From Roseburia sp. (GTDB taxonomy: Bacteria; Bacillota; Clostridia; Lachnospirales; Lachnospiraceae): a stretch of DNA of 34,862 bases. The translations under genes were made by a program, and so were the position numbers. Positions 1 through 34,862 of this stretch are shown here, in pieces. The notes under the pieces are model-generated. The model was not told the origin of the DNA, did no database searches, and worked only from the letters and a program-made list of their open reading frames with translations. Numbering within the stretch: the first letter of the stretch is position 1; each line of letters opens with the position of its first letter. The stretch covers positions 1 to 34,862 of the forward strand of contig JAFYVJ010000075.1 in NCBI GenBank assembly GCA_017549185.1. Direction: 5' to 3'.

Positions 1-225
1 AAGGGCACTGTTCGTGTCTATGCAGATAGTTCTTCCAAATTGTCCAACCTTTGGTGGAGACAAAATATCACGTTTCCGGCATCTGCGAAATTAGAATTTC
101 AAACTTTTTGAAACCACAACTAAATTTACTGTTTAAAATATCGCACTTATGAAAGCTTATAAGCGAGAAAATCCTGTGGTCGGTGCGTTTTCCATTTATG
201 TTGCTAAACGAAAGTTTATTCTACG
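1..225. repeat. Left copy of a window-spanning inverted repeat (decayed element)
   Basis: This stretch matches, in inverted orientation, the sequence at about 34490-34720. The best-conserved core is 63-150, which pairs with 34568-34655 at close to base-for-base identity; the flanks are diverged but still alignable (for example GGTCGGTGCG in both). No intact gene is present. Short reading stretches exist in several frames but all are broken by stops. It is probably the remnant of an insertion sequence or a non-autonomous element; the family is not identified. Confidence 0.7.
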
Positions 226-304
226 AACTGGTTAATTTTACAAGAACCATCTTATATTTTTATTATCCTTTACCTTGCAATATTTTTCTTGCAAAATTAA
301 AGTC

Positions 305-1063
305 TTACTCTTCTATATTCCCATGCAAGAAATCAATAATATCAATTACTTTTTCCATATTCATCTGCCCTGGTGCACTAGACTCTTTATTGGCTGCAAA
401 TGTCACACAGGAACCAAAAGTCTCTCCACCCAAGCGACTAATCATACCCAATTTGCCCATAGACATAGAAATAATCGGTGTATCCGGATTCTCTCTATGA
501 AACTCGCTTGTCACTGATAAAAGTCTTAATACATCATCTGTATCTTTTGGCATAACTGCAATTTTTACAATATCCGCATTACCGGTACACATGCGCTCTA
601 ACAACATTTTCATAACATCACGTTCTGGTGTCTCTTCAAAATCATGATGAGATGCTACAATCTTAATGCCTTTTTCCTGTAATTTTAAAATTTTAATAAT
701 CGGAAATTCTTCTGCAAAAAACTCTAAATCCAACAAATCTACAACACCGGATTCCGCTGCAATATCGTGAATATCATTTAACTGCTCAGATGTCACATCT
801 CCATATCCACCTTGTAATTTGGTACGAAATGTGTATAAAAAGATTTTCTCTGATAAGTGAGGTGCAACTGTCTGCAAAATATCTCTCACCTCATTAAAAT
901 TCAAACATTCTAAAAATGCATCTACTCTCCACTCAATAATATCTACCGGTCTTTTTGTCAACTCAAGGATTTCTTCAATAATTTCTTTTTTCTCCCGTCC
1001 TAATACCGGCACACATACACATGGTTTTCCTGTACCAACTGTTTTTCCTTTTATTACTATCAT
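305..1063 (-). CDS. aroD: 3-dehydroquinate dehydratase, type I
   Basis: AroD dehydrates 3-dehydroquinate to 3-dehydroshikimate in the cytoplasmic shikimate pathway. The 252-residue protein has the usual length of the type I (Schiff-base) enzyme. Visible motifs are EWRVD (residues 44-48, substrate binding), ASHHDFEETP near residue 142 with the catalytic His, VKIAVMP near 168 with the Schiff-base Lys, and the C-terminal SRLGGETFGSCVTFA block. The ATG is preceded by a GGGAG ribosome binding site. No terminator is obvious between its stop and the repeat at 1-225. It is a single biosynthetic gene not obviously linked to its neighbours. Confidence 0.95.
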   Translation of the reverse strand: MIVIKGKTVGTGKPCVCVPVLGREKKEIIEEILELTKRPVDIIEWRVDAFLECLNFNEVRDILQTVAPHLSEKIFLYTFRTKLQGGYGDVTSEQLNDIHDIAAESGVVDLLDLEFFAEEFPIIKILKLQEKGIKIVASHHDFEETPERDVMKMLLERMCTGNADIVKIAVMPKDTDDVLRLLSVTSEFHRENPDTPIISMSMGKLGMISRLGGETFGSCVTFAANKESSAPGQMNMEKVIDIIDFLHGNIEE

Positions 1064-1100
1064 ATATACTCCCTTAATTATATATCCACTACACTTTCAG

Positions 1101-1988
1101 CTAATTTCTTGGATGTGTATTTAAATATACATCTCTAATCTTACTACTCTGATTCATCTGAGCGTATATCTGTGTCGCAGCCATATCAGCATAGCCTAAC
1201 ATCTCCTGAACCGACTTTAAATCTGCACCATTTGCCACCATATGAGCTGCAAAAGAATGTCTCAATGTATGAGGTGTAATCTCTGCTTCGATTCCTGCTT
1301 TACAACCATAAGATTTTATCAATTTCCAAAATCCTTGCCGACTCATAGACCGTCCAGAGCAATTCGTAAATAACCAATTACACTCCTCGTTCTCTACTAA
1401 TCTAGGACGTCCATTTGTCAAATAATTTTTCAATGCTTCTTTTGCTTTTTTTCCAAATGGAATTGTCCGCTCTTTATGTGCATCTATACAATTTAAATAC
1501 TCCATTTGTATGTTTACATCTGAAGTTTTCAATGAAATCAACTCAGACACTCGTATTCCTGTTGCATATAATAATTCTAACATAGCCTTATCCCTTAATT
1601 CTTTAGGAGAATTACCGGATGGCTGCTCTAATAATTGTGTTATTTCTTCGGTTGATAAAATAGAAGGTAATTTCTTCTCAATCTTTGGTGCCTTAATTTT
1701 TTCTGTCGGGTCCTCTTCTATCTTATGCTGCTTATATAAGTAAGCAAAAAATGCTTTCATTGATGCAATACTTCTAGAAATAGTCGCTGGCTTCATGCCG
1801 CCCTGCTCTAAATAAAACACATAAGAATTCAACACTGTTGCACTTATCGTTTTTGCAGAAGTGACTCCCTGTTCTTCCAAATATTGGCACATTTTTTTCA
1901 AATCTCGTTCATATGAAACTTCCGTATTCTTTGAAGTTTGCTTCTCCACATGAAGATATTCAATGAACTTTCCTATCTCTTCTTTCAT
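1101..1988 (-). CDS. xerD: Tyrosine recombinase, XerD-like
   Basis: This is a 295-residue site-specific recombinase with a SAM-like N-terminal DNA-binding domain (about 1-95) and a C-terminal catalytic domain. XerC/XerD proteins resolve chromosome dimers at dif. The catalytic Arg is in ATGIRVSEL, the HxxR pair is in HTLRHSFAAH, and the nucleophile Tyr is in TQIYAQ. The position normally occupied by His or Trp just before the nucleophile (LGH in most Xer proteins) is Tyr here (LGYAD). Its neighbour is a SpoIIM-like gene; spoIIM, xerD (ripX) and deoB (drm) also lie close together in Bacillus subtilis, which supports the chromosomal XerD role over a phage integrase. A mobile integrase cannot be fully excluded. 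Confidence 0.85.
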   Translation of the reverse strand: MKEEIGKFIEYLHVEKQTSKNTEVSYERDLKKMCQYLEEQGVTSAKTISATVLNSYVFYLEQGGMKPATISRSIASMKAFFAYLYKQHKIEEDPTEKIKAPKIEKKLPSILSTEEITQLLEQPSGNSPKELRDKAMLELLYATGIRVSELISLKTSDVNIQMEYLNCIDAHKERTIPFGKKAKEALKNYLTNGRPRLVENEECNWLFTNCSGRSMSRQGFWKLIKSYGCKAGIEAEITPHTLRHSFAAHMVANGADLKSVQEMLGYADMAATQIYAQMNQSSKIRDVYLNTHPRN

Positions 1989-2042
1989 CCTACTAAACCA
2001 CCCAATGTCACTCTAATTACTTTACATAATTCTTTATCATAC

Positions 2043-2070
2043 GATAAAAAAACACCTCTTTTTTGAGGTT
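2043..2070 (-). terminator. Intrinsic terminator after the SpoIIM-like gene
   Basis: On the minus strand ACCTC and GAGGT pair around an A-rich loop and are followed by a run of seven T. It lies between the SpoIIM-like gene and xerD, so the two are probably separate transcription units. Confidence 0.75.
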
Positions 2071-2209
2071 CGTTCACTATTATAAGCAGAAAAAAAAAGA
2101 AAAGCAATTGCTATTTTTTAAGGTTTCAAGACATTTCACACCAAAACACAATATCTCGTTTACCACTATTTTTTCTAACCACATATTGTAAAAATTTCTC
2201 AAAATTTTT

Positions 2210-2737
2210 TTAATATTTTATTATAGATTTTACTAATACCGGACTCACATACGCTTCTAGTACACACCCCATTCCCATAAGAACAAGAATTAATACCGTA
2301 AATAGATACTGTTCTACTCTCTTTCCTGAAATAAAATGTTCTTTTTTTTCCTTACTCCAAAGGCTCCATGCACTACCATAACAAAGAATATGGGGCATAA
2401 TCGCACAGAAATAAAACAGCAGTCCCCATACACCATTCGCCAAAATAGCCATCGCTGCCACTCCTCCTAATATTATGCCTATTACAACTGAAACACCTAT
2501 CGCAACGATGTTTTTGGGAATCAATCTACTCACTATCCAGATGCTCCCTACGATACGAAAACGCAAAAATAAAATCTGCAAAAAATATTCCTCATACCTA
2601 ATTTCTTCGAAGGATAATAATGCCAAACTATAACGATTCAATGCACTATTATTTATCCAGGTAACATTTTCAGAAAAATTAACTATTATCACTCCACATA
2701 AAAATGCCAGGATACAAATTACATATTCTCTCTTCAT
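2210..2737 (-). CDS. spoIIM: SpoIIM-like membrane protein
   Basis: This 175-residue integral membrane protein has an N-terminal hydrophobic segment (about 4-21), a membrane-rich middle (about 55-125) and a C-terminal segment (about 145-165). The FYFCAIMPHILCYGSAW stretch and the closing EAYVSPVLVKS resemble the PH(G)..E/G..A and EAY..P signatures of stage II sporulation protein M, a component of the DMP engulfment machinery. The position next to xerD fits the B. subtilis spoIIM neighbourhood. The protein is somewhat shorter than typical SpoIIM (about 200 residues) and the assignment rests on these two motifs plus context. The start is an ATG with only a weak ribosome binding site. Confidence 0.55.
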   Translation of the reverse strand: MKREYVICILAFLCGVIIVNFSENVTWINNSALNRYSLALLSFEEIRYEEYFLQILFLRFRIVGSIWIVSRLIPKNIVAIGVSVVIGIILGGVAAMAILANGVWGLLFYFCAIMPHILCYGSAWSLWSKEKKEHFISGKRVEQYLFTVLILVLMGMGCVLEAYVSPVLVKSIIKY

Positions 2738-2786
2738 TTTATTAATTACTAACCCTTAACTTACTACTTCTATATTTATGCAATAA

Positions 2787-2828
2787 GCAAAAAAAAAATC
2801 CTGATTGATTTTCATCAATCAGGATTTT
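2787..2828 (-). terminator. Terminator of rny
   Basis: A perfect 12-bp stem (AATCCTGATTGA and its complement) around a short loop is followed on the minus strand by nine T. It begins about 20 nt after the rny stop and ends the rny transcript. Confidence 0.9.
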
Positions 2829-2849
2829 CTGAGCTAATATCTTTTAATA

Positions 2850-4397
2850 CTATTTCGCGATATCCGTTACTCTGGATTCACGTATTACATTAACCTTAAT
2901 CTGGCCTGGGTATTCCATCTCAGCCTCAATCTTCTTAGCAACATCACGAGCTAAGATAATCATATCAGCATCGTTAATCTGTTCTGGAACAACCATAATT
3001 CGAATCTCTCTACCCGCCTGAATAGCAAAAGATTTGTCTACTCCCTTAAATCCGTTTGAAATGTCTTCTAACTGTTTTAATCTGTTTGTATAAGTATCAA
3101 GTGTCTCACGTCTTGCACCTGGTCTGGCAGCACTAATTGTATCAGCTGCCTGTACAATACAAGCAATTAATGATTCTGGCTCAACATCCCCATGATGAGC
3201 TTCTACTGCATTAATAACGAGTGCTGATTCTTTGTATTTTCTACATAAATCAACACCAATCTGAATATGAGAACCTTCCATATCATGATCAACTGATTTA
3301 CCAATATCATGTAATAAACCAGCACGTTTTGCTGTTCTAACATCCACACCAATCTCAGCTGCTAACAAGCCTGAAAGCTGTGCAACTTCAATAGAATGTT
3401 TCAATGCATTCTGTCCATAACTTGTACGGAACTTCATTCTACCAAGTAAACGTATAAGCTCTGGGTGAATTCCGTGAACACCTACTTCTAATGTAGCTGC
3501 TTCACCTTCTTCACGAATCATTGTCTCTACTTCTTTCTGTGCTTTTTCTACCATTTCTTCGATTCTAGCTGGATGAATACGTCCGTCTACAATCAATTTC
3601 TCTAAAGCGATACGTGCAACCTCTCTACGAATTGGATCAAATCCTGATAAAATAACAGCTTCTGGTGTATCATCAATGATTAAGTCCACACCTGTCATTG
3701 TCTCTAATGTACGAATGTTACGACCTTCACGACCGATAATTCTACCCTTCATTTCATCATTTGGAAGCTGAACAACAGAAATCGTTGTCTCAGCAACATG
3801 ATCTGCTGCACATTTCTGAATAGCAGTCACAACGAAGTCTTTTGCTTTTTTATCAGCTTCTTCCTTCGCCTTGTTTTCCATTTCTTTGATTAACTTTGCA
3901 GTATCAAGTTTAACATCTTCTTCAACGGTTTTTAAAAGATACTCTTTTGCTTGTTCGGAGGTTAATCCAGAGATTCTTTCCAGTTCCTGTAAACGCTCTT
4001 CATTGAGCTTTGCAACCTGTGCTTTCTGTCTGTTGATTTCTTCTTCTTTAGCAGCAAAACCAGCTTCGCGCTTCTCGATGGCTTCTAACTTCTTGTCTAA
4101 GTTTTCTTCCTTCTGCACAATTCTGCGTTCGCTACGCTGAATCTCTGCTCTACGCTCTTTTACTTCTTTATCAAGTTCATTCTTCACACGAATGGACTCT
4201 TCTTTTGCTTCAAGCATTGCTTCACGTTTCTTCGTCTCAGCAGTCTTCACAGCTTCATCAATAATTCCTCTTGCCTTATCTTCTGCACTACCAATCTTAG
4301 CTGTGGCTACATTTTTATGATAAACAGTAGTCGCAACATATGTGATTCCGGCAGTTACAAGAACAGCTACTACTACAGCAATTATTGTCACTGGCAT
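2850..4397 (-). CDS. rny: Ribonuclease Y
   Basis: RNase Y is the membrane-anchored endoribonuclease that starts mRNA decay in Firmicutes. The 515-residue protein shows the full architecture: N-terminal transmembrane anchor (about 4-26), a long charged coiled coil (about 35-200), a KH RNA-binding domain containing [15 protein letters not shown], and an HD phosphohydrolase domain with the metal-binding [10 protein letters not shown] and [11 protein letters not shown] motifs. The ATG has an AGGAGG ribosome binding site that lies inside a small hairpin. The gene follows recA and recX, as is common in Clostridia, but has its own promoter. Confidence 0.97.
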
Positions 4398-4399
4398 AC

Positions 4400-4412
4400 A
4401 GGAGCACCTCCT
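4400..4412 (-). promoter_or_regulatory. Ribosome binding site of rny inside a 5-bp hairpin
   Basis: On the minus strand AGGAG-GTG-CTCCT immediately precedes the rny start. The Shine-Dalgarno core forms one arm of a perfect 5-bp hairpin with a 3-nt loop, so initiation could be damped by folding. This is a structural reading only. Confidence 0.5.
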
Positions 4413-4482
4413 TCTATGAAATTTTCATTGTACATATAACATATAATTAAGCAAATTGTCTGTCATAAATAACAACATTATA

Positions 4483-4511
4483 ATTTTATTCTATTTTAAC
4501 TTGTATGTCAA
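4483..4511 (-). promoter_or_regulatory. Predicted SigmaA promoter of rny
   Basis: TTGACA (4506-4511) and TAAAAT (4483-4488) are separated by 17 bp on the minus strand, about 85 bp upstream of the rny start. Confidence 0.6.
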
Positions 4512-4641
4512 GTATAATACTATTCAAAATGCATAATATTGAACGAAAATCACATAAAAATACAACATATTGTACTAAATTTTTATATTCTTTAAAATTA
4601 ACTCTTCATAATTAACATAGGAAAATCTATCACTTGTTCAA

Positions 4642-5259
4642 TCAATAAAGTATCTCTTCATAACGCATTATCCGAAAAATATCACTTGTTTTAAATCCTT
4701 TTCGCATAAGAAATTGTGCCGTCTTTCTACGAGTAGCTTCGTCTGCCGTTTCCGGATCAAATCTCCTCTTTCTTAGTAACTCCTTAATCTGCATACCTTC
4801 ATCTGTCACAAACTCTTCTTCTAATGCTACCTCTATTAATTCTTTCGAAATACCTCGCATCATTAATTTCTGTGTAAGTTTATGTCGACTTTCTTTCTCT
4901 TGATGATAACGAATATAAGTAGATGCATAACGATAATCATCTATATAATGATATAATTTTACATATGCTATAGCTTGTTCGATACACTGTAATGGATAAC
5001 CATTCTGTTGTAATTTATCTCTTAACTGCTTTTCCGTTCGCTCTTGTCTCTCTAGCAAATGCATAGCACGCTTTGTCGCCCTTTTCCCAAGGATATCGTT
5101 TATAATTTGCTGATATTTTACTTCATCAAATACCTCATTTTCAAAAAGGGAAAGCTTCATAGCTTCCCCTTTGTATAAGATAAACGAATCACTATTATCC
5201 AGACAAATCTTAACTTTTTTCTTATCCTGTGGAACTACTGATACCACTTGATATGTCAT
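4642..5259 (-). CDS. recX: Regulatory protein RecX
   Basis: RecX binds RecA filaments and limits their growth. The 205-residue protein is all-helical with three-helix repeats, the usual RecX layout: AMHLLERQERTEKQLRDKL (near 65-83), DDYRYASTYIRYH (near 107) and the C-terminal ARRKTAQFLMRKGF-like repeat. It starts 4 bp after the recA stop codon, so both are read from the recA promoter and its LexA control. About 240 AT-rich nt separate it from rny; no strong terminator was seen there. Confidence 0.92.
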   Translation of the reverse strand: MTYQVVSVVPQDKKKVKICLDNSDSFILYKGEAMKLSLFENEVFDEVKYQQIINDILGKRATKRAMHLLERQERTEKQLRDKLQQNGYPLQCIEQAIAYVKLYHYIDDYRYASTYIRYHQEKESRHKLTQKLMMRGISKELIEVALEEEFVTDEGMQIKELLRKRRFDPETADEATRRKTAQFLMRKGFKTSDIFRIMRYEEILY

Positions 5260-5263
5260 ATTA

Positions 5264-6307
5264 TTATTCCTCTGTCAATACTTCCGGTTTTGCTCCGTCT
5301 GCTTCTGCTGTGCCGTCTAAGCTAAAGAAATCTCGAACTTTCGCTTCGATTTCATCACAAATCATTTCATTCTCTCTCAAATAAGTCTTGGCATTTTCTC
5401 TACCCTGACCAATCTTCTCACCATTGTATGCGTACCATGCACCAGATTTATTCACAACACCTACATCAGCCGCCAAATCAAGAATATCGCCTTCTTTTGA
5501 AATACCCTGACCAAACATAATATCAAATTCTGCTTCCTTAAAAGGTGGTGCAATTTTATTCTTAACAATTTTAACTCTTGTACGGTTACCAATGACTTCA
5601 CCACCCTGTTTTAAAGATTCTATTCTTCTAACATCCATACGAACAGATGCATAGAACTTCAAAGCACGACCTCCTGTAGTAGTCTCAGGATTACCGAACA
5701 TAACACCAACCTTCTCACGTAACTGGTTGATAAAGATAACGATACAATTAGACTTGCTAATAATTGCCGTCAACTTTCTAAGTGCCTGGCTCATCAAACG
5801 TGCCTGTAAACCTACATGGGAATCACCCATATCACCATCAATTTCCGCTTTAGGAACTAATGCTGCAACTGAGTCTACGATTACAATATCTACTGCACCA
5901 GAACGTACCATAGTCTCGGTAATCTCTAATGCCTGTTCTCCACAGTCTGGCTGTGAAATGTATAAATTATCGATATCTACACCAATATTCTTCGCATATG
6001 CAGGGTCTAACGCATGCTCTGCATCAATAAATCCTGCAATACCGCCTCTACGCTGTACTTCTGCTACAGCATGTAACGCAACAGTAGTCTTACCAGAAGA
6101 TTCTGGTCCATAGATCTCAATAATACGTCCCTTAGGAAGTCCACCTAATCCTAATGCAATGTCCAAACTCAATGCACCTGTAGGAACCGTCTCCACATTC
6201 ATCTGTGCAGAACTATCACCTAACTTCATGATAGAACCTTTACCATACTGCTTCTCAATCTGTGAAATCGCCGCATCCAGCGCTTTTAATTTATCTTCTC
6301 TTGCCAT
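5264..6307 (-). CDS. recA: Recombinase RecA
   Basis: RecA forms filaments on single-stranded DNA for homologous recombination and activates LexA self-cleavage. The protein is about 347 residues from the chosen start. It has the Walker [10 protein letters not shown], the core [11 protein letters not shown], the L2-region [19 protein letters not shown] and an acidic C-terminal tail. The start at 6307 is chosen because an GGAGGAAAGAA ribosome binding site precedes this ATG and the protein then begins [13 protein letters not shown], as in relatives. An upstream in-frame ATG at 6343 lies inside the LexA box and is unlikely. It heads the recA-recX unit. Confidence 0.97.
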
Positions 6308-6323
6308 TTCTTTCCTCCAATAC

Positions 6324-6349
6324 GAAACTATGTTCGTGAACATTTGTTC
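6324..6349 (-). promoter_or_regulatory. LexA (SOS) box of recA, with a degenerate second box
   Basis: GAACATTTGTTC at 6338-6349 fits the Gram-positive LexA consensus (GAAC, four bases, GTTC) exactly. An adjacent element at 6324-6335 (GAAACTATGTTC) keeps one full half-site and has one mismatch in the other. Both lie between the promoter and the ribosome binding site, where LexA would block transcription. Confidence 0.85.
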
Positions 6350-6363
6350 GTTTTCTTGTTCTA

Positions 6364-6392
6364 ATAATAGTATACTTTTGTTCTGTTGTCAA
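6364..6392 (-). promoter_or_regulatory. recA-recX promoter
   Basis: TTGACA (6387-6392) and TATTAT (6364-6369) are separated by 17 bp. The predicted start lies just upstream of the LexA box, which makes SOS induction of recA and recX likely. Confidence 0.8.
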
Positions 6393-6597
6393 TCCTGTTT
6401 TTCTATTTTTTAATAAAATTGGGGAAATCTGATTACTATTTAGAGAACTATTGCCACTGTCTGTGAGTTACAAGTAAACAGTAACAAAATTCGACTTGTT
6501 AAAATGTGATAAAAAAATGTACACTTACTATACCACATTCTTTCCTAGAAAACAATTGTGTATATAATCTTAAAAAACAAAGAATATGCATCACCTC
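6393..6597. other. AT-rich intergenic stretch between recA and the trxA terminator
   Basis: No gene or clear RNA is visible. It holds GTAAACAGTAAC (6474-6485), which recurs exactly at 31008-31019, and a weak 5-bp GTTAC/GTAAC hairpin next to it. Otherwise nothing was recognised. Confidence 0.4.
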
Positions 6598-6644
6598 AAA
6601 AAACCGGACAGCTATTCTCATACTTCGAATAACCATCCGGTTTT
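6598..6644 (-). terminator. Terminator of trxA
   Basis: On the minus strand AAAACCGGA pairs with TCCGGTTTT around an inner, imperfect hairpin and is followed by further T. It lies about 65 nt after the trxA stop. Confidence 0.85.
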
Positions 6645-6709
6645 ATTGATTCTGTGTAACTGCTCAGTACACCATTCGCAAAATCACCTTGACTTTGAAT
6701 ACTTACAAA

Positions 6710-7024
6710 TTACATTCCAAGTAATGCTAAAATGCCTTCTCTATCCTGCAATCCCACTGCTTTGTTCTGGAACTCACCCTTGTTCATTACAACAAGTGTT
6801 GGAATGTTCATGATGCCATATTTTAATGCTAATGCTGATTCCTCATCTACATCTACTTTACCGAATTTTACTTTTCCTTCTAATTCTTCTGCTAATGCAT
6901 CAAAGATTGGAGCCTGCATTTTGCAAGGTCCACACCATGTTGCCCAAAAATCCATAATAACAGGGATATCACATGCTAATACTTCCTGTTCAAAATTGTC
7001 ACTTGTAATTTTTACTACTGCCAT
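6710..7024 (-). CDS. trxA: Thioredoxin
   Basis: This is a 104-residue cytoplasmic thiol-disulfide oxidoreductase. It has the WCGPC active site (Cys31, Cys34), the DFWATW strand before it, the cis-Pro motif in NIPTLVVM near residue 74 and the usual family length. Thioredoxin keeps protein thiols reduced with thioredoxin reductase, which is not in this window. The ATG follows a strong AGGAGG. It lies about 200 nt after prfC, and the spacer is strongly structured; no promoter is evident in it, so part of the transcription may come from prfC. Confidence 0.95.
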   Translation of the reverse strand: MAVVKITSDNFEQEVLACDIPVIMDFWATWCGPCKMQAPIFDALAEELEGKVKFGKVDVDEESALALKYGIMNIPTLVVMNKGEFQNKAVGLQDREGILALLGM

Positions 7025-7054
7025 AATCTTGTCCTCCTAAATAATATATACTTT

Positions 7055-7224
7055 GACGAGAGACCGCACGATAACTCGTGCTAAGTCCTGTACACTTGAA
7101 GCAAAACCTGCTTCAAGTGTCAGTCCTCACGTTCGTGCAATACATGCTATATTGTACACGTCGTCGTGTGCCCAGCATAGCCTCCGTGTCCAAATACCCT
7201 GTACTCCACTCACTTTCTCTCGTC
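7055..7224 (-). other. Strongly structured spacer between prfC and trxA
   Basis: The spacer is closed by a 9-bp pairing (GACGAGAGA at 7055-7063 with TCTCTCGTC at 7216-7224 on the plus strand). Inside are a perfect 12-bp hairpin (7092-7103 with 7109-7120), a 6-bp hairpin around 7066-7082 and a 5-bp hairpin around 7157-7170. The outer right arm is a second copy of CTCTCGTCC, which also occurs at the end of prfC (7229-7237). It could be an mRNA leader or processing structure of trxA, or a small palindromic insertion. No matching RNA family was recognised. Confidence 0.5.
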
Positions 7225-7225
7225 C

Positions 7226-8815
7226 CTACTCTCGTCCAAATTCTGATAACTTTAACCCTTCATTTCTGTCAAGTACCATACCGACACTCCATGAATTGAC
7301 GAACAGTAACAACGGTCGTCCTTTCATATCCTGAATCTTCTTCATATCAGAAGTTCCTACGATTCTATCCATATTCACGTCTTCATTATCAATCCAGCGG
7401 ATGTGCTCATATGGAAGGTTTTCCATACGTATTTCTACATTGTACTCATTTTCAATACGATACTTTAATACATCAAACTGAAGCACACCTACTACGCCGA
7501 CGATTACTTCTTCCATACCCATATTGTATTCCTGGAAAATCTGAATCGCACCTTCCTGTGCAATCTGCTGCATACCCTTCATGAACTGCTTACGCTTCAT
7601 GGTGTCTACCTGACGCACTCTTGCAAAATGTTCTGGTGCGAAAGTTGGGATACCTTCAAATTGGAATGGTTTCGCATTGGTAATTGTGTCACCGATTGAG
7701 AAAATACCCGGATCAAATACACCGATAATATCGCCCGCATAAGCTTCTTCTACGATGTGACGTTCCTGTGCCATCATCTGCTGTGGCTGAGATAATTTAA
7801 TTTTTTTATTGCCACCCTGTACATGAGTTACTTCCATGCCAGCTTCGAACTTGCCAGAGCAGATACGCATAAATGCAATACGGTCACGATGTGCTTTATT
7901 CATATTCGCCTGAATCTTGAATACAAATGCCGAAAAAGTCTCATTAAACGGATCTACTTCGCCAATATCTGCTCTACGTGGCAATGGTGAATTTGTCATC
8001 TGTAAGAAATGCTGTAAAAATGTTTCTACACCAAAGTTTGTAAGTGCAGAACCGAAAAATACCGGTGACAATTCACCTTTTGATACGAGTTCCTGATCAA
8101 ATTCAGCACCTGCACCGTCCAATAACTCTACTTCTTCCATCAACTTATCAAAAGCTTCCTGTCCAATTTCTTCTAATAACGCTGGATCGTCAATACTAAT
8201 TCGTTTTTCTGTACCTTCTTTTGTACCTTTTAAAGTATCTGCAAATGTAGTAATTTCTCTAGTGTTACGATTATATACACCCTTAAACCCTTTTCCTGAA
8301 CCAATTGGCCAGTTAATTGGACAGGTTGCAATACCAAGTTCGTTCTCGATCTCATCGAGAAGTTCAAAGGTATCATTTGCATCTCTATCCATTTTGTTAA
8401 TGAATGTAAAAATCGGAATATGCCTCATCACGCAGACTTTGAAAAGCTTTCTTGTCTGTGCCTCTACACCCTTCGAACCATCGATAACCATTACTGCGGA
8501 GTCTGCTGCCATAAGCGTACGGTAAGTATCTTCCGAGAAATCCTGATGACCAGGTGTATCCAAAATATTGATACAGTAACCGCCATAGTTAAACTGTAAT
8601 ACAGAAGAAGTTACGGAAATACCTCTTTCTTTTTCAATCTCCATCCAGTCGGAAACTGCATGACGCGCTGTTGCCTTACCTTTTACAGAACCTGCCAAAT
8701 TAATAGCTCCACCATATAACAAAAATTTCTCTGTCAATGTAGTCTTACCTGCATCCGGGTGGGAAATAATCGCAAAGGTACGACGTTTTTCAATCTCTTT
8801 TCTTAAATCTGCCAA
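7226..8815 (-). CDS. prfC: Peptide chain release factor 3
   Basis: RF3 is a translational GTPase that recycles RF1 and RF2 from the ribosome. From the chosen start it is 529 residues, the family's usual length. The GTPase motifs are SHPDAGKTTLTEK, DTPGHQDF and NKMDRD, followed by the RF3-specific domain (VHQ-like VTHVQGGNKKIKLSQPQQ) and the C-terminal PYEHIRWID region. The start is a TTG at 8815, preceded by GGAGG at 7 nt; the protein then begins (M)ADLRKEIEKRRTFAI as in relatives. An upstream in-frame ATG at 8878 lies in palindromic spacer sequence and has no good ribosome binding site. Confidence 0.95.
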   Translation of the reverse strand: MADLRKEIEKRRTFAIISHPDAGKTTLTEKFLLYGGAINLAGSVKGKATARHAVSDWMEIEKERGISVTSSVLQFNYGGYCINILDTPGHQDFSEDTYRTLMAADSAVMVIDGSKGVEAQTRKLFKVCVMRHIPIFTFINKMDRDANDTFELLDEIENELGIATCPINWPIGSGKGFKGVYNRNTREITTFADTLKGTKEGTEKRISIDDPALLEEIGQEAFDKLMEEVELLDGAGAEFDQELVSKGELSPVFFGSALTNFGVETFLQHFLQMTNSPLPRRADIGEVDPFNETFSAFVFKIQANMNKAHRDRIAFMRICSGKFEAGMEVTHVQGGNKKIKLSQPQQMMAQERHIVEEAYAGDIIGVFDPGIFSIGDTITNAKPFQFEGIPTFAPEHFARVRQVDTMKRKQFMKGMQQIAQEGAIQIFQEYNMGMEEVIVGVVGVLQFDVLKYRIENEYNVEIRMENLPYEHIRWIDNEDVNMDRIVGTSDMKKIQDMKGRPLLLFVNSWSVGMVLDRNEGLKLSEFGRE

Positions 8816-8836
8816 AGTTAATCCTCCAAGTAAAAT

Positions 8837-8968
8837 AAAATCTCTTTCGCAAGATTTTCTGCCTGTGGTGGATCGCATTATGCGAAATTTTCAACTCCAC
8901 CACAATGCAATCCCGCGGAGCGTGTTTTTAATTTGTAAGTACTATCTATATTATTTACAAATTAAAAA
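8837..8968 (-). other. Array of hairpins between deoB and prfC
   Basis: Three consecutive stems fill the spacer. The first is a 14-bp stem (8925-8938 with 8955-8968) whose arm contains the deoB stop codon. The second is a 9-bp stem (8864-8872 with 8896-8904) with a nested TCGCA/TGCGA hairpin. The third is a 7-bp stem (8837-8843 with 8852-8858) just before the prfC ribosome binding site. None has a typical terminator T-run on the minus strand. They may stabilise or process the deoB-prfC mRNA. Confidence 0.55.
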
Positions 8969-10146
8969 TCAATCAAAGACTCTCCTGCCGGGAAATCTGC
9001 TGTGTTCTCTTTTGTAATACCAAAATAATTCAAAATCGTTGCTGCAATGTCAGCAAAACTATCTCTTGTTCCATAATTCACTCCTGCTTTGATTGGAGTT
9101 CCAACCATCAGAAGCGGAGTGTACTCTCTTGAATGGTCTGTAGATGGTGTGATTGGGTCACATCCATGATCAGCAGTTATCATAAGGATATCATCCTCAC
9201 GAAGCTCTGCTAAAATCTCTGGCAAACGCTCATCAAAATACGTCAATGCCTTCGCATAACCATCCACATCGTTACGGTGACCATACAACATATCATAATC
9301 TACCAAATTTACGAACATAAGTCCATTAAAATCTTTCTTCATGAGAGAAATTGTTTGGTTAATGCCCTCTTCGTTGTTTGCAGTTCTCACATATTCTGTA
9401 ATGCCTTTTTCTGCAAAAATATCAATAATCTTGCCCACTGACCATACATCGTAACCTTTTTCTTTTAAAACATCAAGCATGGTAGTCTTTGGTGGCTGTA
9501 AGGAATAATCATGTCGACGGCTGGTACGTTTGAAATTACCAGGTTCTCCCTCAAAAGGTCTTGCAATAACACGTCCTACACCATGCTCTCCCTGTAACAT
9601 CGTTCTTGCAATTTCACAGTACTCGTATAATTTTTCAACTGGAACGATACTTTCATGTGCTGCAATCTGGAAAACTGAGTCTGCCGATGTATACACAATC
9701 AAATCTCCGGTTTTCATGTGTTCTTCACCATAAACACGAATAACCTCTGTACCTGAATACGGTAAATTACAAATCACACCTCGCCCTGTTCTCTTCGAAA
9801 ACTCATCTATCACTTTTTGTGGGAAGCCATTTGGATAAGTCGGCAATGGAGCCTCTGAAATAATTCCTGAAATCTCCCAGTGACCAATGGTTGTATCTTT
9901 TCCTTTTGATACTTCCGTCATGCGAGCAAAAGAGCCCTGCGGATTAACTTCTTTTTCGCCAATATTCACACCATCAATATTAAAATACCCCAATTTTCTC
10001 ATATTAGGCATTGAAAAATACGGACTGGAAGAAGCTGCTTTTAACGTGTTACTGCCTGCATCTCCATACTCAGCCGCATCCGGCATCTCACCAATACCAA
10101 CACTATCTAAAACTATTAAAATAACTCTTTTTTTATCTTCCACCAC
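8962..10146 (-). CDS. deoB: Phosphopentomutase
   Basis: DeoB interconverts ribose 1-phosphate or deoxyribose 1-phosphate and the 5-phosphates in nucleoside salvage. The 394-residue protein has the usual length and alkaline-phosphatase-superfamily metal motifs: VLDSVGIGEMPDA (residues 12-24), GKDTTIGHWE with the phosphorylated Thr, DYDMLYGHRND and MITADHGCDP. The start is a GTG (10146) followed by a second GTG codon, with GGAGAGGGGG upstream. A weak promoter candidate lies upstream (TTGGCG, 17 bp, TATATG). deoB lies near spoIIM and xerD in B. subtilis too. Confidence 0.95.
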   Translation of the reverse strand: MVEDKKRVILIVLDSVGIGEMPDAAEYGDAGSNTLKAASSSPYFSMPNMRKLGYFNIDGVNIGEKEVNPQGSFARMTEVSKGKDTTIGHWEISGIISEAPLPTYPNGFPQKVIDEFSKRTGRGVICNLPYSGTEVIRVYGEEHMKTGDLIVYTSADSVFQIAAHESIVPVEKLYEYCEIARTMLQGEHGVGRVIARPFEGEPGNFKRTSRRHDYSLQPPKTTMLDVLKEKGYDVWSVGKIIDIFAEKGITEYVRTANNEEGINQTISLMKKDFNGLMFVNLVDYDMLYGHRNDVDGYAKALTYFDERLPEILAELREDDILMITADHGCDPITPSTDHSREYTPLLMVGTPIKAGVNYGTRDSFADIAATILNYFGITKENTADFPAGESLIDF

Positions 10147-10332
10147 AAAACCCCCTCTCCTTTTGCTTACATTACTACCATATATTTTATCATCATAACT
10201 CCGCCAAGAAAAGTATTATTCTAGAATATAATGATATTATCAGAAAATCAAGAGAAATCTATGCACACAGCACAAAATGTGCCTTACCTGCCAGACCCTT
10301 TTCATCTTAGCATGCAAAACACATTTTTATTC

Positions 10333-11037
10333 TTATTCAGCTTCCTCTCCAATTACAATTGGAGTGATTACAATGTTTTCTCCTGCAATATTTGTTTTTC
10401 GTTTTACGATATCTTCTACCTGAGCACGCTTTGCATCCGTCACATCTCCCATATTTAGCACAACGTCACAGGTATCCTCTGTAATACTAACAACTACATC
10501 TGTAAAACCTTTTGCTTCCAGTAACATTTCAGCCGCATTTTCGCGCTCCGCAATATCTGTCATCGCAATCATTTTATCAATCGCATCCTGTTTAATATCA
10601 TCAGAAATGGTTGTATTATTGATAATTTCTAATAACGTTTCCTTATTCTTAGAACGAATCTGCTCTCTCGTCAACTTCATTTCCGAAGCATAATCAACAT
10701 TTGTAATCATACTGCTTGTAAACACTGTTTCTCCTGGATTTATAATTTCTTCTGCATTATTTGTAGTTGTGGTATCCTCATTTACCACTTCTGCACTTTC
10801 CCCACTTGCCACCTGTGTATCCCACTCAACGAGTTCTTCTGCCACGAAAATATCTTCTATCGTAAAAACATCTTCATCAGAAATTTCATATTCTTCCTTT
10901 CGTAAATCTGCACTAGCTTCTGCAGCGATGTTTTCACCACTGATATCCTTATTCATAAAACTAAAGTATCCGGCTACTGCCAACATTAGCGCAAGTGCTG
11001 TAATCATTATTTGATTTTTCTGCAAAATTTTTTTCAC
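10333..11037 (-). CDS. spoIIIAH: Stage III sporulation protein AH
   Basis: SpoIIIAH sits in the mother-cell engulfing membrane, binds forespore SpoIIQ across the intermembrane space and forms part of the feeding-tube channel. The 234-residue protein has a short basic N-terminus, one transmembrane segment (about 9-27), an acidic low-complexity linker (about 35-105) and a C-terminal ring-building (YscJ/FliF-like) domain from about 115. It is the last gene of the operon. No convincing intrinsic terminator was found in the 185 nt before deoB. Confidence 0.93.
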   Translation of the reverse strand: MKKILQKNQIMITALALMLAVAGYFSFMNKDISGENIAAEASADLRKEEYEISDEDVFTIEDIFVAEELVEWDTQVASGESAEVVNEDTTTTNNAEEIINPGETVFTSSMITNVDYASEMKLTREQIRSKNKETLLEIINNTTISDDIKQDAIDKMIAMTDIAERENAAEMLLEAKGFTDVVVSITEDTCDVVLNMGDVTDAKRAQVEDIVKRKTNIAGENIVITPIVIGEEAE

Positions 11038-11040
11038 TGC

Positions 11041-11658
11041 TCATCCCCCTTGACTCATCTTAACTACAATAATCTTATGCGCCTCAATTGGAAATAATGC
11101 CATCGCTGCTTTAGAAATCTGAGAAATTACCATAGCATTTCCTCCTCCTTCTGCAACCACCACAATTCCTTCAATCGTAGGCAAAAGCTCCATTCCCACA
11201 TACGGATAAGTGCCACTTTCATTTTCTATCTGCACTGTCTCCAACGTCAGTTCTCTCGAAAAAGTATCTCTACTACCTCCATTACTATCTGTTTCCGTTA
11301 TTGTATTACTCACATCAATACTATCTTTTTCTACGACTGACTGTCCATAATCAGAAAGTGTAATCATGACCTTTACCTTTCCTACTCCTTCCATTTCTCT
11401 TAGTACCGCTTCTAACCGTTCTTCTAAATAAGCAGAATAAATCTGTGCCTCATGTACTTCTTTGTCGTTTGATGAACTCCCTATTGTTTCGCTATTTCCT
11501 ATACTTTCTCTGTTTTCTGCTCCATTTAAAGATACACTTCCGCCAACTTCTCTGCCACTATCTTCCGGCATTACAATCACTAATAAGAACACTCCAATTA
11601 ATGCCAATACAATCCAATCTGTTTTTTTTATATTTTTCCAATCAAACCGTTTATTCAT
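11041..11658 (-). CDS. spoIIIAG: Stage III sporulation protein AG
   Basis: SpoIIIAG forms a large ring in the intermembrane space of the mother cell-forespore channel. It has one N-terminal transmembrane segment (about 16-33 from the chosen start), a Ser-rich linker and a C-terminal ring-building domain (about 70-205) with EGVGKVKVMITLSDYG and IEGIVVVAEGG. The start at 11658 is chosen because AGGTGG precedes that ATG at 5 nt; an in-frame GTG lies three codons upstream (11667). It overlaps spoIIIAF by 8 nt, which indicates translational coupling. Confidence 0.93.
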   Translation of the reverse strand: MNKRFDWKNIKKTDWIVLALIGVFLLVIVMPEDSGREVGGSVSLNGAENRESIGNSETIGSSSNDKEVHEAQIYSAYLEERLEAVLREMEGVGKVKVMITLSDYGQSVVEKDSIDVSNTITETDSNGGSRDTFSRELTLETVQIENESGTYPYVGMELLPTIEGIVVVAEGGGNAMVISQISKAAMALFPIEAHKIIVVKMSQGG

Positions 11659-12022
11659 CTCCGCCACCTATCTGAGTTTCACCGCCTATTTTTATCGTCT
11701 CTATCATGATAGTATTCTCCGTCTGCTCCTCTACTGTTTCCTGATATACCTTCTCCATCATTATCGCTCCTTTTTCTTCCAGCTCTTTTGCTTCAAAGGC
11801 AACTTCAAGCAGACGTTTTTCCCATTCTTCATACTGTAAATTATCCAATACCGATCCTTCCTCACTCAAAAATCGAAACATTGGGTATAGCAATCCTATC
11901 ACTAAAATAACCCCTGCAAAAAAAGTAATATATTTTTCAAATACATTTTTAGGCACAAAATATAACAGTATCTTTATCAATAAAAAAAGTGTCAAAAATC
12001 CTTTTATATAATCTAGAATCAT
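11651..12022 (-). CDS. spoIIIAF: Stage III sporulation protein AF
   Basis: This 123-residue membrane protein belongs to the SpoIIIA channel. Two hydrophobic segments near the N-terminus (about 6-24 and 30-48) are followed by a soluble C-terminal domain, as in the family. The start is set at 12022 because GAGGG lies 4 nt upstream; an in-frame ATG six codons earlier (12040) lacks a ribosome binding site and would overlap spoIIIAE. Its tail overlaps the spoIIIAG start. Confidence 0.88.
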   Translation of the reverse strand: MILDYIKGFLTLFLLIKILLYFVPKNVFEKYITFFAGVILVIGLLYPMFRFLSEEGSVLDNLQYEEWEKRLLEVAFEAKELEEKGAIMMEKVYQETVEEQTENTIMIETIKIGGETQIGGGDE

Positions 12023-12029
12023 ACTTCCC

Positions 12030-13100
12030 TCAAAATGCAAAACTTGTTGCAGAAACCGTCAGTGCTATGGTAATAAAAAACATCATCAAACAATATCCCT
12101 GTATTTTTATATATAGCAAAGCTGCACCTGACAATTGTTTCATACAGTCCGAAATCCGCCGGTCAGAAAGTGGTTCTGTTACTGCTGCCATCACTTTATA
12201 CAGAAATGCCAAAACACCCGTTTTCAGTAACGGACCTACTCCAATGCAAAGTAATACAACGATCCCAGCAAGTCCAATTCCATTTTTTATAATCATTCCA
12301 GAACCTAGAAAAACCTCACTAACGCTTCCTACCGCACCACCTGCACCCGGAATTGCAGATACTACTTTTGCTATCGTTCCCTGACTAATACGATCTTTTA
12401 CCGGACTTATCAGATTCTGAACTACGTTTAATCCCAACACTGCTGCCCCTACCATTTTTAATCCCCAATTCACAACTGTCTCCAGCAGTTCTGCCAGATT
12501 TCCAAACTGTGTCTCTTCAAAAAAATGATTAAATATCTGAAGAAGCACGTAAACATGTATACAAGGCAAAAAAATTTTTTCAAATACCCATTCTGCCAGA
12601 TAAATTACCAGAAATGCAATCTGATAAAATCCTACCGATGTATATGTATTAGAAGAAAAAAACATTCCCGTACAAAAGCAAGGAACGAAAACCTGCATGA
12701 ATGATACACTTTGTTCTATGGCATGTGCCACCACACCTTGAAAAATATACATAGACTTCAGTAACATCAACGCTAAAACCGAATATACCAATAAAAAACA
12801 CACATCCGATATATAAGAACTGCCAAAGCTTCCTGCTGAATTTCTTAATAACGAAAAACAAAACGTAATTAATATTACTTCTAAAAAAATCATTTTATTT
12901 GCAGAGATCTCAGCAAACAATAAATCTTTTACCCAGAAAACTATATCTGTGATGCTGTCTACTCCCCACCCCTGGGCTATGATTTTTTCCAATAACTCAT
13001 AGAAAGTCATAGAAATACCACTATCATCCAAAAAACGATCCAATCCTGACAATTCTACTTCTTCGAGTAACTCTCCTATCATGTCATTTTCCCAGATCAT
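12030..13100 (-). CDS. spoIIIAE: Stage III sporulation protein AE
   Basis: SpoIIIAE is the large polytopic membrane protein of the channel complex and is required for SigmaG activity in the forespore. The 356-residue protein has about seven hydrophobic segments after a soluble N-terminus, and the conserved glycine-rich stretch VVSAIPGAGGAVGSVSEVFLG. Its ATG overlaps the spoIIIAD stop as ATGA, so translation is probably coupled. The mature length is close to that of other Clostridia. Confidence 0.94.
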   Translation of the reverse strand: MIWENDMIGELLEEVELSGLDRFLDDSGISMTFYELLEKIIAQGWGVDSITDIVFWVKDLLFAEISANKMIFLEVILITFCFSLLRNSAGSFGSSYISDVCFLLVYSVLALMLLKSMYIFQGVVAHAIEQSVSFMQVFVPCFCTGMFFSSNTYTSVGFYQIAFLVIYLAEWVFEKIFLPCIHVYVLLQIFNHFFEETQFGNLAELLETVVNWGLKMVGAAVLGLNVVQNLISPVKDRISQGTIAKVVSAIPGAGGAVGSVSEVFLGSGMIIKNGIGLAGIVVLLCIGVGPLLKTGVLAFLYKVMAAVTEPLSDRRISDCMKQLSGAALLYIKIQGYCLMMFFITIALTVSATSFAF

Positions 13101-13480
13101 AAGATACTACCTATCGTTTCTAAAAAAGTTAATAATATTGGCAGACTCAATACTAAAATAGATATCTTTGCAAACGTCTCAAGCTGACTTCCAATTGCCG
13201 AATATCCTGCATCCTTACAAATATCCATAGCAAATCCTGCCACATAAGCAATCCCTATCATTTTTAAAATCAACGCAATATAACTACTGTCAATAGACAA
13301 CATACTCTCCAATCGTTTTGCAAATGCCAATACAACTTGCATCTTACCAATCAAAAACATAAAAACTGCTATACAAACTACCATACTTATCAAGATGCTA
13401 TATTCGCTTTTTTCTTTTCTTAAAAATGTCGCTAGTAATACTCCTGCAATTCCTATTATGCTGATTTTTACTATGTCCAT
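13097..13480 (-). CDS. spoIIIAD: Stage III sporulation protein AD
   Basis: This is a 127-residue membrane protein with four hydrophobic segments (about 2-18, 26-46, 62-84 and 101-122). GIAYVAGFAMDICKDAGYSAIGSQLETFAKI is the conserved SpoIIIAD core (here residues about 75-105). It acts in the mother-cell membrane with the other SpoIIIA proteins. The gene is separated from spoIIIAC by 66 nt that hold a large hairpin, unlike the tight joints in the rest of the operon. An AAGG lies just before the ATG. Confidence 0.93.
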   Translation of the reverse strand: MDIVKISIIGIAGVLLATFLRKEKSEYSILISMVVCIAVFMFLIGKMQVVLAFAKRLESMLSIDSSYIALILKMIGIAYVAGFAMDICKDAGYSAIGSQLETFAKISILVLSLPILLTFLETIGSIL

Positions 13481-13511
13481 TTTCCTTAATTACCCTCCCT
13501 TCATAATCTTA

Positions 13512-13561
13512 CTTTTTATTCTATAGGGATTCTAACCGAATTTCCTCTATAGAATAAAAAG
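13512..13561 (-). repeat. Perfect 15-bp inverted repeat at the spoIIIAC stop codon
   Basis: The arms 13512-13526 and 13547-13561 are perfectly complementary, with a 20-nt spacer that itself folds (GGAAATTC with GAATCC). The 5' arm on the minus strand is the end of spoIIIAC, including its TAG stop. The spacer contains AGGAAATTC, which also occurs in the hairpin at 16566-16601. There is no T-run after it, so it is not a standard terminator. It may set the relative level of upstream and downstream parts of the spoIIIA mRNA. Confidence 0.75.
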
Positions 13562-13741
13562 CGCCTGTATTGTCTCAAATAATTCATAGATGTATGGCAC
13601 AATCCAAAATAACACCATAATAAGACCTGCCAGACTAGTCAAAAAAGCCTGCTCCTCTCTGCCACTGTGTTTTAACACCTGTCCCAGCACTGTCACTAGA
13701 ATTCCGACCGCCGCTATTTTAAAAATCAAATTTACACTCAT
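13547..13741 (-). CDS. spoIIIAC: Stage III sporulation protein AC
   Basis: This 64-residue protein has two transmembrane helices (about 4-24 and 33-60) joined by the conserved LKHSGREEQAF turn. It is a small membrane component of the SpoIIIA channel, resembling a minimal type III secretion membrane subunit. The length is the usual one. It starts 3 nt after spoIIIAB. Its stop codon is inside the arm of a 15-bp inverted repeat. Confidence 0.94.
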   Translation of the reverse strand: MSVNLIFKIAAVGILVTVLGQVLKHSGREEQAFLTSLAGLIMVLFWIVPYIYELFETIQALFIL

Positions 13742-13744
13742 CTT

Positions 13745-14263
13745 CTATACCAGCAAGATAATCAGCACCAATCCACTCATAATACAGACGGTCTGATATA
13801 CCTTTTGTTTCTCCTTCCGCTCTTTTTGCTCCACTTCCATCAGAAAATCCAATCTCTCCTGATATAGTGATAAAATTTTTTGATTTTCTTCTACGCTCTT
13901 TCCAAAAAATGCTCTACCCGCTTGTTCTATCACTTCACTCTCTTCTGCCTTTAACCCCAGCTCTTTTCTATATTTATGAAATACTTCCTGCCAGATATCC
14001 TCTCCGCATTTTGCCTCTTTTTTCATCAGACACTCGCCGATTTCTTTTAAGATTATCTTTAAACATTCGTCTTGCGTTTCAATCTGATAAAGAAGTACCA
14101 CTTCTACCGGACGTAGCGAATAATTCATTTCCCAGAAAATTTTAGACAAAAGACTTCGCAATTCAAAAAGACGATTCTGGTGCTGTTTTAATTCAGCTTG
14201 TATACAATATGCAAGTCCGATACTACTCACTATAATCAAGATACTTCCCGCCACCTTTAGCAC
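13745..14263 (-). CDS. spoIIIAB: Stage III sporulation protein AB
   Basis: SpoIIIAB is a membrane-anchored helical protein of the channel, related to type II secretion GspF domains. It is about 172 residues from the chosen start, with hydrophobic helices at both ends (about 4-22 and 153-172) and helical LFELRSLLSKIFWEMNY-like repeats between. The start is taken as the GTG at 14263 because AGGTGG lies 8 nt upstream. An in-frame GTG at 14275 also exists. Either way the gene overlaps the end of spoIIIAA. Confidence 0.92.
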   Translation of the reverse strand: MLKVAGSILIIVSSIGLAYCIQAELKQHQNRLFELRSLLSKIFWEMNYSLRPVEVVLLYQIETQDECLKIILKEIGECLMKKEAKCGEDIWQEVFHKYRKELGLKAEESEVIEQAGRAFFGKSVEENQKILSLYQERLDFLMEVEQKERKEKQKVYQTVCIMSGLVLIILLV

Positions 14264-15219
14264 AACAATTCCCACCTGTTGTCATACACTTTGCATTTCC
14301 GCATTCCCTCTTCTCCTTTTTCAATCAATACAAATCGTTCAAATAGTTCTTTTTCACACCACTTTTTCAAGATAGGTTTCTCCTGTAACTCTTTGAGACA
14401 TCCTGCATGAATCGTTCCAATGATGTTACAACCTGAATATGCCGCCTGCTCTACTGCCATAAAATCTTCTTCCATTCCCAATTCATCCACAGCAATCACC
14501 TCCGGTGACATCGTGCGAAGCAACATCTGAATTCCTTCGGGCTTATTACATCCATCTAACACATCTGTTCGTGGACCTATATCATTCTGTGGAATAGCAT
14601 GGTAGCTGGCAGCAATTTCCGAACGTTCATCGACAAGACCAACTTTGACTCCACCATAAGATAAACTCCGTATACAGTCTCTAAGCAGTGTCGTTTTTCC
14701 TGCACCGGGCGGCGAGACAATTAGAGTATTATATACATACTCTGGTTGTGTGCTATCATTCTTATACAAATGTCGTAACATCTCATCTGCACACCCAATC
14801 CGCTCATGTGCCACACGAATATTAAAAAACGTTAGATAGCTTATCCCGCCAATATGCCCATCACGATTTGTCGTGCCACCGGCAAGTCCAATTCTGTGCC
14901 CCCCTTGTATTGTTAAAAAGCCATTCCGTAACTCTTCCTGCCACGCATACAATGAATAATTACTGATATAATTTTGCATTTCAAGAATATCCTGCTCTGT
15001 TACACAGTAGCATTTTTCGTATCCTCTCTGCTCCTGACTATTCAGTATCATCATACTGCCTGTGCTTCTATCATTTTGCACTAGTACAAATTCTTCTTGT
15101 CCTCTATATATAAATAGCGGTTGCCTAATCCGCACCCTTATCTCTTCTAAATCCGGCATTTTAACCACTCTTTTCATTGCTTCACGTAAATGTAATGGAA
15201 ATAATAATTCAAGTTGCAC
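14257..15219 (-). CDS. spoIIIAA: Stage III sporulation protein AA (ATPase)
   Basis: SpoIIIAA is the cytoplasmic secretion-type ATPase of the SpoIIIA channel in the mother cell. It is about 320 residues with Walker A SPPGAGKTTLLRD and Walker B VIAVDELG. The start is a GTG at 15219 placed 5 nt after AAGGAGG. The upstream in-frame ATG at 15240 overlaps this ribosome binding site and is unlikely. It is the first gene of the eight-gene operon and is preceded by a SigmaE-like promoter and a leader hairpin (15254-15272, CCTCTG with CAGAGG). Confidence 0.95.
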   Translation of the reverse strand: MQLELLFPLHLREAMKRVVKMPDLEEIRVRIRQPLFIYRGQEEFVLVQNDRSTGSMMILNSQEQRGYEKCYCVTEQDILEMQNYISNYSLYAWQEELRNGFLTIQGGHRIGLAGGTTNRDGHIGGISYLTFFNIRVAHERIGCADEMLRHLYKNDSTQPEYVYNTLIVSPPGAGKTTLLRDCIRSLSYGGVKVGLVDERSEIAASYHAIPQNDIGPRTDVLDGCNKPEGIQMLLRTMSPEVIAVDELGMEEDFMAVEQAAYSGCNIIGTIHAGCLKELQEKPILKKWCEKELFERFVLIEKGEEGMRKCKVYDNRWELLC

Positions 15220-15292
15220 GAAATCCTCCTTGTTTTCCAAAAGAAAATGCGAGTCCTCTGACGAGCAGAGGATTTTGCCTCTTCCTTATTCA

Positions 15293-15321
15293 AATGTATG
15301 AGACAAGTCTAAATTTATGAC
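15293..15321 (-). promoter_or_regulatory. SigmaE-type promoter of the spoIIIA operon
   Basis: GTCATAA (15315-15321) and CATACATT (15293-15300) are 14 bp apart on the minus strand, matching the mother-cell SigmaE consensus. The spoIIIA operon of B. subtilis is read by SigmaE, so the match is expected by function. The site is 74 nt or more upstream of the spoIIIAA start. Confidence 0.8.
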
Positions 15322-15324
15322 AAC

Positions 15325-15354
15325 AAAAAAGACAGCCTGTTTTTTCAGACTGCC
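15325..15354 (-). terminator. Terminator of the PBECR4-XRE unit
   Basis: GGCAGTCTG pairs with CAGGCTGTC (two G-U pairs) around an A6 loop and is followed by six T on the minus strand. The same hairpin, base for base in its stem and loop, recurs at 16598-16626 after the other small XRE gene. Confidence 0.85.
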
Positions 15355-15381
15355 TGGATAGATTATTTTTCTAATGCATTC

Positions 15382-15573
15382 TCATTTCTCCTTTACTAGT
15401 TTCTCCATTCGAATATAATACTCTAGTAACCGCACTACATATTCCGGTGCATGTCGATTATCTCTCTCCCACTCTGTAACTGTTCGATATGGAATGTTAA
15501 AATAATCACAAAACTCTTTGCGATTCATCCCTGTACTTTCTCTCAATTCTTTTATCTTTTTGCTTTGTTCCAT
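15382..15573 (-). CDS. Small XRE-family helix-turn-helix protein
   Basis: A 63-residue protein that is little more than an XRE (Cro/CI) DNA-binding domain: IKELRESTGMNRKEFCDYFNIPYRTVTEWERD holds the helix-turn-helix (about residues 6-38), here broken into EFCDYFNIPYRTVTEWERD for the recognition part. Its C-terminal half (PEYVVRLLEYYIRMEKL) matches the N-terminal domain of the XRE protein paired with the Fic gene at 18750-19109. The start at 15573 follows GGTG at 6 nt; an in-frame GTG lies three codons upstream. It starts 18 nt after the PBECR4-like gene, so it is co-transcribed and may act as antitoxin or autoregulator. Confidence 0.8.
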   Translation of the reverse strand: MEQSKKIKELRESTGMNRKEFCDYFNIPYRTVTEWERDNRHAPEYVVRLLEYYIRMEKLVKEK

Positions 15574-15591
15574 AACAAACACCTTCTCCCT

Positions 15592-16176
15592 CTAAAATGA
15601 ATCGTCTACAATAATTCTATTGTTCGCATCGTATAATATAAACTTCTTCACTTTAACAACTTTTTGTCCTGCAATATACATATCTGTAGACTGATGAAAA
15701 AAAGTTTCTATATATCTTGTTCCACTTTTTGCATCTAATGCGATTCCCATATGATTATACTCATTCTTTGGTCTCTCTTCAAAAAGAATATAATCACTTT
15801 TTATTTTTGAATTAATCAGTGTTGGATTAAAATTAATTATCGCATCTGTGTAATTTAATGTAGTTAGATTATCATACGAAAAATTTTCATATCTGGCTTT
15901 TATTAATGGATAAAAATAACTGTTTTTAACCATTTCCTCTGTAAATGTTTCATTTTCTATGCGTTTCAGTACAGTTTGTAATTTTACTGTTTTATTACGC
16001 TTATCTTGCCAAAATTGTATTAACTGAATATCTTTCAGTTTATGAAGACCTAACAAATGTGGAAAATTTATTTCCCGATAAGGAACTATTATCTCCGTTC
16101 CATTTGAAAGTTCATATTCCGCCCTACAATCTTTCAATCGTAAATAATCATTATATTTTTGTAATAAATCATTCAT
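15592..16176 (-). CDS. PBECR4-like nuclease-domain protein (locus 1)
   Basis: This 194-residue soluble protein resembles the PBECR4 family (phage-Barnase-EndoU-ColicinE5/D-RelE-like nuclease 4), a predicted RNase-fold toxin domain. Motifs shared with the second copy at 23735-24304 are FPHLLGLHKLKD (38-49), SYFYPLIKAR (86-95), SDYILFE (127-133), the FF pair (159-160), Y.AGQ (167-171) and ILYD (180-183). The catalytic residues are not established; the conserved His40 is a candidate. The gene is notably AT-rich. It lies 15 nt behind the terminator of a structured RNA and just before an XRE gene. Toxin activity is an inference from the family and context. Confidence 0.6.
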   Translation of the reverse strand: MNDLLQKYNDYLRLKDCRAEYELSNGTEIIVPYREINFPHLLGLHKLKDIQLIQFWQDKRNKTVKLQTVLKRIENETFTEEMVKNSYFYPLIKARYENFSYDNLTTLNYTDAIINFNPTLINSKIKSDYILFEERPKNEYNHMGIALDAKSGTRYIETFFHQSTDMYIAGQKVVKVKKFILYDANNRIIVDDSF

Positions 16177-16191
16177 TTTACTTCCTAACGT

Positions 16192-16220
16192 AAAAATGCT
16201 CCTGTATTATCTACAGGAGC
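16192..16220 (-). terminator. Intrinsic terminator between the structured RNA and the PBECR4-like gene
   Basis: A perfect 9-bp stem GCTCCTGTA/TACAGGAGC with a 5-nt loop is followed on the minus strand by A and five T. The T-run is on the minus side only, which fixes the direction. The downstream gene has no promoter of its own in the remaining 15 nt, so some readthrough is needed to express it. Confidence 0.9.
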
Positions 16221-16339
16221 ATCATCACTATCTTTTGTTTGGTTCCTTTGTTTTCAGCATTCAGCCTATTCGGGAGAGCGAACCAACTCTCTGGTAGGAA
16301 CTCCAGATATGAGCCGAATGACCATATCCTTCTTCGTTC
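16221..16339 (-). ncRNA. Structured RNA upstream of the PBECR4-like gene (locus 1)
   Basis: The RNA starts near 16339, from the promoter at 16346-16374, and ends at the terminator 16192-16220. Predicted pairings are an outer 8-bp stem (16313-16320 with 16258-16265), a 4-bp hairpin at 16291-16306, a 5-bp hairpin at 16274-16291 and a 7-bp pseudoknot joining the loop of the latter (16280-16286) to the 3' tail (16239-16245). A 7-bp hairpin (16323-16329 with 16305-16311) has the 5' strand of the outer stem in its loop, so it either competes with that stem or forms a second pseudoknot. The RNA family was not recognised. It may be a toxin-neutralising RNA, a riboswitch-like leader or an sRNA. Confidence 0.65.
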
Positions 16340-16345
16340 AATTAA

Positions 16346-16374
16346 ATGATAGCAAAATAATCTGATGTTTTCAA
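16346..16374 (-). promoter_or_regulatory. Promoter of the locus 1 structured RNA
   Basis: TTGAAA (16369-16374) and TATCAT (16346-16351) are separated by 17 bp. Transcription would start near 16339, directly before the first paired element of the RNA. Confidence 0.75.
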
Positions 16375-16597
16375 GTGAATTTCCTGTTTTTACTCTTTAA
16401 GCGTCTCTGCTTTACACGTTGTGTAATCATTATATCGCACTTTTTATTTTTACGCAATGTGTAAATAGAACAAAAGTGTGCTTCGCACACTCTCGCGACC
16501 TCATTTACTGATATAGCACAGTTTTTGTTCCACGCGCGTAGCTGTGCATCGTTGGCACGTAGTGCTTTTAATTCATAGGAATTTCCTCGTATGAATT
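16375..16597. other. Gene-free palindromic stretch between two accessory cassettes
   Basis: No gene is visible. It holds a 6-bp GTGTGC/GCACAC hairpin with a 3-nt loop (about 16474-16489), a GC-rich structured part (about 16530-16565) and the start of the 12-bp inverted repeat listed separately. The GC-rich part stands out against AT-rich surroundings. Confidence 0.4.
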
Positions 16598-16601
16598 AAA
16601 A
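16566..16601. repeat. 12-bp inverted repeat next to a terminator
   Basis: TTTTAATTCATA (16566-16577) and TATGAATTAAAA (16590-16601) enclose a 12-nt spacer with GGAATTTCC. The right arm overlaps the T-run of the terminator at 16598-16626. The AGGAAATTC core (minus strand) is shared with the hairpin in the spoIIIA operon. Confidence 0.7.
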
Positions 16602-16626
16602 AGACAGCCTGTTTTTTCAGACTGCC
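16598..16626 (-). terminator. Terminator of the membrane protein-XRE unit
   Basis: It has the same stem and A6 loop as the terminator at 15325-15354, followed by five T on the minus strand. It lies 15 nt after the stop of the XRE gene. Confidence 0.85.
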
Positions 16627-16640
16627 TTCCCGCATTTTTC

Positions 16641-16835
16641 CTACTCTTCCCAAAACAACTCATCTAATGTTTTCCCTAACACCTTACAGATACTCCTGCA
16701 AAGCTGGATGGTCGGATTGTAATCTCCTTTTTCGATTGCATTTATGGTCTGACGTGAGACACCTACTTTATCTGCCAAATCCTGCTGTGATAAGTCCAGT
16801 GCAGCTCTTGCAGCCTTTAATTTTAAATTCTTCAT
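16641..16835 (-). CDS. Small XRE-family transcriptional regulator
   Basis: The 64-residue protein is a compact helix-turn-helix regulator (ARAALDLSQQDLADKVGVS, then RQTINAIEKGDYNPT, residues about 9-43) ending in VLGKTLDELFWEE. This is the common minimal family usually encoded beside a small membrane protein with a DERQ segment. Here it follows that membrane gene by 14 nt. It probably represses the shared promoter, where a direct repeat overlaps the -35 box. It is a different branch of XRE from the proteins at 15382 and 18750. Confidence 0.88.
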   Translation of the reverse strand: MKNLKLKAARAALDLSQQDLADKVGVSRQTINAIEKGDYNPTIQLCRSICKVLGKTLDELFWEE

Positions 16836-16849
16836 AATCCTCCGCTCAC

Positions 16850-17887
16850 CTACTCTTCTTCTCGTGACTGCAGTTTTGTATGTGTAAACAACACAACTGC
16901 CAACACTAATAATGAAATACCACAGAATAAATTGATACCATGAAAAGTAAGTACTCCATTCTCAAACATTGTACCATGAATCAGATGCATCATGCCAATA
17001 AAAGTATTAAATCCTCCCAAAAGAGTAAATACAAGCATCAGACGGTTCGCATTTTCATTTAATGAAACATACGCATCATGCTGTATACAATAAACTGCAT
17101 ATACTAAAGCGGTAAGTAAGATACCAAACATAATCAAAACACTCAAATCTATCGGAAGCGGAATACCTGTTACTATCAACAAACACAATACCCCATTATA
17201 TACGATACTGGTCACATATGCATATTTAAAACCGGTTCCTCTGGTAAGCTGCTGACGTTCATCATATTCAAAATTACTACCCTTTTTTCTTATTTTTACA
17301 TACTCGAAACACACCGCCACAGCTATAAGCCCCACCAAAACACCGGCTATCATTCCGACTAAATATCCCATTCTATATGTAATACTGCTTGCATATTTGA
17401 TAGTAAAGTGATATGTCATCGTATAACTTTCATTCTCCGCATATTCATATGTTTCTGCATCCTCAGGTAACGTGGTATCTACTGTCATAACAAATTCCTC
17501 AAATGCTTCTGCACTTGTAAAATACATATATGTCACATAATAGTCACCTGCTTCTAACTCCAGCTCTGTTGATTCGACATCTACCGTATCTCCCGTACAG
17601 TAAAGTCTAACCTTATCTTCTGCATCGTACAACACTGCACCTGAAATCATACCCGGTTTCTCTGCTGTCCATTTTACATTTACCACATAAGTGTCATCCT
17701 CTGTCAATGTAAACGGAATTGTGTGCTCGGTAATATCCGCCACACCTTCTACTACATTTATTTCTTCCTTGAACCAAAATTGTGTAACACTCTCATCCTT
17801 CGTCACTAAAAATGCAATACCTAAGATTCCGACAAACAACACTGCAATTAACACCGGCACTAACCATTTTTTCTTCATATACGCCAC
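16850..17887 (-). CDS. Membrane protein with extracytoplasmic domain, partner of XRE regulator
   Basis: This 345-residue protein has an N-terminal membrane anchor (about 9-27), a beta-rich extracytoplasmic region (about 35-165, with LELEAGDYYVTYMYF) and then five or so membrane segments. The cytoplasmic DERQQLTRGTGFKYAY motif (near 218-233) resembles the DERQ segment of DUF2178-type proteins that pair with small XRE regulators. The function is not known. It heads a two-gene unit with a consensus promoter. Confidence 0.6.
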   Translation of the reverse strand: MAYMKKKWLVPVLIAVLFVGILGIAFLVTKDESVTQFWFKEEINVVEGVADITEHTIPFTLTEDDTYVVNVKWTAEKPGMISGAVLYDAEDKVRLYCTGDTVDVESTELELEAGDYYVTYMYFTSAEAFEEFVMTVDTTLPEDAETYEYAENESYTMTYHFTIKYASSITYRMGYLVGMIAGVLVGLIAVAVCFEYVKIRKKGSNFEYDERQQLTRGTGFKYAYVTSIVYNGVLCLLIVTGIPLPIDLSVLIMFGILLTALVYAVYCIQHDAYVSLNENANRLMLVFTLLGGFNTFIGMMHLIHGTMFENGVLTFHGINLFCGISLLVLAVVLFTHTKLQSREEE

Positions 17888-17915
17888 CTCGTTTTCTTAT
17901 CTTCTTGTTGCTTTC

Positions 17916-17962
17916 ATGATAGCTCTTATATTACATTTTGTCAACTATATTTTACATTTAGT
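17916..17962 (-). promoter_or_regulatory. Promoter with direct-repeat operator of the membrane protein-XRE unit
   Basis: TTGACA (17939-17944) and TATCAT (17916-17921) are separated by 17 bp. TTACATTT occurs at 17931-17938 and 17952-17959 (plus strand), 21 bp apart and flanking the -35 box, within longer related blocks (17927-17941 and 17946-17962). Two helical turns between repeats fits binding of two regulator dimers on one DNA face. Confidence 0.65.
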
Positions 17963-17989
17963 AAAGTGTTTTTATATCAAAACTCAGAC

Positions 17990-18026
17990 AAAAACCCATA
18001 TACCTGCATCATACAAGTACATGGGT
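17990..18026 (-). terminator. Terminator of the XRE-Fic unit
   Basis: ACCCATGTACTTG pairs with CAGGTATATGGGT (13 bp with G-U pairs) and is followed by five T on the minus strand, right after the Fic gene stop. Confidence 0.85.
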
Positions 18027-18035
18027 TCTATATCA

Positions 18036-18746
18036 CTAATCCTTTTTTATCGAATACTTTTCTCTAAATGCCTCATAATCCACTTTCGCAATTTTATATT
18101 GTTCGCTGGCATGCTCCTCGCTCATAAGATACTCTGATTTCTGTATCTCATCTTGCAATGCATCAGAAAGAATCTTTCTTAAATATTCTTTCTGATCATA
18201 GTTTGCCATCACAAGCGAATCTCTTACATACATCGGATTATTTCGTAACAATGACACTTGAAAATTAAGACCTTTCCCCTTCAAATAATGCCATAAAAAT
18301 GTTATACAAGTTCTGGTATTACCTTCTCTAAAAGGATGGATACTCCATAGCTCTAACAAAAAATCCGACACAACTTCATTTCTATTTTTACACTCCCTCC
18401 AATCAAAATCCTTATATTCTAACAGTAATATTTCCAGTCTATTTTCTATCTCATGATAATCTGCATACTCTGCAGAACCACCTGATAAAACCCTCTCACT
18501 TTTATACCGGTTCTCTTTTCGAAATGTTCCTGCCCATTCATAAATATCCCCAAACAAATATTTATGAATATTCACCAAATGTACTATATCATAAGTATAT
18601 CTAATTCTTGTTGGCTTTATATCCAATCCCAACAATTTCGCAAATACTTTTTGTATTTCAAATTTCTCCAATAGTTCTTTATCACAAATATTATAGTTGT
18701 TAATAAGAACATCGCTTTCAGGATAGCAATTTCTTCCCCCGCTCAT
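18036..18746 (-). CDS. Fic/DOC family protein
   Basis: Fic proteins transfer AMP or related groups onto target proteins and often act as toxins. The 236-residue protein carries the complete catalytic motif HPFREGNTR (137-145) with the His base and the anion-binding EGN-R, plus the upstream target-docking region FGDIYEWAGTFRKENRYKSERVLSGG (here about 66-90, as FGDIYEWAGTFR and beyond). No (S/T)xxxE(G/N) inhibitory motif was found at either end, so any inhibition should come from the partner. It starts 3 nt after the XRE gene. It is probably the toxin of a toxin-antitoxin pair. Confidence 0.85.
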   Translation of the reverse strand: MSGGRNCYPESDVLINNYNICDKELLEKFEIQKVFAKLLGLDIKPTRIRYTYDIVHLVNIHKYLFGDIYEWAGTFRKENRYKSERVLSGGSAEYADYHEIENRLEILLLEYKDFDWRECKNRNEVVSDFLLELWSIHPFREGNTRTCITFLWHYLKGKGLNFQVSLLRNNPMYVRDSLVMANYDQKEYLRKILSDALQDEIQKSEYLMSEEHASEQYKIAKVDYEAFREKYSIKKD

Positions 18747-18749
18747 ATA

Positions 18750-19109
18750 CTACACTCCCAAATACTCAAATCTGTCAATCCTAACTTCCATTTCCTCCAA
18801 TGTTATTTTTCCAAAAATATAAGAATCTAAGACTTCTAAAAATAATTCATCCGGACCATTCGTAGCGCTCAACATGATAGCCATAGCATTTTCTACACTT
18901 TTTCTTCTTTCTTCACATGCCTCAATATAACTCTGACTTATAAGCATACCCTTATATTCTAAAATAGTTTTCATCATATTTATAACATATGCTGGAGGAT
19001 TTCTTCTCTCCTGTTCCCAATCCTTTAATGTAGCAACTGGTACATCAAACATTTTGGCAAATTTACTTTGGCTTAATCCTGTTTGTAATCGTAATTCTTT
19101 TACTTCCAT
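18750..19109 (-). CDS. XRE regulator paired with Fic, probable antitoxin
   Basis: The 119-residue protein has an N-terminal XRE domain (residues about 3-50, TGLSQSKFAKMFDVPVAT followed by LKDWEQERRNPP) related to the small XRE protein at 15382-15573. The C-terminal domain (about 58-119) is helical and ends in FGKITLEEMEVRIDRF, which recalls the (G.IS.EE) tails of VbhA-type Fic antitoxins; the canonical inhibitory Glu motif is not visible. It is the first gene of the unit and follows a consensus promoter, as expected of an autoregulating antitoxin. Confidence 0.7.
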   Translation of the reverse strand: MEVKELRLQTGLSQSKFAKMFDVPVATLKDWEQERRNPPAYVINMMKTILEYKGMLISQSYIEACEERRKSVENAMAIMLSATNGPDELFLEVLDSYIFGKITLEEMEVRIDRFEYLGV

Positions 19110-19138
19110 GATAATTACTTCCTCCCACCTCTATGCAT

Positions 19139-19167
19139 AGTATACGGCATTGCCTACCTTTTTACAA
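19139..19167 (-). promoter_or_regulatory. Promoter of the XRE-Fic unit
   Basis: TTGTAA (19162-19167) and TATACT (19139-19144) are separated by 17 bp. The spacer contains the palindrome GGCATTGCC (19146-19154), a possible operator for the XRE protein. Confidence 0.65.
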
Positions 19168-19184
19168 GTATTAGATGAAGCAAA

Positions 19185-19664
19185 TTATTGATTCACCTCC
19201 ATAACACCATCATAACGATATGAAGCAGCATATTTCGAAATGTAAAGTTTTATGTATTCGATACTTCTCCATACTCTAACAAATATCGTGCCACCATCCC
19301 TAAAAGAGTTAAAATCAGATTTAATACCAGCACTTGTTTCTGCTACAATATACACATCACTCTCTCGGTCTTTGTCCACTTTTTTTGCAGAAGTCTTATC
19401 TATTACAGATACTTTTTCGATATGATTTGAATAACCGTCATAGAAGCGTATTGCAGCATCATACTGCAACTCATCGAATGCTTTTTTTGCTTCCTCTCCC
19501 TGTCGACACGCTACTTCTCCCCATGTAAACAAGTGCCATAAATGATTGCCGTATGAAGTCACATGTTCCTCAAGTATCTCTTTATCAACATCTGCACCAA
19601 ATACAGCGATCCATTTATTCACCAATTCAGTTTCTGAGATTATAATTCTCTTATTCTTCTCCAT
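19185..19664 (-). CDS. DUF4275-like protein
   Basis: This 159-residue soluble protein matches in general outline the DUF4275 family: NHLWHLFTWGEVACRQGEEAKKAF (about 40-63) is the recognisable LWH.F...G..A..AF block, followed by FYDG near residue 74. The function of the family is unknown. It has a GGAAA ribosome binding site and starts 12 nt after the SHOCT protein gene, so the two are likely co-transcribed. Confidence 0.55.
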   Translation of the reverse strand: MEKNKRIIISETELVNKWIAVFGADVDKEILEEHVTSYGNHLWHLFTWGEVACRQGEEAKKAFDELQYDAAIRFYDGYSNHIEKVSVIDKTSAKKVDKDRESDVYIVAETSAGIKSDFNSFRDGGTIFVRVWRSIEYIKLYISKYAASYRYDGVMEVNQ

Positions 19665-19676
19665 GTATATTTCCTT

Positions 19677-20078
19677 TTATAACTCATCCAAAATTTCTTT
19701 CTTCTTCTGCTCATATTCCTCATAAGTAATCAAAGACTGATTATAAAGACTCTGTAATTTTTTCAAACGGGCTTCCGCATCTTCTTCCGATGTTGTTTTT
19801 GAATCATACGAATATGACTGATAAGCTCCATGCTCGGTTACAGTTACATCCCGTCCATCATCTTCAATTTCAATCACATGACTGTCAATCTGCTCATCTG
19901 TAAATCCATTTTTATAATTCACATAGGTAATCCAGCCTGCGATTGCAGTCCAGAAAATTCCAAATGGTCCAAAAATCGGAATCACCATAAATACTCCTAT
20001 TAAGCAGAAAATAATTCCCACTCCAAACCCCATCTTTGACTGACCTTTTCCTGGTCTTACATGAATTCTTTTTGACAT
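19677..20078 (-). CDS. SHOCT-domain membrane protein
   Basis: A 133-residue protein with two adjacent hydrophobic segments (about 17-38 and 40-53) and a C-terminal SHOCT (short C-terminal) domain, recognised by EARLKKLQSLYNQSLITYEE, then YEQKKKEILDEL (about 101-133). SHOCT domains are short helical hairpins of unclear, possibly oligomerising role. A strong GGAGG precedes the ATG at 7 nt. It lies between the anti-sigma gene and the DUF4275-like gene. Confidence 0.75.
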   Translation of the reverse strand: MSKRIHVRPGKGQSKMGFGVGIIFCLIGVFMVIPIFGPFGIFWTAIAGWITYVNYKNGFTDEQIDSHVIEIEDDGRDVTVTEHGAYQSYSYDSKTTSEEDAEARLKKLQSLYNQSLITYEEYEQKKKEILDEL

Positions 20079-20187
20079 ATCTCTTCCTCCAAACTACTTC
20101 GTAACTATTTAAAAATTTCCAGTATCGTTTTTTCAATCCAAAATCACTAGCATTCTTCTATAACTTTTCGCAAAACTAATGCTTTGC

Positions 20188-21075
20188 TTATTCATCAGCA
20201 TTCTTGACTTGCTCTTTGTGCCGTTCTAAGTCTTTCTCACGTTCTTTAAGCACCTCTTGTCTGACCGGATTATCTTCGGATAAATTAAGCCCTTTGGGTA
20301 GACAATCTTTCGGAATGTAGTCTTTATAAGCAATATCCATACTATATGACGGAAAAGCCAAATATACATAGTTAATACTACCTTCGCCATCTGTAAGTGC
20401 ATAGATAAAATTATGATTATCCGCATACATAGCAAGAAGTTCTTTTTCTTTAAATATACCGGCACCATAATTTCCCAAATACTCTGTTGATTCATAAGTA
20501 CGTAAGCGCTCTACCTCAACCTTATAATCCTCCTCGTCATATTCCACTTCAAGATAGCCCAGATAATTAGAGTCCCACGGACAATAATGAATCATCAAAT
20601 AATCTGTCACATTCATATCTTCTGTAATTTCTTCCGGCCAAATTGTGCCCAAATTACGAGACCATTCCAAAAGATTTCTTCCATCATCAAGCATCCCATA
20701 TTCACGGATATCATAATGCGTTTCCCAAGTATCTGCTGCCGTCTTGGCCACATATAAAGCAATCAACGCCCATAAACCAATCACTACCCCAATTGCCACC
20801 ACTGATGTGATTAATACCGCCTTTATTATTGTTTTTATAATCTTCTTTGAAATTGTTTTCGACACTTCTTTGAAAGAATCCGCTGTCTTTTTCGTTATCT
20901 CTTCATCAAATGCCACCTCTTCTAACGCATCCGCCTGACACATTTTTTCATAATACGATTTACAGTCTTCACATTCACCAAAATGTTCTACTACCGCTTT
21001 TTCACTTTCTTTACTTACCACCCCATCATGATAAAGTGGCAGGATATCTCTTATTAAATTACACGGATACTTCAT
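20188..21075 (-). CDS. Anti-sigma factor with zinc-finger domain
   Basis: The 295-residue membrane protein begins with an anti-sigma zinc-finger domain: Cys5 and HFGECEDC (His31, Cys35, Cys38). One transmembrane segment follows (about 85-110) and then an extracytoplasmic domain rich in acidic residues and Tyr. Such proteins hold an ECF sigma factor inactive at the membrane until a signal is received. Its ATG overlaps the stop of the ECF sigma gene by 4 nt, which supports the pair. The signal cannot be deduced. Confidence 0.88.
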   Translation of the reverse strand: MKYPCNLIRDILPLYHDGVVSKESEKAVVEHFGECEDCKSYYEKMCQADALEEVAFDEEITKKTADSFKEVSKTISKKIIKTIIKAVLITSVVAIGVVIGLWALIALYVAKTAADTWETHYDIREYGMLDDGRNLLEWSRNLGTIWPEEITEDMNVTDYLMIHYCPWDSNYLGYLEVEYDEEDYKVEVERLRTYESTEYLGNYGAGIFKEKELLAMYADNHNFIYALTDGEGSINYVYLAFPSYSMDIAYKDYIPKDCLPKGLNLSEDNPVRQEVLKEREKDLERHKEQVKNADE

Positions 21076-21557
21076 TCCAGCTCCTCCTTAATCTTTATTT
21101 TTGCACGGTGGTAAGTTACACGTGCCCAGCTCTCTGTCTTTTTATGTATTCTGGCAATTTCCAAAAAAGAAAGTTCTCCAAAAGTCCGCATCCAAAACAC
21201 TTCACGGTAGGGTTCCTCCAACACATGAAGCACCTCATGTATTTTTAATGCCATATCTTTATCAACCACAAGCTTTTCGATGCTTTCGTCACTTTCTATA
21301 TCCAATGATTCCACTGAGAAATCAGCTAATCGCTTTTTCTTTTTCAAATGTGTGTATAACGTATTCTTTGCTATCTGACAAACCCATACTGAAAATTTAC
21401 ACTCACCTTTGAAATTATCCACATTTTTAAGCACTTTGAAAAAGGTCTCCTGCGTAATCTCTTCCGCAAGAACTTCATCTCCGCACAGTTTCAATACATA
21501 ACGGTAAACCTGCGGATAATAATTCTTGTAAAGTGTTTCAAACTCCTGCACCGGCAT
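21072..21557 (-). CDS. ECF RNA polymerase sigma factor
   Basis: This 161-residue sigma-70 family protein has region 2 (about 8-75, with ITQETFFKVLKNVDNFKG as the -10 recognition part) and region 4 (about 108-158, with FGELSFLEIARIHKKTESWAR as the helix-turn-helix). No region 1 or 3 is present, as in ECF factors. It is coupled to a zinc-finger anti-sigma gene. A candidate ECF promoter upstream suggests autoregulation. The closest named group is not determined. Confidence 0.92.
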   Translation of the reverse strand: MPVQEFETLYKNYYPQVYRYVLKLCGDEVLAEEITQETFFKVLKNVDNFKGECKFSVWVCQIAKNTLYTHLKKKKRLADFSVESLDIESDESIEKLVVDKDMALKIHEVLHVLEEPYREVFWMRTFGELSFLEIARIHKKTESWARVTYHRAKIKIKEELE

Positions 21558-21581
21558 TCCTCCTTCCTGTGTTTCTATCTA

Positions 21582-21610
21582 TATGACATCCTAACTGAAT
21601 ATTCGTTACA
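21582..21610 (-). promoter_or_regulatory. Candidate ECF-type promoter of the sigma-anti-sigma unit
   Basis: TGTAAC (21605-21610) and GTCATA (21582-21587), 17 bp apart, resemble the TG-AAC and CGTC/GTC elements used by ECF sigma factors and do not fit SigmaA. It suggests the sigma factor reads its own gene. Confidence 0.55.
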
Positions 21611-21683
21611 AATATTTTTTAGGTTTTGTATTTCCCCCATACTTCCTTTTTATCAAATGCAAAGCGGTTCTTCATAACCGTTT

Positions 21684-21800
21684 TCATCGAAAATCTCCCG
21701 TATCATCTCTCCAGCCCTCTGATTTGTCGTACCATTCCTTTGTTGCATTTTCAACTATTTCAACTCGATAACCAAATAAATTGTATTCCTCCATCCTCAT
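21684..21800 (-). CDS. Possible small protein or gene remnant (38 residues)
   Basis: A short frame starts with ATG AGG ATG and reads EEYNLFGYRVEIVENATKEW, then YDKSEGWRDDTGDFR before TGA. The composition (balanced charged and aromatic residues) looks protein-like rather than random. AGGGGATGAGG lies before the second ATG. It may be a real small protein or the leftover of a longer gene. There is no recognised family. Confidence 0.35.
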   Translation of the reverse strand: MRMEEYNLFGYRVEIVENATKEWYDKSEGWRDDTGDFR

Positions 21801-21830
21801 TCCCCTATAATATCACAAAATATATTAATC

Positions 21831-22547
21831 TTAATTTGATAGTAAGCGACCCAATATCTGCTTTCTATTATTTATAAATAATTCTGTCACTTGATAACTC
21901 TCTGTCTCTTCATATTTACACTTATGAATGATACCATCATCAAAAGTCAATATCTCTGCATCAGGAATTCCTAACAATATAGGTGAATGTGTAACAATTA
22001 TAAATTGTGAACCACATTTTGCACATTCGTATATCTCCATAAGCAAGGTTAACTGACGCTGAGGCGACAACGCCGCTTCCGGTTCGTCAAAAATATACAG
22101 ACCATTCGGTTTCAACTGGCTCTGTGCCACAGATAGAAAACTCTCCCCATGAGATTTCTGATGATACTTTTTAGATGGATGAGCCATGTCTGCATATTCT
22201 TCTTCTTTCGTTGCAACATTATAAAAACTTTCTGCTCTAAGAAAATAGCCCCATCCTGCTTTTCTATATCCCTTTAAGAGCCTTATACTTTCACATAAAT
22301 TTGAATGAGAATCATAAGTTGAAAAACTATAATTCTTCGTACCACCCTCAGGATTAAATCCATAAGATATCGCAATAGCTTCTAATAAAGTAGATTTTCC
22401 GCTTCCATTCTCTCCTACAAAAAACGTAATTGGTTTCGTAAATTCCAATGTACTCAATCCATTTATCGCTTCTATTTTTCGCAAATAGCTTTCTCGATCA
22501 ATTCTATTCCAATCAATAGATATGCCTTTTATAAACTGCTCATTCAT
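21831..22547 (-). CDS. AAA ATPase of the ABC/SMC-like type
   Basis: The 238-residue protein is a single ATPase domain with Walker A VGENGSGKST (about 44-53), a signature-like HGESFLS (about 132-138), Walker B LYIFDEPEAALS (about 149-160) and the switch His in THSPIL. There is no transmembrane region, and the lid is short. Relatives are stand-alone ATPases often found in accessory and defence loci; no partner nuclease is adjacent, so the role is open. It is a stand-alone gene in the island. Confidence 0.75.
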   Translation of the reverse strand: MNEQFIKGISIDWNRIDRESYLRKIEAINGLSTLEFTKPITFFVGENGSGKSTLLEAIAISYGFNPEGGTKNYSFSTYDSHSNLCESIRLLKGYRKAGWGYFLRAESFYNVATKEEEYADMAHPSKKYHQKSHGESFLSVAQSQLKPNGLYIFDEPEAALSPQRQLTLLMEIYECAKCGSQFIIVTHSPILLGIPDAEILTFDDGIIHKCKYEETESYQVTELFINNRKQILGRLLSN

Positions 22548-22614
22548 CTCACAAAATTTCCTCTAACTTCTCTACAAAACGCTTCTACAAAACAGCTTTT
22601 ATGATGATACTTAT

Positions 22615-22974
22615 TTACCGTTCTATTCTTAAACAATAAAATGACAGTCTACTCGGTATATATTTATCCAGATGATTCCAAATATCAGCATGATACAACT
22701 CGTAAATATCCCGGACTGTCATCTCATCAATACTAAGTGTACGCTTATGAATTACCGGACTATCTTCATATTCATAATAATAACCATGCCCTTCCAACAC
22801 CTGCAAACTTTGGGCCGCAGATACACCGCACACAACTGAAAATATGGGATTAATAGCAAAAAATAATATAAAACAAACTGCCATTCCTGCACTTCCAGCA
22901 AATTCTACTGCCAGCCACGGACAGCCAAGCATCAAAATTATCGCTAATACAGTCCAAATAATCAACTTCTTCAT
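22615..22974 (-). CDS. Small membrane protein, possibly chimeric
   Basis: The 119-residue protein has two N-terminal membrane segments (about 4-24 and 28-53, with CPWLAVEFAGSAGMAVCFILF). From about residue 56 the sequence turns into a soluble, acidic stretch (GHGYYYEYEDSPV, then EMTVRDIYELYHADIWNHLD). The N-terminal part looks like the start of an all-membrane protein whose other membrane segments are missing, so the gene may be a fusion or a truncated copy. No function is known. Confidence 0.5.
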   Translation of the reverse strand: MKKLIIWTVLAIILMLGCPWLAVEFAGSAGMAVCFILFFAINPIFSVVCGVSAAQSLQVLEGHGYYYEYEDSPVIHKRTLSIDEMTVRDIYELYHADIWNHLDKYIPSRLSFYCLRIER

Positions 22975-23005
22975 ATAATCACACCCTCATTAAATTAAAA
23001 TTGAC

Positions 23006-23413
23006 TTACTTTTTCTTTACCAATATACAAACCAGCAAAGTAACCAAACACGATATAAATGGAGAAGCATAATCAGCAATTAGGCTGCCCCAAAAAGTTG
23101 CATTGCTCCAATGCGGAGAGGTGAAATAAAGATAAGTTCCCCATACCGCAAATATACCTGTAATCAGAATAAGAAGTGCCTTGATAATGTTCCATTTCCC
23201 AACTCTAAATACTAATACTTGCACAGCAAACGAAGGGATAACCCGCAAGATTACAGACATTAAATCATTCCACATCACAAACGACCAAAACAGCAAAACA
23301 ATCGGAATAATCACCGCAATCACAAGCAATGCGTCAATAATTTTTTTCTCGTGTAATTGCAAATCCAACTCCAATTTCTTACTTAATTCGTTTTCATACG
23401 ATTCTCTATCCAT
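23006..23413 (-). CDS. Small polytopic membrane protein of unknown function
   Basis: A 135-residue protein with a charged N-terminus (residues 1-23) and four hydrophobic segments (about 25-46, 52-70, 76-97 and 110-131), ending in KKK. It was not recognised. It lies among other small accessory genes and has no visible partner. Confidence 0.55.
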   Translation of the reverse strand: MDRESYENELSKKLELDLQLHEKKIIDALLVIAVIIPIVLLFWSFVMWNDLMSVILRVIPSFAVQVLVFRVGKWNIIKALLILITGIFAVWGTYLYFTSPHWSNATFWGSLIADYASPFISCLVTLLVCILVKKK

Positions 23414-23464
23414 TACAACTTCTCCACAAACAATTCACTTTTTACAATCTCTACAACTTAGAAT

Positions 23465-23554
23465 TTATAATCTTGCTTCGTTTAAATATTTCTCAAAGCG
23501 TTTCCACATATCGCCTTCTACATGCTTTAATTTCAAAGTTTTTTCATGCTCCAT
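23465..23554 (-). CDS. Possible small protein (29 residues)
   Basis: ATG is preceded by AGGGGGG one base away and the frame reads MEHEKTLKLKHVEGDMWKRF, then EKYLNEARL and TAA. The sequence looks like a real helical protein fragment. It may be a micro-ORF or the remnant of a longer gene; the 320-nt gap between 23414 and 23734 holds nothing else except the terminator at its right end. Confidence 0.35.
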   Translation of the reverse strand: MEHEKTLKLKHVEGDMWKRFEKYLNEARL

Positions 23555-23683
23555 TCCCCCCTATTATTCCATAAACATTCTTTCCCAAACTCCTGCAGAC
23601 TTCTCTAAATCTAAACCTATAAAGAATAATGACATCTCATATTTTCTAATTTAATTTTATAAAAGGTACCGTTTTTTGTAAAT

Positions 23684-23727
23684 AAAAAACAGCCAATCTT
23701 AAAGAAATCTTATGATTAACTGTTTTT
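23684..23727 (-). terminator. Terminator after the second PBECR4-like gene
   Basis: ACAGTTAATC pairs with GATTGGCTGT (two G-U pairs) and a T6 run follows on the minus strand. It starts 8 nt after the gene. Confidence 0.8.
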
Positions 23728-23734
23728 ATCATTA

Positions 23735-24304
23735 TTATGCTATTCTATTATACAGAATTTCTCTTTCACCTGTAGAAATCCTTCTCTTTTCTTTATATAA
23801 CAACGTCCATGATGCTTGATTTTTTGTATAATCCTTTCCTTCCTCAGGGAAAAATGAACGGCAGAAATACTTTCCATCCCTATTCTTACCTAAAAAAACA
23901 AATATATTTCCAAACTCCGTTTTGTTTTTCATCAAATACTCTGCTTGTATCATCGAAAATGAATTTTTCTTTTCATTATACTTAAATATAGTATCATTAC
24001 TATCAAAATACTTTTCTAAATCCGGAAGTCTATCTATTCTGCCAGAAATCTTTTGATAGAAATCTGAAGTCTCGACATGTTCCGCCGTTATCTTTCGTTC
24101 TTTTGTCTCATCAAATATTCTGCCTCTATCACGATTTAACCGAGGTCTGTCTGTAAGGTATTGCAATCCCATCAAATGAAAACAATCCTTTTTGTCAAAA
24201 GTTATATGGAGAGAAACTGAAACGCCTTTTCTACCAAGTATCATATAATACTCTGTATCAAGCAATGAGGAAAAAGAAACCACACAATCATAAATATTAT
24301 GCAT
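23735..24304 (-). CDS. PBECR4-like nuclease-domain protein (locus 2)
   Basis: The 189-residue soluble protein fits the PBECR4 family of predicted RNase-fold toxin domains more closely than the copy at 15592-16176. Shared blocks are CFHLMGLQYLTD (41-52), SDFYQKISGRID (80-91), AEYLMKN (121-127), SFFPEEG (150-156), DYTKNQ (158-163) and LLYKEK (168-173). His43 is the conserved His. It stands alone without an XRE partner; upstream is a promoter, a structured RNA and a terminator. A plain reading is an RNA-cutting toxin or effector, which is not proven. Confidence 0.65.
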   Translation of the reverse strand: MHNIYDCVVSFSSLLDTEYYMILGRKGVSVSLHITFDKKDCFHLMGLQYLTDRPRLNRDRGRIFDETKERKITAEHVETSDFYQKISGRIDRLPDLEKYFDSNDTIFKYNEKKNSFSMIQAEYLMKNKTEFGNIFVFLGKNRDGKYFCRSFFPEEGKDYTKNQASWTLLYKEKRRISTGEREILYNRIA

Positions 24305-24336
24305 GTTCCCATCCTATCTTTGTTAGAATTTTAATA

Positions 24337-24354
24337 TTACTGCCCTAGCAGTAA
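24337..24354. promoter_or_regulatory. 7-bp palindrome between the RNA terminator and the locus 2 nuclease gene
   Basis: TTACTGC and GCAGTAA flank four bases, about 33 nt upstream of the gene. It could be an operator or a leader hairpin. Confidence 0.4.
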
Positions 24355-24384
24355 AAAAGATTTAAAAAATTGTTTTTAGATTAG

Positions 24385-24419
24385 AAAAGCTCTGTCCCCA
24401 TTATAGAAACAGAGCTTTT
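24385..24419 (-). terminator. Terminator of the locus 2 structured RNA
   Basis: An 11-bp perfect stem AAAAGCTCTGT/ACAGAGCTTTT with a 13-nt loop ends in four T on either strand. The T-run is short, so readthrough into the downstream nuclease gene is plausible. Confidence 0.85.
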
Positions 24420-24551
24420 AACATTTTCTTTCAGTAATTACCCTAGCCGGCTTGTGGTAAATGTTCAACCCTTATAAAGCTCGTAAGGCACTGCATTCCG
24501 GCACAACACCTTACTTCAACACTTTGATAGACACACTTGTTGCCTATCTCT
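24420..24551 (-). ncRNA. Structured RNA upstream of the PBECR4-like gene (locus 2)
   Basis: The RNA would start near 24551 and end at the terminator 24385-24419. It folds into GATAG/CTATC near its 5' end, then a 6-bp stem (24483-24488 with 24509-24514) with a large loop, then an AACATTT/AAATGTT-closed hairpin (about 24420-24467). GCCGG in the first large loop (24498-24502) can pair with CCGGC in the last loop (24446-24450), giving a kissing interaction. There is no coding capacity of note. Its sequence is not similar to the locus 1 RNA. The family was not recognised. Confidence 0.65.
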
Positions 24552-24557
24552 AATATT

Positions 24558-24586
24558 ATATTACCTTGACCTCCAAAATATGTCAA
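24558..24586 (-). promoter_or_regulatory. Strong promoter of the locus 2 structured RNA
   Basis: TTGACA (24581-24586) and TAATAT (24558-24563) are separated by 17 bp, just after the argS stop codon. The match to the SigmaA consensus is among the best in the window, which fits an abundant RNA. Confidence 0.8.
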
Positions 24587-24595
24587 TGAAATATT

Positions 24596-26383
24596 CTACA
24601 TTCTATCCGGTGCAGAGAATCCAAGTACATCAATACATGTCTCTAATACCGCTTTTGTAAGTTCAAGCAAACGAATATAAGACTTCTGTGTAACCTCATT
24701 CTCTTCTGCCATAATTTTGGTGCCATGATAGAAACTGTTGAATGCATTTGCCAAATCATAGATATAAGCACAAATCTTGTGTGGTGCTGTCTCTTCGAAA
24801 GCATTTTCCATCATTGCATTGAATTTACTAAGTTCCATCATCAAATCTTTTTCACTCTTAGAATGAGCTGGTTCGATAACTGCACCTGCTACGTCTTTTC
24901 CAAGTCCGTAATATTTACTCAAAATAGACTTGATACGAACGATTGTATATAAGATGTATGGACCTGTGTTACCTTCAAAAGAAGTGAAACGGTCAATATC
25001 AAAGATATAATCTTTGCTTGCCTGATTTGAAAGATCACCATACTTAATTGCTGCTAATGCAACTACTTTTGAAGTAGCTTTTGCTTCTTCTTCAGAAATG
25101 TCTAAGTTCTCTTTCGTCTTCTGGTTTTCAACAATTTTCTTCAACATTTCTTCGTTGATTTCATCAACAAGGTACTCTAAACGCATAACACCGCCGTCAC
25201 GAGTCTTAAATGGCTTGCCATCTTTACCATTCATGGTACCGAAACCGATATGCTTTAATGTCATCTCATCTTTTACCATACCAGTTTTTCTTGCACAACG
25301 GAATACCTGAATGAAATGAAGTTCCTGTCTCTTATCGGTCAAGTAAATCATACCATCTGGATTGTAGTCTTCTACACGCCATACGATAGTTGCAAGGTCT
25401 GTTGTACTGTAAAGAGAAGCTCCATCTGATTTCAAAATGATACATGGAGGAATCTCTTTTGTGTCAGTCTCTTCTTTTACATCTACTACTAATGCACCTT
25501 CGCTTTCGTATGCGAAACCGCCGTCTTTCATCATCTGAACCATATCCGGGATGTATGGCTGAGCATCTTTTTCGCCCTTCCATAATTCGAATGATACATT
25601 CAAGTTCTCATAGTTCTTCTTTAAGTCACTTACAGACACATGCAAAATGTGGTCAAGTAATGCACGATAACCTCTTCTACCCTGCTGTAACTCATTTGTA
25701 GCTGCAAGCGCTGCTTCTTTATACGCTTCATCTTCTTTTGACTTACCGCTGGCTGTTGGATAGATTTCTTCTAATTCTGCGATAGTAAATGGAGCTTCTG
25801 CTGGATATTCTCCTTCATAAGCTTCATCAAAATATACTAATTCTGGTTTTCTGAGTTTTAATTCAGTGATGATTAAGCCCATCTGTAAGCCCCAGTCACC
25901 AAGATGTACGTCACCAATCATGTTGTGACCCATGTATTTACCGATACGTTTGATACTTTCACCGATAATTGCAGAACGTAAATGTCCTACATGAAGTGGT
26001 TTTGCTACGTTAGGTCCGCCGTAGTCTACGATGATGGTCTTTGGATTCTCTGCTTTATCACAGCCAAAACGACCTTCATCTTTGCACATATTTTCTACGA
26101 ATTCTGCTAAATAAGCTTCGTCAATTTTCAAATTCAAAAAGCCCGGTTTAACAGACTCTGCCATAGAAAACATAGGGTTTGTAACCAATTTTGCTACTAC
26201 GTCATCTGCAATCATAAATGGTGCTTTCTTATATTCTTTGGAAGCTGCCATTGCCCCATTACACTGATATTCACAAAGGTCTGGTCTATTTGATAAAGTA
26301 ACTTTTGCATACTTTGCATCATAACCACATTCAACGAATGCTTTTGTTACCTCTTCTGTTATCAAATCTAAGAATTTCTTCAT
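24596..26383 (-). CDS. argS: Arginyl-tRNA synthetase
   Basis: ArgRS charges tRNA-Arg. The 595-residue class I synthetase has the N-terminal Add1 domain, the HIGH-type motif KPLHVGHLRSA, the GDWGLQMG block, and FKTRDGGVMRL in the KMSKS position, followed by the helical anticodon-binding domain (TGPYILYTIVRIKSIL). The length is typical for the bacterial enzyme. A possible promoter lies upstream (TTGACT, 17 bp, TACTGT). It has no terminator of its own before the locus 2 RNA promoter, so the RNA terminator probably ends it too. Confidence 0.97.
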   Translation of the reverse strand: MKKFLDLITEEVTKAFVECGYDAKYAKVTLSNRPDLCEYQCNGAMAASKEYKKAPFMIADDVVAKLVTNPMFSMAESVKPGFLNLKIDEAYLAEFVENMCKDEGRFGCDKAENPKTIIVDYGGPNVAKPLHVGHLRSAIIGESIKRIGKYMGHNMIGDVHLGDWGLQMGLIITELKLRKPELVYFDEAYEGEYPAEAPFTIAELEEIYPTASGKSKEDEAYKEAALAATNELQQGRRGYRALLDHILHVSVSDLKKNYENLNVSFELWKGEKDAQPYIPDMVQMMKDGGFAYESEGALVVDVKEETDTKEIPPCIILKSDGASLYSTTDLATIVWRVEDYNPDGMIYLTDKRQELHFIQVFRCARKTGMVKDEMTLKHIGFGTMNGKDGKPFKTRDGGVMRLEYLVDEINEEMLKKIVENQKTKENLDISEEEAKATSKVVALAAIKYGDLSNQASKDYIFDIDRFTSFEGNTGPYILYTIVRIKSILSKYYGLGKDVAGAVIEPAHSKSEKDLMMELSKFNAMMENAFEETAPHKICAYIYDLANAFNSFYHGTKIMAEENEVTQKSYIRLLELTKAVLETCIDVLGFSAPDRM

Positions 26384-26444
26384 AACATTTTCCTCAACTT
26401 TTATATTTTCCTAAATAACCGTATTTCACAGTAACATTTGTTTT

Positions 26445-26484
26445 AAAAAAAGTCAAATAGTTGTTGTGTTTTCGCAACTATTTG
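26445..26484 (-). terminator. Terminator of the queT to SDR gene cluster
   Basis: A perfect 10-bp stem CAAATAGTTG/CAACTATTTG is followed by AC and seven T on the minus strand. Confidence 0.85.
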
Positions 26485-26527
26485 AAGCGAATTTCACAAA
26501 ATATCCTCTACGATGTTCATCGTCTAC

Positions 26528-27298
26528 TCATGATGACTTTGGACGTTTTACCCATGCCACAACCGCAGTCTTAATTGACACAGGACACAATTTCATCAAT
26601 CGAAACGACAAACCCGGAATAATCTCCGCCTTACCACGCATAAAATGCTTGTACGCATAAGAAGCCACTTTCTCTGCTGACATAGCACCTTTTGGTGTCT
26701 TACTATCTGCACGTGTAAAAAATCCCGTATCCGTAGTCCCCGGACAGAGTGCACACACTGATACACCATGCTGCTTAGACTCAAAACGAACTGCTTTGGT
26801 GTAACTTAGCAAAAAGCTTTTACTCGCATAATACGTTGCTGTATATGGCCCCGGCTGGTAAGCACCGGTTGAACATACATTTAAAATCCTACCTGTTTTT
26901 CGCCCATACATTTCCCGTAAAAAAAGCTTCGTCAGCACTACTGGTGCCATCATATTTAACATCATAAGTGCCTCATCTTTTACTAACGGAATCTCTTCAG
27001 TGGCTCCGATGGTTCCAATACCTGCATTATTTACAAGCACATCTATCACATGCCCATCTGCTTTCACTGCTTCATAAAGCCTTTCTGCCATGCCCTGTTT
27101 TGCTAAATCAAACGTATACGTACTTACCGGCACAGAATACTGATGCGTGAGCATCTTCTTCGCCCTTAACAACCGCTCCTCGTTAGAAGCTACCAGAAGA
27201 ATTTCATAACCATCTACGGCAAATTGTTTTGCCAACTCCAATCCAATACCACTACTTCCTCCGGTAATCAAAACCTGCATTCTATTATTACTTTTCAT
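26528..27298 (-). CDS. Short-chain dehydrogenase/reductase
   Basis: An NAD(P)-dependent SDR oxidoreductase of about 256 residues from the chosen start. It shows the TGGSSGIG cofactor loop, NNAGIG, the catalytic Ser in CSTGAYQPG, the YYASK catalytic Tyr-Lys pair and PGTTDTGFF. The substrate cannot be told. The start is uncertain: 27298 places the Rossmann strand near the N-terminus, but a GTG at 27391 overlaps the stop of the aminopeptidase gene, and ATG codons at 27325 and 27280 are other options; none has a strong ribosome binding site. Confidence 0.85.
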   Translation of the reverse strand: MKSNNRMQVLITGGSSGIGLELAKQFAVDGYEILLVASNEERLLRAKKMLTHQYSVPVSTYTFDLAKQGMAERLYEAVKADGHVIDVLVNNAGIGTIGATEEIPLVKDEALMMLNMMAPVVLTKLFLREMYGRKTGRILNVCSTGAYQPGPYTATYYASKSFLLSYTKAVRFESKQHGVSVCALCPGTTDTGFFTRADSKTPKGAMSAEKVASYAYKHFMRGKAEIIPGLSFRLMKLCPVSIKTAVVAWVKRPKSS

Positions 27299-27384
27299 CT
27301 CACTGCTCACTCTGCACTTAATCATAGGATGCTCATCATTGTTTTCCCATTCAAACACATCCCGAAAACTAAATAGAGCACAAT

Positions 27385-28632
27385 TTAACACTCTTTAAAT
27401 TTCGACATGAAAGTCTCAATTTCATCTGGTTCTCTCATAATCGCTTCTGATAACACTTCACATCCATCTTCAGTGATTAAAATATCATCCTCAATTCGAA
27501 TACCGATTTCCCACTCATCAATATATAATCCCGGCTCATCTGTAATCACTGCACCCGGACGTAATTTATCATTAGATGAAACTGTTACATCATGCACATC
27601 AATTCCTAAGTGATGTGCTACACCATGCATATAATATTTACCAACTTCTGATTCTTCCTTGATTAAACCGAGTTCAATGCAACCTTCTGCTAATACTTTT
27701 TTACAAATATCGTTTAACTCAACTAACGTCACACCCGGTTTTGCCGCTTCAACAACTGCACGATTTGCTTTTAATACGATGTCATATACCTGACGCTGTC
27801 TCTCATTATACTTTCCATTAATAGGATATGTTCTTGTAATATCTGAACAATATCCTTCCCACTTTGTACCCAAATCCAAAAGAATCAAATCTCCATCTTT
27901 GCAAGTATCACGATTTGTCTCATAATGAAGCATCGTTCCATTGATACCACTACCAGCAATCGTTGCAAAAGAAGGTCTCTCACCGCCAAGATAATGTACG
28001 ATATACTCAAAATCTGCCTGTGCCTGATATTCTTTCTGTCCCGGTTTTAAATTTTTAAGTACATTTTTCAAACCTTCATCTGTCACACGCACAGCTTCTT
28101 TGATAAGTGCCACTTCATCTGCATCTTTTTGCATACGCATTTCTGCCACAATTGGATGCAAATTCTTAATGGATACACCTAGATATTTCTTTGCATATTC
28201 CTCTGCCTTAATCACATTGTAATCCGGCATATCTTCCAACTGATATCTAAAACAATCAAAATACAGTGATTCTACATCACCTCGTCTCATAATACGATTC
28301 ATATCCGTTTCAAAACTATCGATATAGCGTACTGTATCAATACCTGTAATCTCTTTCGCCTCGTCCACACTAACTTTTTTACCAGTCCAACGAACAACTG
28401 TCGGATCTGCTTCTTCGATATAAAGTGTCGTCTTAGGTTCTTTTGCCGCCTTATCCATCACCAAAATCATGCGGTCTCTACGCAATCCTGTTAAATAGAA
28501 AAAATTCCGATTTGCTTCAAAAGGTGCATATTCATCGTTACTTACATGCGTTTCTATTCCAGAAAAAAGAACCAAAACTGCTTTCTTCTCCATTTTTTCA
28601 AATACTTCTTGTCGTCTAACCTCGTAATTCAT
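27385..28632 (-). CDS. pepP: Xaa-Pro aminopeptidase (M24B)
   Basis: This metallopeptidase removes N-terminal residues before proline. The 415-residue protein has the aminopeptidase P N-terminal domain (1-150) and a pita-bread catalytic domain with the metal ligands in LDLGTKWEGYCSDITRTY (two Asp), YMHGVAHHLGIDVHD (His), ITDEPGLYI and IRIEDDILIT (two Glu). It is cytoplasmic, with no signal peptide. It begins 2 nt after the AI-2E family gene. Confidence 0.93.
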   Translation of the reverse strand: MNYEVRRQEVFEKMEKKAVLVLFSGIETHVSNDEYAPFEANRNFFYLTGLRRDRMILVMDKAAKEPKTTLYIEEADPTVVRWTGKKVSVDEAKEITGIDTVRYIDSFETDMNRIMRRGDVESLYFDCFRYQLEDMPDYNVIKAEEYAKKYLGVSIKNLHPIVAEMRMQKDADEVALIKEAVRVTDEGLKNVLKNLKPGQKEYQAQADFEYIVHYLGGERPSFATIAGSGINGTMLHYETNRDTCKDGDLILLDLGTKWEGYCSDITRTYPINGKYNERQRQVYDIVLKANRAVVEAAKPGVTLVELNDICKKVLAEGCIELGLIKEESEVGKYYMHGVAHHLGIDVHDVTVSSNDKLRPGAVITDEPGLYIDEWEIGIRIEDDILITEDGCEVLSEAIMREPDEIETFMSKFKEC

Positions 28633-28634
28633 CC

Positions 28635-29819
28635 TTATCTCCGTTCTGCCACATCTCGGGCTAATTCTCCATATTCATCTATCACATTTTCCTGTTCTTC
28701 TTGCATCTGTTGTTCCTGCTCCTTGCGTCTCATATCATCACGTATTAAACGATATATAGCTGCCGCAATCGGCACACCAATCAGCATGCCCATGATGCCT
28801 AATAGTGCACCTCCAATCGTAACTGCCGCCAACACCCAGATGGCCGGAAGTCCCAAAGAACCACCTACAACCTTTGGATAAATCAAATTGCCTTCTAACT
28901 GCTGTAACACCAACAGGAACACAATAAATAACAGTGCTTTCACCGGTGAGACTGTCAAAATCATAACAAAGCCAACAACACCGCCAATATAAGCTCCCGC
29001 AACCGGAATCAATGCTGTAAAACCAATCAATGCTCCTATCATCCCTGCATATGGGAACTGGAACACTAACATTCCCGCCACACATAATACACCTAATATA
29101 ATCGCTTCTGTAAACTGCCCTACTATATAACGATGAAAACTATCATTTACTACTCCAGTTACATAATAAATCTTTTTCGTCAATTTTTCAGGCATGTAAT
29201 TTTTCATTACACGCTTACACTGGCTTACTAGACTTTCTTTTCCAAGCAAAAAATAAATAGCAAAAATAAACGCAACTACACCTGTTACTACATTAGATAC
29301 CATCATCGATACCGCTGAAACTACAGCACCTACTGTACTTCCCAAACCACTTGAAACCATCTTAACAGCTTCATTTATTATAGACTTCCAATCAATCCCT
29401 CTAAGCTGTGCGTACAAATCTTCCGGTGCCAGTTCCATAAATAATTCACTACTCAACAAGACTTCCATTGCCGGAGGAATATCTGAAATCAACAACTGAA
29501 TACATGATGTCAGTTCCGGAACAACCAAACCAATAATCAAAGTAATAATTAGAATAAAACTTAAAATTGCCAACAACATACATGCCGGAATTCTAATTTT
29601 CTGCAAGATTCTATTCTGTGTTTTTGCAAAAAAACGTTTCTCATAGAACACCATGAGAATATTAATAATATATGCTGCTACAAATCCTGCTAAAATCGGT
29701 GTTGCTGCACTTAATAAAAGCTTTGCTCCCGTCATTAATGGTTCCCAATAATGAATGGCAAGAAATAGTACAAATATCGTCACTCCTATTTTTAAACAGC
29801 TTTTCCACTCTATCTGCAT
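28635..29819 (-). CDS. AI-2E family transporter
   Basis: The 394-residue polytopic membrane protein has about eight hydrophobic segments: two pairs at the N-terminus, a helical amphipathic middle (about 105-150) and the conserved C-terminal FPYAGMIGALIGFTALIPVAGAYIGG, PKVVGGSLGLPAIWVL block broken here for reading. Members export diverse substrates (AI-2, Na+ or others), so the substrate is open. The C-terminal tail is charged and cytoplasmic. A strong AGGAGG lies upstream, and the gene sits behind queT. Confidence 0.88.
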   Translation of the reverse strand: MQIEWKSCLKIGVTIFVLFLAIHYWEPLMTGAKLLLSAATPILAGFVAAYIINILMVFYEKRFFAKTQNRILQKIRIPACMLLAILSFILIITLIIGLVVPELTSCIQLLISDIPPAMEVLLSSELFMELAPEDLYAQLRGIDWKSIINEAVKMVSSGLGSTVGAVVSAVSMMVSNVVTGVVAFIFAIYFLLGKESLVSQCKRVMKNYMPEKLTKKIYYVTGVVNDSFHRYIVGQFTEAIILGVLCVAGMLVFQFPYAGMIGALIGFTALIPVAGAYIGGVVGFVMILTVSPVKALLFIVFLLVLQQLEGNLIYPKVVGGSLGLPAIWVLAAVTIGGALLGIMGMLIGVPIAAAIYRLIRDDMRRKEQEQQMQEEQENVIDEYGELARDVAERR

Positions 29820-29894
29820 ATACTCCTCATTGTCCTCCTAATATCTTTTTAACAATAACTGTCCAGTATTCTCCGGTTAAAATGTCCAGACCTA

Positions 29895-30389
29895 CTAAAT
29901 AGTCTCCTTAAATATTATATTTCGATATGGAAGCAAGGCATTCAAAAGAATACCGCCTAATATATAACAGGAAATCACTTCTCCAATTCCCACGGTCAAC
30001 CTGAAAAATGTAATCGTTCCCTCTGCCCCATACACATATGCTAAAACATATGGCACAATCACTACATTCGCTACAATCGGAGGCAATGGCACAAGCCATT
30101 TGTACTTACGCAAACAGTAACTTCCTACTGCACCAATTAACGTAGCCAGGCTGCCAAACAATACATCCATCGGCAGACTTCCTGTTAGTAAGTTAGCTAA
30201 AAAACACCCAATTGTAAGTCCCGGTATTGCCGCCGATGTAAAAAAAGGCAAAATCGTAAGTGCCTCTGAAATACGCACCTGAATGGCACCGGATGCAAGG
30301 TCAAATGCACTGATAAAATAAGTCAGTACAACATAGATGGCCGCAATTAATGCGGCCTGTGCTACAAATAATACTTTTTTGTTTCTCAT
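29895..30389 (-). CDS. queT: QueT family queuosine-precursor transporter
   Basis: The 164-residue membrane protein has five to six hydrophobic segments and the QueT signature SGAIQVRISEALTILPFF (about 33-50) and NLLTGSLPMDVLFGSLATL. QueT is the substrate-specific component of an ECF-type transporter that takes up queuosine precursors such as preQ1 or queuine. A preQ1-I riboswitch ends in its ribosome binding site, which supports the assignment independently. Confidence 0.93.
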   Translation of the reverse strand: MRNKKVLFVAQAALIAAIYVVLTYFISAFDLASGAIQVRISEALTILPFFTSAAIPGLTIGCFLANLLTGSLPMDVLFGSLATLIGAVGSYCLRKYKWLVPLPPIVANVVIVPYVLAYVYGAEGTITFFRLTVGIGEVISCYILGGILLNALLPYRNIIFKETI

Positions 30390-30398
30390 TTTAATACT

Positions 30399-30441
30399 CT
30401 CCTTAGTTTTGTTTTAAGTGAGGATGGTCTCGAACTCACCG
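30399..30441 (-). promoter_or_regulatory. preQ1-I riboswitch of queT
   Basis: On the minus strand a 5-bp stem GTGAG/CTCAC (30435-30439 with 30418-30422) has the loop TTCGAGACCATC. It is followed by the conserved A-rich tail ACAAAACTAAGGAG. The terminal AAGGAG (30399-30404) is the queT ribosome binding site, so ligand binding would hide it and stop translation. The layout matches the small preQ1-I aptamer. Confidence 0.85.
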
Positions 30442-30452
30442 TTAAAATCTAT

Positions 30453-30860
30453 TTAATCTGGTCTTCCGGAATCAATAATTCCTTGAAGCACAGCATTTTT
30501 TTCATTTAAAATCATTGCTACCTGATCTTTCGTCACAGTATCGACTTTACCCTGTCCATAAGTTCCAGAAAAAGAACCGGTGGTAGAATTATAATCCTTA
30601 TTTACTTCACGCACAAGATCATTTAATTCTGCTTCTATATATGCATGGTCAATCTCCGCCCGTTTTTTTGCCTCATCTTCAGCTGCTTCCATATCCAGAC
30701 GATCAATAATCACATGTGCCCTTTTTAAATTCTCCTCATCTTTCAGACGCTGCTCTGCTATCGGATCAAAATAATTCACGTTCCAATATTTTATTACGCT
30801 GCTTTTAATGTTTTCTCTTTTATTTTTTTCTGCAATTAAATCTCTTCCAAAGGTAACCAT
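30453..30860 (-). CDS. Hypothetical protein upstream of queT
   Basis: The 135-residue soluble protein is highly charged, with a helical middle (EQRLKDEENLKRAHVIIDRL and AEDEAKKRAEIDHAY) and a Gly/Ser/Thr-rich patch before the C-terminal helix. It was not recognised. The start at 30860 follows AAGGTG at 7 nt; an ATG 21 codons upstream would add a non-conserved, basic extension. Its stop lies about 12 nt before the riboswitch, so it may be co-transcribed with queT. Confidence 0.55.
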   Translation of the reverse strand: MVTFGRDLIAEKNKRENIKSSVIKYWNVNYFDPIAEQRLKDEENLKRAHVIIDRLDMEAAEDEAKKRAEIDHAYIEAELNDLVREVNKDYNSTTGSFSGTYGQGKVDTVTKDQVAMILNEKNAVLQGIIDSGRPD

Positions 30861-30986
30861 ACTAAGCACCTTGCCTTTCCCCAATATTAATAACCTAATA
30901 CACACTCCTCTAACATAAATCATACCATTAACTGCTAAGAAAAAAAAGTAATTTCTCCATATATTTTATTAATTTTTTTACAATCA

Positions 30987-31019
30987 GTTACTGTTCACTC
31001 GTACCGCGTAAACAGTAAC
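30987..31019. repeat. 9-bp inverted repeat downstream of degV
   Basis: GTTACTGTT (30987-30995) and AACAGTAAC (31011-31019) enclose a 15-nt loop. There is no T-run on the minus strand, but it is the only candidate terminator after the DegV gene. The right arm lies in GTAAACAGTAAC, also found at 6474-6485. Confidence 0.5.
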
Positions 31020-31050
31020 GATTATTTAGTTGGGTTATGTACAAATGCTC

Positions 31051-31899
31051 CTACTTTTCTAAATACAGCACTCCTAACGTACTTGGTCCACAGTGGGAAG
31101 AAATTACTCCTCCTGCTCTTGAGACATAAATTTCATTAAAATGATTCATCTCTTTTAGATATCCATATACTTCATCAATAATCTCCTGTTTACATCCAGA
31201 ATGGGTGATAAATACTCTTTTTCTATCTGCTTCTTTCAAAGAATCTTCTAACTCTCTTACATAATCTAATATAGCTTTTTCTATCTTTCCACGGTACTTT
31301 TTATCTACACTCATAGAACCTTCTGAAACCACAATTCTAGGATGTAGTTTTAATACTCCACCAGCCAATGATGCTACACTACTGCATCGTCCGCCTCTAT
31401 GTAAAAAAGTTAATGAATCCACTACAAAAGAAACTTTCTCTTTTTCTTTCAATTTTTCTATCCTCTGACAGATTTCTTCCCTGCTTTTTCCTTCTAAACT
31501 CATCTCAGCCGCTTCAACTGCCAATATGCCTACTCCAGTAGATAGATTTTCTGAATCTATTACACTAACCTTATCTTCTACTCCCAAGTCTTCTGCCACC
31601 ATACGAAATACATTGGCTGTCGTTGACATTTTGCCTGATATCGTGAAAATGATAACCTCATCCTCTGTTCCCACAATCTGTGTCATAACATTCGACGCTT
31701 CCTCAAATCCGATTGCTGAAGTCTTAGGCGTATCTTCATTGGCATCCGCCCAGGCATAGATTTCATCAGGAGAAATTTCTACACCATCTAAATATTCTTT
31801 ATCCCCAAGCATTATATGCAATGGTACAATTTGAATATTATATTTTTCAATTAACACTTGTGGTAAATCACATGTACTGTCTGATACAATCTTAATCAT
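31051..31899 (-). CDS. DegV family fatty acid-binding protein
   Basis: DegV proteins (FakB type) bind a fatty acid and present it to the FakA kinase for phosphorylation. The 282-residue protein has DSTCDLP at the N-terminus, TSAIGFEEA in the lipid-binding loop, DSENLSTGVGIL and HSGCKQE, plus the closing HCGPSTLGVLYL. The length is normal. FakA is not in the window. AAGGAG precedes the ATG at 9 nt. Confidence 0.92.
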   Translation of the reverse strand: MIKIVSDSTCDLPQVLIEKYNIQIVPLHIMLGDKEYLDGVEISPDEIYAWADANEDTPKTSAIGFEEASNVMTQIVGTEDEVIIFTISGKMSTTANVFRMVAEDLGVEDKVSVIDSENLSTGVGILAVEAAEMSLEGKSREEICQRIEKLKEKEKVSFVVDSLTFLHRGGRCSSVASLAGGVLKLHPRIVVSEGSMSVDKKYRGKIEKAILDYVRELEDSLKEADRKRVFITHSGCKQEIIDEVYGYLKEMNHFNEIYVSRAGGVISSHCGPSTLGVLYLEK

Positions 31900-32028
31900 T
31901 CTTTATTACTCCTTAAATTACATAATCTTATTCCTTCTAGATTCTTCTAAATCCCTTAAACAGTAATTCTAATTTTTAACCCAAATAAATACAATTATAA
32001 AAATCTAAGTTTTATCTAAAATTTTTAT
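31900..32028. other. AT-rich intergenic stretch
   Basis: No gene, RNA or clear promoter was recognised between degV and the terminator of the RhuM gene. Confidence 0.4.
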
Positions 32029-32062
32029 AAAAAATCACAGAAACTTTTACACCTCTGTGATT
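32029..32062 (-). terminator. Terminator of the RhuM gene
   Basis: AATCACAGA and TCTGTGATT form a 9-bp stem with a 12-nt loop and a T6 run on the minus strand. Confidence 0.8.
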
Positions 32063-32133
32063 CCTAATTTAATAACACTATGCATTTACAATCTTCTCTA
32101 TACGAGCATTATAGCCTCTAACTTACACTATAA

Positions 32134-33147
32134 TTACTGCATTTGATTAACTAATCGATCAAAATCACTTTGATATTGGTTATCTTGAATTGCTCTATAC
32201 TTATCAAATTCCTCTTCTGCAAATTTTTTCGCAAATTCTGCTGTAACATTCCCTTTGCCTTGCAAGATTGTTTCCTCATTTAATTCTAAAAACAAATCCA
32301 ATCTTCTTGCCCAATCCTCCATTGACATTGGAATATGTTTTCTTGCTTGACGTTCTGCATAATCTAAATACATAGATACAATTTGATTCAAATCTTTTAT
32401 CTCCAATGTAGATAAATAGTTTTTTGCTATACTTACATCCGCTTTTACTATTTTTCCATCTGGGGCATTTTTCCATGTTGTCAGCCCCATATGCTCTTTT
32501 CTATGGTCAGCCCTTTCAACAATAACTTCTGCTGCAGTATGTCCATGTATCGCAAAATGTAATTTATTTTGCACCGTTGCGAAAAAATTCTTGGTGGTAG
32601 TTGCATCAACTGAATAATCTGCTGATGTTGCATATATATCTGTAATCTTCTGATAAAATTTTCTCTCACTTGCGCGAATCTCACGAATTTCGTCCAATAA
32701 ATGTTCAAAATAATCCTCATCAAAAATTTTACCATTTTCTAATCTTTTTTTGTCTAGTACATATCCCTGTACAGTATATGTCTTTAATACTTTTGTTGCC
32801 CATTGGCGAAACTGTGTAGCACGAATAGAATTAATACGATAACCAACCGAAATAATTGCATCCAAATTATAAAATTTCATCATATAATTTTTCCCATCTG
32901 AAGCAGTTGCCGAGGATTTCTCGGTAACTGCTTCTTCTACCAATTCACCCTCTTTAAAAATGTTCTTTAAATGTAACGATATATTATCAGAACTGCAATC
33001 AAATAACTGAGCCATGCTTTTTTGTGTTAACCAAACATTCTCATCATGCACTCTTACCTCTATTCCATCTTCTGAATTCTGTTTTGTAAATACAAGAAAA
33101 TCTATTGTACTGTTTCTTATTTGAAATGTATCTTTTTTATCTTTCAT
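32134..33147 (-). CDS. RhuM family protein
   Basis: RhuM proteins were named from a Salmonella pathogenicity island; their biochemical role is unknown. This 337-residue protein has the conserved VWLTQKSMAQLFDCSSDNIS HTH-like part, YNLDAIISVGYRINS, RATQFRQWATKVLKTY and the C-terminal GLTTWKNAPDGK and KNYLSTLEIKDLNQIVSMYL blocks, the last interrupted here for reading. The length is typical. The start is taken at 33147; an in-frame ATG at 33189 also exists and sits only a few nt from a predicted promoter. The family is common on mobile or accessory DNA. Confidence 0.85.
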   Translation of the reverse strand: MKDKKDTFQIRNSTIDFLVFTKQNSEDGIEVRVHDENVWLTQKSMAQLFDCSSDNISLHLKNIFKEGELVEEAVTEKSSATASDGKNYMMKFYNLDAIISVGYRINSIRATQFRQWATKVLKTYTVQGYVLDKKRLENGKIFDEDYFEHLLDEIREIRASERKFYQKITDIYATSADYSVDATTTKNFFATVQNKLHFAIHGHTAAEVIVERADHRKEHMGLTTWKNAPDGKIVKADVSIAKNYLSTLEIKDLNQIVSMYLDYAERQARKHIPMSMEDWARRLDLFLELNEETILQGKGNVTAEFAKKFAEEEFDKYRAIQDNQYQSDFDRLVNQMQ

Positions 33148-33197
33148 ATATAAGCACTCTATCCTTCTTATCAAATCTAATATATTCATTTCATACT

Positions 33198-33238
33198 TCT
33201 ATTTTACACCCCCAAACACTTGTTCGTCAATTATTTAT
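33198..33238 (-). promoter_or_regulatory. Candidate promoter of the RhuM gene
   Basis: TTGACG and TAAAAT are 18 bp apart on the minus strand, directly upstream of the gene. The short distance to the ATG at 33189 favours the downstream start at 33147. Confidence 0.45.
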
Positions 33239-33257
33239 ATAAAATTTATGTCACAAT

Positions 33258-33413
33258 TTAGTATACCTTATCAAAACCATATTGTTCCTGTATTCTTTTG
33301 TTTATCACCTTCATTCTTTCATAAAATAATTCATTCTCAATAACAATATTTCTCAATTCTTCATCGTAAAGAATATTTCCATACTGATCCTCTACAATTA
33401 CAATAAAATCTGT
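33258..33413 (-). pseudogene. 3' remnant of an unidentified gene
   Basis: An open stretch of about 51 codons without a start reads TDFIVIVEDQYGNILYDEEL followed by RNIVIENELFYERMKVINKR and ends in YGFDKVY and TAA. The composition is clearly protein-like, and a stop codon lies immediately upstream. It is probably the surviving C-terminus of a gene cut by a rearrangement, next to the RhuM gene. The family is unknown. Confidence 0.5.
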
Positions 33414-33575
33414 TTACATGTATGAACCTCAGTAGAGTCGTCCCTGTGCACTTCGCTTTTCCGCTAAACTATAAATCTTGACTCAACTTTTTCTTTACAA
33501 AACGTATAAATTCTCCCATTCCTGCAAAAACTTTCTACTACGAAAACCTTGTAAAATCAAGGAAATCATAAAGCA
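33414..33575. other. Gene-free stretch upstream of sigG
   Basis: No gene is visible and I could not place a convincing SigmaF or SigmaG promoter here. It is AT-rich, with scattered short repeats only. Confidence 0.4.
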
Positions 33576-33642
33576 GTTCAAACTTGTCAAAACACATAAA
33601 TTCAAGTTCAAACTTGTTTGAAAACAAGAATTATATGTGTTT
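33576..33642. promoter_or_regulatory. Palindromes and direct repeats upstream of sigG
   Basis: GTTCAAACTTGT occurs at 33576-33587 and 33606-33617. The stretch 33590-33642 forms a long stem-loop (AACACATA with TATGTGTT, then AATTC with GAATT) that encloses two compact palindromes, CAAGTT-CA-AACTTG (33603-33616) and CTTGTTT-GA-AAACAAG (33613-33628). These overlap each other, so only one can form at a time. It lies 40 nt before the sigG start. Confidence 0.6.
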
Positions 33643-33682
33643 GGGATATGGCTGAACTGTTATTCTAATACAGGAGGCATCC

Positions 33683-34465
33683 ATGGGCACATACAAAGTA
33701 GACATCTGCGGGGTCAACACCTCAAAACTTCCCATACTAAAAGAAGCCGAAAAAGAAGAACTTTTCAAAAGAATCAAATCTGGCGACACCGAAGCCAGAG
33801 AAATCTATATTCAAGGAAACCTCCGACTCGTCCTCTCTGTCATCCGTCGTTTTTCGAACCATAATGAAAACCTCGATGATTTATTCCAAATCGGATGTAT
33901 CGGTCTTATCAAATCCATCGACAACTTTGACCCCTCTTTAGGTGTAAAATTCTCTACCTATGCTGTACCAATGATTATCGGAGAAATTCGCCGTTATCTT
34001 CGTGACAACAACAGCATCCGCGTCAGCCGCTCTCTCAGAGATACTGCTTACAAAGCAATTCACGCAAAAGAAATCCTTTCAAAAAATACTTTCAAAGAAC
34101 CAACGTTAGAAGAAATCGCTGCTGAAGCAGGAATTCCTGCCGACGATATTCTCTACGCACTTGATGCCATACAATGCCCTGTAAGTCTCTACGACCCAGT
34201 CTATACTGATGGCGGCGACACGTTATACGTCATGGATCAGATAAGCGACAAGAAAAATCGAGAAGAAAATTGGATTGAACACCTTTCTTTAACTGATGCC
34301 ATGGAGCATCTTTCAGAACGAGAAAATTTCATTATACAGTTACGCTTTTTTGAAGGAAAAACACAGATGGAAGTCGCGGATGAAATCCATATTTCCCAAG
34401 CCCAAGTAAGTCGCTTGGAAAAATCTGCCTTAAAATCCATTCGCCAGTATTTGTCCACCATTTAA
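33683..34465 (+). CDS. sigG: Forespore sporulation sigma factor SigG
   Basis: SigmaG drives late forespore gene expression and depends on the SpoIIIA-SpoIIQ channel encoded at 10333-15219. The 260-residue protein starts with the SigG-specific KVDICGVNTSKLPIL, followed by region 2 (NLRLVLSVIRRF, DDLFQIGCIGLIKSIDNFD), region 3 and region 4 (GKTQMEVADEIHISQAQVSR). GGAGG precedes the ATG at 5 nt. In B. subtilis it follows spoIIGA and sigE; here it stands alone beside a RhuM gene, a gene remnant and a repeat that begins right after its stop. Confidence 0.96.
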   Translation: MGTYKVDICGVNTSKLPILKEAEKEELFKRIKSGDTEAREIYIQGNLRLVLSVIRRFSNHNENLDDLFQIGCIGLIKSIDNFDPSLGVKFSTYAVPMIIGEIRRYLRDNNSIRVSRSLRDTAYKAIHAKEILSKNTFKEPTLEEIAAEAGIPADDILYALDAIQCPVSLYDPVYTDGGDTLYVMDQISDKKNREENWIEHLSLTDAMEHLSERENFIIQLRFFEGKTQMEVADEIHISQAQVSRLEKSALKSIRQYLSTI

Positions 34466-34720
34466 AAGGCACTGTTGCAAAATCAATTATTTTATTGCCA
34501 TAAACTTTCGTTTGTAGACATCTTAAAATACGCACCGACCTCAGGATTATCTCGTATATACTCTTTAATAAGTGCAATATTTTAAACAGTAAATTTAGGT
34601 TGTGGTTTCAAAAAGTTTGAAATTCTAATTCGCAAATGCCGGAAACGTGATATTTCCTGTCCGCTCAAGGTTGAGACAAAGCGAAAAGAAATGTCTGCAT
34701 AGAAAAGACTGCCCTTGTGG
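34466..34720. repeat. Right copy of the window-spanning inverted repeat, with an IS6-like end
   Basis: The sequence starts with AAGGCACTGTTGCAAAAT directly after the sigG stop; GGCACTGTTGCAAA resembles IS6-family terminal repeats. The part from about 34490 to 34720 is the inverted partner of 1-225, with the core 34568-34655. One frame on the minus strand reads a protein-like FRFVSTLSGQEISRFRHLRI, suggesting a decayed coding end, but no complete gene is present. Confidence 0.65.
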
Positions 34721-34761
34721 ATTTCTTAGATTCTCTTACAGGCTGAATTTTGACAAAACGT

Positions 34762-34862
34762 ACTTCGCGGAAGTCACATGTTTGAAAAGGGAGCTTAGTC
34801 ACAGATATTGAATGATTCAATACCTATGAACTAAGCTCCCTTTGAGTTTGACGTCGCGAAGT
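34762..34862. repeat. About 100-nt palindrome at the right edge
   Basis: ACTTCGCG (34762-34769) pairs with CGCGAAGT (34855-34862), AAAGGGAGCTTAGT (34786-34799) with ACTAAGCTCCCTTT (34830-34843), and TATTGAA with TTCAATA (34806-34822) at the tip. It forms one long interrupted hairpin that ends exactly at the window edge. It may be a terminator-like or mobile (MITE-like) element. Confidence 0.7.

What the first reader, a model, noticed from the sequence alone, without database searches (positions are those of the whole stretch)
15382..24551. Two PBECR4-like nuclease genes, each behind a promoter, structured RNA and terminator: a type III-like toxin-antitoxin candidate
Seen: both loci have the same order on the minus strand: SigmaA-like promoter with 17-bp spacer, structured RNA of about 120-130 nt with a potential pseudoknot or kissing loop, intrinsic terminator, then a short spacer and the nuclease-like gene. 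Known: in type III toxin-antitoxin systems (ToxIN, AbiQ type) an RNA antitoxin is followed by a leaky terminator and a ribonuclease toxin gene. Inferred: these RNAs could bind and block the PBECR4-like proteins. Against it: no tandem repeats in the RNAs, no sequence similarity between the two RNAs, and locus 1 has an XRE protein that could itself be the antitoxin.
Basis: partly seen in the sequence, partly recalled or inferred. Interest (0 to 1): 0.8.

Follow-up and report, generated by a model that had tools for sequence, protein, structure and literature searches.

The report
RNA-guarded nucleases: drum RNA finds partner
Two putative RNA-cutting toxin genes each sit behind their own small folded RNA, one of which is the known but unexplained "drum" RNA; in the relatives examined such toxin genes usually come with an RNA of this kind, so the RNAs are most likely the antidotes to the toxins.

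Summary
Observation confirmed. Both minus-strand loci show promoter, structured RNA, terminator and PBECR4 gene (PF18813, 37 and 123.8 bits). The locus 2 RNA is the orphan Rfam family drum (95.8 bits). In 397 genomes of the window's family 31 of 43 drum hits lie 14-142 nt upstream of a PBECR4 domain; drum also precedes PBECR4 in 3 of 3 drum-clade plasmid loci read. The locus 1 RNA misses Rfam's cut-offs but precedes 12 of 12 loci found by toxin sequence (three of them supplied the model), covaries strongly and shares drum's architecture. Other PBECR4 clades carry other RNAs, some of them tandem repeats; 18 of 92 places fit no class. RNA class follows toxin phylogeny. The XRE gene has no significant relative beside those 12 loci. 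Best reading: type III-like toxin-antitoxin modules with a new toxin family and several RNA families. Toxicity, binding and neutralisation are untested; the BECR fold is unconfirmed. No drum-PBECR4 link was seen in capped listings of the held library.

The parts
16346..16374 (-). Promoter-like site of locus 1 (TTGAAA-17-TATCAT, TG before the -10)
   Evidence: ends 4 nt before the RNA model start
16232..16341 (-). Locus 1 RNA (here called class C, drum-like). P1 16339-16336/16301-16298; P2 16328-16323/16311-16306; P4 16291-16287/16278-16274; P5 about 16266-16264/16258-16256; loop pairing 1 16318-16314/16273-16269; loop pairing 2 16285-16280/16245-16240
   Evidence: R1 hit 128.8 bits, though this sequence is one of the five behind R1; covariation over 17 distinct sequences; coordinates, P5 read by hand
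16195..16223 (-). Intrinsic terminator between RNA and toxin gene, 12-pair stem
15592..16176 (-). PBECR4 nuclease-like gene 1, 194 aa, putative toxin (HLLG motif, His40 counted by hand)
   Evidence: PF18813 37 bits, cut-off 27; conservation
24558..24586 (-). Promoter-like site of locus 2 (TTGACA-17-TAATAT)
24526..24548 (-). 5' hairpin P0 of the locus 2 RNA, outside the Rfam model, present in related drum loci
   Evidence: 90.6% of cells paired over 12 sequences, only 1 pair changed on both sides
24416..24524 (-). drum RNA RF02958. Loop pairing 1 24502-24498/24450-24446; loop pairing 2 24465-24459/24426-24420
   Evidence: 95.8 bits, gathering 43
24384..24416 (-). Terminator of locus 2 (AGCTCTGT...ACAGAGCT then TTTTC)
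   Evidence: read by eye; not among the sites of the scan; drum loci as a set 23 of 30
23735..24304 (-). PBECR4 nuclease-like gene 2, 189 aa, putative toxin (HLMG motif, His43 counted by hand)
   Evidence: PF18813 123.8 bits; conservation

Best explanation
Each locus is a type III-like toxin-antitoxin module. One promoter makes an abundant short structured RNA that mostly ends at the terminator; a minority of transcripts read through and yield the PBECR4 protein, a predicted metal-independent endoribonuclease. The compact, doubly pseudoknotted RNA binds the protein and covers its active site; [quoted passage not shown] Shown here: gene order, conserved covarying RNA, terminator, linkage across genera and on plasmids, co-inheritance of RNA class and toxin clade, RNAs that stand beside broken or missing toxin genes. 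Inferred: endoribonuclease activity, toxicity, direct binding and neutralisation, leaky termination, trigger.
For: drum 14-142 nt upstream of a PBECR4 domain in 31 of 43 hits; toxin remnants behind 3 more, none in the upstream control stretches. Plasmid drum-PBECR4: 3 of 3 loci read, of 20 records. Class C RNA upstream of 12 of 12 toxin-found loci, 9 of them not in the model. Covariation: class C 97.8% of cells paired, 13 pairs changed on both sides, score 0.421 against 0.184 in shuffles, 0 of 500; drum 90.1%, 13 pairs, 0.416 against 0.203, 0 of 500, both loop pairings covarying. RNA class on the toxin tree: 6 changes for 7 classes, the minimum, rows without a class left out. His and Gly in 62 of 62 and Ser/Thr in 60 of 62 proteins, like the His plus C-terminal Thr/Ser reported for five of six PBECR families (PMC5512222, passages). 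Terminators above shuffles in all classes but F. Tandem-repeat RNAs in sister clades.
Against: No expression, toxicity, binding or cleavage data. 18 of 61 PBECR4 places without an Rfam drum hit fitted no RNA class, six of them with genes long enough for the tree and not at a contig edge. A distant plasmid relative of toxin 1 (26.4% identity) has no class C RNA in front; an insertion element stands there. 8 of 43 drum hits have no toxin trace though sequence is held (one of them, L043, is under the cut-off), and 2 of 7 class C hits found by RNA lack the toxin. For drum the number of pair types is not above shuffles (27 against 27.5), and the window's own close subgroup covaries only a little (0.142 against 0.111). 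The window RNAs have no tandem repeats. Foldseek and VIA-align gave no significant match for the toxin 1 model; the toxin 2 model is poor (pLDDT 47.1).
Confidence: 0.77

Rival explanations
1. The RNAs are cis-acting leaders (attenuator or autoregulatory site) that only set how much PBECR4 protein is made and do not neutralise it.
For: RNA and terminator lie between promoter and gene. An RNA kept with a toxin clade would also fit an autoregulatory binding site.
Against: The fold is closed and a linker separates it from the terminator; I saw no switch helix, but did not search for one systematically. Sister clades have tandem-repeat RNAs, which fit a titrating antidote better than a leader. drum occurs without a toxin gene.
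Confidence: 0.13
2. Locus 1 is a type II module with the XRE protein as antitoxin, and the RNA is incidental.
For: The XRE gene follows the toxin gene by 9 nt.
Against: In 12 class C loci (up to 1.5 kb downstream, where the contig allows) tblastn with the XRE protein gave only two short hits, E 0.28 and 0.41, while all 12 have the RNA.
Confidence: 0.03
3. PBECR4 uses the RNA as a cofactor or sensor (an RNA-armed effector), so that the RNA activates rather than blocks the nuclease.
For: Complex, conserved RNAs with nearly invariant loop pairings. RNA toxin-antitoxins are reported as ancestors of RNA-guided effectors (recalled, not read).
Against: Broken or missing toxin genes stand behind kept RNAs, which fits an antidote better.
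Confidence: 0.05
4. drum is an independent small RNA and the association is chance or hitch-hiking.
For: Rfam types drum as sRNA; some copies stand alone.
Against: 31 of 43 against about 0.0003 expected; the link recurs on Enterococcus and Streptococcus plasmids and in another family of the phylum.
Confidence: 0.01

Closest known systems
AbiF/RCd22 of Clostridioides difficile (abiF RNA motif RF03085)
   Same: SigA promoter, RNA of 132 nt with a curated Rfam motif, terminator, then the toxin gene; the RNA neutralises the protein in cis and trans (PMC12373285, abstract and passages).
   Different: The toxin is AbiF, not PBECR4, and the RNA is another Rfam family.
ToxIN / CptIN / TenpIN type III toxin-antitoxin systems
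   Same: Antitoxin RNA first, one promoter, Rho-independent terminator, toxin gene, pseudoknotted RNA, antitoxin repeats conserved with the toxin group (PMC5086642, passages). Class B and D PBECR4 relatives have tandem repeats.
   Different: The toxin family is PBECR4: the Pfam scan gave no ToxN match. The two window RNAs are single-copy.
drum RNA, RF02958
   Same: The locus 2 RNA is a member (95.8 bits).
   Different: Mentioned without a function in the passages I saw (PMC7657543, PMC7779021, PMC11974997). The PBECR4 partner and the 5' hairpin are added here.
PBECR domains of polyvalent phage proteins
   Same: Predicted BECR RNase family with His and Thr/Ser (PMC5512222, passages).
   Different: Here solo proteins behind RNAs, in chromosomes and plasmids; no relative was found in phage records or viral contigs.

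Membership tests
Type III toxin-antitoxin system | Antitoxin RNA gene directly upstream of the toxin gene, one promoter | tested here: met
   By sequence; transcription itself not measured
Type III toxin-antitoxin system | Rho-independent terminator between RNA and toxin gene | tested here: met
Type III toxin-antitoxin system | Antitoxin made of tandem repeats | tested here: not met
   None seen in the two window RNAs. Two copies of 54 nt and of 32 nt in one locus each of the related classes B and D
Type III toxin-antitoxin system | Pseudoknotted RNA | tested here: met
   Loop pairings covary in drum; in class C they are kept but nearly invariant, one covarying end pair
Type III toxin-antitoxin system | RNA conserved together with the toxin group | tested here: met
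   (quick tree, SH-aLRT support only)
Type III toxin-antitoxin system | Toxin is an endoribonuclease, toxic alone, processes and is neutralised by its RNA | not testable with these tools
   Only sequence evidence
ToxIN / CptIN / TenpIN | ToxN-like toxin | tested here: not met
   Pfam scan of both toxins: PF18813 and one sub-threshold UL97 hit only
PBECR4, PF18813 | Score above the curated cut-off of 27 bits | tested here: met
   37 and 123.8 bits
PBECR4, PF18813 | BECR fold | tested here: inconclusive
drum RF02958, locus 2 | Score above gathering 43 | tested here: met
   95.8 bits
drum RF02958, locus 1 | Score above gathering 43 | tested here: not met
   No hit there in the window; two class C relatives hit drum weakly at the same place, 27.3 and 25.5 bits. 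Like drum by architecture, not filed as a member

The most novel reading that the evidence does not exclude
PBECR4 is a large type III toxin family that has recruited at least seven RNA antidote classes, one per toxin clade: drum (an orphan RNA until now), a divergent drum sister (locus 1), 54-nt and 32-nt tandem-repeat RNAs, and three more. This would explain drum and add several RNA families to Rfam.
Probability: 0.62. Interest if true: 0.87.

Novelty: new variant of a known kind. Interest (0 to 1): 0.8.

Why it matters
It gives an orphan structured RNA a partner and a testable job, adds a toxin family without a Pfam link to ToxN, and shows RNAs of quite different make (single pseudoknotted or tandem-repeat) beside one toxin family. 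The modules ride on chromosomes and plasmids, so they may serve plasmid upkeep or phage defence (inference). PADLOC and NCBIfam gave no match at E 0.01 for either window toxin.

Tried and rejected
XRE as antitoxin of locus 1: rejected. Plain folding energy as evidence for structure: not informative. Promoter count as evidence: at chance. Relatives in phage records: none for toxin 1 or toxin 2; in viral contigs none with toxin 1, toxin 2, a drum-clade alignment or a class B alignment. Plasmid DNA similar to the locus 1 RNA: none. Plasmid relatives of toxin 1: one, with an insertion element in front and only a weak R1 hit inside the gene (11.9 bits). Solved relatives of toxin 2 by sequence: none significant. 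Fold searches with the toxin 1 model: no significant match, which does not exclude a BECR fold; its five models varied (mean pLDDT 85.9 to 56.3). Structure of toxin 2: poor, not searched. Rfam scans of 48 loci (40 of the 61 non-drum PBECR4 loci plus two others, six scanned twice; eight, of which four are class C): besides drum hits, a TPP riboswitch in L103, a T-box in L136 and hits below Rfam's cut-offs. MAFFT misaligned drum helices between subgroups, so pairs were counted on two selected sets, 13 and 12 of the 43 hits (A6, A7); P5 was left out of both, and the fifth pair of loop pairing 1 out of A6. One search printed wrong places for P5 of locus 1 and for P1 and P4 of locus 2, because it took the first string match; the P5 given here was read by hand. 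The original drum description (Weinberg et al. 2017, recalled) and Blower et al. 2012 are not held, so I could not see whether either noted a downstream gene.
Full report
What is in the window. Both loci are on the minus strand between argS-like (24596-26383) and spoIIIAA-like (14257-15240) genes (names recalled from the translations). Locus 1: promoter-like site 16374-16346, RNA 16341-16232, terminator 16223-16195, PBECR4 gene 16176-15592, XRE gene 15582-15382. Locus 2: promoter-like site 24586-24558, hairpin P0 24548-24526, drum RNA 24524-24416, terminator, PBECR4 gene 24304-23735. Both proteins pass the Pfam cut-off for PF18813 with 37 and 123.8 bits. The locus 2 RNA is drum, RF02958, 95.8 bits against a gathering score of 43; nothing else in the window reaches an Rfam cut-off.

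drum goes with PBECR4. RF02958 was sought in 397 genomes of the window's family: 43 hits in 36 genomes, 41 over the cut-off. PF18813 in the same 397 genomes gave 96 pieces in 72 genomes, merged to 92 places. 31 of 43 drum hits lie 14-142 nt upstream of the start of a PBECR4 domain match on the same strand; some of these genes are broken or fragmentary (stops inside or partial matches). Chance would give about 0.0003, taking 3.2 Mb per genome and 200 nt. Of the other 12, three (L012, L016, L040) have PBECR4 remnants, one (L009) has only 25 nt held after the RNA, and eight show none, one of them (L043) under the cut-off; the same search of the stretches upstream of drum gave none. In 398 genomes of the phylum two further drum hits were found: L142, in another family, is followed by a PBECR4 gene (62.1 bits); L141 is not. 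On plasmids 20 records encode a relative of toxin 2, 19 from Enterococcus and 1 from Streptococcus suis. Three were read, and all three have drum above the gathering score directly upstream (51.8, 50 and 46.4 bits).

The locus 1 RNA is drum-like in all but score. Five upstream sequences gave model R1. In 392 genomes of the order R1 found 7 places: five with a PBECR4 gene downstream (one, in L127, apparently cut short), one without it (L125) and one before another gene (L126). A search by toxin sequence in genome contigs gave 12 loci, and all 12 carry R1 hits upstream. 8 of 9 proteins of alignment A8 pass E 0.01 against PF18813. On 21 RNA rows (17 distinct) 97.8% of cells pair, 13 pairs change on both sides (8.9 in shuffles, 1 of 500 as high), and the score is 0.421 against 0.184 (0 of 500); sliding the partner drops pairing to at most 46.8%. 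The alignment was fitted to the model's structure, loop pairings apart, and so leans towards it. Helices P1, P2, P4 and P5 covary; loop pairing 1 has no covarying pair, loop pairing 2 one. The one plasmid relative of toxin 1 (Enterococcus faecium, 26.4% identity) has no such RNA in front: a transposase gene of an insertion element ends about 120 nt before it, and R1 finds only 11.9 bits inside the gene.

Shared architecture. Both RNAs have P1 around GAA-P2-GGA, a P2 loop that pairs with a CCGAA or CCGGC strand, then UAGG-P5, and a P4 loop that pairs with the 3' end. In class C and in several drum RNAs that element reads CCGAAUAGG...CCGAAA; the window's drum copy reads CCGGCUAGG...CUGAAA. In drum 90.1% of cells pair, 13 pairs change on both sides and the score is 0.416 against 0.203 (0 of 500), but the number of pair types is not above shuffles (27 against 27.5); loop pairing 1 is 100% paired with two covarying pairs of the four counted, loop pairing 2 is 80.8% paired with two (13 of the 43 hits, chosen for a common layout). 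In the window's own, closely related subgroup (12 of 43) the signal is weak (score 0.142 against 0.111, 1 of 500); the loop pairings have one and three covarying pairs, and the 5' hairpin P0, which the Rfam model lacks, is 90.6% paired with one. A K-turn was predicted for drum by others (PMC11974997, one table passage). I read the GAA/GGA junction as that K-turn, which is inference. Two class C RNAs hit drum weakly at the same place (27.3 bits; 25.5 bits), below the cut-off, so locus 1 is not filed as drum.

Other PBECR4 genes carry other RNAs. Of the 61 PBECR4 places without an Rfam drum hit, motif patterns that I wrote after reading the upstreams sort 43 into classes B 20, D 7, C 6, E 5, F 2, G 2 and one drum variant; 18 fit none. 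The drum variant reaches exactly 43 bits. So 74 of 92 places have a recurrent RNA upstream. The 18 include partial genes, contig edges, two that look B-like by eye (L079, L119), and six genes long enough for the tree and not at a contig edge (L082, L084, L087, L099, L107, L115). In class B locus L047 a 54-nt unit, in class D locus L113 a 32-nt unit stands in two tandem copies (93% and 75% alike; a third unit in L113 and repeats in other B loci by eye). In class B the arms of the first unit are fully complementary in 17 of 22 loci, with six different sequence pairs; the arms of the last unit match in 2 or 3 of 4 positions only. A plasmid PBECR4 gene in Enterococcus has a tandem repeat of about 62 nt, read by eye, before a terminator. 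Only drum and class C were tested for covariation in full; classes D to G rest on recurrence.

RNA class and toxin evolve together. On a quick tree of 76 proteins (family places without stops and of 110 aa or more, plus eight class C rows with X at stops and three plasmid rows; 8 rows have no class; L079 and L119 were labelled B and L095 drum by hand) the seven classes need 6 changes, the minimum, when rows without a class are left out. Counted against all other rows drum needs 2, B 3, C 1, D 1, E 2, F 1; all eight groups together need 11 against 43.5 in shuffles. Support is SH-aLRT only, several branches are long, and near-copies help clustering.

The protein. In 62 aligned proteins (those with a class and over 150 aa) His and Gly of the HLxG motif are present in all and a Ser/Thr near the C-terminus in 60. 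This agrees with the His and C-terminal Thr/Ser reported for five of six PBECR families (PMC5512222, passages). AlphaFold2 gave a fair model of toxin 1 (best of five pLDDT 85.9, pTM 0.75), but neither Foldseek nor VIA-align found a significant relative; toxin 2 folded poorly. The BECR fold is therefore unconfirmed.

Terminators and promoters. Between RNA and gene a terminator-like hairpin is found in 23 of 30 drum loci (0.8 expected), 7 of 20 class B, 6 of 6 class C, 6 of 7 class D, 5 of 5 class E, 0 of 2 class F and 2 of 2 class G. A -10-like hexamer lies 20-55 nt before 35 of 43 drum hits against 16.3 expected in simple shuffles.

The XRE gene of locus 1 has no significant relative near the 12 class C loci (two short hits, E 0.28 and 0.41), so I take it for a neighbour, not the antitoxin.

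Mechanism. I take the modules to be type III-like: RNA made in excess, terminator limiting toxin, pseudoknotted RNA covering the nuclease. The nearest worked case is AbiF/RCd22, with the same layout and neutralisation by RNA in cis and trans (PMC12373285, abstract and passages). Type III systems are described by layout, repeats, pseudoknots and processing by the toxin (PMC5086642, passages). Layout and pseudoknots are met here; repeats are not met in the two window RNAs but occur in sister clades; processing and neutralisation are untested.

Literature. Searches for drum RNA, RF02958, PBECR4 and RNA antitoxins showed no paper that links drum to PBECR4 or PBECR4 to an RNA antitoxin, judging by the listings, several of them capped, and the passages read. 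The library lacks most subscription journals and the original drum paper, so priority is not certain.

Noticed in passing
window 18036-19109 (-): A Fic protein (PF02661; best NCBIfam match VbhT, below its cut-off; PADLOC candidate PDC-S04) directly behind an XRE-type gene: a second toxin-antitoxin-like pair in the same island.
   Followed up: no
window 21831-22547 (-): AAA ATPase of the AAA_21 kind, with partial matches to PtuA and AriA defence ATPases.
   Followed up: no
window 32134-33189 (-): RhuM family protein, strong match to PADLOC candidate PDC-S05.
   Followed up: no
L144 1835-3986: On an Enterococcus faecalis plasmid the drum-PBECR4 module is followed by an AbiH family gene.
   Followed up: partly
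L009 and L020, just after the drum RNA: Two drum copies are followed by similar GGGGCTGTCGC sequence; in L020 a long ORF on the other strand follows, so an insertion element may have landed right behind the RNA. L009 holds only 25 nt after it.
   Followed up: no
L126 627-738: A class C RNA copy whose P2 loop has changed stands before an unrelated 376-aa ORF: remnant, or a new partner.
   Followed up: no
L147: A PBECR4 gene in another family of the phylum (G1011) has an upstream stretch, with a terminator by eye, that matches no Rfam family and none of my classes by eye.
   Followed up: partly
plasmid records: 78 plasmid records, 76 from Enterococcus and 56 typed conjugative, encode a distant relative of a class B toxin; one was read.
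   Followed up: partly
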